From: a virus | Length of the DNA stretch: 50,069 bases | Strand: one strand, 5' to 3' | Virus record (IMG/VR): IMGVR_UViG_3300049489_000098 | Location: 1-50,069 of that record | Shown: one piece after another, positions 1 to 50,069 of the stretch | Layout of the letters: each line of letters opens with the position of its first letter | Numbering within the stretch: position 1 is the stretch's first letter | Position numbers and translations under genes: made by a program | Notes under the pieces: generated by a model | Seen by the model: only the letters and a program-made list of their open reading frames with translations | Told to the model about the DNA's origin: nothing | The model's database searches: none

Positions 1-34
1 TATATATATAATTATATATTATATAATACTAACC
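1..34. repeat. Left end of AT-rich element, inverted copy of 36021-36054
   Basis: The first 34 bases are the exact reverse complement of 36021-36054, including the box ATAATACTAACC. In the internal copy this stretch follows a promoter-like motif by about 80 bases. Here the matching motif (49990-50015) lies at the far right end of the window, so the ends must be adjacent in the real molecule. It forms part of the leader of the late + strand transcript. Confidence 0.85.
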
Positions 35-48
35 GAATAATCACCACT

Positions 49-64
49 AGCCCCTTGCGGGGCT
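49..64 (+). promoter_or_regulatory. Stem-loop in late leader
   Basis: AGCCCC and GGGGCT form a perfect 6-bp stem with a TTGC loop, 19 bases before the first late gene. No T-run follows, so it is more likely a 5' mRNA stabiliser or a regulatory hairpin than a terminator. Confidence 0.45.
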
Positions 65-82
65 TATGCTTGGAGGATTGGA

Positions 83-808
83 ATGGGAGGGGTAGAAACC
101 CGTACCGGCTCTGGCCGGTCGGCCTCGGAGGAGGAGCGAGGGAACGTACTCACCGCCGTGGCTGTTGATAACAGCCCCGACACTACCGTCTATCCCCCCT
201 ACTCGCCGGAAACCCCACCGGGTCTCCGTCTCGTGTCCCCCAAAGCCACCACCGTTCCCGTAAACATCACCGCCAAGGTCCGCGACACCCGTGGCCGGTA
301 TCTCACCTCCGCCATCTTCCACGAGACCCGCCACTCCCTGAGCCCGTACACCGCCGTGTACACCCTCGCCGAGGAGTCCCGGTACGGCCTCCCGAGTGCC
401 CGCCAGATCTACCTTGACGCAAACGACCCCACAGAGTACACCGCTGCAGTATCGCTTCTCGGTTCTTGGGAGCACTGGCAGCACCTCTGTGGGACCTCTT
501 GGTTCGCCCCGATTGTAGAGCAATGGCGCGAAGAGCTGAAGACCCGCCTCCTCTCGGAGGCCACGAAAAAGATAATCGAGCTTTCGGGGTCCTACGAGTC
601 CTCAAGTGCCCTTGCGGCCGCCAAGAAGCTCATGGAAGTCACATCTCCCCCCAAACGTGCCACAGGACGCAATAAAACGCGCTCTGACGAACAATCTCCC
701 GAAACCCATACCAACCCAGTGGGTCGGCCTCCAAAAGCGCCTGTGCTCAATCAGGTGGCTCCTGAGGACACCGACGCCGATTTAGCGAGGATCTTGGAAC
801 TTGGCTAA
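83..808 (+). CDS. Putative small terminase / DNA-packaging protein
   Basis: This is the first gene of the late rightward operon, 241 residues, with a good ribosome site (GGAGG at 72-76, six bases before ATG). I recognise no catalytic motif. The middle (about residues 115-185) is predicted helical and charged, and the C-terminal third is polar and proline-rich, as in DNA-binding small terminase subunits, which recognise the genome for packaging by the large subunit. The assignment rests mainly on position: the large terminase begins at 2477 and only the tail fibre gene lies between. Its 3' end overlaps the fibre gene by 8 bases. It could instead be an unrelated structural or early-late protein. 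Confidence 0.5.
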   Translation: MGGVETRTGSGRSASEEERGNVLTAVAVDNSPDTTVYPPYSPETPPGLRLVSPKATTVPVNITAKVRDTRGRYLTSAIFHETRHSLSPYTAVYTLAEESRYGLPSARQIYLDANDPTEYTAAVSLLGSWEHWQHLCGTSWFAPIVEQWREELKTRLLSEATKKIIELSGSYESSSALAAAKKLMEVTSPPKRATGRNKTRSDEQSPETHTNPVGRPPKAPVLNQVAPEDTDADLARILELG

Positions 809-2477
809 GATAAATCTCACCGATGTAACTAACGGCACTACCGCCACAACGGCGATTAATGCCAACAATGCCGTCATTGAATCCAAAAGTGATACGTTCT
901 TGTCGAGGACGGGGGAAGGCCCGAACGCGATGGAAGCGAATCTGGACATGAACTCTTACCGCATCCTTAACCTCCAGCCGGGAGTGGGATCTACGGAACC
1001 CGTTACGGTGGGCCAGTTAGCCTCGATGGGTGTCGGAGAGGGTGCTACTGTCGGAGTGACGGATGGCAACAAGGGGGACATCACCGTCTCCAATGACGGG
1101 GAAACGTGGCTCCTCAACACCCGCGACATTGCTGCAAGTAACATCACGTCAGGTACCGTGTCCACCGCTCGCCTTGGTTCGGGTACCGCCAACTCTACCA
1201 CGTACCTCCGCGGCGATAGCACGTGGGCCATTGTGGATGGGCCGGGAGGTTCGTTGCCCCCCAATGGCACGTACGGAGACATCGACGTTACGGATAGCGG
1301 CGCTACGTGGACTATCGGCGACGGTAACGTCACTCACGCCAAGTACCAGACCATCGCAGCTAACTCTGTGCTTGGTACCACCGGCTCGTCTGGGGCTCCT
1401 ACCGAGATTCCGTGTACCGCCACTGGCCGGGGTATCTTGGCTGCTTCAAGTCCCACTGCCGCACGTGGAGTGCTGTCGCTTGGTGACTTGGCTATCCTCA
1501 ACGAGGTAGGTACGGCTGAGATAGCCGCACAGGCCGTCACGCATAGCCGGTATCAGCAGATCGCTGCTGACACGATCCTTGGTGTGGGTGGCACCCCGGG
1601 CGTACCGCAAGAGCTCACGTGCACGGCCAATGGTCGTCAGATTATCGCCTCGGCTAACGAGGCAGCTACTCGCGCTTTGCTGAACGTGCCCACTGTGGCC
1701 CACTCGCATGGTGAGGGGGAAATTACCTCTGTAAGTGCTACCGCCATTAACGGGGGTGGTGGTGGTGTTCTATCTACGGCCAAGTTAGGAACTGGTACGC
1801 CTACGGCCGGGCTTTTCCTACGAGGTGACGGTACGTGGAGTAGCAGTCTTGCCGGGTCACCCGTACTGACCACAAGCTCCGGACTAAACGCCAGCCAGTT
1901 GACAACGGGCCTTGTGCCTAATCGAGCAGTGCTGGGCACCGGTACTGCAAACGGAACTACGTTTTTGCGTGGTGACGGGGCGTGGGCAGTCCCGCCCGGA
2001 GCTCCGGGCACTGGCGGGTTCCCAGCGTGTGGCGGAACTATTGATACCGGCGGTCCGGGTATAGGTGCTCAGTGGATCGACACCACTGGCATGAGTAGTA
2101 GTAGTATGATATACGTTCCGTTTGGAGCCGACACTGGTGGTGTGTTTGGTGACGCGACTAGAACTACCACAGGCATAACTGTAGCTCCGGGGGCCACGTG
2201 CTGGTATGAGGTCACAGTTACCATCGTCCTCAATAGGACTGGTGGCACCACTAGTTCGTCGTTCTATGTGACGATACACGACGAACCACTCAACCCATTT
2301 GAAGTGGGGGAACTGGAGCCTATTGTTACTACAACTGCGCTCATGACTACTTACACACGAACTCAATTTATGCGCGTGGAATCTGGCAAGAAACTCAAGG
2401 TAGCAATGGTCCGCGGCGCACTGAACACGTATGAGTTTCGTGTAAACCTGATGGTTAAGCGAATCACGCTCGACTAA
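801..2477 (+). CDS. Tail fibre / receptor-binding protein with internal repeats
   Basis: The protein has 558 residues and starts at TTG, overlapping the preceding stop codon. The N-terminus has the fibre motif LDMNSYRILNL (about residues 49-59), typical of podovirus fibre attachment regions. The shaft holds three copies of a motif close to LGTGTANGTTFLRGDGTWA (near residues 124, 328 and 374) and two copies of a roughly 55-residue unit beginning VTHAKYQ or VTHSRYQ (near 177 and 246). The last 150 residues lack repeats and look like a beta-rich receptor-binding domain. It would bind the host surface at the tail tip. Its place between the terminase genes is unusual. The stop and the large terminase start share one base (TAATG). 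Confidence 0.85.
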   Translation: MAKINLTDVTNGTTATTAINANNAVIESKSDTFLSRTGEGPNAMEANLDMNSYRILNLQPGVGSTEPVTVGQLASMGVGEGATVGVTDGNKGDITVSNDGETWLLNTRDIAASNITSGTVSTARLGSGTANSTTYLRGDSTWAIVDGPGGSLPPNGTYGDIDVTDSGATWTIGDGNVTHAKYQTIAANSVLGTTGSSGAPTEIPCTATGRGILAASSPTAARGVLSLGDLAILNEVGTAEIAAQAVTHSRYQQIAADTILGVGGTPGVPQELTCTANGRQIIASANEAATRALLNVPTVAHSHGEGEITSVSATAINGGGGGVLSTAKLGTGTPTAGLFLRGDGTWSSSLAGSPVLTTSSGLNASQLTTGLVPNRAVLGTGTANGTTFLRGDGAWAVPPGAPGTGGFPACGGTIDTGGPGIGAQWIDTTGMSSSSMIYVPFGADTGGVFGDATRTTTGITVAPGATCWYEVTVTIVLNRTGGTTSSSFYVTIHDEPLNPFEVGELEPIVTTTALMTTYTRTQFMRVESGKKLKVAMVRGALNTYEFRVNLMVKRITLD

Positions 2478-4018
2478 TGTCCTCCAAGCACGATGAAATT
2501 AAGCAAGCAGCCGAGGATTCGCTTCTAGCGTTTATTCGGCTCATTGCTCCACATCGTGTACTCAGTGAGTGCCACAAGGATCTAATACGCTGGTGGACTA
2601 GGGATGACGCAAAGACGCATCAGCTGACTCTGATGCCGCGAGATCACCAGAAGTCAGCGCTGATCGCCTACCGTGTAGCGTGGGCTATAACCAAGAACCC
2701 TGCCCTTACGGTTCTGTATATTTCGTCTACCGCGAACCTCGCTGAGAAGCAGCTTAAGTTCATCAAGGACATTCTGACCAGCAAGATATACCGCCGCTAC
2801 TGGCCGGAGATGGTCAACCTAGACGACGGAAAGCGGGAGAAGTGGACTACAAGCGAGATAGCCGTAGACCACCCAATCCGAGCAGCAGAAGGCGTTCGTG
2901 ACCCGACGATATTTACTGGTGGACTTACTACAAGCTTAACCGGTATGCACTGCGGGCTTGCTGTCTTGGATGACGTGGTTGTGCAGGAGAACGCGTACAC
3001 TCGGGAGGGCCGACAGAAGGTCAAGGAGCAGTATAGTCTTCTGGCCTCTATCGAGTCCGCAGACGCGCAAGAATGGACCGTAGGGACGCGCTATCACGCA
3101 GAGGACCTGTACGGCTCCCAGATCGACATGATGGCTGAGGAGTTCGACGAGACCGGAGCGTTGGTGTCCCAAGAGCCCGTCTACGAGGTCTACCAGCGGG
3201 AAGTGGAGGACGTAGGGGACGGTACTGGTACGTATCTCTGGCCTAGGCAGCAACGTTACGATGGGCGCTGGTTCGGGTTTGACCAAAAGGTTTTAGCGCG
3301 TAAGCGCGCTCAGTACCTAGACAGGTCCCAGTTCCGCGCCCAGTACTACAACAACCCCAATGACCCGGATAACGAGGTCATAAGCTCAGATCTGTTCCAG
3401 ACGTACGACAAGAAGTACTTGGAGAAGACTAGCGGGGTTTGGATGCTGAAGGGGCGTCCACTAAACGTCTACGCTGCTATTGACTTTGCCTTTAGTTTGT
3501 CGTCTAAGGCAGACTTCACAGCTATCGCGGTAGTGGGCGTTGACAGCACTGGGGCCATCTACGTCCTAGACATGGACAGGTTCCGCAGTAACCGTATTTC
3601 TGATTACTTCGACGCGCTTATTGCAAGTCATCAGAAATGGGGATTTCGGAAACTTAAGGCCGAGGTTACGGTAGCCCAAGAGGTTATCGTCGAGGAACTA
3701 AAGGTGCGTATCCGGGAGTCCGGGTATGGTCTCTCCATCGAGAAGCACCGCCCTATAAAGAACGATGGCATCAAGGCTGAGCGTATCCACTCTATCCTAG
3801 CTCCGCGGTACGAGAATCAGGCGATCTGGCACTACACCGGCGGCATTATCTCCGATTTGGAGGACGAGTTGAAGCAAGAACATCCACGCCACGACGACCT
3901 CAAGGACGCACTAGCCAGCGCAGTGTCTATTTGCGTTGCGCCCAAGGAGCGTGAACGGTCTAATGTTGTTAACATCACCACACACTCTAGGTTCGGTGGG
4001 GTAGCATACCGTGGTTAA
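2477..4018 (+). CDS. terL: Terminase large subunit
   Basis: This 513-residue protein is the packaging motor, an ATPase with a headful or site-specific nuclease that pumps DNA into the prohead through the portal. A Walker A variant PRDHQKS is at residues 54-60, and a Walker B strand ending in Asp-Asp (GLAVLDDVV) lies near 160-168. The C-terminal RNase H-like nuclease begins with AAIDFAFS (near 333), and a late acidic motif HDDLKDALA lies near 471. Length and order match phage large terminases. The start codon overlaps the fibre stop, and its own end overlaps the portal gene by 8 bases, which suggests translational coupling. Confidence 0.95.
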   Translation: MSSKHDEIKQAAEDSLLAFIRLIAPHRVLSECHKDLIRWWTRDDAKTHQLTLMPRDHQKSALIAYRVAWAITKNPALTVLYISSTANLAEKQLKFIKDILTSKIYRRYWPEMVNLDDGKREKWTTSEIAVDHPIRAAEGVRDPTIFTGGLTTSLTGMHCGLAVLDDVVVQENAYTREGRQKVKEQYSLLASIESADAQEWTVGTRYHAEDLYGSQIDMMAEEFDETGALVSQEPVYEVYQREVEDVGDGTGTYLWPRQQRYDGRWFGFDQKVLARKRAQYLDRSQFRAQYYNNPNDPDNEVISSDLFQTYDKKYLEKTSGVWMLKGRPLNVYAAIDFAFSLSSKADFTAIAVVGVDSTGAIYVLDMDRFRSNRISDYFDALIASHQKWGFRKLKAEVTVAQEVIVEELKVRIRESGYGLSIEKHRPIKNDGIKAERIHSILAPRYENQAIWHYTGGIISDLEDELKQEHPRHDDLKDALASAVSICVAPKERERSNVVNITTHSRFGGVAYRG

Positions 4019-5825
4019 GAAGGTTGTCGATATCCGAGACATTGCCCAAGCAGATGTGCTTGCTAGCACAATCGCCAATCTGTGGCAGTCTTGGAAAAGC
4101 TCACGTGTAGAATGGGAGCGAAGTGTCGCTGAGGTGCGTGAGTACATCTTTGCCACCGACACCACGAAGACCAGTAACAGTACCCTGCCGTGGAAGAACT
4201 CAACCACCACACCCAAGCTCTGTCAGATTCGAGATAACCTGCACGCCAACTACATGGCGTCGTTGTTTCCTACAGACATCTTCTTCAACTGGATTGGCGA
4301 AGACCGCGAATCTGTCAAGAAGAAGAAAGTAGACGCCATTAAGGCGTATATGGTAGCTAAGCTACGCCAGTCGGATTTTCAGACTGAAGTCAGTCGGTGC
4401 GTGTACGACTTCATTGACTACGGTAACGTCTTTGCCGAAGTTGTGTTCACTGACGAGACCCACGAGCTCCCTGATGGCTCAATAGTCTCGGTGTATCAGG
4501 GCCCCAAGCTTCAGCGCATCTCGCCGTATGACATCATGTTTGACATCACGGCCCCGTCGTTTAAGGACGCCCCGAAGATTATGCGCAGGTACTTGTCACT
4601 TGGGCAGCTTGAGGAGATCCTCCAAACTACGCCCAACGCCGAGTACGCCAAGGCAGCCATTGATAAGGTCACGGCTCTCCGTACCGATTTGGCTAACTAC
4701 TCGCAAGACCAGATCAAGACTGAGAGTATCTCATTTGACGGGTTTGGAAGCATTCAGGCGTACCTGACCTCTGGGCTGGTAGAGTTGCTTGAGTTCGAGG
4801 GCGACCTCTACGACTCTGAGACGGATACGCTGTACAGGAATCGGCGCATCATCGTCATGGACAAGATGTTTGTCCTCAGCAACGAACCACTCGTTAGTTG
4901 GCTCGGTAAATCTAACAAGATCCACGTGGGCTGGCGCTTGCGCCCAGATAACCTGATGGCTCAGGGGCCGCTGGACAATCTTGTTGGACTGCAGTACCGC
5001 ATCGACCACTTGGAGAACCTAAAGGCCGACGTGTTCGACCAAATCGCCACGCCGGTTGTGTACCAGAAAGGGTACGTCGAGGACTGGTCGTGGGGGCCGG
5101 GTCAGCGCATCTTTGGTGACACGGAGTCGGACGTAAAAGTCCTAAGCCCTGACACAACCGCCCTGAACGCCGATCTTCAAATAGCCCAGTACATGAACCT
5201 CATGGAGGAACTGGCTGGTGCGCCGAAACAGGCTATGGGTATCCGGACCCCCGGAGAGAAGACGGCGTACGAAGTGTCTTCGCTTGAGAACGCGGCTGGT
5301 CGTATTTACCAGAGCAAAGTCCAGTACTTTGAGAAAGTATTCATCGAGGATGCGCTTAACCAGATGCTGGTCGCTGGGCGTCAGAATGTACGTCCTGACG
5401 ACATTATACGTACTCAGGATAATGAGAGTGGTATAATTGACTTTCTGCAGCTCACCCAAGCGGATCTGTCCGCCAAGGGCAGGTTGGTGCCTGTAGGTGC
5501 TAGACACTTCGCCAAGCAGGCGCAGATTGTCCAGAATCTCACGAATTTGTCTAACTCGTCTGTGTATCAAGACCCGGCGGTTAATGTCCACATCTCGGGC
5601 CAGAAGATGGCCGAGTTGTTGGTTGACAGCATCAACTTGGGCTCGGGTGCCGACTCTCTCGTCGAACCCCATGTCCGACTGTACGAGACAGCAGAGGCTC
5701 AGCGGGTACAGAACGTGATAACCACTCAGGTTGGCCAAGAGGCTGGCATGGATAGTCAGGTGCTTGACGAAACCATTAACGGGGAAGAGAATCCCCTTCC
5801 AACTGATGCGGAGGAACTGGCGTAA
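4011..5825 (+). CDS. Portal (head-tail connector) protein
   Basis: The protein has 604 residues and starts at GTG, overlapping the terminase stop. It follows the large terminase and precedes scaffold and capsid, the standard place for the portal. The sequence is that of a podovirus-type portal: a helical N-terminus with a WKNSTTTPKL stretch, a central region around the channel with GLQYRIDHLENLKAD, and a long helical C-terminus. The dodecameric portal is the packaging channel, docks the terminase, and later carries the tail. Family membership is by overall similarity and context; no catalytic motif is expected. Confidence 0.9.
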   Translation: MVKKVVDIRDIAQADVLASTIANLWQSWKSSRVEWERSVAEVREYIFATDTTKTSNSTLPWKNSTTTPKLCQIRDNLHANYMASLFPTDIFFNWIGEDRESVKKKKVDAIKAYMVAKLRQSDFQTEVSRCVYDFIDYGNVFAEVVFTDETHELPDGSIVSVYQGPKLQRISPYDIMFDITAPSFKDAPKIMRRYLSLGQLEEILQTTPNAEYAKAAIDKVTALRTDLANYSQDQIKTESISFDGFGSIQAYLTSGLVELLEFEGDLYDSETDTLYRNRRIIVMDKMFVLSNEPLVSWLGKSNKIHVGWRLRPDNLMAQGPLDNLVGLQYRIDHLENLKADVFDQIATPVVYQKGYVEDWSWGPGQRIFGDTESDVKVLSPDTTALNADLQIAQYMNLMEELAGAPKQAMGIRTPGEKTAYEVSSLENAAGRIYQSKVQYFEKVFIEDALNQMLVAGRQNVRPDDIIRTQDNESGIIDFLQLTQADLSAKGRLVPVGARHFAKQAQIVQNLTNLSNSSVYQDPAVNVHISGQKMAELLVDSINLGSGADSLVEPHVRLYETAEAQRVQNVITTQVGQEAGMDSQVLDETINGEENPLPTDAEELA

Positions 5826-5828
5826 CGT

Positions 5829-6137
5829 ATGCAGCTAGATCCTTCTGACATCAGGCTTACGGCCACCGCCACGGCAGGTGCCAGTTTGTCTGCGTGGTCC
5901 CGCGCTAATGGGACTACAGACGCCAAGGCCACTGCCGACTTCATTGCGCAAGTCAAGAGTCAGACCATGATCTGGCGAGCGCTCACGAAACTGCTCTCCG
6001 ACCTTTACCGAGAGCGGCACATTGCCGAGTTTAATTTTAGTAACCCGGCGTTTACGTCCGAGCTTCTATACAGCGAAGGTTACAAGAAGGCTCTGCAAGA
6101 CGTTTATCGACTCATTCCCCAGACCACGGAGAATTAA
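5829..6137 (+). CDS. Small hypothetical protein between portal and scaffold
   Basis: This is 102 residues, starting 3 bases after the portal stop and ending 5 bases before the scaffold gene. It is mainly helical, with an Ala/Thr-rich N-terminus and a C-terminal half rich in aromatic and charged residues. I do not recognise a family. Small helical genes here in podoviruses often encode head-assembly or minor structural factors, which is inference from position only. The tight spacing shows it belongs to the head operon. Confidence 0.75.
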   Translation: MQLDPSDIRLTATATAGASLSAWSRANGTTDAKATADFIAQVKSQTMIWRALTKLLSDLYRERHIAEFNFSNPAFTSELLYSEGYKKALQDVYRLIPQTTEN

Positions 6138-6142
6138 TCACT

Positions 6143-6943
6143 ATGGCAACAGACCCCGCCAAGACTACCGAAGACATTATCGCCGCACCTGCAGGCTCTC
6201 AGGAGACTGAGGGCGTCACTGGCCCGACATCCGATCCAGTCGCCGCGCTTGTTGGAGAAGGTAAGAAGTTCAAGGATATCGCAGCGCTTGCTGCTGGTAA
6301 GCTTGAGTCAGACAGGTTCATTGAACAAGTCCAGAGGGAAAACGCAGACCTGCGTGAGAAGCTCTTGGCTGCGTCTGAGAAGGCTGCTACGCAACATACA
6401 CTCACCGAGGTTCTTGAAGCTTTGAACAAACGTCCTAGCGGCAACAGTGAAGACTCAGACGCGGGGACCGCCCCCAAGACTGTCTCATTAGAGGACATTA
6501 CTCGCCTTGTTAAGGCAACCACCGCAGCGGAACGTGCTGCAGAGGTAGCTACGGCAAATCGCATGAGCGTTAACAAGAGGCTTCTGGAAGTAGCTGGCGG
6601 TGACGCCAAGGTTGCTAGAGAGATTCTTGCAGCGCGCACTACCGAACTCGGCCTTTCGGCCGATCAGGTACGCGATATGTCGGAGAAGTCCCCTGCTGCC
6701 CTCGTTGAGCTGATTGTTGGCAAGGCTCCTAATGGAACTCCGAATACTAGGCTGCCTAACAGCAAAGTAAACACCGAAGCACTCAATGGAACGAATCATT
6801 CTGGTGAGCGTAAGTTGTCTTACTACAACGCCAAGCGCCGGGAGATGGGCATTACCAAGTTCTACAACGATGCCGCCCTTCAGGCACAGCGCAAAGCTGA
6901 TATGGTCAAGTACGGAGATAGTTTTGTGGATACGATTAATTAG
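6143..6943 (+). CDS. Scaffolding protein
   Basis: This 266-residue acidic protein is rich in Ala, Glu and Lys and predicted to be almost wholly helical or coiled coil (residues 50-190), with a basic, more ordered C-terminus. That composition, and its place between portal and major capsid, fit a podovirus scaffolding protein, which co-assembles with the capsid protein into the prohead and leaves during packaging. The C-terminal basic segment (KLSYYNAKRREMG, about 230-242) would be the likely capsid-binding part. No protease motif is visible. Confidence 0.8.
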   Translation: MATDPAKTTEDIIAAPAGSQETEGVTGPTSDPVAALVGEGKKFKDIAALAAGKLESDRFIEQVQRENADLREKLLAASEKAATQHTLTEVLEALNKRPSGNSEDSDAGTAPKTVSLEDITRLVKATTAAERAAEVATANRMSVNKRLLEVAGGDAKVAREILAARTTELGLSADQVRDMSEKSPAALVELIVGKAPNGTPNTRLPNSKVNTEALNGTNHSGERKLSYYNAKRREMGITKFYNDAALQAQRKADMVKYGDSFVDTIN

Positions 6944-6957
6944 AGGAACAAATAGAT

Positions 6958-7947
6958 ATGTCATCTATCACGAGTGGTATTTCGCACCTTACGCGATCTC
7001 AGGTATGGTCCGAGGAGCTTAAGCAGATCCTGCAGGACGAGCTTACTGGTCAGGGCCATGTTCGTTGGATCTCCGACTTTAACGGCGACCTCCTTAACAT
7101 TCCGTCTATCGGTGAGGGTACGGTTCGCAACTACACGGAAGATACCGCAGCCAAGTACGATTCGCTTGATACCGGTAACTTTCAGTTCTCCATCACCGAG
7201 TACCTGCAGAGCGGTACGTACATCACGCAGAAGGCGCGTCAGGATTTGGCGTACGCCGCTCAGCTTGAGGCTTCGTTTATCCCGACTCAGGCGCGGGCGC
7301 TGGCTGAACGAGTTGAGTCCGACATCTACGGACTTGCGGCCGGTGGTGCAAGTGGTGGTCAGACTGCTGGTGACACCAATGCCATCAACGGCGCCAGCCA
7401 TCGCTGGACGGCCAGCGGTGACGCCATCAGCGGCGAGCGGCCGATGTCCGTGGTTGACTTTGCCAAGGCGTTGTACTCGCTCAAGAAGGCCAACGTGCCG
7501 GGCCAGTCTCTGATCGCCATTGTAGACCCGTCTGTCGAGTACACGATGAACACCCTGTCCAGTCTCACTAGCGTGAGCAATAACCCGATGTGGGGTGGTA
7601 TCATCGCGTCCGGTATCGGCTCGGGTGCGCGGTTTAGTCGTAACATCTACGGCTTTGACGTGTACGTGTCGAACTACCTCGCTGCGGCTAGCTCTGGTGG
7701 CCAAGAGAGTATCAGTTCCGTGGCCGTCTCGGACAGTGCTGCTGGTGTCTGTAACGTGTTCATGTCCGCTGCAGATCCGATGCTCCTGCCGTTTATCGGC
7801 GCTTGGCGTCAGCCTCCGAAGGTTGACTCTGAGTACAACAAGGACTTCCAGCGCGAGGAGTACTTGACGACCGCCCGCTATGGTCTGAAGGTCTATCGTC
7901 CGGAAAACCTCGTTGTGGTGCTCTCCAGCACGCTTGTTGTTGTTTAA
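6958..7947 (+). CDS. Major capsid protein
   Basis: The protein has 329 residues, with a clear ribosome site (AGAGGAAC) upstream. It follows the scaffold and has features of podovirus HK97-fold capsid proteins: an N-terminal helix with WSEELKQIL, a central LAERVESDIYGLAA segment like the spine helix, and a C-terminus giving position, GLKVYRPENLVVV. Length is typical for an unprocessed T7-like major head protein. The next gene and then a strong hairpin follow, an arrangement that would favour high expression of the head genes. Confidence 0.92.
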   Translation: MSSITSGISHLTRSQVWSEELKQILQDELTGQGHVRWISDFNGDLLNIPSIGEGTVRNYTEDTAAKYDSLDTGNFQFSITEYLQSGTYITQKARQDLAYAAQLEASFIPTQARALAERVESDIYGLAAGGASGGQTAGDTNAINGASHRWTASGDAISGERPMSVVDFAKALYSLKKANVPGQSLIAIVDPSVEYTMNTLSSLTSVSNNPMWGGIIASGIGSGARFSRNIYGFDVYVSNYLAAASSGGQESISSVAVSDSAAGVCNVFMSAADPMLLPFIGAWRQPPKVDSEYNKDFQREEYLTTARYGLKVYRPENLVVVLSSTLVVV

Positions 7948-7965
7948 TATAGGAGGCTATTAGTT

Positions 7966-8508
7966 ATGCCTAAGAGTAATTATTGGGTCAGTGATGGCCT
8001 CGCTGTCGGCTTCGGCCGGCGAACGGTAGATGACGAGAACCCGGCGGTAGTGCGCACTAGCGGCGTTACTAAGGAGCTTATCCTTGAGTTGGATGACCTT
8101 GCTACGCAGGTGTTCTCTAACACCAACACCGTAGCAGCCGCTCGCCTTGGTCGTTACGCGAACGCCCCCACCCTCAAGAACGGGTCGGTGGTCAACAAGG
8201 TTACGGTGGTGGTCAAGACCGCTGCGGCCGGCGCTAGCGCCGATCTTCAGCTTGGGTTCTATACCATCAACGCCCTCACTGGGGTGCTCACTGTACAGGA
8301 TCAGGACGCGCTTCTCACTACTACCGACTCGGCAGTGGGCGACCTGACCCCAGCCGGCAAGGTGCTGGTGTTTGGTCCTACCGGCAACGGTGCCTCGCTC
8401 GGCAAAGCCGCTGTAGCCAACGGTCCGGTGGTGGTTGTGGCCACGTCGGAAGCCGCGTACAGCGCTGGTGCTCTCCAGATTATCGTTGAGTATACCGAGC
8501 CCACGTAA
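7966..8508 (+). CDS. Putative head decoration or minor head protein
   Basis: The protein has 180 residues, with an excellent ribosome site (AGGAGG) 9 bases before ATG. It is beta-rich, with many Ala, Val, Gly and Thr residues and no Cys (for example LQLGFYTINALTG), consistent with a small beta-sandwich structural protein. It sits directly after the major capsid gene and before a strong hairpin, as capsid decoration or cement proteins often do. The function is inferred from position and composition; I do not recognise the family. Confidence 0.7.
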   Translation: MPKSNYWVSDGLAVGFGRRTVDDENPAVVRTSGVTKELILELDDLATQVFSNTNTVAAARLGRYANAPTLKNGSVVNKVTVVVKTAAAGASADLQLGFYTINALTGVLTVQDQDALLTTTDSAVGDLTPAGKVLVFGPTGNGASLGKAAVANGPVVVVATSEAAYSAGALQIIVEYTEPT

Positions 8509-8521
8509 GTAGTGCCTACAC

Positions 8522-8547
8522 GGGACGGGGGCAACTACCCCCGTCCC
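8522..8547 (+). terminator. Strong GC hairpin after capsid genes
   Basis: GGGACGGGGG and CCCCCGTCCC form a perfect 10-bp stem with a six-base loop CAACTA. Only a weak T-containing tract follows, so it probably works as a partial terminator or mRNA 3' stabiliser that keeps capsid transcripts abundant while allowing read-through into tail genes. Confidence 0.75.
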
Positions 8548-8587
8548 ACTACCTTTACCCTAACTGCCGTCTAGGAGTGTTCACAGG

Positions 8588-10345
8588 TTGAGTACATACC
8601 CTCCCAATTTTGCCGATCCAGATATCGTGTCCCTGTGCACGGACTCCGGAAAGCCCGTTAGTATTGATGGCTTCTATCAGGCCATTAACGAGGCTACAGG
8701 TAACACTAACAGATCAATAGATGATGTATGGAAGTTGTACATCACAGATGTACTTGGTTACGAGTACAAGGGCCAGCATCCAGCACACTACGGACTTAAG
8801 TTCGGCGATGGTGGGCTAGGTGTGCCGTGGACGTTGGATTCTGCGATCAGCGCCCCTGAAATCTTTTCAGTCAAGACAGACGCACCGGCGACCACAGGCA
8901 GTTCCTTTAGCCGAAGCACGGTAGCGCTTACCTCGGACCCAGAGACGTACGGCGATTTTCCGACCGACACTACAGTGTTTGGTCCTGAGTCATTCTCAAA
9001 CACCAATGTCGGCTGGGGGCAGAACGCATCAGGAGCCGATACTATAGGCGGATTGTGGATTGCAATCACTACTCCAATTACGCAACTAGTAGCTAACGCC
9101 ACCCTGCGAATCAGGACTACGGCTGTAGTGTCTGGTAGTCCTACGTTCCGTATTCACGCAGTAAATGCTATCTCCCCGAGTCTGCCGACCGCCACAGTAG
9201 ACTGCGCATTAGGTTTGTACACATCCCCCGGTTGGACTACCTCCTACGCCGCGCAGACCCTCGCGGCGCTTACTACGTATCCAATCGATGTAACGGACGT
9301 CATCAATGAACTGATCCTCAATAACGGCACTACGGGGACTTCAGTACTATTTGCACTTTATGCGGACGCAGCTCCCGGGGTCACGGCTAGCTTCAACATT
9401 GCTGGGCCATCTACCTACTTGGCTGGACTCGATATAGTACGTTCCCTGAATCACCGAGATTATCAAACAAAAACGATAGACGGAACTGCCCTGTGGTATT
9501 GGCCGTTTGATGCTAGTGATTGCGGGCCTCGTGGACTACAGGAGGTTCACCGTGCGGTTGTAGCTGTAGAGGGCACAGGCGATGGCCGGGCGGTAACCTC
9601 GCAGAGCGATACTGCAGAATTGGTTCCATTCGAGTTCTATTCCCGTCCTGACAAGTTTGGAAGCGTTCCCAGAGCATTCCCAGCTGAGCTTGATATACGC
9701 CCGGGAACAGGAGATGAGGCTAACGGTGGGTATTCTCGTCAGTTCTTTGGCCCATTGGTCGATGACACTGATCCTGCTAAACATAACTGGATGTACGGTA
9801 GTGATTTTCGACCATCAGGTAGTACCTACGACTACATATTTTTTGCACAGCATGTAGTTCTTACTAACGCCCCGGCAATTCAATACTTGTACGATGCCGC
9901 CGGCATCTATGGAATGTCTCTACAGTTTACCCAGCTATCTAATGGGGACATAGATTGCCACGGCTCATGGACAGGTACTTCGGACGACTACGCGAGCTAT
10001 AGGGCCGTTGTCTCGGTTCCGGCCACCACTGTTCCCAACACAGTAGTCTCCCTTGGTCTTTGGTACTCCTCTCCGACAAATACATTTACTTTCTTGTATA
10101 ACGCAGGGTCTGGGTGGGTCGTAGGCGGCACATGGACAGACACTGGAGCAGTCGCTCCCCAAGACATTAGCGGGGTGCAGTTTGGCGATTACAATCCAAC
10201 AGAAGACTCAGTTGTATGTCAGGGTTGGATCTGCTTGGAGTTGCGTCCAACCATAGATCTAGCTAAAGCTACGCGCATCATGGACGAGATGCGAACTCTC
10301 TGGAAAGCAGGAATCAAGAGTCTGCCGCCAGTCCTTTTCGTGTAA
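8588..10345 (+). CDS. Large virion structural protein, function unknown
   Basis: The protein has 585 residues and starts at TTG after a ribosome-site-like AGGAGTG. It is beta-rich and Thr/Ser/Gly-rich. Residues near 80-260 resemble a jelly-roll or carbohydrate-binding-like domain (TLRIRTTAVVSGSPTFRIHA), and residues near 280-560 resemble a LamG-like sandwich (VSLGLWYSSPTNTFTFLY). It sits between head genes and tail adaptor genes together with two smaller proteins, so it is most likely part of the virion exterior, perhaps a head fibre or tail spike component that binds sugars. The domain comparison is by pattern only and would need a structure prediction. Confidence 0.65.
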   Translation: MSTYPPNFADPDIVSLCTDSGKPVSIDGFYQAINEATGNTNRSIDDVWKLYITDVLGYEYKGQHPAHYGLKFGDGGLGVPWTLDSAISAPEIFSVKTDAPATTGSSFSRSTVALTSDPETYGDFPTDTTVFGPESFSNTNVGWGQNASGADTIGGLWIAITTPITQLVANATLRIRTTAVVSGSPTFRIHAVNAISPSLPTATVDCALGLYTSPGWTTSYAAQTLAALTTYPIDVTDVINELILNNGTTGTSVLFALYADAAPGVTASFNIAGPSTYLAGLDIVRSLNHRDYQTKTIDGTALWYWPFDASDCGPRGLQEVHRAVVAVEGTGDGRAVTSQSDTAELVPFEFYSRPDKFGSVPRAFPAELDIRPGTGDEANGGYSRQFFGPLVDDTDPAKHNWMYGSDFRPSGSTYDYIFFAQHVVLTNAPAIQYLYDAAGIYGMSLQFTQLSNGDIDCHGSWTGTSDDYASYRAVVSVPATTVPNTVVSLGLWYSSPTNTFTFLYNAGSGWVVGGTWTDTGAVAPQDISGVQFGDYNPTEDSVVCQGWICLELRPTIDLAKATRIMDEMRTLWKAGIKSLPPVLFV

Positions 10346-10373
10346 AGCTTACCATTTTGCGGAGTAATCATTA

Positions 10374-10667
10374 GTGGCTAGAATAGTATTGGACTCAGGC
10401 GCAAGCGCAGTAACACCCGGCTCCCCGTATGGGGACACCCCGGGAGCGTCGTTACGAGATACTCAACTAGCCCTAGATTCAGCTCTAGGGTCGATTAATA
10501 CTATGACGTTGGATCTCTATCCGACGTATTCGTCAACCATCCCTACCTCTACGCCTGCTGTCGGTACTATAGTCTGGCACTCAGCACCTGTCCCGGGCGG
10601 GAACATTGGCTGGGTGTATTGCGTGGGCAGTGTGTGGTTGCCGTGGGGAGTCATCGCCGCCTCATGA
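10374..10667 (+). CDS. Small putative virion protein
   Basis: This is 97 residues, starting at GTG with GGAG nine bases upstream. It is low in charge and rich in Ser, Thr, Pro and Gly, ending in a Trp-rich segment (WHSAPVPGGNIGWVYCVG) that looks like a small beta domain often found at the ends of fibre or spike proteins. Its stop overlaps the next start (ATGA), so the two are translationally coupled and probably act in the same structure. No family is recognised. Confidence 0.65.
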   Translation: MARIVLDSGASAVTPGSPYGDTPGASLRDTQLALDSALGSINTMTLDLYPTYSSTIPTSTPAVGTIVWHSAPVPGGNIGWVYCVGSVWLPWGVIAAS

Positions 10668-11809
10668 CCAGTATAGTATTAACTAGCCACTACCCGAACA
10701 CAGATAACGCCATACTTATCTCGCACGGTTGGCCTAACGGGGCTTCTGGCAATCCAGTTTTGGCTAGTCATGATGTAAATTATCCCCCCGGTGGCGGATT
10801 TTCAGCTACGCTCAGCGTATCCACTGGGATCATGACCATCACTGGTACCGGGTTTGGCACAAAAACTCCGGCAGCGCCCGTGTGGATGCAGACGTTTGGT
10901 GCTGTTGCTGATGGTGCGGGTTTGGCTGCTTGCGGATTCGACCTTTGGAACGCAGAGATGACCAACGCCCAGTGCCACGTAGTTGCTGGGGCTGGTGTGG
11001 GGGGCTCCAAGGCTCTACGGACAACCAAATTTGCTGACGACCCTAACGGAGAGACCTTTCCACACCCGCAAAAGTGGGTAGGCAGTCCGGATCAAGGTGT
11101 GTTCATGTCTCACTGGTACCGCTTAACCGGGCTGAGCGCACATGATGTGCAGGTCAAGGGCCATCGCGCAGGGCACAGGGCTAGTCTTACCGACACTGTG
11201 GCAAACTACGATATAGGCACCTCGCGGCGGTATACGACATCGTATCACTACGACGAGACTGGGATTTACTGGGAACTCAACGTAGACCCTTACTCTGGAG
11301 AGTCGTTCCCCTTCGATGAGTGGACATACTCTACCAATCCGTCTGGTAGACTTGATCCCGGTAATCAGATTAACGTAGAGACGTATTACAGGTTTAATAC
11401 GGTATCTCCAGCGTACGTAGCGGACGGTGTTACTACAGTCACAATGGCCGGAACTCAGATTATGACCAAATCTGACAGGCCGGCACGCCCAGATGGTACG
11501 TACACAATGGGCACGGCGCAGTTCCAGCCGGGGCTTACGTCGGGCGTAGGTACCTTTACTGCCATTAACGACATATCCCGCCTATACGTGGACAACACTA
11601 GAGCTCGTGTGTTCTTGGGGGATTCCGCAACGTTGACGGAGTGTACCGGACGCTTCCTGCTAAAGCCCTCCGAGTGGATAAACACTCGTATTGTGGCCAG
11701 CGAGGGCACTAACATCCCGACTAATTACAACTGGGTGTATGTCATGAACTCTGCTGGAACAGTCATCTCAAATAGTGGGAACGGGTTTGCGTATGCCAAT
11801 TCTCCATAA
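10664..11809 (+). CDS. Putative virion surface protein
   Basis: The protein has 381 residues from the ATG at 10664, which overlaps the preceding stop as ATGA; this start is preferred to an upstream in-frame TTG at 10619. The composition is that of a beta-rich extracellular structural protein, with repeated Gly-Thr-Gly turns (MTITGTGFGTKTP near residue 55) and a conserved-looking sandwich from 120 to 280 with many Tyr and Trp. It is grouped with the two preceding genes, so I infer a head-fibre or spike complex. No enzyme motif is visible. Confidence 0.65.
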   Translation: MTSIVLTSHYPNTDNAILISHGWPNGASGNPVLASHDVNYPPGGGFSATLSVSTGIMTITGTGFGTKTPAAPVWMQTFGAVADGAGLAACGFDLWNAEMTNAQCHVVAGAGVGGSKALRTTKFADDPNGETFPHPQKWVGSPDQGVFMSHWYRLTGLSAHDVQVKGHRAGHRASLTDTVANYDIGTSRRYTTSYHYDETGIYWELNVDPYSGESFPFDEWTYSTNPSGRLDPGNQINVETYYRFNTVSPAYVADGVTTVTMAGTQIMTKSDRPARPDGTYTMGTAQFQPGLTSGVGTFTAINDISRLYVDNTRARVFLGDSATLTECTGRFLLKPSEWINTRIVASEGTNIPTNYNWVYVMNSAGTVISNSGNGFAYANSP

Positions 11810-11838
11810 GCTCACATGTACACCTATGGTGAGGCACA

Positions 11839-12150
11839 ATGGATGAACCTGTCAGCTTTCGAGAGGCTGCTACGTGGACAATCTCAGGGTTGGCAGCTAT
11901 CGTGAGTGCGTTTGGAGCCCGCCTGTGGAGTGAACAGGGTGATCGCATACGCAAGAACGAGCAGCGAGTCGAGTTGTTAGAGGGCTCCCTTAAGGAGCAT
12001 ACCACCACAGACGCCGCTGCTCACGACTCCATACGCAAAGACCTAAACGCTTCTCTTGAGCGATTAGGCGATCGTATCGATGACCACACAAAGCACATCT
12101 CAAACCAGATTTTAGATTTAGTGAAGTACATACAGCACGGGAGTAAATAA
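11839..12150 (+). CDS. Small membrane-anchored coiled-coil protein
   Basis: This is 103 residues: a short N-terminal tail, one hydrophobic segment (about residues 11-27, WTISGLAAIVSAFGARL), and then a long charged helix with heptad spacing to the C-terminus. This layout is shared by holin-like and spanin-like phage proteins and by small envelope adaptors. It is far from the holin-lysozyme pair at 23.8 kb, so a role in virion assembly or DNA entry at the membrane is equally possible. It stops 2 bases before the tail adaptor gene. Confidence 0.6.
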   Translation: MDEPVSFREAATWTISGLAAIVSAFGARLWSEQGDRIRKNEQRVELLEGSLKEHTTTDAAAHDSIRKDLNASLERLGDRIDDHTKHISNQILDLVKYIQHGSK

Positions 12151-12152
12151 TC

Positions 12153-12890
12153 ATGTCCACTACTGTACTAGACGTTGTGCAGGACATGCTCTCCGCCATT
12201 GACTCAGACGAAGTTAATAGCATAGGGGACACTACCGAGTCGCAGTCAGCCGCTAGGTTGGTGAAGAACGTCTACGATAACATTGTAGACGAGTACAGCA
12301 TCAAATCCACCGCGACCCTGTTCCACCTTGCGCCTACAGGGACGCCCGTGCTCATGACCATCCCCCCGGGGTTTCACTCGATCAAGTGGATCAAGTACGA
12401 CGTCTCCGGACCAGATGACCCCACTAGCTATGAGACTGTTATGTACTGCACCCCAGACGCGTTCATGGAGAACGTCTCTGGTCGTGGCGACGGTACGGAT
12501 TATCAGGTAACTGGCACTGTCACAGTACGGGCGCTCACTGACCGCGCCCCCAGCATGTGGACTACGTTCGATGATACCACTATTGTGTTTGACGCCTACA
12601 ACGCAGACTACGACGCCGTGCTGCAGGGGTCAAAGACCAACTGTTACGGGGAGGGCAAGCCCGTCCTTGTTCTGGACGATACCACTCCAATATCGCTGTC
12701 GCCCCGGTACATGTCTCTGTTGCGCAATGAGTGTATAGCAATGGCACAGGACCTGTGGAAGGATGGCGTGACGCCAAAGGTTGAGCAGCAGGCACAGCGC
12801 TCTCGTGTGCGTTCCCAAAGAACGAAGCACATTGACACCAACAGCACTAGCACACCGTTACCTGACTATGGCCGTAAGAGGAGACATTGA
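12153..12890 (+). CDS. Tail tubular protein A-like adaptor
   Basis: The protein has 245 residues. The N-terminal region VLDVVQDMLSAIDSDEVNSI followed by a helix containing ARLVKNVYDNIVDE is characteristic of podovirus tail tube protein A (gatekeeper/adaptor) families, which sit below the portal as a dodecameric ring and attach the nozzle. Position, size and the presence of a protein B-like gene downstream (13227) agree. The last 50 residues are basic. The stop and the next start share a base (TGATG). Confidence 0.8.
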   Translation: MSTTVLDVVQDMLSAIDSDEVNSIGDTTESQSAARLVKNVYDNIVDEYSIKSTATLFHLAPTGTPVLMTIPPGFHSIKWIKYDVSGPDDPTSYETVMYCTPDAFMENVSGRGDGTDYQVTGTVTVRALTDRAPSMWTTFDDTTIVFDAYNADYDAVLQGSKTNCYGEGKPVLVLDDTTPISLSPRYMSLLRNECIAMAQDLWKDGVTPKVEQQAQRSRVRSQRTKHIDTNSTSTPLPDYGRKRRH

Positions 12891-13234
12891 TGGCTGACCA
12901 AGCCCCCGAACTCTTGACTAAAGAGCGTGGCCTAGCCACACGTACAGACCCCACCGGCAAGCGGTGGGCAATGGGAGTAGCTCCCGGAGGTGGCTCGTTG
13001 TATGAACTGTTTAACGTAAATGACGAGGGCGAGTTCGTTAAGCCACGGGGATACCCTAAGACGCCTTTTAATCTTGGCACTATGTGGACTAGTTATAACC
13101 GCGCTTGTCGCGCGCTTGATACTTGGCTGGCCTATGCGTGGGACGCGAGTGAAGCAGTGGCTTCGCGCAACGCGCGCAAGGCGCATAAGGACCGATACAC
13201 CGCCTCAGTAGAGGGCGCTAGCGCTAGTGCGTAG
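12890..13234 (+). CDS. Small tail-region protein
   Basis: This is 114 residues from the ATG at 12890, which overlaps the adaptor stop as TGATG; an in-frame TTG one codon earlier is less likely. It is rich in Trp, Tyr and Ala, with a helical C-terminus (NRACRALDTWLAYAWDASEA). It is inserted between tail proteins A and B. No family is recognised. Coupling to both neighbours suggests a tail-assembly or minor tail component. Confidence 0.65.
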   Translation: MADQAPELLTKERGLATRTDPTGKRWAMGVAPGGGSLYELFNVNDEGEFVKPRGYPKTPFNLGTMWTSYNRACRALDTWLAYAWDASEAVASRNARKAHKDRYTASVEGASASA

Positions 13235-15746
13235 ACGCGAGGACGTTGGCCAAGCCCCGTTCGAGAAGCCGTTCTTTGTATTAAACGGCGGCCTGAACAC
13301 GGAGGTATCTCCTCTCAACGCCCCAGAGGGGGTCACTGTAGACGAGGAGAACATGGAGATTATGCGGGATGGTTCCCGCAGGCGCAGACGCGCCATAGCC
13401 GACGAGACGGGCGGGGTGCGGTTCGATACGTCTGAGGTTAACGACCTCGGGGCGTTTGCTCGTACGAACGTGTTTCAGTGGGAGTCCCCGGGCGGGGATA
13501 CCTCTGCCACCATTCAGGTTGTGAAGCTTGGTGGTACGGTTCACTTCTATGACGACTCGGAAACACTCAGCGCAAACAAGCGCACCTTTACCATATCCCT
13601 CATGGACTGGGCAACCACTGACGAAATTAATGACGTCATCGGTCAGCCGGTCACCTTCGCCTCACATCAGGGCGTTCTGTTCATTTCCGGCAAGTATGTA
13701 TCGCCTCTGTACGTGGAGTTGGTTGACGGGTCCTTGCAGATCACAGAGATTCCGCTGCGCGTACGCGACTTTTCTGGCATCCCTGATGAAGTGGCACTTA
13801 ACGTAAAGCCCACCACTCTTACGTCCTCGCATGAGTACAACCTACTTAATCGTGGGTGGAAGACTGGCTCGGCCACCACTGACGGGTACCTGAGGTTCTT
13901 CGCTGACACGGGGTACTACCCAGCCAAGAACATGATTCCTTGGATGGGGTACTCAAAGAAGGCTGAGTCTGGGAAGAACATATCCAACAGTGAGTTTAAC
14001 CCATCTGACTGGACCAAATCCTACTCCTCGTCTAAGCTGGAGGCTGAGGTCTTTGGGGAGGCCAGTGCGCCGCAAGGGCACATACTGATTAACCCGTTCA
14101 ATACGTCGTACGGCACCATCGGCTCCGGCCTCGGCGCTCAGGATGCCACTGTAACCCTGCTGGAGTCGGAGTGGGACACCACTGGGTTTATAAAAGTAAC
14201 CATGACGCTCCCGCTGCCGCACAGCATAGTCCCCGGAGATCAGGTCGAGGTCACTGGCGGGTACGTTACTTGGTACGACGGTCCGGGGGACGTGGGCGGC
14301 ACTGTGGAGATGACTGGGGTGTACGATGCGCGCCCCGGCACTACTGGAGCGACTCTGGTTATACGAATTCCAGTGGCTAAGTTTGTGTACAATAACGCGT
14401 ATGATAACCCCGGGCTGATGACGTGGACCGGTCCCACCACCGCAGGCACTGACCCGATCCTCAATGAGGTTACCGGTGTGGTTACTGATCTTCGTCCCAC
14501 TGCGATAGCCTTCTTTGCTGGTCGAATCTGGTACGCTGGGCTGGACTCGGCTCCGTTCACTGACACGGTGATGTTTTCTCAGATTGTGCTGAATAGTGTT
14601 ACGGACTACGAGAAGTACGGCAGATGCTACCAAGCAGGTGATCCCACGGACGAGTTCCGGTCTATGGTGGTGCCTAGTGATGGTGGCACCATTCAGGTTC
14701 CGGGGCTATCCGGCGTGCGGGCGCTAGTCCCTTTGCAGAACTCCATACTGGTTATGTCAGCCACCGGTGTGTACGAAATTACTGGCGGCAGGGCTCCGTT
14801 CAGCGCCAACAACTTCAGCGTTCGGAAGCTCTCCGACGTTGACTGCCTCAGCGCTGCCGGCATCGCTCGCACTGATTTTGGTATCGCATACACCTCCTCT
14901 CGTGGACTGTATACGATAATTACATCAGAGACTACGGGCCTGCTAACGTCTAATCCCATGATAGACGCCACTCTGCGCACGTACTGGAACGCCCTTCCTG
15001 ACGGCGTGCAGGCAGAGGTACAGATCGTTTATGACTACGCCCTACAGAAGCTCTATGTACTTCATGGCTGGGACTATGACGGCACCTTCCACCGAGACAG
15101 GTACGAACGGGCACTGGTGTTCGATGTGCGTAACAGTGGTTGGTATCCAATCAGTCTTCCGTACCCAGTGAGCAACTTAGGCATCTGGATTAAGGGGGCG
15201 CTAATCACCCGGGCCGGCGACGGTGCCAACGACAACAAGAAGGTCAAGTTCATTGCTAGCGTGCAGGACATTGGTGTGTCCGCTGTGGCCATCATGGACA
15301 TGGACCACACGTTCTATTACGACGCAGACGGCAGACAGCCCATCCCGTACCTCATTACAGCGTACGATGGGATAGGTGGAGCAGAGGTGCCCAAGGACTT
15401 CGCGCACAAGCGGCAAGCCCCTGTGGTACACGTATACTCTAGACGTACAGAGACGGGCGTGGACGGGAACGGCGCACTGGTGAATTCATCTAGTGTGTTT
15501 GTCGAGCCTAGATGGGATTTTACGGACACTAACCTGACCGGCCGGGCGTCCGCCCCACAGCAGGCGTACCGTACGCAGTCCATGTTCTTGGGCAGCCCTA
15601 CGGACAACGGTCAACCGGTTGTTATAAGCCGCCTCAAGGTCAGGGGTCGCGGCAAGAGCCTGCACTTTAAGTTTTACGGAGAGGCGGACAAGGACTTTCA
15701 TTTACTTGGCTACGCCATTTACTATAAGATTGGGAGACGCGTGTAA
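13227..15746 (+). CDS. Tail tubular protein B-like nozzle protein
   Basis: The protein has 839 residues and starts at GTG inside the preceding gene. The N-terminal stretch FVLNGGLNTEVSPLNAPEGV and the following EENMEIMRDGSRRRR are hallmarks of podovirus nozzle (tail protein B) proteins, which form the hexameric tail tube through which DNA leaves. The large beta-rich middle has segments such as FFAGRIWYAGL and YGRCYQAGDPTDE, the usual propeller-like body. Length is slightly above T7 gp12 (about 790 residues). Its end overlaps the ejection protein gene by one base. Confidence 0.85.
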   Translation: MRRREDVGQAPFEKPFFVLNGGLNTEVSPLNAPEGVTVDEENMEIMRDGSRRRRRAIADETGGVRFDTSEVNDLGAFARTNVFQWESPGGDTSATIQVVKLGGTVHFYDDSETLSANKRTFTISLMDWATTDEINDVIGQPVTFASHQGVLFISGKYVSPLYVELVDGSLQITEIPLRVRDFSGIPDEVALNVKPTTLTSSHEYNLLNRGWKTGSATTDGYLRFFADTGYYPAKNMIPWMGYSKKAESGKNISNSEFNPSDWTKSYSSSKLEAEVFGEASAPQGHILINPFNTSYGTIGSGLGAQDATVTLLESEWDTTGFIKVTMTLPLPHSIVPGDQVEVTGGYVTWYDGPGDVGGTVEMTGVYDARPGTTGATLVIRIPVAKFVYNNAYDNPGLMTWTGPTTAGTDPILNEVTGVVTDLRPTAIAFFAGRIWYAGLDSAPFTDTVMFSQIVLNSVTDYEKYGRCYQAGDPTDEFRSMVVPSDGGTIQVPGLSGVRALVPLQNSILVMSATGVYEITGGRAPFSANNFSVRKLSDVDCLSAAGIARTDFGIAYTSSRGLYTIITSETTGLLTSNPMIDATLRTYWNALPDGVQAEVQIVYDYALQKLYVLHGWDYDGTFHRDRYERALVFDVRNSGWYPISLPYPVSNLGIWIKGALITRAGDGANDNKKVKFIASVQDIGVSAVAIMDMDHTFYYDADGRQPIPYLITAYDGIGGAEVPKDFAHKRQAPVVHVYSRRTETGVDGNGALVNSSSVFVEPRWDFTDTNLTGRASAPQQAYRTQSMFLGSPTDNGQPVVISRLKVRGRGKSLHFKFYGEADKDFHLLGYAIYYKIGRRV

Positions 15747-16375
15747 TGAGTAGCGCCGGAACAGAAGGCGTAGTAAGCGCCGGTACGTCCGTAGTCGGCG
15801 GGACCGCCAGTGGCGCAGCCGCAGGAGCGGCTATCGGAGCAGCCGGTGGCCCGATAGGCGCAGTGGGCGGGGCCATTATTGGCGGGACGCTTGGGGCCAT
15901 TGGGGGCGTGTTTGGATTTGGCTCCTCCAAAAAGAAACGCAAGGCTCGCCGTCTAGCCAAGCAGTCCCGGGCTATTCAGAACCTCATTCTCCGCAAGGGT
16001 GTGGTAACAGACTATGTTCAGCAGGAAGCGGTAGCTGCCATGAGTGGCGTAGCTTCCGGGGCCGGCACACAGAGCACCTCTGGCGTGTCTGGTGTCATGA
16101 CCTCCCTTCAGGTGCAGGCTCGGAGCGCGCTCAAGGTCAACCAAGAGCTGTTCCGCCGCAATGAGTCCATCCAGAAGCTAGAGGCGCAGGCAGCCAAGTA
16201 CGACGCCCTTCAGAGCGGTATCGGTAGCCTCATTAGCTCTGCCGGCAGCTTTCTTAGCAGCGGTGGCATAGACTGGAGTAGCAGTAAGGGCACGTATGCC
16301 TACAACGCCAAGGCCACTGCTGGGTATACGACTCAGGCTAACGCTATGGGCGTGCACACTCCTCAGTTTCCATAA
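15746..16375 (+). CDS. Internal virion (ejection) protein, gp14-like
   Basis: The protein has 209 residues. The N-terminus (about residues 8-58) is a long Gly/Ala run with glycine-zipper spacing and no charge, able to insert in a membrane. It is followed by a basic patch KKKRKARR (65-72) and an amphipathic coiled coil (75-170). T7 gp14 has a similar size and a membrane-spanning role: it is ejected first and forms the outer-membrane pore for DNA entry. It heads a block of three ejection genes. The start overlaps the preceding stop (TAATG). Confidence 0.75.
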   Translation: MSSAGTEGVVSAGTSVVGGTASGAAAGAAIGAAGGPIGAVGGAIIGGTLGAIGGVFGFGSSKKKRKARRLAKQSRAIQNLILRKGVVTDYVQQEAVAAMSGVASGAGTQSTSGVSGVMTSLQVQARSALKVNQELFRRNESIQKLEAQAAKYDALQSGIGSLISSAGSFLSSGGIDWSSSKGTYAYNAKATAGYTTQANAMGVHTPQFP

Positions 16376-16400
16376 CCCACGGTAACACCATTAACACAGC

Positions 16401-19400
16401 ATGTTAGAACCTCGCCCGCAGGACGAAGAACAAGAGTTGGCAATGCCCGAGCGGCCGGTGATGCTACCGCCGCCAGTGCGCATCAACTCCCCGATGGCTC
16501 ACGAGGCCGCCCGTGTAGCGGTTAACGCTATAGGCGCTAGCGCAGACACGCTCCCGTACTTCAAGCAACAGTTTGAGGAGCGGGGGTACATTGATGAGTA
16601 CGTGCGACTGTCTCAGATGGCTGCCAATACGTTTGACACCAGTCAGGCTGCCAAAGTCAGTCAGGCTATCCGCTTGTCCATGCTCAAGCACGGCATCTCC
16701 CCAGACCAAGCCTTGCGCACTGACCCCGAGGTTAAGGGGGTGGTCGAGGAGTCCAAGAAGAATCTGGAGCTTGTCACCAAGAACCCGATTGCGTACGACG
16801 CCATCAAGCAAGCCCAGCAGACTCCACCGACCCAGCCGCAGGACGTGTACGACGTCGAGGACGAGGCTACCGCTACCTCCGAGCAGGGTGTCCTTGAGAC
16901 CCTCACAAAGGTGCTTGGTGAGGGCAAGTCGATGTACGACGCCATCCAAGAGTTGCAGCCTGATAGAAGCGCCCCGTCCGCAGTCGGTGGCTTCCTGCAG
17001 AGCATGGTGTCGTTTGTGACGACGCTTCCACAAGCGGTGGCTGCCAACAAGGAGTTTGACCTTGGGCTGGAGCTTAAGTCATTAGCCGTAGGCGAGGTAC
17101 ATAAGGCGCTTGTCAAGAAGATCATCGAAACATCTCCCGCTGATCGTGACGTGCTCTTGGCCCGGCTGAATCGGTGGGTAAAGGAAAGCCCGGTGTTCTT
17201 CTCGGACTACAGTGCGTTCGCGTTCTTGGACGAGGTGCTTACCCCTATCGTCAACAACACTACCGAAGGGCCCCTTGGCAATATAACCTCCACCGCGTTT
17301 CCTGCCATCGATCTGACCGGCATCAAGGGCCTTGCGCACCTAACCACAGGCTTGACGAGCGCGGCCATGCGCGTCACGGCTGTGCCTGTGCTCAAGATGA
17401 TGCAACGGGCGTCCAAGCCCGCGTTGTCCAACGAGCTGGTTGATGTGCTTAAGTCGTCTGAGGCTGTCGTTGAGGGCAAGTATAACGTATCCAAGGCCAC
17501 CATTGCGCAGACCCAACTGCCCTCGATGCTTGCCAAGACCATTGACGACGTGCCTGATGTTGCCGGGCGGCTAGAGGCTGAGCGGGTCACCGCACTTGCC
17601 GATGTGTTGTCGGCTGCCGCACAGGCGGCTAAGGCCGAGTTGCACAGCGTTGCTGAGAAGAAGTCACTGATCGAGTCTACGGTCGAGGCCATTAGCTCAG
17701 CCAAGTTCGGCAAGCTGCGCCCCGGCAGAGCCACGATCTCCCCGTACGCCGATGGCACCGGCTTTGAGGCCCGAGTCATGTATGGCAAGTCGGACGAAAA
17801 GGGGTTCGGGACACTTCGCGACGCAATCACGCAAGCCAAGACCGCGCTAAAGAGCGGGGCCGGGGACCTTGCCTCCATCTGGTCGTCGGATGGGGTAAAC
17901 ATTTCAGCGCTTATGACGCTGGACGAGGCTGCCGAACTCAGTGCCGCCGAACTTAAGCGTAGGGGTAACTTCTATGTTCAGGTGACCAGTAAGCACACGT
18001 TTACTGCGCTGGACTATCTTACCTCGCCCACTGGGCATGTCATGGACATCACCAAGGGTATACTCGGGCGCTTCCGTAACATAGCCACTAACCCCAGTTC
18101 GTGGTTTGATAGAGATTACTACCGCCGCTACAACAGGCTGTTCAGTCTCGGCAACAGCATCAACTCCAAGCTGGACGCCATCGCCACCCCGGTGTGGGAC
18201 CTTCCTTGGCAGTCCAAGATGAAGGTCAATCAGGCTATGGAGTGGAGCGCAACGTTCGGCTCCAAGAACAAGCGCAATCCCACCATGCGTGAGGTTCAGG
18301 AGCAGTTTGGGGAGACTCTCTCGGAGAAGGAACTGCGTGGCGTATACTCCGCTAGGGTGTACTTTGACGCACTGCACATGCTGGAGAACTCCCATGTGTA
18401 CGAGCACCTGCTAGCCCGCGGAGCTAAGACCATCAAGGCCAAGGATGGCTCTGCGGCGTTCCACGGAGTGCCGGTGCCGGCCGCAACGGCGGCCTCTGAC
18501 GTCACCCGGGTGTTTAACGTAGCCACCGGAAAGATCGAGGACATGTCCAAGGACGTGGCCGAGGCTCTGTACAAGTCCGGTGGTACCATCATAAAGACAG
18601 ACCTCGCGCCGGCAGTGAACGGCACGGACGAGATTGTGTACCACGTAAAGTTCGACCCCAAGGACGGAAAGCTCTGGGAGTTCGGCAACCTTAGCTCCAC
18701 CCCGCTGAAGTACATTCACGGGTACTTCCCCCGGATGTACGAAGATCCGTACGTCATCACTAGGGTTATAAAGGGGGCTATGGTTGACGGGAAATCCACC
18801 ACCCACCGCTCTGCTGTGATGATGGCCGGAAGCCGTAAGGAGGCGGAGGCTGCCCGAGACGCACTGCTCGCCAAGAATACCAAGGACAACTACACGTACG
18901 AGATAAAGAAGGACGTGCGCCTGTCCGGCCTCGACGACGTAGCTACGACGCAGGAACTGATGCAGATGGAGGGGCGGTTGTTCTACGACGACCGCACCGT
19001 GCACTTAGAGAGTGCCACTGGTGGGTTAGCCGACATTGTAGCTCCCATCAATACCATCGCTAAGAGCGCCCGTGTCATAGCGCGTCAACTGTCTATGGAA
19101 GACTTCAATAACCACATGCTTCGCATCTGGGAGTTGCAGTACAAGGACCTTCTGAAGAACGCCGGGGTGACCATTAATCTGGATGTGAACTCGGTTGACA
19201 GCGCGCTTGAGGCCCTGCGTCTAGTGGCCAACACCCCCGGCTACAAGAAGCTGGGCACGGCAGCACTGGAGTCGTTTAGGTACATTCAGTACATGCGTGG
19301 GGTGAACGACCCCACCAGCCACTTCTTTCGGTCCAAGATGATTGCAATGGGCGAGTGGTTGTATGACTCTGGTCTGTTGGGCAAGACCGCCGGCAAGGCG

Positions 19401-21215
19401 GCCACCCGTGGACTGTGGAAGTTTGACGCGCTTCAAGCGGCCAAGGAACTTACCTACTTCGACTTTATCATAGCTAATCCGCTTAAGCAGTACGTACTTA
19501 ACGTATCTCAGCACACGTTCCTTATGGCGCTAGACCCAGCCTACATGGCCACGGGTCGGGCGTGGATGGACGCTCGCGCCCTTCGTCAGGGTATCCACGC
19601 CCAGAATATGATACACACCGGGTACGGCGAGGTCAGCGAGGCGGCTATGCGCCGCAACGCCGCACTGATGCGCGTGTCTCCGGAGGAGTACGCCCTGCTG
19701 GTTAACAGGTATGCCCAGTCCGGTATGCCGAATAACGTTAACATCCGGGCGGTTGTAGGTGAGGTGCCGCTAGAGGCTGCCGATATCCCCATGTCCAAGG
19801 CAGGTCACTTGGCGTCTAAGGCGTGGGGGGCCGCTACGCTGCGCCCGCTGCGCCGCAAAGCTGAGCAGAAGGGTATCGTCTCTGGCGAGGGCTTTAACCA
19901 AGCTATATCGTTCCTGTTGGCTGTGCGCAAGACGATGAAGGCTAATAAGCTCAAGCAGTTTAGCCAACTCACCAACGAGCAGTGGTCGGAGGCCACCAAA
20001 ACCGCAATCGACTATACCTCGGCCATGATCCGCCCAAACACCTCTAGATACCAGACTGGTGTACTTGGCTTGGCGTTTCAGTTCATGAGCTTCTTTCATA
20101 AGTCGCTCCTGACTATGACGTTCATGAACAAGGCGTTCACGCGTAAAGAGGCGGGGTATATCATCGCTGGGCAGGTGTTCCTGTTCGGGGCAGATTCGTA
20201 CGGGATGTCATCGCTGTTTGAGCGGGAAGCCGCCGACTTGGGCATAACTGATCCAGCTCTGGTGGAGGCTGTGTCCGGTGGGTTTATCGACTGGACTCTG
20301 GATAACGTGCTGCAGTCCATCACAGGGGACGAGAAGGCAGACTCAGACTTTAGTGGATACTTTGCGCCGCTTGGCAGCATCAGCCGTGTTGCCCAAACGT
20401 TCGTGGACCTTGCCTTCAATACTGCCCCTATCGAGGGCTTCTCCGGCGTATCATGGGAAGCGGGCAGCCGTATCCTCAAGGCTGGCAGAATGGCTCTGGA
20501 TATTCTCGCTGCTCCGGACGATGTGTCGTGGAACGAGAAGAAGGCGCTGCACGCTCTGGATGCCATTGCTGGTGGACTCCTGTCTGGGTACTCACGTGCT
20601 CAGCAGGCTGCCGTAGCCAACAGCTTGGGCTATTGGCAAGCGGCTAATGGGCAGATATCCAGCGTGAAGGCGCGGATCGGCGAGGTGGTCTTGTCGGGAA
20701 TGCTCAGCGTCAGTCCAGAGGAGTTCAGGATTAGGTCTAACCTGACGAGCGCCATGCGCGATTCCTCGCGCCTGACCAAGGACCTTATCGAGTCCACAAA
20801 GAGCGACGCCGAGAACTACTATGAGCGTATACTGCGTCTAGTGGTGCGGTACAGCAACGACGAGATCACGGAAGATATGTACAAGACAGCGGCTGCGCTT
20901 GAGAAGGAAGTCATCATAGCCACCCGTGATCCAGTGGAGAAGTTCGCGTTCTACACCGAGTTTAACGCACTCAGGAAGAACCGCCCGATCAAGAAGCCGT
21001 CCCTTGAGGAGGCTATTGTCAAGGCCGCCCTCGGCAAGGGCGGGCAGCCGAAGGAGTGGATGTTCGCCGCTATTCGGATGTCGAATATGCCCACGGAGGA
21101 GGCTGACCGCGTGGTGGCGGCCCTTGAGGCCAAGATCAACAGCGCTGAGGAGGCCGTGCCCCTGATGATAGAGAGCCTTAACGCGCCGTATCCTGACTTT
21201 ATTCCCAACGAGTAG
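16401..21215 (+). CDS. Giant internal virion / ejection protein
   Basis: At 1604 residues this is the largest gene of the genome, in the place of T7 gp16. It is mostly helical. It has hydrophobic stretches in the last third (near 1220-1260, with FQFMSFFHKSLLTMTFMNKA and AGYIIAGQVFLFGADS) that could cross the inner membrane during DNA ejection. I found no lysozyme or lytic transglycosylase signature at the N-terminus, unlike T7 gp16, so peptidoglycan cutting may be absent or divergent. It would be packed in the head core and injected before the genome. The next gene starts 24 bases on. Confidence 0.75.
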   Translation: MLEPRPQDEEQELAMPERPVMLPPPVRINSPMAHEAARVAVNAIGASADTLPYFKQQFEERGYIDEYVRLSQMAANTFDTSQAAKVSQAIRLSMLKHGISPDQALRTDPEVKGVVEESKKNLELVTKNPIAYDAIKQAQQTPPTQPQDVYDVEDEATATSEQGVLETLTKVLGEGKSMYDAIQELQPDRSAPSAVGGFLQSMVSFVTTLPQAVAANKEFDLGLELKSLAVGEVHKALVKKIIETSPADRDVLLARLNRWVKESPVFFSDYSAFAFLDEVLTPIVNNTTEGPLGNITSTAFPAIDLTGIKGLAHLTTGLTSAAMRVTAVPVLKMMQRASKPALSNELVDVLKSSEAVVEGKYNVSKATIAQTQLPSMLAKTIDDVPDVAGRLEAERVTALADVLSAAAQAAKAELHSVAEKKSLIESTVEAISSAKFGKLRPGRATISPYADGTGFEARVMYGKSDEKGFGTLRDAITQAKTALKSGAGDLASIWSSDGVNISALMTLDEAAELSAAELKRRGNFYVQVTSKHTFTALDYLTSPTGHVMDITKGILGRFRNIATNPSSWFDRDYYRRYNRLFSLGNSINSKLDAIATPVWDLPWQSKMKVNQAMEWSATFGSKNKRNPTMREVQEQFGETLSEKELRGVYSARVYFDALHMLENSHVYEHLLARGAKTIKAKDGSAAFHGVPVPAATAASDVTRVFNVATGKIEDMSKDVAEALYKSGGTIIKTDLAPAVNGTDEIVYHVKFDPKDGKLWEFGNLSSTPLKYIHGYFPRMYEDPYVITRVIKGAMVDGKSTTHRSAVMMAGSRKEAEAARDALLAKNTKDNYTYEIKKDVRLSGLDDVATTQELMQMEGRLFYDDRTVHLESATGGLADIVAPINTIAKSARVIARQLSMEDFNNHMLRIWELQYKDLLKNAGVTINLDVNSVDSALEALRLVANTPGYKKLGTAALESFRYIQYMRGVNDPTSHFFRSKMIAMGEWLYDSGLLGKTAGKAATRGLWKFDALQAAKELTYFDFIIANPLKQYVLNVSQHTFLMALDPAYMATGRAWMDARALRQGIHAQNMIHTGYGEVSEAAMRRNAALMRVSPEEYALLVNRYAQSGMPNNVNIRAVVGEVPLEAADIPMSKAGHLASKAWGAATLRPLRRKAEQKGIVSGEGFNQAISFLLAVRKTMKANKLKQFSQLTNEQWSEATKTAIDYTSAMIRPNTSRYQTGVLGLAFQFMSFFHKSLLTMTFMNKAFTRKEAGYIIAGQVFLFGADSYGMSSLFEREAADLGITDPALVEAVSGGFIDWTLDNVLQSITGDEKADSDFSGYFAPLGSISRVAQTFVDLAFNTAPIEGFSGVSWEAGSRILKAGRMALDILAAPDDVSWNEKKALHALDAIAGGLLSGYSRAQQAAVANSLGYWQAANGQISSVKARIGEVVLSGMLSVSPEEFRIRSNLTSAMRDSSRLTKDLIESTKSDAENYYERILRLVVRYSNDEITEDMYKTAAALEKEVIIATRDPVEKFAFYTEFNALRKNRPIKKPSLEEAIVKAALGKGGQPKEWMFAAIRMSNMPTEEADRVVAALEAKINSAEEAVPLMIESLNAPYPDFIPNE

Positions 21216-21239
21216 TAGCCCTAGGTAGGTATCAAGACT

Positions 21240-23372
21240 ATGCCAATAGAGAATCCCGTTATCCAGCAGATCGGTGGGCCGGTAGGCTCCGCTGCTCCAG
21301 TCAGCTTTGACGTTGCCGGGCTCGACCGCGCCTTGGACGCCGCGGCCACCGTCGGTGGCGGGCTGCTTATAGAGCAGCGTGTGAATGAGCTTACCGAGGC
21401 GCTGAGCGCTGAGGAGTCAGCCTATCAGGCGGAGTTGCACGGGCTCATTAAGGAGCGGGACGCTCCTAGCAAGAATCAAGTTCTGTTTGGTGGGCAAGAG
21501 GTCGAGCGCGATCCGGCCGTTAACCCGCAGGCGTACGAGATGCTGGCCGCTATCTCAGCAGAGACCTCGGCGCACGAGCAGGGCCTTATTTCTCAGCAAC
21601 GACTTGGCGTGCGCAAGGAGGCCATCTTTCGTGAGTACGCCGCAAGGTACCCGAGACTTATCCCGGACTTCCTCAAGGTAGCCAACTCGTCTGGGCTGGG
21701 CGGTACAGCCTCTCTCCAGACTCAGGAGATGGTGGACTACCTGAACGACGGTGCCGTGCAAGCTGCCAAGGATAACCAAGCGAATGCCGCCGCGGCCGGA
21801 GAGTACCGCAAGACGCTGGAAAAGAACAGCAGAATCCTTGGGGTGGAGCCCCCGCCGCCCACCGCTGGTCCTCAGGAACTAGTCAGTTGGATGGACAAGT
21901 ACCTTAAGGCCGCACAGCGGCACCAGTCCTTCAAACAGTCCGTAGAGACCACTGCTATCCTGAGCAACAACAGAGAAGTCGAGGGATGGCGCGTAACTGA
22001 CTCGATCAATCAGGTGTTCGCTGCCAACGGTGGTGCCATCATTGACGGTATCAGCGCCGCGTTCGACGCACGTATTGGGTCGGTGGTGGGCAGTAATGAT
22101 CCGGCGGTTATAGCGGAGTTTATCAAGAACTCAGGCAACGCCGACCGTGTTCGGGTAGCCCTACAGCAGGAGGCTGAACAGTACAAGTCGCAGCTAATGC
22201 GGGATCTGGGAGCCAACGGTGTGGTGGGCCAGCGTATCTCTCCCGCCCAGTGGGACGCGTACTGGGGGCCGTTTAACGCATTCGTAACCTCGTACACTTC
22301 CTTGGTTGGCACTAAGGAGTTTAGTGACACCATGAAGTACGTTCAAGAGGTTAATAAAGTGGCTGCCGAAAACGCGGTTGGGTTTGCGGAGATCGCCCTC
22401 CAGAAGCTCAGCGCCGATGCAGCGCGCAGCAACAACCCGCTAGCCGCTGTCGTCAACCAGAACCTGTCGGAGAGCCTCGCCCGCCGCATAGCTGATGCGG
22501 CCAAGTCCGTGTCACACGCGTCCGACTTGTCGGCGTATGGGGCAGCTCCTGCAGGCTCGGTGCCACTCGTGTCCCCTGATGGTAAGGTTAACGCCACTAC
22601 TGGGTACAACGCGTTCGATGCTGCACGCGCACATAAGGACATCAAGAACCCCAAGGACGTTGACGCTGCAGTGGCAGTGGTTGTCGATAAGCAACGTGTT
22701 GCTCTAGAGGCACCAAAGGAGATTAGTCCAGACGCTACCGTAGCCGCTACGGCGCAGGTCATCGCCGTTACTGGCGAGCTTGGCGATAGAATTATCACAG
22801 GGCGGGCCTCTGGCAGGCCGTACACCCCGGACGACGGGCTTGTGCGGGCCACTGTCAGGGCGCTCAGCTCTGACCGGTTCTTGTCCACCGCCGCTACGAT
22901 GGACCCGGAAACGCAGAAGCGCCTGCTGGCGTCGGCTGGGCCTGTACTGGAGCAGGAGTTGGCGTACATCGCGTACCAGTCCAACAAGGGAATGCAACAC
23001 TCTGCTCCTGCGCAGCGCTCGGTAGATAATCTGCTTTTTAATGCTGCCGCTGCTATGAGCGGTGGCGCAAAGGGTAGGGTAGACGACGCCCCGGGCAAGG
23101 CGATGTACGTCATTGATGTGCACCCGTCCACTGGTGCTGTTACACTCCGGGTACGGGACGGTGTTACCGTAACAGACGAGAATAGGAATGCTGTAAACAC
23201 TACCATATCCCGGTTTAACGCGTCCAGCGGCCCTCGTATGGGCGCTGCTGTGCGTGCCCTTAAGGGGCTTGGTAGCATCAAGTCGTACGAGGACGCGTAT
23301 ACGGTGATGGGTAGTGCCCTCGGGTTCCCGCAGCACCTGCTGCCGGAGGTGCCCGAGGATGACAAGAAGTAA
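21240..23372 (+). CDS. Internal virion protein, gp15-like
   Basis: The protein has 710 residues and is rich in Ala and predicted helical throughout, similar in size to T7 gp15 (747 residues), which builds the middle tube of the ejection apparatus in the periplasm. The order here (gp14-like, giant protein, gp15-like) differs from T7, where gp15 precedes gp16. An N-terminal helix (LTEALSAEESAYQAELHGLI) and repeated Ala-rich helices from 350 to 560 are visible. No enzyme motif is recognised. Assignment is by size, composition and context. Confidence 0.65.
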   Translation: MPIENPVIQQIGGPVGSAAPVSFDVAGLDRALDAAATVGGGLLIEQRVNELTEALSAEESAYQAELHGLIKERDAPSKNQVLFGGQEVERDPAVNPQAYEMLAAISAETSAHEQGLISQQRLGVRKEAIFREYAARYPRLIPDFLKVANSSGLGGTASLQTQEMVDYLNDGAVQAAKDNQANAAAAGEYRKTLEKNSRILGVEPPPPTAGPQELVSWMDKYLKAAQRHQSFKQSVETTAILSNNREVEGWRVTDSINQVFAANGGAIIDGISAAFDARIGSVVGSNDPAVIAEFIKNSGNADRVRVALQQEAEQYKSQLMRDLGANGVVGQRISPAQWDAYWGPFNAFVTSYTSLVGTKEFSDTMKYVQEVNKVAAENAVGFAEIALQKLSADAARSNNPLAAVVNQNLSESLARRIADAAKSVSHASDLSAYGAAPAGSVPLVSPDGKVNATTGYNAFDAARAHKDIKNPKDVDAAVAVVVDKQRVALEAPKEISPDATVAATAQVIAVTGELGDRIITGRASGRPYTPDDGLVRATVRALSSDRFLSTAATMDPETQKRLLASAGPVLEQELAYIAYQSNKGMQHSAPAQRSVDNLLFNAAAAMSGGAKGRVDDAPGKAMYVIDVHPSTGAVTLRVRDGVTVTDENRNAVNTTISRFNASSGPRMGAAVRALKGLGSIKSYEDAYTVMGSALGFPQHLLPEVPEDDKK

Positions 23373-23375
23373 ACC

Positions 23376-23774
23376 ATGTCCATGTACAGTAAGTCGTACA
23401 CGTTTCTGGCTAGGGCCACCACTGCCCTGACGCTGGGGCTCAGCGCCCTGCTGCTTGCTGTAGCACTGTTAGGCCCGCAGGCCACTGCCGAGACTGTAAC
23501 GTGGACTCCCGCAACCACTGACGTAGATGGCAGACCGCTGCCCGGGGATCAGCTTACGCAAATACGAACGGGGGATTGTGCTGGAAAGACGTACATGGGC
23601 TGGGGGAACTTTCCCATAAGTATAACCAGTGTTATGGTAACCTTTCCGTGGTTCAAGCCGTGTGAGTGTGCAATGGCTAGAACCATAGTCCCATCGTTTC
23701 CGCCTGACCGGAGGTTCTCTCCTTGGATGGAGTCGCCGGTGTGTAACGGCGCAGATGCCGGGGTGTGCCACTGA
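23376..23774 (+). CDS. Secreted or periplasmic Cys-rich protein
   Basis: This is 132 residues. The N-terminus is a classical Sec signal peptide: basic start, hydrophobic core ALTLGLSALLLAVALLG (about 17-33) and an Ala-x-Ala-like cleavage region QATAET (about 35-40). The mature part begins with a fibronectin III-like strand pattern (WTPATTDVDGRPLPGD) and has six Cys, suggesting disulphides in the periplasm. It starts 3 bases after the ejection gene and precedes the holin. Exported phage proteins here can be superinfection-exclusion or lysis factors; no family is recognised. Confidence 0.65.
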   Translation: MSMYSKSYTFLARATTALTLGLSALLLAVALLGPQATAETVTWTPATTDVDGRPLPGDQLTQIRTGDCAGKTYMGWGNFPISITSVMVTFPWFKPCECAMARTIVPSFPPDRRFSPWMESPVCNGADAGVCH

Positions 23775-23802
23775 TGCTAGTGCTTTACAGAGGAGTTGAG
23801 TG

Positions 23803-24270
23803 ATGATTTCTGCTTTAGTGTCGTTCTTGGGGGGCTCCGCCTTTCGCCTGTTGTGGGGAGAAGTCTCAGCGTGGATGACTGCACGTCAAACTCACGCTCA
23901 CGAGTTGGCCATGATTGCCGCCCAAGCCAAGGTGGCAGCCCAGACCCACGCCCAGAACCTTGAGGCTATTCGGGTGCAGTCGGAGTTGGGTGTCAAGACT
24001 GTCGCGGTGCAGAAGGACGCGGATTTGGCGCGCATAGACGCCAGTGCGTGGGCCGAGGCTGTCGCAGCCGTGGGCCGCACTACCGGGATCAAGTTCCTAG
24101 ACATGTGGAACGGCTCAATCCGTCCAGCCCTTGCCACAATTGCCATTGCGTTGGTTGTTTTTGAGGTCGTCAAGGCTGGGTTTGTGCTCACCGAGTGGGA
24201 CCGCGAACTGGTGGGTGCCATCCTCGGCATCTACGTCGCTGACCGGACGCTCAGCAAGCGCGGCAAGTAA
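23803..24270 (+). CDS. Holin, GTA-type three-TM family
   Basis: This is 155 residues from the ATG at 23803, 7 bases after AGGAG; a GTG one codon earlier is too close to the ribosome site. It has a hydrophobic N-terminus, a long Ala/Gln-rich amphipathic helix (30-90), and then a segment WNGSIRPALATIAIALVVFEVV with a second C-terminal hydrophobic stretch (about 107-150). This matches the plan of the Pfam GTA holin 3TM family, with a central coiled region and the Arg-Pro turn before the membrane pair. It would permeabilise the inner membrane to release the lysozyme encoded next, whose start overlaps its stop. Confidence 0.75.
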   Translation: MISALVSFLGGSAFRLLWGEVSAWMTARQTHAHELAMIAAQAKVAAQTHAQNLEAIRVQSELGVKTVAVQKDADLARIDASAWAEAVAAVGRTTGIKFLDMWNGSIRPALATIAIALVVFEVVKAGFVLTEWDRELVGAILGIYVADRTLSKRGK

Positions 24271-24716
24271 TGATCCCCGAGGGCGTGAGGCGGGCCATAG
24301 AGCTTATTCGGCGCTGGGAGGGGTTCAGTGCCACGCCGTACCTGTGCCCGGCCGGAGTGCCCACGATTGGCTTTGGCTCTACGCACTACCCTGATGGTAG
24401 TGCCGTGCAGCTAACTGACCCCCCGGTTACCGGAGCCCAAGCGGAGCGCTTTCTACTGCTGGATCTGTATACGGAGCGGTTGCCAGAGGTGCTCAAGGCG
24501 TGCCCGACTCTAGATACCCCGGGGCGTCTAGCTGCGATAATTGACTTTGCCTACAACCTCGGAGTAGCTAACCTGCGGGCCAGCACTCTACGCAAACGTA
24601 TCCTAGCTGAGGATTGGGACGATGTGCCCAATCAACTTATGCGGTGGAGGTTTGCTGGAGGACGCGAGCTGAGGGGGCTGGTGCTAAGGCGCAAAGCCGA
24701 AGCAGAACTAATCTAA
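24270..24716 (+). CDS. Endolysin, GH24 muramidase
   Basis: This 148-residue T4-lysozyme-like enzyme cleaves the MurNAc-GlcNAc bond of peptidoglycan. The catalytic pattern Glu-8 residues-Cys-5 residues-Thr is intact (E17, C26, T32, in RRWEGF and VPTIGFG); Cys instead of Asp at the middle position is a known variant of this family. AAIIDFAYNLG (near 88-98) and GLVLRRKAEAELI at the C-terminus are further family marks. There is no signal-anchor segment or wall-binding domain, so export should need the upstream holin. The start overlaps the holin stop. Confidence 0.93.
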   Translation: MIPEGVRRAIELIRRWEGFSATPYLCPAGVPTIGFGSTHYPDGSAVQLTDPPVTGAQAERFLLLDLYTERLPEVLKACPTLDTPGRLAAIIDFAYNLGVANLRASTLRKRILAEDWDDVPNQLMRWRFAGGRELRGLVLRRKAEAELI

Positions 24717-24752
24717 ACCTTCACTAACCACTACACAAGGGAGTATACAACA

Positions 24753-25316
24753 ATGGCCAGTAAGCGCACTCCGCCCAGCAGGGGCTACGACCCGTACAAC
24801 ACCGCAGGTCCCAAGAACCCGGCGTCATCTCGCGGCCCCAAGTCAGTCTCCGAGGCACGGCTGAGAGCGCACAGGGCGGGCGTAGAGGCCGGCAGGACTG
24901 GCAAGAATGTACAGAGCGCCATGAGCAACTCCTCGAACGCAGCCAAGGCCATGCGCCACGCTCCGACGGTCAGCGAGGCGGTGAATAGGGCTAAGGGTAT
25001 GACTAGGAAGAACGCGGCCAAGGCCGCCGAGCTTAAGGCCCGCCCCTCTAAGATCGGTTGGGCTAAGGCTGGTGGTGCCAAGCGCACCGGGTCCGCTGTG
25101 AAGTGGGGCGGCATTAGTCGCACTACTGGCAGCGCTGCTGGCAGCCTAGGTAAGACCATGCTCGGCGCGTTTGCGCGAGTAAACGCTGTCGCTAGTGCTG
25201 GAGCGGCTGGCTACGCTGCCGGCTCCGCCCTGAACAAGAAGTTCAACATTAGCACCAAGATCGTAGACGCCGTATCTCCGAAGTACGACCCGAATCCCAA
25301 AAAGCGTAAGCGTTAA
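24753..25316 (+). CDS. Basic Ala/Gly-rich protein downstream of lysozyme
   Basis: The protein has 187 residues and is strongly basic, with the ribosome site AAGGGAG. The N-terminal 110 residues are disordered-looking and rich in Lys, Arg, Ser and Ala. Residues near 125-165 form a Gly/Ala zipper that could insert into a membrane (ASAGAAGYAAGSALNKK), and the C-terminus ends in a KKRKR cluster. This mix resembles small virion-internal or DNA-associated proteins more than spanins. No lipobox is present. Its function is unknown. Confidence 0.65.
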   Translation: MASKRTPPSRGYDPYNTAGPKNPASSRGPKSVSEARLRAHRAGVEAGRTGKNVQSAMSNSSNAAKAMRHAPTVSEAVNRAKGMTRKNAAKAAELKARPSKIGWAKAGGAKRTGSAVKWGGISRTTGSAAGSLGKTMLGAFARVNAVASAGAAGYAAGSALNKKFNISTKIVDAVSPKYDPNPKKRKR

Positions 25317-25330
25317 GAGAGGAATTACTC

Positions 25331-25498
25331 ATGGCCAAGACTGCTAAAACCTCCCCTAAACGGGGAGTAATTAAACGTGTAGCGACTAAGCCTCACCCAA
25401 TGTGGGACGGCACTCCAGTGGGGGAGGCGTCGCCCACGTTCAACCCAGCCCCTAAAGACACACCTCGACGAGCTAAACGGAAGAAAGTCAAGAGATAG
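25331..25498 (+). CDS. Very small basic protein, end of late operon
   Basis: This 55-residue reading frame has a good ribosome site (GAGAGGAATTACTC before ATG) and starts 15 bases after the previous stop. It has about 15 Lys/Arg residues, a WDG turn at its centre and a KRKKVKR end, like the C-terminus of the preceding protein. It may share a role with that protein, perhaps binding DNA or RNA. The stop lies just before the convergent terminator hairpin, making it the last late gene. Confidence 0.65.
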   Translation: MAKTAKTSPKRGVIKRVATKPHPMWDGTPVGEASPTFNPAPKDTPRRAKRKKVKR

Positions 25499-25502
25499 CC
25501 GT

Positions 25503-25539
25503 GGGAGCGGGAGAGTAGGTCGGTCACTCTCCACCTCCC
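25503..25539. terminator. Convergent bidirectional terminator hairpin
   Basis: Nested perfect pairs GGGAG (25503-25507) with CTCCC (25535-25539) and GGAGAGT (25510-25516) with ACTCTCC (25526-25532) enclose a nine-base loop. It lies between the last + gene and the last - gene, and contains the stop codon of the latter. It should fold in both transcripts. No long T-run is present on either side. Confidence 0.75.
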
Positions 25540-25730
25540 GCATTCAGCTTCCTGATCCTGCGTACCATCGTGTTCCATGCGCTGATGGCCTCGCGCTCAC
25601 TAAACCGACGCGGGCCTTCTATCTGCCCGCGCTCCACGCCTTGCAGTACGCGGTAGACTGCTCCTGTTGTTAGGGCAACCTCCGGCTTCCCCGGTATCCC
25701 GGCTAGGCGTTCGATGCGTTCGCTTTTCAT
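25524..25730 (-). CDS. Small protein with Lar-like AWN motif
   Basis: This 68-residue protein is the last gene of the leftward arm. The segment SEREAISAWNTMVRRIRK (about 44-61) matches the end of short Lar/restriction-alleviation-like phage proteins, in which an Ala-Ile-x-Ala-Trp-Asn helix is conserved; the usual paired cysteines are missing. The first part may bind DNA (GKPEVALTTGAVYRVLQGV). The start overlaps the preceding stop as ATGA, and the stop codon lies inside the terminator hairpin. Confidence 0.6.
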   Translation of the reverse strand: MKSERIERLAGIPGKPEVALTTGAVYRVLQGVERGQIEGPRRFSEREAISAWNTMVRRIRKLNAGGGE

Positions 25731-25942
25731 TGCTCACTCCCTCCGTTAATTGCTCGCACTAGCACCACTAGCGCGCAGTCGTCGCTACAGTCTGGAAACG
25801 GCTCTCCGCAACACGGGCAACACCTGCTTCTTCCTCCAGCATGATGTACCGCTTTAATTAGGGCGGCTACCCGCTTGCTGATCGTCGGGTTGCCGTGCTC
25901 ATCCAAGCGCGTGATAGCAGGGTAGACTTCAGACGATTTCAC
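25727..25942 (-). CDS. Small zinc-finger protein
   Basis: The protein has 71 residues and a GTG start with an upstream GGGAGGTGA ribosome site, overlapping a tiny reading frame as GTGA. Residues 40-57 contain CCPCCGEPFPDCSDDC, a Cys-rich zinc-binding knuckle. The N-terminal helix region (SKRVAALIKAVHHAGG) may contact nucleic acid. Such small zinc-finger proteins are common in phage early and middle regions and are often of unknown role. It is coupled to the gene downstream by ATGA. Confidence 0.65.
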   Translation of the reverse strand: MKSSEVYPAITRLDEHGNPTISKRVAALIKAVHHAGGRSRCCPCCGEPFPDCSDDCALVVLVRAINGGSEQ

Positions 25943-26010
25943 GCCCTCACCTCCCCGAGGTGCTTCGGCTCCACATCAGGTAGCAGTGGACAGCGAAATA
26001 TTTCGGTCAT
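25939..26010 (-). CDS. Tiny coupled reading frame, 23 residues
   Basis: This small frame starts at ATG overlapping the upstream stop (ATGA) and ends overlapping the downstream GTG start (GTGA). A strong ribosome site GGGAGG lies seven bases before its ATG. It has one Cys and no recognised motif. It may be a real microprotein or a translational relay that feeds ribosomes to the zinc-finger gene. Confidence 0.5.
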   Translation of the reverse strand: MTEIFRCPLLPDVEPKHLGEVRA

Positions 26011-26375
26011 GCCAGATCCTCCCACTTTCGCACCGCTTTGCCCAGCGCCAGCAAGTCCTTTTCGTAAGAGAGACGATCCGGTTCACTTTTCATGAACGTG
26101 ATAGCCGCCTCCACCACGTCCAGCAGGGCGGCGTACTGGCGAACGGCATCACTTGCCATCGCGTTCGCTGCTGCGCGATAGCACAAATCAGCACTACGAG
26201 TCACCTTCGCTGCCTCAGCAGCCAACTCGCGGACTTGTTCGAGCTTAGTCCTTCCGTCTACTTGCTTCGGCTTCGGCGCAGCCTTCGGCTCTGGGCCGGG
26301 ACATGTGTCCTCATTGTGCCTGTGAATGCGGAGGTCCAGTCCACACTTTCCACAAGGGACGTCGTGATTACCCAT
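26007..26375 (-). CDS. Zinc-ribbon plus helical protein
   Basis: This is 122 residues from the ATG at 26375, chosen because AGGAGG lies six bases upstream; a longer GTG frame has no such site. An N-terminal Cys/His motif CGKCGLDLRIHRH with a later Cys (residues about 8-26) looks like a zinc ribbon. A Pro/Lys linker follows, then a helical domain. The C-terminal LLALGKAVRKWEDLA is shared with the beta-helix protein at 44365. The gene overlaps the upstream one by 8 bases. The function is unknown. Confidence 0.65.
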   Translation of the reverse strand: MGNHDVPCGKCGLDLRIHRHNEDTCPGPEPKAAPKPKQVDGRTKLEQVRELAAEAAKVTRSADLCYRAAANAMASDAVRQYAALLDVVEAAITFMKSEPDRLSYEKDLLALGKAVRKWEDLA

Positions 26376-26646
26376 CGCGAACCTCCTTGATGACTGTTTC
26401 ACACATGTCCAACACGACGTTAATGTCTACTGCGTCACCGTCTATAGTGAGCCGGTTAACGAGCGTAGTGAGAGCGTGCAATAACTCCGCAGCATCCGCC
26501 TTGTAGCGATCCCGCTCAGCTTCGCACATGTCTAGCGCCACCTCTAGGATGCAGTACTCGTCGTGCAGCCTCGTGTACGACCCCCAGTCGTGCAGCCACT
26601 CCTCGTCCGCTAGCGCATCCGCAGTGTCATGGTTTACATCAGGCAT
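26368..26646 (-). CDS. Acidic helical protein
   Basis: This is 92 residues from the ATG at 26646, which has GAGGGA just upstream; longer in-frame starts at 26661 and 26694 lack a ribosome site. It is acidic and mainly helical with heptad-like leucines (YCILEVALDMCEAERDRY and LLHALTTLVNRL), suggesting a small coiled-coil dimer. No family is recognised. The acidic character could suit a protein that mimics DNA or binds a host enzyme, but that is speculation. Confidence 0.6.
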   Translation of the reverse strand: MPDVNHDTADALADEEWLHDWGSYTRLHDEYCILEVALDMCEAERDRYKADAAELLHALTTLVNRLTIDGDAVDINVVLDMCETVIKEVRDG

Positions 26647-26688
26647 AATTCCCTCACTCATAGTGACTAAACAACCGCAGTTATAAAC

Positions 26689-26706
26689 CACCATGTAAAC
26701 ATGGTG
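26689..26706. promoter_or_regulatory. Perfect 8+2+8 palindrome
   Basis: CACCATGT-AA-ACATGGTG lies in the roughly 100-base gap between the genes at 26745 and 26646. With only two central bases it would form a poor RNA hairpin, so it looks more like a protein-binding dyad. No clear -35/-10 pair was seen beside it. Confidence 0.45.
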
Positions 26707-26744
26707 TAATACAGCCCGCTCACCAATGACCCACGCACTAGAGC

Positions 26745-27005
26745 CTATCCAGCAACGGGCTTTGGTTTACGGCTCTTGTACGTACTAGGCACCGCAGCCT
26801 TTATGGGCTTGGTTAGATAGTCATGATATGTGTCCAGCTTGTCGTACGGCCGCTGCTCAAGGCGGCTAGCCGGAGCCTTCAGGAAGATTACTGTCATCGC
26901 CGTGCTACCGCACTCGGGGCACACCGCCACTTCATCCGGCCCCAACCACAACTCAGACGTAGACGAACACCCACCGCAGTAGTAGTCGTGCACCCGTAAG
27001 CTCAC
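26745..27005 (-). CDS. FmdB-like zinc-ribbon protein
   Basis: The protein has 86 residues and a GTG start overlapping the previous stop (GTGA). The layout HDYYCGGCSSTSEL then AVCPECGSTAMTVIF (Cys at about 10, 13, 29 and 32) is that of FmdB-type zinc ribbons, which begin with a Y-x-C-x-x-C strand. The C-terminal half is basic and rich in Tyr and Lys. These proteins are thought to be small regulators or scaffolds binding nucleic acid or protein. Phage versions are widespread and uncharacterised. Confidence 0.7.
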   Translation of the reverse strand: MSLRVHDYYCGGCSSTSELWLGPDEVAVCPECGSTAMTVIFLKAPASRLEQRPYDKLDTYHDYLTKPIKAAVPSTYKSRKPKPVAG

Positions 27006-27190
27006 GTGTCCAGCCCCATATCCCAGCCCTCAGCCGAGTGCTTGGCCTGCGCCTCTCGCAAAATCTCCCATACCCCACCGTCAGCCCCGTGGCATAGCCG
27101 TTTAACGTACGTCGTGGCGGCCTCGGAGCCCTCTTTCTGGAGCTTATCCTTAAGTATGATAACTGCTCGTCGTGCTAGCTTTGGGTGCAC
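27002..27190 (-). CDS. Small hypothetical protein
   Basis: The protein has 62 residues, starting at GTG eight bases after a strong GGGGAGG. It is one helical domain with a basic first half (KLARRAVIILKDKLQKEG) and an acidic Trp-containing C-terminus. Its stop overlaps the start of the zinc-ribbon gene. Just upstream lies a run of ATT/ACT triplets (27203-27228). No family is recognised. Confidence 0.6.
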   Translation of the reverse strand: MHPKLARRAVIILKDKLQKEGSEAATTYVKRLCHGADGGVWEILREAQAKHSAEGWDMGLDT

Positions 27191-27224
27191 CGTAATCCTC
27201 CCCTTATTATTACTATTATTATTA

Positions 27225-27995
27225 TTATGCCGTCTTCTTGAACTTGCGCAGCTTACCGAGCGATATTGGTGACCAGTTGAACCTGCCAGTCTTGTAGTGG
27301 TCTAGCAGTACTATTCCCCTCCAATAAGATGTAAGGCTACCCAAAGCATAATCGTCAACGTGCTCAAAGAAACAGCCCACATTAAGCGCTTGGTTAAGAT
27401 GTGCGGAGCCCGTTCTATGTACGGCCACTGACGCAAGTTTGTGAGTATGTCCAAAAACAACGCTGTGCTGATAGATACCAAGAGCACGCTTACAAGCGCT
27501 GTCCCCGCCAACAGGTCGTCCGGCTTCATTGATTGGTACATGTGTAAAATATACTCCTTTGTATACATAATGCTCCTTGTACGGAACATACTTCCAGCCA
27601 AGGTCCGTTATGCCCAAGTCCTCCCTGTAGTCCACCGCCCCGTCGAATAGCGGCTGGCCGTCTAGGTACCGCCACAGCCTGTCCTCATGGTTTCCCTCGG
27701 TGAGGATGTACTCCTTGCACTTGTGCCCACCGCTGCTGTACACGTTCGCCAAGAACCGCTTCCCGGCATCGATGTCCTTCTGGTAGCGTCTACCCTCCAT
27801 CTTCTTACGCTTATCCTTGTCCCACGCTGACAGGGAGTCAAGCGTTAGCAGATCCCCGATAAACACCACCCGGTCTGGGCGCAGGTCGTTGATGGCGCAG
27901 CCGAGCAACTTGCCGCGACTAACGTCCTGCCCGGCGGACACGTGCACGTCACCAACCACTAGGGTCAGGTCGTCAGATCGTAGCAATTGATTCAT
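27225..27995 (-). CDS. Metallophosphoesterase
   Basis: This is 256 residues from the ATG at 27995, which overlaps the upstream stop as TGATG. All calcineurin-like phosphoesterase motifs are present: GDVHVSAG near residue 15, FIGDLLTLDS near 46, EGNHEDR near 100, HVP near 154 and FGHTHK near 182. They coordinate two metal ions to hydrolyse phosphomono- or diesters. Phage members are found among DNA metabolism genes and may process nucleic acid ends or nucleotides. The neighbouring nucleotide phosphohydrolase supports a role in nucleotide handling, though the substrate cannot be read from sequence. Confidence 0.88.
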   Translation of the reverse strand: MNQLLRSDDLTLVVGDVHVSAGQDVSRGKLLGCAINDLRPDRVVFIGDLLTLDSLSAWDKDKRKKMEGRRYQKDIDAGKRFLANVYSSGGHKCKEYILTEGNHEDRLWRYLDGQPLFDGAVDYREDLGITDLGWKYVPYKEHYVYKGVYFTHVPINEAGRPVGGDSACKRALGIYQHSVVFGHTHKLASVAVHRTGSAHLNQALNVGCFFEHVDDYALGSLTSYWRGIVLLDHYKTGRFNWSPISLGKLRKFKKTA

Positions 27996-28420
27996 CAGAA
28001 CGGCACCTCGTCTGTCCCACCAAACCATCTACTAGGGCGGTCATCCCCCTCCGGATACGCCTTGGCGTAGTGCTCTAGCATGAGCAGATTAGCCATCACG
28101 TGCCCAAGGTGGGGCTTCCCGGACTCGGGATCCATGTCCTCACCTGAGTACCACGCTGACAGGTGACGTAACATACACGCATACGGGATGCTCCAGTTCA
28201 TACCCTTGGCCCAGTTCCACTCGGCGTACTTCCCCGCCCCGTACTCAAGCACATCCGCCCCACTAGTCAACAGATGAAGTGGCACCAAGTCGAGCCTAGT
28301 CTTACCGGCATTAGCGCGTGCACCAGATCCACGCTCGGTAGAGTTTATATCCCCTACCGCGTAGTTAACCAGTCTGTCGGGATTGCTCCAATCGCGAACG
28401 GTATGTTGTGCTGGCGGCAC
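27995..28420 (-). CDS. dATP/dGTP diphosphohydrolase-like protein
   Basis: The region from about 28310 down encodes a clear match to the phage family with Pfam name dGTP_diPhyd_N (formerly DUF5664): GKTRLDLVP, EYGAGKYAEWNWAKGM, LRHLSAWYSGED and DPESGKPHLGHVMANLL. Members hydrolyse or are thought to hydrolyse purine dNTPs, altering the host pool. The start is uncertain: after the endonuclease stop (28354) the frame has no ATG, GTG or TTG before the conserved block. I give the nearest GTG (28420), inside the endonuclease gene, yielding 141 residues. An ATG at 28624 with a good AGGAG would add 68 residues of unconvincing sequence. Confidence 0.8.
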   Translation of the reverse strand: MPPAQHTVRDWSNPDRLVNYAVGDINSTERGSGARANAGKTRLDLVPLHLLTSGADVLEYGAGKYAEWNWAKGMNWSIPYACMLRHLSAWYSGEDMDPESGKPHLGHVMANLLMLEHYAKAYPEGDDRPSRWFGGTDEVPF

Positions 28421-28758
28421 CACATCGAGTACGTTGTATCCGATACCGGGCTGATGCGATTGTCCCGCTGGAACACCATACGAAGATCTACGCCGGGGTT
28501 CTGCTCGATCGCAGACAGGACCTTCGTTCGGTCCTCGGATGTGAACCGTCCCTTGCTCTCCAAAAGTATCCTCGTCCCCGGTATACGGAAATCCGGTGTG
28601 TACCATCGCGGCTTCGGTTGCCATCTAAGTTTCTCCTCTGGTGGTTCGTAATCTAACCTGATCCCCGTTTCCTTGAATGCCCGGTCACTCAGGTACTTCT
28701 CAAACCCTGAGCGAAACCCGGCACGCTTGGCCTCAACTCGCTTCCTGTGACGCGCCAC
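28354..28758 (-). CDS. Endonuclease I, Holliday junction resolvase
   Basis: This is 134 residues from a GTG at 28758, six bases after GGAGG. It is T7 gp3-like. The catalytic residues of the family are visible at nearly the same positions as in T7: E20, D56 in YTPDF, and E67 with K69 in LESKG. The enzyme resolves branched DNA before packaging and helps degrade host DNA. It lies in a block with a T7-like exonuclease and polymerase. It overlaps the membrane protein gene upstream by 26 bases and the phosphohydrolase gene downstream. Confidence 0.9.
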   Translation of the reverse strand: MARHRKRVEAKRAGFRSGFEKYLSDRAFKETGIRLDYEPPEEKLRWQPKPRWYTPDFRIPGTRILLESKGRFTSEDRTKVLSAIEQNPGVDLRMVFQRDNRISPVSDTTYSMWCRQHNIPFAIGAIPTDWLTTR

Positions 28759-29038
28759 AATGACCCTCCAACATAGGCTGCTTAGTGTGGTACCTCTTGT
28801 GCACCAGCATGGCGCACAACGCACCCGCACCAGCAGCGGCCCCTATTGTCAGGGCCAGCGGTAACGTAAACCCCAGCACAGCGACCTTGGCTATTACGTA
28901 CACCTCGGTCAAGGCCAGCCCAAAGCTGGTGGGAAGCACCATCCCGTAGTTATCGAACGCCACATTTCTCTGCTGGTACGCTTTGAGAAAAATGAATCCA
29001 AAGTTCGCTACGGCCACAGTAAGGTACGTCGTTAACAT
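28733..29038 (-). CDS. Small multi-pass membrane protein
   Basis: This is 101 residues from the ATG at 29038, with GGAGG nine bases upstream and a 7-base overlap with the exonuclease stop. Hydrophobic segments at about 3-18, 36-58 and 59-79 predict three membrane helices, with a positively charged HKRYHTK after the last. The size suits a holin-like or anchoring protein, but its place amid recombination genes may point to membrane attachment of the replisome or a host membrane effect. No family is recognised. Confidence 0.65.
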   Translation of the reverse strand: MLTTYLTVAVANFGFIFLKAYQQRNVAFDNYGMVLPTSFGLALTEVYVIAKVAVLGFTLPLALTIGAAAGAGALCAMLVHKRYHTKQPMLEGHCGASQEAS

Positions 29039-29865
29039 GAGTCCGGTACCTCCCACCACTGATCCGGCTCCCGTCGTATCCACAGAAGCCGCCCCATCTC
29101 CGTCATCACCGTTCTCCAGTCGTCTCCGTAGTGCTTCTTGTACGTCTCTGCTACAAGCCGGGGCCAGTCACTCGGGCCACCGTTGGCTAGCACCTTGGCC
29201 GCACCAGCCGGCCCCATACCGGGAATACCTTGGATGTTATCCGTAGAGTCCCCGGTCAGTAGCTGACGCCAAAACGTCTTGTCGGCTTCTTCTGGATCAA
29301 CGTAATAAGCCAAGTTCTTGGCAAAGTTGTAGTGCAGTCCCGGAACCATGTTCAGATCTTTATCTAGCGAAGCTATCACTGATGCTTCCGGGTCCTGCAG
29401 CCACAGCCTGTAGTGGTTGATTCCGATGTAGTCGTCCGCCTCCTCTCCGTCACTTACAGCAGACTTGTATCTAGTCTGCAAATACTCCCGAATAGCCTTC
29501 TCGTGGGTTGGGCGATGTGCAGTATCTCGGTTACCCTTGTACGGCTTGGTCTTGGCCACATGATACCTGAAGTTGTCATCCCCAGATAGGCACACAGTTA
29601 TCTCGTCCCGCGATACCTGCAACGTCTCCATCATGGAGTACATCATCAGCTTGATGGTGTGCAGCGCGTTCTCCAGTGGCTCCACCTCCCTACAAGACTC
29701 AAGTGTAGCGGGGTCTATCATGTGGGTCTGCATGTAGGACTCAGCCTCTTTCTTGTACTGAAAGCGCCGAGGCTTACCGTCAGATCCTGTCAGATAGTAC
29801 GCTGTCTTTTCAGCAGCGAACCCCGCCCGAAACACTACAATATCACCGTCCAACCACACGTGCAT
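29032..29865 (-). CDS. 5'-3' exonuclease, T7 gp6-like
   Basis: The protein has 277 residues. FEN/5'-3' exonuclease motifs are clear: N-terminal WLDGDIVVFRAG with D6 and D8, EEADDYIG (141-148), ASLDKDL (165-171) and LTGDSTDNIQGIPGMGP (203-219), including the helix-hairpin-helix. These bind two metal ions and the 5' DNA flap. In T7 the homologue removes RNA primers and degrades host DNA. It is next to the ssDNA-binding protein and endonuclease I, as expected for a replication-recombination module. Confidence 0.92.
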   Translation of the reverse strand: MHVWLDGDIVVFRAGFAAEKTAYYLTGSDGKPRRFQYKKEAESYMQTHMIDPATLESCREVEPLENALHTIKLMMYSMMETLQVSRDEITVCLSGDDNFRYHVAKTKPYKGNRDTAHRPTHEKAIREYLQTRYKSAVSDGEEADDYIGINHYRLWLQDPEASVIASLDKDLNMVPGLHYNFAKNLAYYVDPEEADKTFWRQLLTGDSTDNIQGIPGMGPAGAAKVLANGGPSDWPRLVAETYKKHYGDDWRTVMTEMGRLLWIRREPDQWWEVPDSC

Positions 29866-29873
29866 GATGTAAA

Positions 29874-30473
29874 TTACTCGTCGTCGTAGTCGGGAGTATC
29901 GTCGCTATCGGCCTCGGTAGGCGTACTGCCCGCCTGCGCAGTATCAGCAAGCAGGTTAGGGGCGTCCATGCGCTTCTTCATGAGCCCAACAGCCACGGTG
30001 TCGATTGCGTCAAGCAATGCATCGAGGACAGCGCCCTTCTTGGTTGGGAGCGTAAGGCCCCCGTTAGCCAACGCAAGCTCCACCACCTTGATAGCCGACT
30101 CCTGCGCACCGCAGTACGTCATGCGTGGGATATCCACGCTCTGATATCGAGCGTCCTTCTCGATGTCTCGGGCCTCCTTAGCTTCCCAGTAAGAGTCCCG
30201 CGAAGCCGCCACTGGTGCGGCATTGCGCGGAGCCGGTGCCCGCTGCACCTCGCCGTCGGCTAGCACGGTAATGGACTTGTAGTCCACGTTGCCCTTTTCG
30301 TCAGAGGCAAACTTGATGGACTTGCCCACTGCAATGCCGAACTTGGCTGGATTAGTCTTTCCGGTACGATACCACGCCTTGTTGCCTTCCAGCAAGAAAG
30401 AGTGAAGCGTTACTGTGCCCTGTGGGCCTTCCCAGTCCTTGGTAGCGAGTCGTTGAACAATGCCTTGTGCCAT
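29874..30473 (-). CDS. ssDNA-binding protein, gp2.5-like
   Basis: The protein has 199 residues. The first 75 residues form an OB-fold-like strand pattern (TVTLHSFLLEGNKAWYRTG), and the middle is helical. The C-terminus is strongly acidic (SDDTPDYDDE), the tail used by phage and bacterial SSBs to recruit polymerase and helicase. It is the first gene after promoter-like element A (30526-30551) and is followed by the exonuclease. It probably coats single strands during replication and recombination. Sequence similarity to a specific family is weak by eye, so the call relies on the tail and the context. Confidence 0.7.
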   Translation of the reverse strand: MAQGIVQRLATKDWEGPQGTVTLHSFLLEGNKAWYRTGKTNPAKFGIAVGKSIKFASDEKGNVDYKSITVLADGEVQRAPAPRNAAPVAASRDSYWEAKEARDIEKDARYQSVDIPRMTYCGAQESAIKVVELALANGGLTLPTKKGAVLDALLDAIDTVAVGLMKKRMDAPNLLADTAQAGSTPTEADSDDTPDYDDE

Positions 30474-30525
30474 GCGTGTATTACCTCACGTAGTAAGTTA
30501 AATAATTAATACCCCGTACTCTATA

Positions 30526-30551
30526 AACGTTTGAGAACGTGTTTTGTGACA
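30526..30551 (-). promoter_or_regulatory. Promoter-like element A, ECF type
   Basis: On the - strand it reads TGTCAC, 16 bases, CGTT, with conserved AAA after TGTCAC and CTCAAA before CGTT. It is one of three copies in the genome (others at 36100-36125 and 49990-50015), all with the same 16-base spacer. It lies directly after the polymerase stop and 53 bases before the ssDNA-binding gene. I propose it is recognised by the phage sigma factor. Confidence 0.8.
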
Positions 30552-30553
30552 AT

Positions 30554-32374
30554 TTAATTCACTTGTACTACCTCCCCAGTGCTCAAGTCCTCCTCGTACT
30601 TGACCTCGTTCTTCGCCCCCCAGTGTGTGCCACTGGTGACGCCACACCCCAGCGGAACTATCAACGTAACGCCGTATATGGCTTTCAGGGACGCTTTGGC
30701 GTCCACCACTAGGCACTGCTTGGCCAACACGTGGAACGCCTCTAGCTCGTTCTCAGGAAGCTCAGCGATGATGCTGTCATGCACACTGTTTATCAAGAAC
30801 ATCCTGTAGCCGCCGTCATTGATGCGATGCCACATCCACACAACGGCCAATGGAACTATCTCTCCGGTAGCAAAGCCCTGCACCGGATAGTTGCATATGG
30901 ACGTTGTGTTGTTTATGTACCCCGTAGCACTCATAGTCGTATCGGGCCAGTAAAAGATCAAGCCGTACTCCGTCTCAAGCTTCTTGGTACGTAGTACGGT
31001 GTTGATCCAAGCGTTCTGGGCCTCGGTTATTCCCTTGTAGCGCTTTCGGAAGTACTCGTAATAGGCCATCTCGTCATCTGTGCCCTTCGTGCCGCCGTAT
31101 AGTGGCTTGAACGTGTGAGCCTTGGCCGTCTGCCTATCGCACTTGATTATACCAGCCGTAGCCGTGTGTACATCGACACGATTGGCGATATCCTCCAAGC
31201 CCGTGGCGTCTCGTCCAAGGTGCACCGCAGCGCGGAACTCTAGCTGCGCCTCGTCGGCCTCCCCAATTAGCCACCCCTCTGCCCGGCTCCGAAATAGCCG
31301 CTTATACGCCCGTTGCAGGTTATGCAACTGTACCTTGTAGCGTCTACCAGAGGACGACAGCCGGTGTGTGCGAGTGTTGCTCTGATTGAACGCAGCATAC
31401 AGCACCCCGTTATCGTCACTTGTTACACACTGCCTAAACTTCCTCAAGTAAAAACCAAGGTCGTGTGCGCTGGTCTTGGCTGCCTTGTACAGACGTATAA
31501 AGGTCTGCTGTTTGGCGTTGCGAGGCTTAAGCGCCATGATCGTCGCCGCATCAGTCAGCGGCGCGCCCTTGGGCGTAGTCCTCACACGGCCGTACTTGGT
31601 CAACTGTGGTATACCTAGCGTAGTGTACAGGTACTCCGCCAGTTGCTTGCCGCTGTTGAAGTTGATGCCTCCCGTCATCTCGGCTAGCTTCTTCTCAAGC
31701 CGGTCAAGTTCCTTGGTGGCCTTGGTGTACTCCTCCTCAACACGCTCACTGTCCAAGTACATCCCGTGCCGCTCAATGTCGGCAAGCACTGGGGTAAGCA
31801 GACAGCGAGAGTACACCACTGGCAACAGACGTGTGCCCTTCATATCGGCAAGCTGTTGCTTGTACAGCCTTACCGTAAGGGCTACGTCGAATTCACAGTA
31901 CCGCTCTAGCCAAGACGACGGTATTGCCGCTGGGCTCACGCCAGCCTTAATGAGCCGTGAGACTACAGATTCCTTACCTAGCCTCCATCGGCGCATAGCT
32001 ATGCTGTCTAGACTCAAGTGCTGCATCTGCCACCGATTGCCGCCAATCACGTACTCGGCCAGCATAGTGTCGTACACAAGCACCGTGTGCAAGTCCAGCC
32101 CGCACCGCTCCAGCCACTGCAACTCAAACTTGGCGTTGTGCGCTATCAGAAAGTCTGCCTTGGCTATGTCACTGACAAGCTCCTGTAACTCAAACTCCCC
32201 GGCAAACACAGAGCGTGCCTTTCCATCACTGGTACGCCAGTGAGCGAACACGATCCGGTTATCCTTGTTGAGGGCCGATCCCCTGTCAGTGTTGGTAGTC
32301 TCGAAATCAAGAGCTACCCACGAGCCCGTCCGGTACACCTCAACATCCGGGTGAGTAAGAAACTTGGGCAGCAC
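30554..32374 (-). CDS. DNA polymerase, family A
   Basis: This 606-residue replicative polymerase has 3'-5' proofreading. Exonuclease motifs: ALDFETT (21-27), LIAHNAKFELQWL (near 80) and YCEFDVALTVRLY. Polymerase motif A is EADEAQLEFRA (near 371), motif B RQTAKAHTFKPLYGG (near 414) and motif C NSVHDSIIAEL (near 528). The layout is that of T7 gp5 (704 residues) but shorter; the thioredoxin-binding insertion of T7 is not evident, so processivity may come from another factor. GTG start after GGGGGAG. The gene is in one run with the helicase. Confidence 0.95.
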   Translation of the reverse strand: MLPKFLTHPDVEVYRTGSWVALDFETTNTDRGSALNKDNRIVFAHWRTSDGKARSVFAGEFELQELVSDIAKADFLIAHNAKFELQWLERCGLDLHTVLVYDTMLAEYVIGGNRWQMQHLSLDSIAMRRWRLGKESVVSRLIKAGVSPAAIPSSWLERYCEFDVALTVRLYKQQLADMKGTRLLPVVYSRCLLTPVLADIERHGMYLDSERVEEEYTKATKELDRLEKKLAEMTGGINFNSGKQLAEYLYTTLGIPQLTKYGRVRTTPKGAPLTDAATIMALKPRNAKQQTFIRLYKAAKTSAHDLGFYLRKFRQCVTSDDNGVLYAAFNQSNTRTHRLSSSGRRYKVQLHNLQRAYKRLFRSRAEGWLIGEADEAQLEFRAAVHLGRDATGLEDIANRVDVHTATAGIIKCDRQTAKAHTFKPLYGGTKGTDDEMAYYEYFRKRYKGITEAQNAWINTVLRTKKLETEYGLIFYWPDTTMSATGYINNTTSICNYPVQGFATGEIVPLAVVWMWHRINDGGYRMFLINSVHDSIIAELPENELEAFHVLAKQCLVVDAKASLKAIYGVTLIVPLGCGVTSGTHWGAKNEVKYEEDLSTGEVVQVN

Positions 32375-32377
32375 AGG

Positions 32378-32629
32378 TCACTCCCCCTCACGTGGAACCT
32401 TGTTGATATCCCGCAATAGCAACTCGCCAAGCACGTTAATCTTGTCAGAGAAGCGGTGCAGCACCGACCCAAGCTTTACAGCAGGAAGTCCTGTCATGTC
32501 AATCGGCATGGTAGAGCTACTGTACTGGTAGACGTACTTGCCATCTCTGCTAAGTGGGTGCGCCATGTCCCGGTACGCATTGACGGTGGTAATGGGCACG
32601 CCATTTACGCTAAGCGATAGTGTCAACAT
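32378..32629 (-). CDS. Small protein between helicase and polymerase
   Basis: This is 83 residues, starting 4 bases after the helicase stop (GGGGAGAG before ATG) and ending 4 bases before the polymerase start. It has a beta-rich N-terminal half with a Tyr/Ser cluster and a helical C-terminal half (VLHRFSDKINVLGELLLRDI). No family is recognised. Tight placement between two replisome genes suggests a replisome accessory such as a loader or clamp-like factor, by position only. Confidence 0.65.
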   Translation of the reverse strand: MLTLSLSVNGVPITTVNAYRDMAHPLSRDGKYVYQYSSSTMPIDMTGLPAVKLGSVLHRFSDKINVLGELLLRDINKVPREGE

Positions 32630-32632
32630 CCC

Positions 32633-33850
32633 TCACTCTCCCCTCATTCGGTTATACGCCACCTCTACAGTGACCGGTATAATAGCATGACTGCCGCTAC
32701 GCTTGTTCTTGCACAAGGTGAGCACTCGCCTATTAGCCTCAAGGCTCTGCACGCTAGCCCCGATACCGATCATCACGTCAGCTTGGGCTGGTATGCCCGT
32801 ATTGCTGTAGTCCACGTCCCCCTTATCCAGCACGTCCTTATTGGATGCGCTATCTCCAGCTTGCGTCACGGACAGCACCACCACACGATAGCGCTTGGCT
32901 ATGTTGCGGGCTGCCGTAGCCGCCTTCTCCAGCTTCACAGTATAGTTCTGCTCCCCAAGGTCGAGGTTGCGCAACTGATCCAGTACCACTACGTCCGGCT
33001 TGTACTCACGCACCAGTGACTCTATCACTGGGGGAGACCCCGGGCTCAGTGGCGCAAAGATGATGTTGTCGTAGCCCTTATCCCTAGCTCTAGCCTCAGC
33101 GCGCGCCGGGTCTGCCTCAATCTCCCCTATAGTCATCCCGGATAGCCGCCCCACCGTGCGCATAATCAAGTCCTCTACGGGCTCCTCGTTGCCGACGTAC
33201 AGCACCGTAAGCCCCGCACGCAGGAACCCAGACACAGCGTTAATCACGAACATGGTCTTGCCTATCTCCGGCTGGGCAAAGACAATTACGTGGTGCCCAC
33301 GTCGTAGCCCACCCCGCAAGTGATCGTTAAGCGCCCGAGGCAGTATCGGGATAAGCCCCTCCTCTCGCTCCTTGGCCACTAGCTCCGCAAGGTTAGCGCT
33401 ACGCATAACCGGGATAGCCTTGGCGACCGCATCAGAGCTTGCCGCAGCAGCAGCTACCGACCACCGTTGATAGTCAGCAACAAGGGCGTCTATGTCCGCC
33501 TTTGTGCTTCCCATCAAAGCACTGGCCAGCTTATTCCCCGCTACGTCTTTACGCATGTGCAGCAGGTCAGAGATCACGTTCGGTGGGGATACCGTCTCCC
33601 CCGCCAGCCCCTCTATAAGCTCGCTAAACAGTTTCTTGTGCTTGGGGTTGTTGTACTGTCGCGCAACACTAGCCGCCAAGATACTGCCATCCGTGGACGT
33701 GGCCTCTGGGTCGTTGTTGTAGTACTCCGCTATAGCACCAAGGACAACCCTGCCCTGCTCGCTAAAGTCATCTCCGGCGTTCTCCTTGTGCACGCTCTCC
33801 CACGCCTTGCGGGACTTTATGCACGCAACTAGTACTGATCGTTCACTCAT
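32633..33850 (-). CDS. Replicative DNA helicase, DnaB-like
   Basis: The protein has 405 residues. The RecA-like ATPase core includes Walker A in FAQPEIGKTM (191-200), a YVGNEEP strand (218-224) with the catalytic Glu, and Walker B VVVLDQLRNLD (287-297), followed by VVLSVTQAGD and an arginine-finger region KNKRSGS. An N-terminal helical domain (1-150) matches DnaB-type helicases. The hexamer would unwind DNA ahead of the polymerase. Unlike T7 gp4, it is separate from the primase. The final Gly of the usual Walker A is retained, but the loop is the short QPEIGKT form. Confidence 0.92.
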   Translation of the reverse strand: MSERSVLVACIKSRKAWESVHKENAGDDFSEQGRVVLGAIAEYYNNDPEATSTDGSILAASVARQYNNPKHKKLFSELIEGLAGETVSPPNVISDLLHMRKDVAGNKLASALMGSTKADIDALVADYQRWSVAAAAASSDAVAKAIPVMRSANLAELVAKEREEGLIPILPRALNDHLRGGLRRGHHVIVFAQPEIGKTMFVINAVSGFLRAGLTVLYVGNEEPVEDLIMRTVGRLSGMTIGEIEADPARAEARARDKGYDNIIFAPLSPGSPPVIESLVREYKPDVVVLDQLRNLDLGEQNYTVKLEKAATAARNIAKRYRVVVLSVTQAGDSASNKDVLDKGDVDYSNTGIPAQADVMIGIGASVQSLEANRRVLTLCKNKRSGSHAIIPVTVEVAYNRMRGE

Positions 33851-33861
33851 TCATGCCCCCG

Positions 33862-34023
33862 TTAAATGTCCCACTCCCGCCTAGCGCACCGGCACGCTTC
33901 CTCAATGCTGTCCCCCGCCGCCCTGCACTCAAAGTACGTATCAAGTACCTCATTCCACATGTCCCCGGCATCTCGCTCCAAGTCAGCTAGCAACTGAAGC
34001 TCGTCCCATGCTTGTCTAGTCAT
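33862..34023 (-). CDS. Small helical protein, 53 residues
   Basis: This short reading frame has a good ribosome site (GGGGAGTGAGC before ATG) and fills the space between the HNH nuclease and helicase genes. It is acidic, with Trp at both ends and two Cys (ECRAAGDSIEEACRCARREW). It may be a small helicase regulator or simply an unknown middle protein. The start lies 3 bases past the HNH stop, consistent with coupling. Confidence 0.65.
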   Translation of the reverse strand: MTRQAWDELQLLADLERDAGDMWNEVLDTYFECRAAGDSIEEACRCARREWDI

Positions 34024-34026
34024 AGC

Positions 34027-34308
34027 TCACTCCCCGTAATACTCCCACAAAACTGCATTACATCGTGCGTGCACAGCACCTACTGTTTTATCAGTGTTGT
34101 GGTCATGGTGCAAGTGCACAGGGTGGTCGAAGAAACCTTCTGGGTACAGCTCAGTAGTGACCTTAGTGTATTTGACTTTGTGTGTGGGCGGACCGCTAAG
34201 GTCGTTCTGGCAAAAATAGCACTTACCACCCTGAAGCTCAACATACTTCTCACGAACGGCCCTGCGCTCATGCGGCAGCAATGCTCGGTAGTTAACTGGT
34301 AGATCCAT
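34027..34308 (-). CDS. HNH / endonuclease VII-like nuclease
   Basis: This is 93 residues from the ATG at 34308. CYFCQ (C30, C33) and a later ARCNAVL (C83) form the zinc site, and HLHHDHNTDK (65-74) is the beta-beta-alpha-metal active site. The order C-x2-C, HHDH, CN is that of phage recombination endonuclease VII-type HNH enzymes, which cut branched DNA. It could also be a packaging HNH or homing-type nuclease. It overlaps the upstream gene by 17 bases. It gives the phage a second junction nuclease besides endonuclease I. Confidence 0.8.
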   Translation of the reverse strand: MDLPVNYRALLPHERRAVREKYVELQGGKCYFCQNDLSGPPTHKVKYTKVTTELYPEGFFDHPVHLHHDHNTDKTVGAVHARCNAVLWEYYGE

Positions 34309-34528
34309 AACTGGTAGCCCCGCTGTACTCTCCTCTGAACGTTGCGCACTTAGTGTACGCCCACGACTCGGTCCCACATCCACGAACGTGCCTAAACCGT
34401 TCGGGCAGCTCCCCACGATAGCTTAGGCTCGCCTCAGCCCACGCAGGAATAGACTTCCCGCACCTCCCCCATCCGCTTCTTGGGTTAACGGTGTCCTTCT
34501 CATAGTACACGCAGTCCATACATTGCAT
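34292..34528 (-). CDS. Cys-rich small protein
   Basis: This is 78 residues from the ATG at 34528, chosen because AGGAGG lies five bases upstream; a longer frame overlaps the RNA ligase. Cysteines at about 3, 6, 23, 50 and 60 (MQCMDCVYYEKD, WGRCGKS) suggest a zinc-binding domain of the type seen in many small phage proteins beginning C-x2-C-x-Y. The function is unknown. Confidence 0.6.
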   Translation of the reverse strand: MQCMDCVYYEKDTVNPRSGWGRCGKSIPAWAEASLSYRGELPERFRHVRGCGTESWAYTKCATFRGEYSGATSYGSTS

Positions 34529-34538
34529 ACATTCCTCC

Positions 34539-35186
34539 TTAGTTCTGTAACGTGGACTTAGGTGTCCCATCGTTATCCAGCGTCACCTTGAACAGGTAAT
34601 TACTGGCCACGTGGTACACGATAATTCCTTCTGGATTCATGTACCCCGGTGCAGCCAGACTGCCGCCCTCGCGTAGCCTGCACAGGGCATCCACGATAGC
34701 TGCTGTGTCGTTAACCCCAGAGTACAGCACGGGAACGACTGAGCACGGCGCTGGAGGAGTGCCCTCCCACCGCGTGGTGTTGAACAGCGAGAACCTGCGC
34801 TCGGTTAGCCCGTAGCCTCGTTGGACGCCCCTACCCCACCACTCACCGAAGTGGTGTCCGGGACCGAGTTGTAGTAGCTCGTTGGCGTTGTCATACGCCC
34901 ATGCGGCGAAGCCGAAGTTGTCATTCTCGGGGGTTATCCACCGTGTGCGACTACCTGCGCGTAGCACCCGGACGAAACCGTCCGGACCGAAGCCGTTGTC
35001 CGCGTACACGCTAGTACGGACGGTGGCTACGTGCTCTTGGCGCGATGTGTACTCTTGGTACGGTATGTCCTCGATATACAGTTGAGCGTTAGTTCCGTCC
35101 AGCTTTTCCGTGATGATGATATCACGAAACAGTCGTGGAATCTTCTTGAACGCGCGAAACTCCCCAGTATCGATATTAGTTTTCAT
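34539..35186 (-). CDS. RNA ligase
   Basis: The protein has 215 residues. It carries the nucleotidyltransferase motifs of the RNA_ligase family: motif I EKLDGTNA with K28 as the AMP-accepting Lys, motif III HFGEWWGRG, motif IV PEGIIVYH and motif V LFKVTLDND. It would seal 3'-OH/5'-phosphate breaks in RNA, probably tRNAs cut by host defence nucleases. No polynucleotide kinase gene is seen nearby; the metallophosphoesterase might help process ends. The start overlaps the primase stop by 11 bases, with GGAGG upstream. Confidence 0.9.
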   Translation of the reverse strand: MKTNIDTGEFRAFKKIPRLFRDIIITEKLDGTNAQLYIEDIPYQEYTSRQEHVATVRTSVYADNGFGPDGFVRVLRAGSRTRWITPENDNFGFAAWAYDNANELLQLGPGHHFGEWWGRGVQRGYGLTERRFSLFNTTRWEGTPPAPCSVVPVLYSGVNDTAAIVDALCRLREGGSLAAPGYMNPEGIIVYHVASNYLFKVTLDNDGTPKSTLQN

Positions 35187-35994
35187 CCAACACCTCCGAT
35201 TGAATCAGATCCACAAGCGCCGCCTCCTCCATGTCCTTGAAGTCCGCTCCAAGGAACAGTATGTCAATCCACTCCACCCATCCGTTAAGGTGGTTCCGCA
35301 ACCGCACAGCAGCATCGAACGCATCCCCGTCAAGGGCTATCACCACTCGCTTGAACTTGGCCCCGATGATCGGCAGTTCGGTAAGGTCCAATGACGTACC
35401 GAGCAACGCTATAGCCGGGGCGTACGCCGCCACCCGGACAGCACTGGGAATGTCCTCAACCAGCACCACAGCATCGTCCCACCCGTTCCGTGGGTCACCG
35501 TGTGGTTCAACGTACCACGAACTTTTGGTTCCCTGCTCAAGGAACGTCTCGGCCTTTGGGCTGCGCCCGTTGTACCACCGGACGTGGTGGCCCTTGATTT
35601 CCCCGTTAGATCCAATGATCGGAAACGCGAACCCACCGTCCTCGGTTACTCGGACCCTTGAACGCTCCACGTGATGGTGCCAAAACCCCACCCGGTGGTA
35701 CAAATACTCCTCCTCACTGGAGCACAACGTGAACATGGGCATACGGAACGGCCGTGGTTGCCTCTCAGGCGCAATAGGATCGCCTACAAGCAACGATCGG
35801 TCGTTGGTGAGGGGTAGATATCCCCTATACCCACAAGAGGCTCTAAAGCAATTGTACAGGTAGCCGGTGCCATCTTGGTTCGTTACCCGGAACCGGGTAC
35901 GGCCACAGGCGGGGCACTCGGCAGTGACGGTGGCTCCTACCGGCACGTCCAGCAGAAGCAACTGACTTAACGGTAGTGGTTGGTGAGGCTTCAT
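35176..35994 (-). CDS. DNA primase, zinc-finger plus TOPRIM
   Basis: The protein has 272 residues. The N-terminal zinc finger has C27, C30, C49 and C54 (CPACG ... NCFRASCGYRG), as in T7 gp4 and DnaG-type primases. The TOPRIM domain shows E180 in VLVEDIPSAVR and the LDGDA acidic pair (D222, D224). It makes RNA primers at specific sites for the lagging strand. No helicase domain is fused. It is the first gene after promoter-like element B and starts the replication operon. Confidence 0.88.
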   Translation of the reverse strand: MKPHQPLPLSQLLLLDVPVGATVTAECPACGRTRFRVTNQDGTGYLYNCFRASCGYRGYLPLTNDRSLLVGDPIAPERQPRPFRMPMFTLCSSEEEYLYHRVGFWHHHVERSRVRVTEDGGFAFPIIGSNGEIKGHHVRWYNGRSPKAETFLEQGTKSSWYVEPHGDPRNGWDDAVVLVEDIPSAVRVAAYAPAIALLGTSLDLTELPIIGAKFKRVVIALDGDAFDAAVRLRNHLNGWVEWIDILFLGADFKDMEEAALVDLIQSEVLDEN

Positions 35995-36020
35995 TGACTC
36001 TATCCTCCGTTATGTGAATT

Positions 36021-36099
36021 GGTTAGTATTATATAATATATAATTATATATATATTATATATAATATATTATATTAAATATAATACTTAGTATTATATA
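36021..36099 (-). repeat. AT-rich leader tract with 34-bp inverted copy of 1-34
   Basis: An almost pure A/T tract lies between promoter-like element B and the primase gene. Positions 36021-36054 are the exact reverse complement of 1-34, ending in the box ATAATACTAACC on the - strand. Spacing from CGTT to that box (about 80 bases) nearly equals the spacing across the joined window ends (about 88). It may be a DNA-unwinding or transcription-enhancing region. Confidence 0.85.
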
Positions 36100-36125
36100 A
36101 ACGTTTCAGAGTGTAGTTTGTGACA
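36100..36125 (-). promoter_or_regulatory. Promoter-like element B, ECF type
   Basis: On the - strand it reads TGTCAC, 16 bases, CGTT, with AAA after TGTCAC and AAA before CGTT, followed by TTATATAATAC. It lies upstream of the primase and the whole replication operon, directly downstream of the sigma factor gene. It is the second of three copies. Confidence 0.82.
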
Positions 36126-36141
36126 TTACAAATTATTAACC

Positions 36142-36170
36142 AAGATTTAATCAAATCTTAATGAAATCTT
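36142..36170 (-). promoter_or_regulatory. AAATCTT half-site cluster after sigma gene
   Basis: AAGATTT (36142-36148) and AAATCTT (36153-36159) form an inverted pair with a four-base gap, and a second AAATCTT follows at 36164-36170 over the sigma gene stop. It could be a weak terminator or a binding site between the sigma gene and element B. Confidence 0.35.
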
Positions 36171-36693
36171 AATAATTCTCAGCCACCCACCGTAGCTCAC
36201 TGTTCGCCCTCGACACCAACTGCCGGGCATTAGCTGTTGTTGTCTTCAGGTGCTCCGCTATTTCCTCAAATGTCCGCCCGTCTCCGGCCATAAAGTACGC
36301 CACAACTTGCGTAATTGGAAGGTCGTTGATGGCCTTCTGTATCGCCGCCCGTTGCTCCTCGGCCTCAAGCACGTCGTCTGGGGAGTCGAGTGACGCGATA
36401 TCCGCACTATCCGCGATCGACTCATCTCCGTCTCCAGTCAGGTCTAGCTCCAGTTGCTGAGCCTGCCGTCTGTTGTTTGCTCGCAACACGTCGATGCTTT
36501 CGTTGGTGGCAAACCTCTTGGCTATTCGCAGCAAGTTGTCAGAAGATCCCTGAAAGTTGTGGTATTTTTGCCACATCTTCACAAGCACGTTCTGTGCAAT
36601 GTCTTCAGCGTCCGCGTCGTGCTTTAGGACATTATACGCCACAGCTTTCGCTGCATCACGGCACGCCCATAACTGATCCTTGCTTAACGTCAT
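36169..36693 (-). CDS. ECF-like RNA polymerase sigma factor
   Basis: This is 174 residues from the ATG at 36693 (overlapping the previous stop as TGATG; a GTG one codon earlier is also possible). Region 2 is clear: DADAEDIAQNVLVKMWQKY, then LRIAKRFATNESIDVLRANN. Region 4 is a helix-turn-helix: LPITQVVAYFMAGDGRTFEEIAEHL followed by TTANARQLVSRANSELRW. Regions 1 and 3 are absent, as in ECF factors. It would direct host RNA polymerase core to phage promoters, most likely the three elements found here. phiEco32 encodes a comparable sigma factor. It is the last gene of the amidoligase operon. Confidence 0.9.
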   Translation of the reverse strand: MTLSKDQLWACRDAAKAVAYNVLKHDADAEDIAQNVLVKMWQKYHNFQGSSDNLLRIAKRFATNESIDVLRANNRRQAQQLELDLTGDGDESIADSADIASLDSPDDVLEAEEQRAAIQKAINDLPITQVVAYFMAGDGRTFEEIAEHLKTTTANARQLVSRANSELRWVAENY

Positions 36694-37475
36694 CACTCAT
36701 GCCCTCCAATCATGCGCCGAAAGGCGCGTATATACCGCTCAAGTGTGGTCCCCACCAGTCCCGGCGCAGTGTTCACCTCAAATACCGTAGCCTGCTGGAT
36801 GTTCTCCGTCCAGCCAACATCAACCGCCCCGAAGTCCAGTCCAATTGCTGCAACTGCGTTAGTAGCCTGAGTTATGACATCCTCTGGAGGAGCAATCCCA
36901 GCCCTGCCGAATACCCACCCGTTGTCATAGTTACGAACCATGTTACGCAGGTCGGGGTCCCCGGTGAATACACCAGAGCGTCGCATCTTTTTCTGAACAT
37001 CGATAACCGTACCGCGAAACACATGAACGCGATACTCGTCCCGTTTCGGAACATACCGCACGTAGAGCCTACACGAATCACTGACATCCTCCGGTCGTTT
37101 ATAAATCTCGATACCACGGCCAGAGGAGGATCGCAACAGTCTGCGCCCAAATACAATCCGCTTTCTGGCCCACCGTTTAGCCACTTCTGGGTCCGTCGTG
37201 AACTTGGGAATCTTGATGCCAGCTGCGCTAAGTACCTCAAACGTCTTGAGCTTGTCTGCAGCGATAGCGACCTTAGCCGGATCATTAAACAGCCAGCCAC
37301 GACCAGCCCACTGACGAGGAAATGCCTTAGAGCGCCCCCAGTTAATCACAACGTCGTCATGTCTAGGAACAAACGCCGTCACCTCGGGATCACGGATGCG
37401 CTTCACACGAAGCCCCCGACTAAGCCCCTTGGCGCTGGCACTAAACGCGTTATACGCGCACAGCCGCTTTCGCAT
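36693..37475 (-). CDS. ATP-grasp peptide ligase
   Basis: This is 260 residues in an ATP-grasp fold related to the RimK/carboxylate-amine ligase group. The central RLLRSSSGRGIEIYK (near 112-126) is the glycine-rich ATP loop, and LYVRYVPKRDEYRVHVFRG (near 137-155) is the following strand pair. GAVDVGW (near 218-224) and FEVNTAPGL (near 233-241) carry the Mg-binding acidic and Asn residues. It would activate a carboxylate as acyl phosphate and join it to an amine. Linkage to a GS-like ligase, amidoligase, glutamine amidotransferase and gamma-glutamylcyclotransferase points to synthesis or modification of a peptide. Confidence 0.85.
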   Translation of the reverse strand: MRKRLCAYNAFSASAKGLSRGLRVKRIRDPEVTAFVPRHDDVVINWGRSKAFPRQWAGRGWLFNDPAKVAIAADKLKTFEVLSAAGIKIPKFTTDPEVAKRWARKRIVFGRRLLRSSSGRGIEIYKRPEDVSDSCRLYVRYVPKRDEYRVHVFRGTVIDVQKKMRRSGVFTGDPDLRNMVRNYDNGWVFGRAGIAPPEDVITQATNAVAAIGLDFGAVDVGWTENIQQATVFEVNTAPGLVGTTLERYIRAFRRMIGGHE

Positions 37476-39009
37476 CTTTATCTAACCTCGCTTTACATGA
37501 AGAACAAACTGGAACTTGACACTGCTGAGCCGACATCCACGACACCGAGAACGCGTCTGACGGCTTTATCATATCACCGCACTCGTAACATCCGTCCATG
37601 GTCAGATTCAGCCACCTCTCCCTAGAGACCTTGGCTCCGTGAGGTCCGGGGTATGTCAACTGCGTAGGCTCCGCCGCAGCACTGACCAACGCCTCAGCAG
37701 CGGAGGTATCGTCCGCATCTGGCGCGTCTACCCCCTCATACAAGAAGTACGCATCCTGCTCGTAGAGATATTCTGGGACGAACTCTACAGGATTTGCGTC
37801 AAACTCCACCACACGCCCTATAACCTCCGTCTCGTACTTGTGAAGTGACCGTACTCCTATTGGGGAGATTACCCAGAACTTTGGCGGGCCCTCGATCACG
37901 TCCCCAGCAGCGTACTTTTTACTGCCGAGGGCCTTGTAGGAGACGTTATATACTACCGCAGGAACCTCAGCGCAGCCGACTACGCCGACTATGCGCGCTA
38001 GTGTTCTGCCTCTATTAGTGACCCGCTCCACCTTCTGCGGAGTAAACAACATGCGGTCTTCCGGAGATAGTGCCTCGTCTTCCAGTTGCTCAACCATAGT
38101 GGGCGGCACTGCGACCGCCTTGTGTACGTACGTCCCCGATGTTTTACGTACAACGTCAGGCTGGGTCGAGGCTACATCCTCAGTAGCCGACTGGGCGGGC
38201 GGTGACGATCCCGGCATTGGCCAAGTCCTAGAGTTGGCGGCACCGTTGTAGCCCATCCAGTATCCGTACCCGCTTGCGGCCTTGGAGTAGGACGCAGACA
38301 CGTCAAGCTTACTCACCTCTGGGTATAGACTATCCATGGTGTAGTGCCACCGCAACAACACTCCCGGGTCAGGCTGAACGATTTTGCTAATGGTTATATT
38401 AAGTCTATCGGTGAGCCACTCCAGCATCTTGGCCTCAGACGCAATGTACACAGAGTCCGTTGAGAACGAGATGCCAAAGTGCAACGGCCTTTGCATATTC
38501 CTTATGATGTTCAGATAGCCGTCTCTGGCATCATACCAACACAGTGCAAACGCACCATTAATCCCCTCGATTATCTCATTAACCGGCTTCTCGACAAGCG
38601 CGTGGGCAATGGCGTGGCTGTCAACGTCAGTTTCTGTAGAAGTAAGCGCCTCCTGATTATGGATTGTGCCATTATGCACGAGAGTGATCGGACCCTCTGT
38701 GAACGGATGTGTGTTTTTGGTGCTCGCCCCTCCCACGGTGGCCGATCTATTATGGCCTATTACGATGGACGATCCTGCCACTCGGTTAAGCGCGTCCTTA
38801 GCCACAGCCTCCTTCAGAAATGTGCTACCGCAACTTGCCATCTTGGCCCAATGTGCACGTGGAGTGGTGGGTGCAGATCTGGGCACCATATAAACCCCCG
38901 TGCCGTCTTTCCCGCGCAGCGTTCCCACCAACAGCGCCTGCTCTACGTACTGCCGCCGCTTCAGCGGATCTGCGCCCGAGGCACTTAGTACCCCTATGAT
39001 TCCACACAT
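37450..39009 (-). CDS. Class II glutamine amidotransferase with C-terminal zinc region
   Basis: The protein has 519 residues. It starts MCGIIGV, giving Cys2 as the N-terminal nucleophile after Met removal. RGKDGTGVY (near 33-41), GHNRSATVG (near 84-92), and TLVHNGTIHN (near 107-116) are the Ntn-type glutaminase signature. This domain releases ammonia from glutamine. After about residue 230 there is a long extension of unknown fold, ending in a zinc-like motif with C474, C477, C502 and C505. The synthase domain of asparagine synthetase is absent, so ammonia is probably handed to a separate ligase of this operon. A copy of the dyad GTTTTACGTACAAC lies inside the gene at 38141. Confidence 0.85.
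   Translation of the reverse strand: MCGIIGVLSASGADPLKRRQYVEQALLVGTLRGKDGTGVYMVPRSAPTTPRAHWAKMASCGSTFLKEAVAKDALNRVAGSSIVIGHNRSATVGGASTKNTHPFTEGPITLVHNGTIHNQEALTSTETDVDSHAIAHALVEKPVNEIIEGINGAFALCWYDARDGYLNIIRNMQRPLHFGISFSTDSVYIASEAKMLEWLTDRLNITISKIVQPDPGVLLRWHYTMDSLYPEVSKLDVSASYSKAASGYGYWMGYNGAANSRTWPMPGSSPPAQSATEDVASTQPDVVRKTSGTYVHKAVAVPPTMVEQLEDEALSPEDRMLFTPQKVERVTNRGRTLARIVGVVGCAEVPAVVYNVSYKALGSKKYAAGDVIEGPPKFWVISPIGVRSLHKYETEVIGRVVEFDANPVEFVPEYLYEQDAYFLYEGVDAPDADDTSAAEALVSAAAEPTQLTYPGPHGAKVSRERWLNLTMDGCYECGDMIKPSDAFSVSWMSAQQCQVPVCSSCKARLDKDAKAAVRV
38141..38154. promoter_or_regulatory. GTTnTACGTAnAAC dyad inside amidotransferase gene
   Basis: The 14-base dyad GTTTTACGTACAAC has flanks such that 38139-38159 is identical to 46296-46316 over 21 bases. 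It lies within coding sequence, so it may be a secondary operator or a recombination hot spot. Confidence 0.5.
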
Positions 39010-39026
39010 GCTCTAACTGTCCTCCA

Positions 39027-39983
39027 TTACCCAACTAAACGATCAAACTTCCAAGGCAGTCGCTTGGCTGCTGCCTCCCTAGCCTCTTCAGAGCCTCTGT
39101 CAGCAGACATCTCGCCACGTAAGTAGAACGGGTTTACACGAGTAGCGGCCAACTTAGCACACAACCTGACGCCCATCTCTCGGCTATCCTCGTCTGTTAA
39201 CAGTAGCTCGTAGCGGGCGCTCAGCCCCGGCACGAGGCGTCGTAATACCGCGTGGTGCCCACAATCCACAAGTTCAGTCATCACCTGTTCGGCCGTGGTG
39301 CCTCTGGAATTCTCTACCAGATCGTAGACAGCAGTTACCCACCGCAGTGACATCTCATGGGATGGCCACAACGGGGCGTGCCGGAACTCTATAGAGCCAA
39401 ATTTGACAATGGCACCTAGGTTAAGCGCGCTGTACTTGGAGAAGTCCCCCCACCCCGATAATGACGTGCCCCTAACTAGCCAGATAAGTCGGTGTACTGC
39501 CCCCGGAGCGCGGTAAAACGGTACACAGAAGATATTCTCCTCCCTTTGAGTTCCGCACACCGCCATCAAGGCGCTCTCTACAACACAATACCCAGCAACG
39601 GCGGCAAGCACCTCCGGTACCGTCAGCCCGAGTACATTGACGTGTACGTGAGTTGATGTGCGTGGGCTCTCCACAAACCCGAAGTGGTCCTTGGTCACAT
39701 AGAACGCGTTCAGCGCCTGCGTAGCATCTGACAGAGCCATTGGGCGCGAGGACACAAACTCAAGCCCTTCATTGCGCAAAGACCCGTCCCTAACCGTCGT
39801 CCACCACGGCACGGGCAGAGCCCCAGCTGCTAGGTATTGCCCGGCCATCTCAACTTCGCACTCAATGCCCACCCGGGTCTCATCCAGCAGTGCTGGATCA
39901 TACCCTCGCCCCTCTGCACCATCCTCGGCGTCATAGGGACCACCATGGTGAAACAGCTCAGCAATCGTGTACGCGTTACTCAT
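39027..39983 (-). CDS. Amidoligase, Amidoligase_2-like
   Basis: The protein has 318 residues. GS-fold amidoligase motifs are visible: VGIECEVEMAG (near 37-47) with paired Glu, VRDGSLRNEGLEFVSSRP (near 63-80), STHVHVNV (near 108-115) and SIEFRHAPL (near 196-204). These bind ATP-Mg and a carboxylate substrate, forming amide bonds. It starts with an ATGA overlap to the gene before it. In phage and bacterial operons such enzymes occur with COOH-NH2 ligases, ATP-grasp and glutamine amidotransferases for making or attaching peptides. The exact substrate cannot be predicted. Confidence 0.85.
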   Translation of the reverse strand: MSNAYTIAELFHHGGPYDAEDGAEGRGYDPALLDETRVGIECEVEMAGQYLAAGALPVPWWTTVRDGSLRNEGLEFVSSRPMALSDATQALNAFYVTKDHFGFVESPRTSTHVHVNVLGLTVPEVLAAVAGYCVVESALMAVCGTQREENIFCVPFYRAPGAVHRLIWLVRGTSLSGWGDFSKYSALNLGAIVKFGSIEFRHAPLWPSHEMSLRWVTAVYDLVENSRGTTAEQVMTELVDCGHHAVLRRLVPGLSARYELLLTDEDSREMGVRLCAKLAATRVNPFYLRGEMSADRGSEEAREAAAKRLPWKFDRLVG

Positions 39984-40636
39984 ACGGTAATCCTTTTAGT
40001 TACTGTCGATTTAGTTATTGGGTCAATCTCAAGATACTCAGGGAAAACAAGCCCAGTGTCAGCCGCCCAGTACCCCACGTGCTCCCCGTCACACCACACA
40101 GACAGCTTACCTCCACCACACACCGTCACAGCCACTCGTGGGGACAGCGCCGCTCCGTGAGCAGGAATCGCCGATGCCCGCGTAAGGCGCTCGACAGCGG
40201 CACCAAATTCCGGGTACTCGGGGCTCCACAACGCTGCGGCAAACGCAACTTGGTAGCGCTCTACAAACCCAGCGCTAGTCAAAGCCTCGCCGGACACGCC
40301 ATCGATGCGCCCCGCCGACAACACGTCTGGTACTGACATTCGTATCACGCTGAAGTTCAATGACCTAGAGTACCGCTTAGCGACTTGGCGTTGTACGTAA
40401 AACACCACTCCCTTCGGGCCGTTAATGTACCCAAGTTTGGGCCAATGCCCAAGAATCATCGCCGATGGGGTTGGTATTTCATCACTGACCCTCATGTTCA
40501 AGGAGCACATCAGGTGCCCGTCGTCCCGTACTCGGCTTGCGTACCACGGACCAGTGGTCCCTAGTATGTGCACCCAAGTGCGAGCATACCATTGACTTAA
40601 GTCGTGCAAGCTGAGGTCGCTAGGTGTAACTTGCAT
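39980..40636 (-). CDS. Amidoligase-cluster protein of unknown function
   Basis: This is 218 residues from the ATG at 40636, with GGAGGA upstream; a longer frame would run over the previous gene. It has an alpha/beta mix with many Tyr and Trp (WYARTWVHILGTTGPWY near the N-terminus) and a beta-rich end (KLSVWCDGEHVGYWAADTG). I do not recognise a family. Coupling by ATGA to the amidoligase suggests a shared pathway, perhaps substrate or acceptor binding. A dyad copy lies at 40390 within it. Confidence 0.7.
   Translation of the reverse strand: MQVTPSDLSLHDLSQWYARTWVHILGTTGPWYASRVRDDGHLMCSLNMRVSDEIPTPSAMILGHWPKLGYINGPKGVVFYVQRQVAKRYSRSLNFSVIRMSVPDVLSAGRIDGVSGEALTSAGFVERYQVAFAAALWSPEYPEFGAAVERLTRASAIPAHGAALSPRVAVTVCGGGKLSVWCDGEHVGYWAADTGLVFPEYLEIDPITKSTVTKRITV
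40390..40403. promoter_or_regulatory. GTTnTACGTAnAAC dyad inside cluster gene
   Basis: GTTGTACGTAAAAC occurs within coding sequence, in the reverse orientation to the 38141 copy but with the same near-palindromic core. Its presence inside genes argues that the motif is actively maintained or that the protein sequence happens to allow it. Confidence 0.45.
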
Positions 40637-41006
40637 AGTCGTCGCTCCTCCATTGACTGTTGTAGCGGGATTGTGTGGATGGCGGGGTCGGCCATTCAGT
40701 ATCCACGGACTTCGGCGCCCTCGTAACCAACGTAAAGTGCCTGTAATCCGAAAATACATCCACTGGCGTCTCGCGAACAGGCGGAGGCGGCAGTGCTACG
40801 GGCGGTGGCGTCACCGGCACGTTTCCGCCATAGACCTCTATGCTGTGTTTGACTACGCGTGCCCGCATATCCCGTACACGAGTGAGCAACTCAGTGTACA
40901 CGTTATGGTACGAGTTGCCAGCAATTATCCAACTAAAGCGCTTAAGTAATCGCATATCCTCCTCACCTAATGGTAACGCCTCTACTTCAGCTATGTACGT
41001 GGGCAT
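40620..41006 (-). CDS. Small protein with proline linker
   Basis: The protein has 128 residues. A helical N-terminal domain (1-55, with LLKRFSWIIAGNSYHNVYTELL) is followed by a Pro/Val-rich linker (65-80) and a polar tail rich in Ser, Tyr and Arg. It starts 4 bases after the cyclotransferase stop and overlaps the next gene by 17 bases. No family is recognised. A flexible tail could be the acceptor of the peptide modification made by this operon, which is speculation. Confidence 0.6.
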   Translation of the reverse strand: MPTYIAEVEALPLGEEDMRLLKRFSWIIAGNSYHNVYTELLTRVRDMRARVVKHSIEVYGGNVPVTPPPVALPPPPVRETPVDVFSDYRHFTLVTRAPKSVDTEWPTPPSTQSRYNSQWRSDDYASYT

Positions 41007-41009
41007 GGT

Positions 41010-41477
41010 TCAGGCCGCCTGTTTGTCTATAGTGTCGCGTAGGGTGCTCATGTACTCAGTTTCCACCTTTGACGGATGCCAGCATTGAACCGGCCCTGAC
41101 ATCATAGTGGAGTCCCGCGCATCTCGCACTGGCAAGAAGTAGCACCACGCCTTTACGGGGGAAGGCAGGCACACATCCACCTTGCTGCGTGTGTAGTAGA
41201 AGGTATTGCCCTCCAGTATGTCAAGCGCCTTCAAAACATTTTCTGATACAAAATACAGCTCGCCCACTATAGCAGCTCGATCATACTTCTGGCTGCGGAT
41301 AAGCCCGGGGTACGGGCCCATATCCATGAGCTTGTACTGCCCCTCGATGTGCGTAGTCTCGTAGAACTGAGCTGTGTTGGGGTCACTGAGCAATCGGTTA
41401 TTGCCGTGCCCAGTTTTGAGAGACCCATACACGAACACAGGGATATTCATAGCCTCGGGTGCACCTTCAGCAATCAT
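41010..41477 (-). CDS. Gamma-glutamylcyclotransferase-like protein
   Basis: The protein has 155 residues of the AIG2/GGCT-type fold. FVYGSLKTGHGNNRLL (near 14-29) is the substrate loop, and ALDILEGNTFYYTR (near 88-101) contains the catalytic Glu followed by the conserved Tyr-x-Arg. Such enzymes cyclise gamma-glutamyl amines to 5-oxoproline or release amino acids. In amidoligase operons it could trim or recycle gamma-glutamyl linkages. The start overlaps the ligase stop as TAATG, with GGAGG seven bases upstream. Confidence 0.88.
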   Translation of the reverse strand: MIAEGAPEAMNIPVFVYGSLKTGHGNNRLLSDPNTAQFYETTHIEGQYKLMDMGPYPGLIRSQKYDRAAIVGELYFVSENVLKALDILEGNTFYYTRSKVDVCLPSPVKAWCYFLPVRDARDSTMMSGPVQCWHPSKVETEYMSTLRDTIDKQAA

Positions 41478-42421
41478 TATGCGACCTCCTCCATAAGCCT
41501 CAAAGAACTATTGTGGTTAAATATATCGTCGATGCGGCGCACAGCGTAGTCATACAAGACTCGCGCACGGTCCACATTTTCGTAGTTAATTGCGTGCCGC
41601 ACCTCCCCCCACGGAATCTCGTTAAACAACTTACGAACTTCAACGGCGGACGCCTGCGTAAGGAACCGCATAGTGTGGAACGCCCATGAGCCCGCCATGT
41701 ACGCGTCGTTCCCACTAACAGTCCACCAGTTACTGAGTACCCTGTACTCGATTCCGTACTTAGTGGGCCGGTACCTGCCAGCCTGTCCGTAGAAGCGGCG
41801 ACGCGCACCTTGCATATCAAACTCAATACTCGGCAACCCAATAAGCACGTCACACATAGCCGCCACGACATAGTGCGGAATGTCCAGTGCATACTTGCCC
41901 TCGACACTCATTCCTAGATGCAGATGTCCTCCAGTAAAGCGCCATTCGTGCGGTTCCCCATAATCCAAGTCGCGAACTACCAAATCCGCTGGAGTTACTT
42001 GCGGGACGGGCTCCCCCTCAGCGTAGGCGTCAAACTCTGGAGAGCACCCAAAGCGGTACGCCGCCGGATACATCGAAAGCTCGTTAGTTGACATCATTAT
42101 ACCCGGCGAGTACCGCAAACCGTGCCCCGGCCGCAGGTCAGCAATCCTCTCCGCCAGTAGTGTGGTGGCTCGTCCTATAGCCGCACTAAATGCAGTGGCA
42201 CTACTGGTTGGTGGGATATTGTACTCAGCCGCTATCCCGTCCTCCTGCACCTTATATCTACTGCGCGCGCCACCAAGCGGGATCGGGCGACTCTTGGTGC
42301 CACCGAGCCAGCCACACACCGGCAAAACCCGCCCGCTTGCTGTGCCCTCAACGAACACCTCCGGGTCAGCCCCAAGTGTACACGTCAATTTCGCGCCATC
42401 GGTCCTTGTAGACTTAGTCAT
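41477..42421 (-). CDS. phiEco32-like COOH-NH2 ligase, type 2
   Basis: The protein has 314 residues. It matches the Pfam family named phage phiEco32-like COOH.NH2 ligase-type 2, a glutamine-synthetase-fold ligase: GADPEVFVE (near 18-26) with Mg-binding acidic residues, DGIAAEYNIPP (near 61-71) and FTGGHLHLGMS (near 163-173), followed by IEYRVLSNWW. It would use ATP to join carboxyl and amine groups. It has an ideal GGAGGAGCT ribosome site and is preceded by a dyad at 42461. With its neighbours it forms the core of the peptide-ligation system. Confidence 0.88.
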   Translation of the reverse strand: MTKSTRTDGAKLTCTLGADPEVFVEGTASGRVLPVCGWLGGTKSRPIPLGGARSRYKVQEDGIAAEYNIPPTSSATAFSAAIGRATTLLAERIADLRPGHGLRYSPGIMMSTNELSMYPAAYRFGCSPEFDAYAEGEPVPQVTPADLVVRDLDYGEPHEWRFTGGHLHLGMSVEGKYALDIPHYVVAAMCDVLIGLPSIEFDMQGARRRFYGQAGRYRPTKYGIEYRVLSNWWTVSGNDAYMAGSWAFHTMRFLTQASAVEVRKLFNEIPWGEVRHAINYENVDRARVLYDYAVRRIDDIFNHNSSLRLMEEVA

Positions 42422-42460
42422 AGCTCCTCCGATAGTACATGGGAAATTACATAACGACTA

Positions 42461-42478
42461 GCGTTGTACGTAAAACGC
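42461..42478 (-). promoter_or_regulatory. Dyad operator GCGTTGTACGTAAAACGC
   Basis: This 18-base near-perfect palindrome (one mismatched pair) lies 40 bases upstream of the COOH-NH2 ligase start, in the only sizeable gap of the amidoligase cluster. It is one of about nine related dyads in the early region. Confidence 0.65.
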
Positions 42479-42480
42479 AC

Positions 42481-43572
42481 CTATAGCGCAACCTCGCCCG
42501 CAGGGCATACATTGCCCGCTGGCATCCACAGGGGGGCCTGCTGCTCAAGTGTAGTGATTGCGTTGAGCCCAGTCATTGGATCTATCTCCGTATTCATGCG
42601 ACGAAGCTCTGCTACCACTCGCTCCCGCGAGGGCGCCAACTGCGAGTCTTGCGGCAGCGCCGCCCGCTTAGGTGGGCCTTTACGGACAGCCGTGTACTGA
42701 CGGCATACGCGGCCAGAATTCCAGTTAACGACGGGCTTGCCTGCGGCAACATCAACCTTCCCGTGGTCCCAATACCAACCACCGCCGCCGTTGTAGTTAT
42801 ACCGGACCGACGACGGGTACACGCGGTGATGACGCGCCCATGCCAACTCGTGAACCACGTAGCTCCCCTTACGCGCGCGCATCCGAGTAAACATAGCACT
42901 AAGCGTTCCGGGCTTAGCTTGCTTGGTACTTGCACGATCCCACGCTGTGCACGTGCGCACACAGTGCCATTCCTGCATGATCGCCAGTAGTGCATCAGCC
43001 ATCGTATCAAGGATGTACTGAATGGCGATGTTGTCTGGTATCTCCCAGCTCTCATCGTATCCCAGCAGCGCCGCTATGCTGTACGCCTCACTGCACCCAA
43101 GCTCAGCGCGACGGAGCAGGTTAGCACTCTTGCTCTGCTGAGCGCGTACGCGGTCAGGTAGGACTCGAAACTCTTCATGATAGCCGTCATACACTATGCC
43201 TCGGTCCTCATCGAGCACACCTGCCGCTTCGGGGAAGGCCGTCTCTGCACGCGATCCACTCCCAATAGCTATGCGCCCACCATGTACCGAAACTCCTCCG
43301 CAAAACTCGGGGATTGAGTTGACGTAGAACGAGGCACCGGCAAATTTATAGATGTGGTCAGGCCCCCTCCACCTAAACGCAGCAAACGTGTTTGCTCCGC
43401 CAAGACGGTACGGGCCGAACAGCGTCATCGGGCTGACCATTGCGTGTACGACACCTTCCGAGGTCCTGCGGGTACGCGCAGTGATGTACTTGTGCAACGT
43501 TGTAAAGTTCTGGCCGTACGTGAGCATGGGTGGACGCACGTGCTCCTCAGCGACGTATGTGATCTCAGTCAT
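42481..43572 (-). CDS. Amidoligase-cluster protein of unknown function, 363 residues
   Basis: This protein starts at the ATG at 43572, with AAGGAG upstream, rather than five codons earlier. It is an alpha/beta protein with a Tyr/Trp/His-rich surface: a segment SEGVVHAMVSPMTLFGPYRLGG near 38-60, VVHELAWARHHRVYPSS near 240-256, and a Gly/Trp-rich patch. HELAWARHH might suggest a metal site (His-Glu-x3-x-x-His) but does not follow the HExxH pattern. I recognise no family. Its place at the head of the ligase cluster, with dyads on both sides, suggests a co-expressed partner enzyme or target. Confidence 0.7.
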   Translation of the reverse strand: MTEITYVAEEHVRPPMLTYGQNFTTLHKYITARTRRTSEGVVHAMVSPMTLFGPYRLGGANTFAAFRWRGPDHIYKFAGASFYVNSIPEFCGGVSVHGGRIAIGSGSRAETAFPEAAGVLDEDRGIVYDGYHEEFRVLPDRVRAQQSKSANLLRRAELGCSEAYSIAALLGYDESWEIPDNIAIQYILDTMADALLAIMQEWHCVRTCTAWDRASTKQAKPGTLSAMFTRMRARKGSYVVHELAWARHHRVYPSSVRYNYNGGGGWYWDHGKVDVAAGKPVVNWNSGRVCRQYTAVRKGPPKRAALPQDSQLAPSRERVVAELRRMNTEIDPMTGLNAITTLEQQAPLWMPAGNVCPAGEVAL

Positions 43573-43792
43573 GGTGTGCTCCTTCATCCTGTGTTGTACG
43601 TAAAACGTGACCGGTGACGGCTAGTGCTTCGCTGCTTGGGCCAGCAATCACGTTAACCCACAGCGCAGCGCTCCACGTCAACAGAAACACAATGATCGCT
43701 GTATAGATAAGATTTGTCAAGATCTTATCCGCAACGCCCCACGCACCGAGCCTGCGTGGTGATTTATTCCCAGTTAATCTGCTGGAAGTCAT
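43565..43792 (-). CDS. Small single-pass membrane protein
   Basis: This is 75 residues from the ATG at 43792, nine bases after GGAGG. A basic N-terminus is followed by one hydrophobic helix (LTNLIYTAIIVFLLTWSAALWVNV, split here for reading; about residues 29-51), and then a short polar tail. It overlaps both neighbouring genes. The charge pattern predicts N-in, C-out topology. Small phage membrane proteins of this kind often alter host envelope functions; none is recognised. Confidence 0.6.
   Translation of the reverse strand: MTSSRLTGNKSPRRLGAWGVADKILTNLIYTAIIVFLLTWSAALWVNVIAGPSSEALAVTGHVLRTTQDEGAHHD
43593..43606 (-). promoter_or_regulatory. Dyad GTTGTACGTAAAAC before 363-residue gene
   Basis: The 14-base dyad lies 20 bases upstream of the start at 43572, inside the last codons of the membrane protein gene. 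Being kept in coding DNA close to a start codon supports a regulatory role. Confidence 0.55.
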
Positions 43793-43973
43793 CGTCCATA
43801 TCCTCCGTTGTAGCGGCGTCGTAAAAATCATCAGCCGTCAGTGTAAAGTGCTCTGCTAATTCCTTGAAATGTCTACTCCTTTTTACCTCAGTTCTGCGTT
43901 CGCGCAGCGCAGTCATTGCTGCCTCTGTTGGGCGTGCTCTGGCACGCCCACTTCTGTGATCCCGAATACTCAC
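43764..43973 (-). CDS. Small acidic-tailed protein
   Basis: This is 69 residues from a GTG at 43973, seven bases after GGGAG; a TTG eight codons earlier is less likely. The N-terminal half is strongly basic (SGRARARPTEAAMTALRERR), the C-terminal half acidic (ATTEDMDDDFQQINWE), with a helical KELAEHFTLTADDFYD in between. It could bind nucleic acid or act as an anti-repressor, but no family is recognised. Confidence 0.6.
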   Translation of the reverse strand: MSIRDHRSGRARARPTEAAMTALRERRTEVKRSRHFKELAEHFTLTADDFYDAATTEDMDDDFQQINWE

Positions 43974-43987
43974 GTGATAACTCCCGT

Positions 43988-44083
43988 CTAACCACAACTA
44001 ACTGTATCCTCAAGCGCGGCAAGTGTGTTGGATAAGGCACCCCGACGGGCCACAAATTGAGCAAGTAGTTTCTGCTTAGTCAT
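43988..44083 (-). CDS. Tiny protein, 31 residues
   Basis: A short frame with a strong ribosome site (AAGGAG) about nine bases before ATG, placed immediately downstream of the combined dyad at 44106-44126. It is a single helix with Lys at the start and one Cys near the end. It may be a real early microprotein. Confidence 0.5.
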   Translation of the reverse strand: MTKQKLLAQFVARRGALSNTLAALEDTVSCG

Positions 44084-44105
44084 AGTTGGCACTCCTTTCA
44101 GTTAA

Positions 44106-44126
44106 GTTGTACGTAACACGTGTTAC
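44106..44126 (-). promoter_or_regulatory. Composite dyad joining both operator types
   Basis: GTTGTACGTAACAC (44106-44119) and the perfect palindrome GTAACACGTGTTAC (44113-44126) overlap by seven bases, 23 bases upstream of the tiny gene. This hybrid site suggests that the two dyad families are recognised by related proteins or compete for one another. Confidence 0.6.
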
Positions 44127-44368
44127 TCAGCCTTAGCCGATGCACGCAGCCATTTCGGAATGCGCGTCAGTCGGTACTTAGGTTTGCCGTCACGCGTACT
44201 ACCAGTGGGTACAAGCGTATACCCAGCCCACGATTGGATGTCCGTCATCAGCTCCTCAAGAGGAAACGCGGACCCGTTAACCTCTATCACATAGTCGCGC
44301 CGATTAGGACTAGCTCCAGTCGTGACGGCAACGATAGATAGCTGTGCTGTAGACGTGTTGTTATTCAT
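44123..44368 (-). CDS. Small hypothetical protein
   Basis: This is 81 residues from the ATG at 44368, overlapping the preceding stop (ATGA) with GGGAGGAG upstream. It has a beta-strand-rich pattern (LSIVAVTTGASPNRRDYVIEV) and a basic C-terminal helix (IPKWLRASAKAE). No family is recognised. The stop lies inside the composite dyad. Confidence 0.6.
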   Translation of the reverse strand: MNNNTSTAQLSIVAVTTGASPNRRDYVIEVNGSAFPLEELMTDIQSWAGYTLVPTGSTRDGKPKYRLTRIPKWLRASAKAE

Positions 44369-45177
44369 GTCAGCTCCTCCCACTTCCGCACCGCATCGCT
44401 GAGCGCCAGCATCCCGAATTGATTTCCAAGCCGCGACCGGATCAACGCGATTGCCAGCGTGTAGTCTTGCGCGTGCTGGTTGTCGCCGTGCGTGGCGTTG
44501 ACGGCCCGCTCAAAATCATCAAGCGAGCCGGAGAAGCAGCCGGTCGTGATACGGATACCGATATTTTCATCCAGCGTAGCCGTCAGTGTCGAAGAGCGTG
44601 ATCCGATTGGACCGATCTGTACCCACACATCGCCGGAGACCTGCGTATTGCCGCATACCCACACATCGCCGAAGACCCGCGCGTTGCCGGAGACCCGCGC
44701 GTTGCCGGAGACCTGCGCGTTGCCGTAGACCCACGCATCGCCGTAGACCCACGCATCGCCGTAGACCTGCGCGTTGCCGTAGACCTGCGCGTTGCCGTAG
44801 ACCCACGCGTTGCCGGAGACCCGCGCGTTGCCGTAGACCTGCGTATTGCCGCATACCCACACATCGCCGAAGACCCGCGCGTTGCCGTAGACCTGCGTAT
44901 TGCCGCATACCCACACATCGCCGAAGACCCGCGCGTTGCCGGAGACCTGCGCATTGCCGAAGACCCGCGCGTTGCCGGAGACCCGCGCGTTGCCGGAGAC
45001 CTGCGCGTTGCCGTAGACCCACGCATCGCCGTAGACCTGTAGATTGGCCTCTCTCTCAATCCATCCGCCGATCTCGCCTGAGACGATAACGCCAAAAGAT
45101 GTTGTTGCCCGGATGCGCTTCAGGACGCGACCACCAAGGGCAGTCATCGTCTCGCCAGTAAACTCGTATTTGCTCAT
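44365..45177 (-). CDS. Left-handed beta-helix hexapeptide-repeat protein
   Basis: This is 270 residues from the ATG at 45177, overlapping the upstream stop (ATGA). After a 47-residue N-terminal part come 23 consecutive six-residue repeats of the form V-[YSFC]-G-[ND]-[AVT]-x (residues 48-185), the classical left-handed parallel beta-helix pattern; three repeats make one turn, so about seven to eight turns. A separate C-terminal domain (about 190-270) ends in LALSDAVRKWEEL, shared with the 26007 gene. Similar repeats occur in YdcK-type and phage proteins annotated as acyltransferase-like, but no acyltransferase His is evident, so a structural or binding role is likely. Confidence 0.85.
   Translation of the reverse strand: MSKYEFTGETMTALGGRVLKRIRATTSFGVIVSGEIGGWIEREANLQVYGDAWVYGNAQVSGNARVSGNARVFGNAQVSGNARVFGDVWVCGNTQVYGNARVFGDVWVCGNTQVYGNARVSGNAWVYGNAQVYGNAQVYGDAWVYGDAWVYGNAQVSGNARVSGNARVFGDVWVCGNTQVSGDVWVQIGPIGSRSSTLTATLDENIGIRITTGCFSGSLDDFERAVNATHGDNQHAQDYTLAIALIRSRLGNQFGMLALSDAVRKWEELT
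44623..45036 (-). repeat. 23 tandem 18-bp repeats in beta-helix gene
   Basis: The beta-helix region is coded by 23 units of exactly 18 bases with very few variant codons, and identical multi-unit blocks recur (for example VFGDVW-VCGNTQ occurs three times). This is a recent tandem expansion, and copy number is likely to vary by slippage in multiples of 18 bases without frameshift. It keeps several other frames open on both strands; those frames are not genes. Confidence 0.95.
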
Positions 45178-45326
45178 TCCTCGCTCTCCCCTGTATCTGC
45201 GGAGTTTAGTTCCCGTTCCCTGTCTGCGATGAGTTTGAATGTGCGGAATAACGTCCAGCACACGGCAGCAGTCACGAAACACGCCGTTGCAGCTTCAGTT
45301 ATCAGTTGCACAGCTTCCGTTGTCAT
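45174..45326 (-). CDS. Small single-span membrane protein
   Basis: The protein has 50 residues: a short acidic N-terminus, a hydrophobic segment (about 8-29, with ACFVTAAVCWTLF), then a charged amphipathic C-terminus. It starts with the ribosome-site-like AGGGTAGGAA and ends overlapping the beta-helix start (ATGA). It resembles small holin-like or envelope microproteins. No family is recognised. Confidence 0.65.
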   Translation of the reverse strand: MTTEAVQLITEAATACFVTAAVCWTLFRTFKLIADRERELNSADTGESEE

Positions 45327-45388
45327 TTCCTACCCTCCCTTTCGTACGCTGTTAAGCCCCTGCGAGCGCCTGTGCACGGGCTGCTCAT
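45323..45388 (-). CDS. Tiny coupled reading frame, 21 residues
   Basis: It starts at an ATG overlapping the previous stop and ends overlapping the next start, both as ATGA, with GGGAG seven bases before its own ATG. The product is basic, with one Cys. The arrangement mirrors the 23-residue frame at 25939, suggesting real microproteins or translational relays. Confidence 0.45.
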   Translation of the reverse strand: MSSPCTGARRGLTAYEREGRK

Positions 45389-45576
45389 TTCGGCTCTCCC
45401 GCCATGCCGCAATAGCCGTAGTGATCAGGCGGAGACCCCTGCACCTTTGCGGCGCACCAGTTCTCCCATCGCCACGCCATGCAGCGACTGGCCATGCAGG
45501 GATACGAAGCATCTACTGCTGGCCTTGCTATCGTCATCGGGCAAATTGACTTCCGCGCCTCAGCTTCAGTTTTCAT
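45385..45576 (-). CDS. Cys-rich phage protein, CMAWRW family-like
   Basis: This is 63 residues from the ATG at 45576, nine bases after GGGAGG. The motif pattern CPMTI, PCMASRCMAWRWENWC and GYCGMAGEP is that of a small phage protein family common in proteobacterial phages and prophages, with Cys likely binding zinc or a metal cluster. The biochemical role is unknown. It forms a coupled run with the next small genes. Confidence 0.7.
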   Translation of the reverse strand: MKTEAEARKSICPMTIARPAVDASYPCMASRCMAWRWENWCAAKVQGSPPDHYGYCGMAGEPK

Positions 45577-45919
45577 TTCCAACCTCCCGCCACCGCAAGT
45601 CGTGCACACTTTCCAGCAGGCTGAATACTGCGTCGTGGTCACCAGAGCGCAAATACTCTTTGACGGTCGGCCAAAGCTGTTCTTCTGCGTAGAGACTGGT
45701 TCCGGCGTGCCAGCACCGGCCGCCGGTTATCGGGCAGTTGATATGATCCGGCGCACCCTTGCCAGTTACGGAGTGATATTCAAGGCCAATAGCCTCATTA
45801 TGCTTGTATTCATTGACATGAAAGTGAATTCCGCCGAAGGCTGACCTGAGCTCCCATGAATGGCGGGGAGTCCCGAACGTCTTTGTATAGGTGTACTTGT
45901 GTCCCTTAAAACGTCTCAT
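45566..45919 (-). CDS. Conserved phage hypothetical protein
   Basis: This is 117 residues from the ATG at 45919, overlapping the previous stop as ATGA. The segments GGIHFHV, GLEYHS, APDHINCPITGGRCWHAGTS and LYAEEQLWP recur in small hypothetical proteins of proteobacterial phages. The conserved His and Cys (HFHVN, NCP, CWH) suggest a metal site, possibly catalytic. It overlaps the next gene by 11 bases. The function is unknown. Confidence 0.7.
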   Translation of the reverse strand: MRRFKGHKYTYTKTFGTPRHSWELRSAFGGIHFHVNEYKHNEAIGLEYHSVTGKGAPDHINCPITGGRCWHAGTSLYAEEQLWPTVKEYLRSGDHDAVFSLLESVHDLRWREVGNEN

Positions 45920-46110
45920 TTCCTGCACTCCTCAATGATGCGGTCGATCATGGCGTTCCACGCTTGAGCGGCTGCACGACGACTGTCGTGAATCGAGCCA
46001 GACAGGGCATGTCCGTAACGATCTACTTGTATGACCCAGCCCAACTCGGCCCCTTCATGGCGGGGCTCGCCCTCCAACCCCGGCAGCCGCTTCAGTTCGA
46101 TGGTGCTCAT
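45916..46110 (-). CDS. Small protein with Lar-like AWN motif
   Basis: This is 64 residues, overlapping the zinc-ribbon gene upstream by ATGA. WVIQVDRYGHALSGSIHDSRR followed by AAAQAWNAMIDRI is a beta-hairpin plus helix like restriction-alleviation-type phage proteins; the second such gene is at 25524. The usual Cys pairs are absent. It might counter host restriction, but that is inferred only from the Trp-Asn helix. Confidence 0.55.
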   Translation of the reverse strand: MSTIELKRLPGLEGEPRHEGAELGWVIQVDRYGHALSGSIHDSRRAAAQAWNAMIDRIIEECRK

Positions 46111-46277
46111 TTCAGCATCCCGAGGCTGTGCTCAGCTCCGCACACGGTACACCGCACCACGAAGTGCTTCTTCGCCTGTTCGCTGTTCTTCGGTGTAGTT
46201 ACCCGCATCCCTTTGCCGTAAGTCTTGTCCTGATACTCGTTTGTGCACTTGCACTGCACCAATTGCGTCTTGTCCAT
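46107..46277 (-). CDS. Small zinc-ribbon protein
   Basis: This is 56 residues from the ATG at 46277, eight bases after AGGAG, overlapping the next start as ATGA. Two Cys pairs, VQCKCTNEYQDKTYGKG (C9, C11) and VRCTVCGAEHS (C43, C46), flank a basic loop, giving a zinc ribbon. The N-terminal pattern with QDKTYGKG recurs in small phage zinc-ribbon proteins. It may bind nucleic acid. A competing frame of 63 codons on the same strand lacks any such motif. It is the first gene after the dyad at 46298. Confidence 0.75.
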   Translation of the reverse strand: MDKTQLVQCKCTNEYQDKTYGKGMRVTTPKNSEQAKKHFVVRCTVCGAEHSLGMLK

Positions 46278-46297
46278 TCTCCATACTCCTCGTCAAT

Positions 46298-46311
46298 GTT
46301 TTACGTACAAC
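46298..46311 (-). promoter_or_regulatory. Dyad GTTTTACGTACAAC before zinc-ribbon gene
   Basis: The dyad lies 21 bases before the zinc-ribbon gene and inside the gap after the gene ending at 46313. The 21-base block 46296-46316 is identical to 38139-38159. Confidence 0.6.
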
Positions 46312-46312
46312 G

Positions 46313-46654
46313 TCAGACGGCACGCCGGATTATAGCTAGCACCTCCTTCAGCGAATCCCGCTTGGCGCTGAACACGGTAGCCACAAATTCACTTTGTCTG
46401 CCACCCATCAGCGCATTGTTGTAATTGTCGATGGCCACCTCGACAAGTTCGGCCAAGTCTCTCCACTGATCTGGTGTCATCATGCGGCCTTCCAAAACAT
46501 CTATAACGCCATCCTCCGGGATTTTCTCGGAAATTTCTCCGTCATAGCCCGTCATAGCAGCGCGATCCTGCGGATCGCTGTCATCGCGCCGCCACTCGTC
46601 CGGAGTTCCCGGATAAACGTCCGACTCTGGCACTGGTGCGCATTGGTTGGTCAT
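46313..46654 (-). CDS. Acidic hypothetical protein
   Basis: This is 113 residues from the ATG at 46654, with GGGAG upstream. It has an acidic, partly disordered N-terminal half (YPGTPDEWRRDDSDPQDR) and a helical C-terminal half (RDLAELVEVAIDNYNNAL and FSAKRDSLKEVLAIIRR). It overlaps the upstream gene by 74 bases. No family is recognised. Confidence 0.6.
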   Translation of the reverse strand: MTNQCAPVPESDVYPGTPDEWRRDDSDPQDRAAMTGYDGEISEKIPEDGVIDVLEGRMMTPDQWRDLAELVEVAIDNYNNALMGGRQSEFVATVFSAKRDSLKEVLAIIRRAV

Positions 46655-46916
46655 CTCTAGATTCTCCCAATTGGTTGGACACACGTTTCGGTTTCATCCG
46701 TCGATAGTGGGTTATCAGCTGCTCAATTACCCACGGATACGGGCAATTGACCAGCAGCCAAGCATCCACGTATCCGGGAAACTTGGCAATCACGTACACA
46801 TCGGCAACGCCGATGCGCGCCTCCTCCCGCAACTTGTGTACGTAGCGGGAAGCTTCTGGAAAGTGTGCTGCTATCCACATCAGCAGTGATGTGTGCTGTG
46901 CCCTTGTGCCTTTCAT
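46581..46916 (-). CDS. Hypothetical protein
   Basis: This is 111 residues, starting with an ATGA overlap to the upstream gene. The first 70 residues form an ordered alpha/beta domain (IAAHFPEASRYVHKL, ADVYVIAKFPGYVDAWLLV), and the last 35 are basic and disordered; that tail overlaps the next gene. No family is recognised. The basic tail suggests nucleic acid binding. Confidence 0.6.
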   Translation of the reverse strand: MKGTRAQHTSLLMWIAAHFPEASRYVHKLREEARIGVADVYVIAKFPGYVDAWLLVNCPYPWVIEQLITHYRRMKPKRVSNQLGESRDDQPMRTSARVGRLSGNSGRVAAR

Positions 46917-47110
46917 CTGTTACCCCATCCAGTAGACAGCGCCGATTTCGGCACCTGCATAGATACGATATCACCGGACAGTGGCCAGACGCGGCAGGTT
47001 GTGGAATCCTTGGGAGCATCTGCGTCCGCAAGTACGCGCATCCCGTGGTAACTGTGTAGCGCGTCGTGCGATGACGGTACATTGAGCCACATTCGTTTAA
47101 CGGTGCCCAT
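46913..47110 (-). CDS. Small hypothetical protein
   Basis: This is 65 residues from the ATG at 47110, which lies 4 bases after the previous stop; the ribosome site is weak, so it may be coupled. The product is beta-rich with one Cys and ends by an ATGA overlap with the next gene. No family is recognised. A longer frame to 47251 would overlap the membrane protein gene and looks less protein-like. Confidence 0.5.
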   Translation of the reverse strand: MGTVKRMWLNVPSSHDALHSYHGMRVLADADAPKDSTTCRVWPLSGDIVSMQVPKSALSTGWGNR

Positions 47111-47114
47111 ATAG

Positions 47115-47318
47115 CTAACAGTCGTCCCCGTACACGGGCGGCAGGCATCCGCACCAGCTGTCCTGCTTACGCCCATCCGGGCACGGCTGGTTAAGTTCCG
47201 CGTCCCGGTCGTACTCACTCCCGGACTTGTAGTCCGGGTTCCCTGCTTCAACCAAGAGCCAGTAGACCAGCCCGGTTGCTGCGGCCAGCAACCAGCACGT
47301 AACGATAACTTTAATCAT
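47115..47318 (-). CDS. Small exported or membrane-anchored Cys-rich protein
   Basis: This is 67 residues with a strong ribosome site GGAGAATT. Residues 3-23 (VIVTCWLLAAATGLVYWLLV) form a signal anchor, and the rest is periplasmic-like, with four Cys in CPDGRKQDSWCGCLPP and the final Cys. No clear lipobox. It resembles small phage lipoprotein or superinfection-type factors. It is the first gene after the dyad at 47359. Confidence 0.65.
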   Translation of the reverse strand: MIKVIVTCWLLAAATGLVYWLLVEAGNPDYKSGSEYDRDAELNQPCPDGRKQDSWCGCLPPVYGDDC

Positions 47319-47358
47319 TGCTCAATTCTCCACGTTGTGCGTGTAAAAGTTAATTCCA

Positions 47359-47374
47359 CGTAACACGTGTTACG
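47359..47374 (-). promoter_or_regulatory. Perfect palindrome CGTAACACGTGTTACG
   Basis: This 16-base perfect palindrome is in the 97-base gap upstream of the 67-residue gene. Two more copies (48180 with one change, 49325) and the composite at 44106 define the family. A weak relative of the other dyad type (GTTGTGCGTGTAAAAG) lies at 47336. Confidence 0.7.
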
Positions 47375-47414
47375 CTGGGCCAGTCATCTCGCACCTGACA
47401 GTTGTCAATGCCCC

Positions 47415-47930
47415 CTACTCGGTGTCCACCATTGCCACCGGCACGCCTAGTTTCTTTGCCGCCATCGCCCATCCGAGAGCCTGCTGGGCGTTATCCATGT
47501 ACCCCAGCACGGCATCCCCCAAGTGCAGTGCGTACCTACCCTGCGCCTCAAGACACAACCCAAGCCGGAAGAACCACGTAGTGCCCCCCGACATTCGCGC
47601 AAACGTCACGCATGCGCCGTACTGGTGCAGTCGCGTGCCACACTCGGGATGCAGCGGAGTTCTGGTTAGTGGCTTTGGGTGCACTGCCATGCCCGCGCTT
47701 AGCGGCTTCTCCACTACGCCACGCGGGGTCTTGCGCACACTCCATGATTTGCGCGTCACCTTGCCGGGACTGATTGCGCGACCAGTCTCGGTAGTCGTGG
47801 GACCGATTCCCGGCACCTCATAGCGGGCAAACTTGGCTCCAAGCGCCAGCAGCTCTGCCTTGCTGGCCTTGACGTGCGCCTTAGCTGTTCGCGCCCAGCG
47901 TTCTTGTTCCGTGCGCTTGGGTGAACTCAT
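47415..47930 (-). CDS. Early hypothetical protein
   Basis: This is 171 residues from the ATG at 47930, with AAGGGG upstream; a longer frame to 48104 is composed of low-complexity Arg/Gly and is rejected. The N-terminal half is basic (ARTAKAHVKASKAELLALG), and the C-terminal half has a beta pattern with a Cys pair (ECGTRLHQYGACVTF) and an Ala-rich helix at the end. No family is recognised. It is in the second early block. Confidence 0.6.
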   Translation of the reverse strand: MSSPKRTEQERWARTAKAHVKASKAELLALGAKFARYEVPGIGPTTTETGRAISPGKVTRKSWSVRKTPRGVVEKPLSAGMAVHPKPLTRTPLHPECGTRLHQYGACVTFARMSGGTTWFFRLGLCLEAQGRYALHLGDAVLGYMDNAQQALGWAMAAKKLGVPVAMVDTE

Positions 47931-47932
47931 GT

Positions 47933-48154
47933 CTATTCCCCTTCCTCTTCCTCTTCCGCACTCTGCTGCGATGCTGCTGCCGCCAGCAACATGCGCGCCA
48001 GCACGGCGGCGATGGCCGCCGCGTCGTCGCCCATGGCGCGGGCTCCGATGTTCCGGCCATCTCTGGCCAGTTCCGTGATCTTGGTAGGCACGCCCTCGGC
48101 CCAAGCGCCGAGTACACGGGCAAGTACGGTCATCTCATGCTGCGAAAGGTACAT
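47933..48154 (-). CDS. Small helical early protein with acidic tail
   Basis: The protein has 73 residues. Two helices (TVLARVLGAWAEGV and AAAIAAVLARMLLAAAA) are followed by an acidic tail of six Glu. It has a good ribosome site CAGGAG, and the dyad at 48180 is 25 bases upstream. It is 2 bases before the next gene. The acidic tail may bind a basic host target; no family is recognised. Confidence 0.65.
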   Translation of the reverse strand: MYLSQHEMTVLARVLGAWAEGVPTKITELARDGRNIGARAMGDDAAAIAAVLARMLLAAAASQQSAEEEEEGE

Positions 48155-48179
48155 CTTCGTGTTGCTCCTGTCAGAGTGA

Positions 48180-48195
48180 CGTAATACGTGTTACG
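48180..48195 (-). promoter_or_regulatory. Palindrome CGTAATACGTGTTACG
   Basis: This variant of the CGTAACACGTGTTACG family has one mismatched pair, 26 bases upstream of the 73-residue gene, in the long gap that opens the second early block. Confidence 0.65.
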
Positions 48196-48461
48196 TGGAA
48201 TAGGTGCGGTCTGTGCTTCAGCAGCGTCAATTCGCCAGCATCGCCTAAGCCGTCGCGTTAGGCGTCTCCACACAAGTTACCCGCTCATGCCTTTGAGCGA
48301 CCGCGTTACAAAGTCGATATCTGAGTACGTATTATCCCATATCCCGCCATAGATAGCAATAGGGCCGGATATGGCATAGCACGTTACGTTGTGCATAAAC
48401 GCAGCACAGAATTTTCCGCTAGTTTTGCCCGCCATAGCGACCAAAGCAGGCCGATGGCGAG
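48196..48461 (-). other. Intergenic leader region with two hairpins
   Basis: No credible gene was found in about 270 bases. The region contains stems CGCCTAA/TTAGGCG (48242-48264, nine-base loop) and CGCTCA/TGAGCG (48282-48299, six-base loop). A possible -10 (TAATAC, - strand near 48330) has only a weak -35. It may hold an early promoter with a structured leader or a small RNA. Confidence 0.4.
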
Positions 48462-48491
48462 AAAAACCCCGACCGGGTTTCCCCGGTCGGG
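48462..48491 (-). terminator. Rho-independent terminator of first early gene
   Basis: On the - strand CCCGACCGGG and CCCGGTCGGG form a perfect 10-bp stem with a GAAA tetraloop, followed by GTTTTT. It lies 22 bases after the stop of the 240-residue early gene. It isolates this gene from the second early block. Confidence 0.92.
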
Positions 48492-48513
48492 TAGTCTCTC
48501 TCTCTCTCCCGCG

Positions 48514-49236
48514 TTAGCCGTTGGCGGCCTTGCGGCCGTGCCCCTTTCGCTTCGGCTGCGGCTTCGCGCCTTCGATCAACGCGGCAGCTGCTTCGGTGGC
48601 CGTATCTTCGGCGGCCGTCTCGGCAGCCGCAGCGGCGGCCGTCTCGGCAGCCACGGCCGTCCGCCGGTCTATCTGGGCGTGGACAGTGTCGATGAATCCT
48701 TGCAGCGCTCGCTCAGCCTGCTCGCGGTCCTGCGCATTGGTCAGTTTGGCGCAAGCCCGGATCAGCAAGCCTAGCGTAAGCCCAAGCCCGTCTCCGGGGA
48801 TGGTAAACGTCTCGCCGGGCTCCAGGTTCGCGGCGTCCGCACCGCCGGCCTTCGCGGCCTTCTCTGCTCTCGCGGCTTCGGCGTTTTCTTTGCGCACGGC
48901 GTCAAAGGACTGTTCCAGATTGACCCCGCGTTTGATCGCCCCGGAAATAACACTCTTTGCGTTCCGCCATGTTCCGGGGATTAGCCATTCCGTCCCGGCC
49001 TTGTTGCGGGACAGTTTCAAGTCTTCCCCCGACTCCAGCGACAACCCGCGAATGCGGGTCTCCTCAACCTCGCAGAGCCCAAGGAAACTTTCAGGGCTCT
49101 CTTCCGCAACCTTCAGCATGGTTGCTGTGAAGCCCTCTTTGGTTCCCTTGATGCTGCGAGCGGCGGAGTCCGCCGCGCACGCGCCGATCATGGCGTTGTG
49201 GAGCAGTTCTGAGGCACTCGATGCGGTAGTGTCCAT
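48514..49236 (-). CDS. First early protein, 240 residues
   Basis: This is the first gene leftward from the control region, a one-gene unit with its own promoter (49282-49309) and terminator. The N-terminal 130 residues look folded (ESFLGLCEVEETRIRGLSLE, WLIPGTWRNAKSVISGAI), and then comes an Ala/Glu-rich helical stretch. The end is a low-complexity Ala run (about 194-220) and a basic tail (KPQPKRKGHGRKAANG). This suggests nucleic acid binding. As the likely first expressed gene it may take over the host or control later genes, but no family is recognised. It could be the protein that binds the dyads. Confidence 0.65.
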   Translation of the reverse strand: MDTTASSASELLHNAMIGACAADSAARSIKGTKEGFTATMLKVAEESPESFLGLCEVEETRIRGLSLESGEDLKLSRNKAGTEWLIPGTWRNAKSVISGAIKRGVNLEQSFDAVRKENAEAARAEKAAKAGGADAANLEPGETFTIPGDGLGLTLGLLIRACAKLTNAQDREQAERALQGFIDTVHAQIDRRTAVAAETAAAAAAETAAEDTATEAAAALIEGAKPQPKRKGHGRKAANG

Positions 49237-49281
49237 TGTAGGTCTCCTGTTGTGGTGAAAAAGGTAAACGTCTCAGGACCA

Positions 49282-49309
49282 ATACTACGCCTATTCCCGA
49301 GTAATGCAA
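49282..49309 (-). promoter_or_regulatory. Sigma-70-like early promoter
   Basis: On the - strand TTGCAT and TAGTAT (each 4 of 6 to consensus) are separated by 16 bases, 46 bases before the first early gene. The perfect palindrome at 49325-49342 lies just upstream of the -35, where an activator or repressor could act. Confidence 0.55.
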
Positions 49310-49324
49310 GCCCAGTCACTCCTT

Positions 49325-49342
49325 GCGTAACACGTGTTACGC
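49325..49342 (-). promoter_or_regulatory. Perfect palindrome GCGTAACACGTGTTACGC
   Basis: This is the longest perfect copy (18 bases) of the CGTAACACGTGTTACG family, placed 15 bases upstream of the -35 of the early promoter. It contains the core CACGTG. Confidence 0.75.
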
Positions 49343-49437
49343 GGTTTGGGCGCGGACGTTTTAAACGCGATATGAGCACGGCACCAGTGACCCTATGCCC
49401 TACCCTTGCCCTATGCCCGATCGTGGCACTACGCGAT

Positions 49438-49457
49438 TTATGCACAAGTTATCCACA
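49438..49457 (+). other. Tandem DnaA boxes, putative origin or DnaA-binding site
   Basis: TTATGCACA (49438-49446) and TTATCCACA (49449-49457) both match TTATNCACA exactly and are separated by two bases. The gene-free region and the AT-rich DNA 450 bases on would suit an origin region that recruits host DnaA. It could alternatively titrate DnaA. Confidence 0.6.
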
Positions 49458-49708
49458 AGCGCTGCTTTAATTTGGTTCCGGTCTAGTACCGTGCAAGTAT
49501 CGTGCCACAGCTGCTATGCGGCGAGGATTTGCCAGAGTAGGCTAAAGATATATGAATCATGCATCTTCTGGCCAGCCGTGGGCACCGGATGCACCGAAAG
49601 AGTGCAATGCACCATTTTGGTGCGCATCTTTCCTTTTAAATCAACGTGCTTTAAATTAAATCACCATGCTTTAACTCTGGCCGTGGTGCGATGCAGCGGA
49701 CCTTAGAA

Positions 49709-49723
49709 TGAGAATGATTCTCA
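49709..49723. promoter_or_regulatory. Fur-box-like palindrome TGAGAATGATTCTCA
   Basis: This perfect 7+1+7 palindrome with flank AATGAGAATGATTCTC is close to Fur-binding sequences of many proteobacteria. It sits in the gene-free right end. Its function here is unknown; it may bind host Fur or be chance. Confidence 0.4.
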
Positions 49724-49777
49724 GGCGACCGGGCGATGCGCTGCTATGCCGCATTGGACTGAGACTAGTTCGCAACC

Positions 49778-49801
49778 GGGGTGGCTCCGGGGGGCGGGGG
49801 G
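49778..49801 (+). other. G-rich tract, possible quadruplex
   Basis: G-runs of 4, 6 and 6 (49778-49781, 49789-49794, 49796-49801) on one strand could form a G-quadruplex. It is followed by CACCCC that could instead pair as a hairpin. It is in the gene-free right end between the DnaA boxes and the AT tract. Confidence 0.35.
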
Positions 49802-49962
49802 CACCCCGCGCAAGGGAAATGCCACCTGACATTTTCTCCAAGAAATTATGCCCCAGAATCCGGGGGACATTGGAAGGAATTGGGCCGTTATAGCGGTTTA
49901 CTGCCCCATTTACGTTAATTTACCCTAAAACTAAATATTCAAGATTTACAGGTACTTAACTA

Positions 49963-49985
49963 TTTTTGAAAAATATTTTCAAAAA
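49963..49985. repeat. AT-rich inverted repeat
   Basis: TTTTTGAAAA, ATA, TTTTCAAAAA is a perfect 10+3+10 inverted repeat immediately upstream of promoter-like element C. It could act as a bend or upstream element for the late promoter. Confidence 0.5.
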
Positions 49986-49989
49986 ACCG

Positions 49990-50015
49990 TGTCACAAAAC
50001 GCACTCTCAAACGTT
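49990..50015 (+). promoter_or_regulatory. Promoter-like element C, ECF type, late promoter
   Basis: TGTCAC, 16 bases, CGTT, with conserved AAAAC after TGTCAC and CTCAAA before CGTT, reads toward the window end and, once the ends are joined, toward the structural genes at 83. It is the third copy of the element and the only one on the + strand. Confidence 0.82.
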
Positions 50016-50069
50016 ATATATATATAATATATTATATTTATATATTATAATATTTATATAATATTATAT
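50016..50069 (+). repeat. AT tract at the right end, continuing at position 1
   Basis: The last 54 bases are pure A/T and, joined to 1-34, form a tract of about 88 bases between CGTT and the ACTAACC box, like the roughly 80-base tract at 36021-36101. This shows that the sequence is circular or circularly permuted. Confidence 0.75.

Follow-up and report, generated by a model that had tools for sequence, protein, structure and literature searches.

The virus record analysed here, a near-complete-looking stretch of 50,069 bp that we call the window, very probably encodes an ECF-type sigma factor that steers the host core RNA polymerase to exactly three promoters, replacing a phage RNA polymerase. 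This sigma-for-polymerase switch had been put forward in the original prediction and is supported by four results: no phage RNA polymerase gene was found, a relative (G035) carries the sites at orthologous positions, the promoter sequences co-vary with the sigma factor in two sister phages (G053 and G049), and the recognition helix is of ECF41 type. The sequence itself reveals the fold and family of the protein, the sites and where they lie, how they are conserved and how they co-vary with the sigma factor. Coordinates are collected in Table 1.

A predicted ECF-type sigma factor at the end of a presumably early run

Profile matches and a structural model confirm the small sigma factor with regions 2 and 4 only that had been predicted. 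The ORF matches Pfam Sigma70 region 2 with E=4e-10 and NCBIfam sigma70-ECF (TIGR02937) with 70.1 bits, above the cutoff of 42.9, and its match to Pfam region 4 (r4_2) is at threshold (25.6 bits; gathering cutoff 25.7). The match to phrog_1740 has E=3e-18. An AlphaFold2 model (mean pLDDT 90) comprises two helical domains with a loose linker (residues 91–99), and its top matches in Foldseek are ECF factors (SigE, SigH, E. coli sigma-E and Bartonella RpoE). The C-terminus lies about 10 residues past region 4. Homologues also begin at the preferred start codon, and the 5′ end of the ORF and the ATP-grasp gene upstream of it share a few bases. No close relative of the protein was found among sequenced phages.

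The sigma gene is the final gene of a leftward, presumably early run, and promoter 2 lies directly behind it. The cluster of ATP-grasp, GATase, amidoligase, cyclotransferase and COOH.NH2 ligase genes in this run is kept in most relatives and suggests the synthesis of a peptide-like or amide-linked product. Sigma-70-like promoters, as a host sigma factor would use, did not occur above chance in the early arm. A single-subunit RNA polymerase was found neither by a six-frame search nor by PHROG scans of the larger genes; the control set of the six-frame search contains no such gene, and the absence therefore also rests on the PHROG scans.

Table 1. Positions of the sigma gene, predicted promoters, leaders and gene blocks in the window, and of corresponding or similar sites in other genomes
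Feature	Genome	Position	Strand	Remarks
ECF-type sigma factor gene	window	36169..36693	(-)	174 aa, ATG at 36693; profile, model, orthologue
Predicted sigma-dependent promoter 1	window	30526..30551	(-)	between PolA and putative SSB gene; predicted +1 ~30519
Predicted sigma-dependent promoter 2	window	36100..36125	(-)	between sigma and primase; predicted +1 ~36093
Predicted sigma-dependent promoter 3	window	49990..50015	(+)	ahead of late structural block; predicted +1 ~50022
Promoter 2 leader	window	36021..36099	(-)	almost pure A/T; last 34 nt identical to late leader
Promoter 3 leader, part 1	window	50016..50069	(+)	A/T-rich; continues at 1–34 over the record junction
Promoter 3 leader, part 2	window	1..34	(+)	A/T-rich; G035 counterpart uninterrupted
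Promoter 1 block	window	27225..30473	(-)	putative SSB, exonuclease, NTP pyrophosphohydrolase-like, phosphoesterase
Promoter 2 block	window	30554..35994	(-)	primase, RNA ligase-like, DnaB helicase, PolA (PHROG matches)
Promoter 3 late block	window	83..25316	(+)	tail fibre, TerL, head-tail adaptor, major capsid, tail, internal virion protein, endolysin
Upstream run, presumably early	window	36693..42421	(-)	ATP-grasp, GATase, amidoligase, gamma-glutamyl cyclotransferase, COOH.NH2 ligase
Site in sigma/primase gap	G035	46590	(-)	orthologue of promoter 2
Site in PolA/SSB gap	G035	40669	(-)	orthologue of promoter 1
Site at head of late block	G035	8056	(+)	orthologue of promoter 3; precedes homologue of gene 83–808
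Site	G034	5045	(-)	orthologue of promoter 1
Site in PolA/SSB gap	G001	30222	(-)	orthologue of promoter 1
Similar sites (L205 = G033:138000-153850)	G033	145188, 148454, 150025, 152112, 152974	(-)	

Three predicted promoters, each ahead of a gene block

Exact matches to TGTCAC-N16-CGTT occur three times in the 50,069-bp record, each at the place and on the strand originally predicted, and 0 times for the reversed pattern used as a control. The bare 6+4-base core is not enriched in the window when mismatches are allowed. The extended sites have 21–23 of 26 bases in common between each pair; together with conserved bases outside the boxes, this bears out the extra conserved flanks that had been noticed. 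The extra conserved bases are TGTCACAAA, T.AA[AG] before CGTT and, mostly, TATAtARTAC after it, and the inter-box bases are partly conserved among the three sites within one genome. A scan of the whole genome with a matrix built from the sites, which the original prediction had proposed as a check, scored them at 39–41 bits and the next-best place in the window at 10 bits, in agreement with the claim that no further copy exists. An unbiased search of the intergenic DNA for the best triplet of 30-mers ranked the three sites first with 41.4 bits (shuffled intergenic DNA, n=20: 31.2 ± 0.8, maximum 32.6 bits).

The sites were also said to precede and point to gene blocks for replication, ssDNA binding and exonuclease functions, and late structure. 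PHROG matches uphold this for the primase, helicase, PolA, exonuclease and structural genes. The ssDNA-binding identity was not upheld in the same way: gene 29874–30473 has no Pfam or PHROG match and is a likely SSB because it follows PolA and its product has an acidic tail.

Site 3 lies 54 bp from the end of the record. That its late block starts across the junction between record end and record start is supported, because sites 2 and 3 have a 34-nt leader segment in common and the corresponding arrangement in G035 is uninterrupted. Over 80–90 nt the leaders behind promoters 2 and 3 consist almost entirely of A and T, and their final 34 nt are identical; the leaders of G035 are of the same A/T kind. 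A promoter plus an A/T stretch resembles the primary origin of T7, and an origin-like role of the leaders is, by this analogy, only a thought. A structured A/T leader was considered and rejected, as folding was not clearly better than that of shuffles (z −1.5).

Conservation of sigma factor and triplet in close relatives

When viral contigs were scanned with the single sequences of the sigma factor and of the primase, nothing matched, and relatives were obtained via capsid and PolA scans. No sigma factor was found in the capsid-based relatives searched, several of which are fragments. The PolA scan yielded G034 and G035, whose sigma factor is 55% identical to that of the window and is encoded in the same place. 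G035 (50.5 kb) has exactly three sites, all at orthologous positions, and a contig named G001, which breaks off before the sigma region, retains one. A matrix trained on G035 scores the three window sites at 26–28 bits (next 14.7), and a matrix trained on the window scores the three G035 sites at 21–29 bits (next 12.3). Across 2.9 million viral contigs, TGTCACAAA-N11-AACGTTTA was found only in G034 and G035, at three places that are all orthologous, and the full core, among all viral contigs searched, only in the sigma-bearing group, the fragmentary relative G001 and one site of G033.

Sister phages with other sigma factors and other triplets

Several more distant relatives (PolA 38–53% identical) carry a gene of the sigma-70 family in the corresponding region, and the phylogenetic tree did not reveal detectable orthology between these sigma factors and that of the window. 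In G053, whose late arm carries a terminase of another family, exactly three copies of CAGCGTTT-N12-CGTATAATA occur: one lies in the sigma/primase gap, one in the PolA/SSB gap, and one heads the late arm (38.6 bits vs a null maximum of 32.3). The triplet of G049 is TGTnACAAnnnTTTnnCTAAGCTA, with one copy preceding sigma, one preceding the late arm and one downstream of the exonuclease (41.3 bits vs 32.3), so that both triplets exceed the shuffled maximum by 6–9 bits. A matrix scan showed the window motif to be absent from both genomes. Different triplets thus accompany divergent sigma factors at the same locus, which indicates that the promoter sequence changes with the sigma factor; to judge from these sequences, this co-variation argues more strongly than any other result that the phage sigma factor, and not a host factor, reads the sites. 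G036, G041, G055, L306 and L307 yielded no promoter triplet; the best triplets there were palindromes, end repeats or close to the null.

The gap between the ATP-grasp and primase genes could represent an exchangeable sigma slot, in which ECF41-like and other lineages were swapped and the promoters rewritten each time with their positions largely kept, a tentative reading that we rate as somewhat less likely than not. If true, it would offer a natural series of coordinated sigma–promoter rewirings within one phage group.

Probable ECF41-like specificity

ECF41 promoters consist of TGTCACA, a spacer of 16 ± 1 bp and CGTC, and the −35 element is reported to be specific to ECF41 (PMC3426412). The sites of the window and G035 combine a TGTCACA −35 with a CGTT −10 about 16 bp away, within the CGTC/CGTT range of ECF41 targets, and the resemblance to known ECF promoters that had been pointed out thus extends to the −35 box of a particular group. 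The region 4.2 helices read ARQLVSRA (window) and SRQLLSRA (G035) and fit [CS]R[QK]x.SR[AV] (the first position here being A or S); this pattern was read off 8/8 ECF41 alignment rows and occurs in no other bacterial ECF row. Among natural sigma factors in the PDB, the ECF41 factor SigJ is the best match for the C-terminal 63 residues of the window protein, and the tree places the protein adjacent to ECF41 with weak support (70/19). By its sequence, however, the window sigma factor is not an ECF41 member, because it lacks the large C-terminal regulatory extension of that group.

Proposed mechanism and alternative explanations

We propose that the early transcription unit, presumably driven by a host-sigma promoter, ends with expression of the sigma factor. 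We infer that it binds the host core RNA polymerase, and likewise the start sites and the timing. Region 4 would read TGTCACA(AA) at −35 and region 2 CGTT at −10, so that the host enzyme would be redirected to exactly three phage promoters. Promoter 2, just behind the sigma gene, would drive primase, helicase and PolA; promoter 1, behind PolA, the probable SSB, the exonuclease and others; and promoter 3, heading the divergent late block, the structural genes. With these placements every non-early gene would stand behind a sigma-dependent promoter, and the switch would do the job of the T7 phage RNA polymerase. Sister phages have a different sigma factor at this locus, and a different promoter triplet to match it.

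A host ECF41-like sigma factor might instead read the three sites, with the phage protein only competing or serving other promoters. The motif is nearly that of ECF41, and G033, a T4-like 154-kb contig, has five TGTCACA-N15-CGTT sites in a region of small genes, 6–8 nt before ATGs; the genes behind them are possibly leaderless. No ECF sigma factor was found in G033, where a gp55-like protein is present, and other phages may therefore rely on a host ECF41-like factor for reading such sequences. For the window we consider this explanation unlikely: the same triplet occurs with a 55% identical sigma factor but different triplets with divergent ones, the helix of the phage protein itself bears the ECF41-type signature, and the full core has the narrow distribution given above.

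The partial conservation of inter-box bases inside one genome would also suit two other roles of the 26-mer, as an operator bound by a different phage DNA-binding protein or as a T7-type promoter read by a phage RNA polymerase that escaped recognition. Between genomes, however, the middle of the sites diverges and the −35-like and −10-like ends are retained, a spacing of 16 between two boxes suits an ECF promoter, one site lies directly behind the sigma gene, and the genome searches found no RNA polymerase gene; we give this explanation very little weight. Spread by recombination of one intergenic segment with no transcriptional role would account for the leader that sites 2 and 3 have in common, but site 1 is without it, G035 retains the three positions although the flanks diverge, and in G053 these three places are taken by an unrelated motif, which makes this origin barely credible.

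Comparison with known systems

Recognition of the sites by the phage sigma factor with host core enzyme, the reading we prefer, belongs to a class of mechanism that is already known, because phiEco32 gp36 and phage 7-11 gp47 were shown experimentally, in vitro and in vivo, to send host core RNA polymerase to middle and late promoters (PMC8948821); an earlier prediction had been published (PMC4331800). As in those phages, the window combines a phage sigma factor with a few strong predicted middle and late promoters, and no phage RNA polymerase was found. What appears to be new is the phage lineage, the ECF41-like specificity and a position-conserved regulon that changes sequence with the sigma factor.

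Salmonella phage 7-11 is similar in its small sigma factor with regions 2 and 4, its use of host core RNA polymerase, its bipartite late promoters with boxes 16 bp apart, GTAAtg-(16)-aCTA for gp47 (SaPh711_gp47; PMC8948821), and its two divergent arms. It differs in being an 89.9-kb member of Grimontviridae with eight promoters of another sequence and the sigma gene elsewhere, and, despite the phrog_1740 match of the window protein, gp47 resembles it only locally, over 20 aa of region 2. PhiEco32 likewise relies on an ECF-like sigma factor and host core RNA polymerase for its middle and late genes, but gp36 has no recognisable region 4, uses one-element promoters (tAATGTAtA) and works with gp79 (PMC8948821, PMC4331800). 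ECF41 factors such as M. tuberculosis SigJ share the recognition helix signature and the TGTCACA, 16 ± 1, CGT(C/T) promoter (PMC3426412), whereas their large C-terminal regulatory domain and control of a neighbouring COE gene have no counterpart in the phage protein.

By its TerL, head-tail adaptor, capsid and PolA, the phage belongs to the T7 supergroup and comes close to Zobellviridae (SIO1, Lentibacter phage ICBM2, VpV262, ICP2), with which it has in common the structural module (TerL up to 61% identical, adaptor and capsid), two opposed arms and the lack of a detected phage RNA polymerase. An HMM search found no sigma factor in SIO1, ICBM2, T5S1, ctOsX528, ICP2, VpV262 and the examined part of StenR_269, and we therefore no longer regard the switch as common to all Zobellviridae; given that none was found in SIO1, ICBM2, T5S1, ICP2 and VpV262, the switch would belong to a side group. 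For T7-supergroup phages without RNA polymerase, PMC9960094 states only that transcription is regulated differently. Late-gene switching in such phages has not been described, and the window group offers a concrete candidate answer, in which a sigma factor and its promoters are predicted together. A three-site regulon with matched changes would be a good system for studying joint change of regulator and target specificity, and a source of compact sigma–promoter pairs.

Repeats in the early arm

Dispersed palindromes of 14–16 bp are confined to the early arm of the window: CGTAACACGTGTTACG occurs at 44112, 47359, 48180 and 49326, and GTTTTACGTACAACG at 38141, 40389, 42462, 43592, 44105 and 46298. 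They differ in each relative, with GTCATACGTATGAC five times in G035, CTTAGTACGTACTAAG 20 times in G053, CGTTGTACGTACAACG about 13 times in G036 and CCTTAACATGTTAAGG nine times in G041, and by sequence they look like stoperators or partition-type sites. Separately, an 18-bp tandem repeat of about 30 units (44549–45106) lies within a predicted 305-aa minus-strand ORF with matches to phrog_7964 and to collagen/tail-like proteins.
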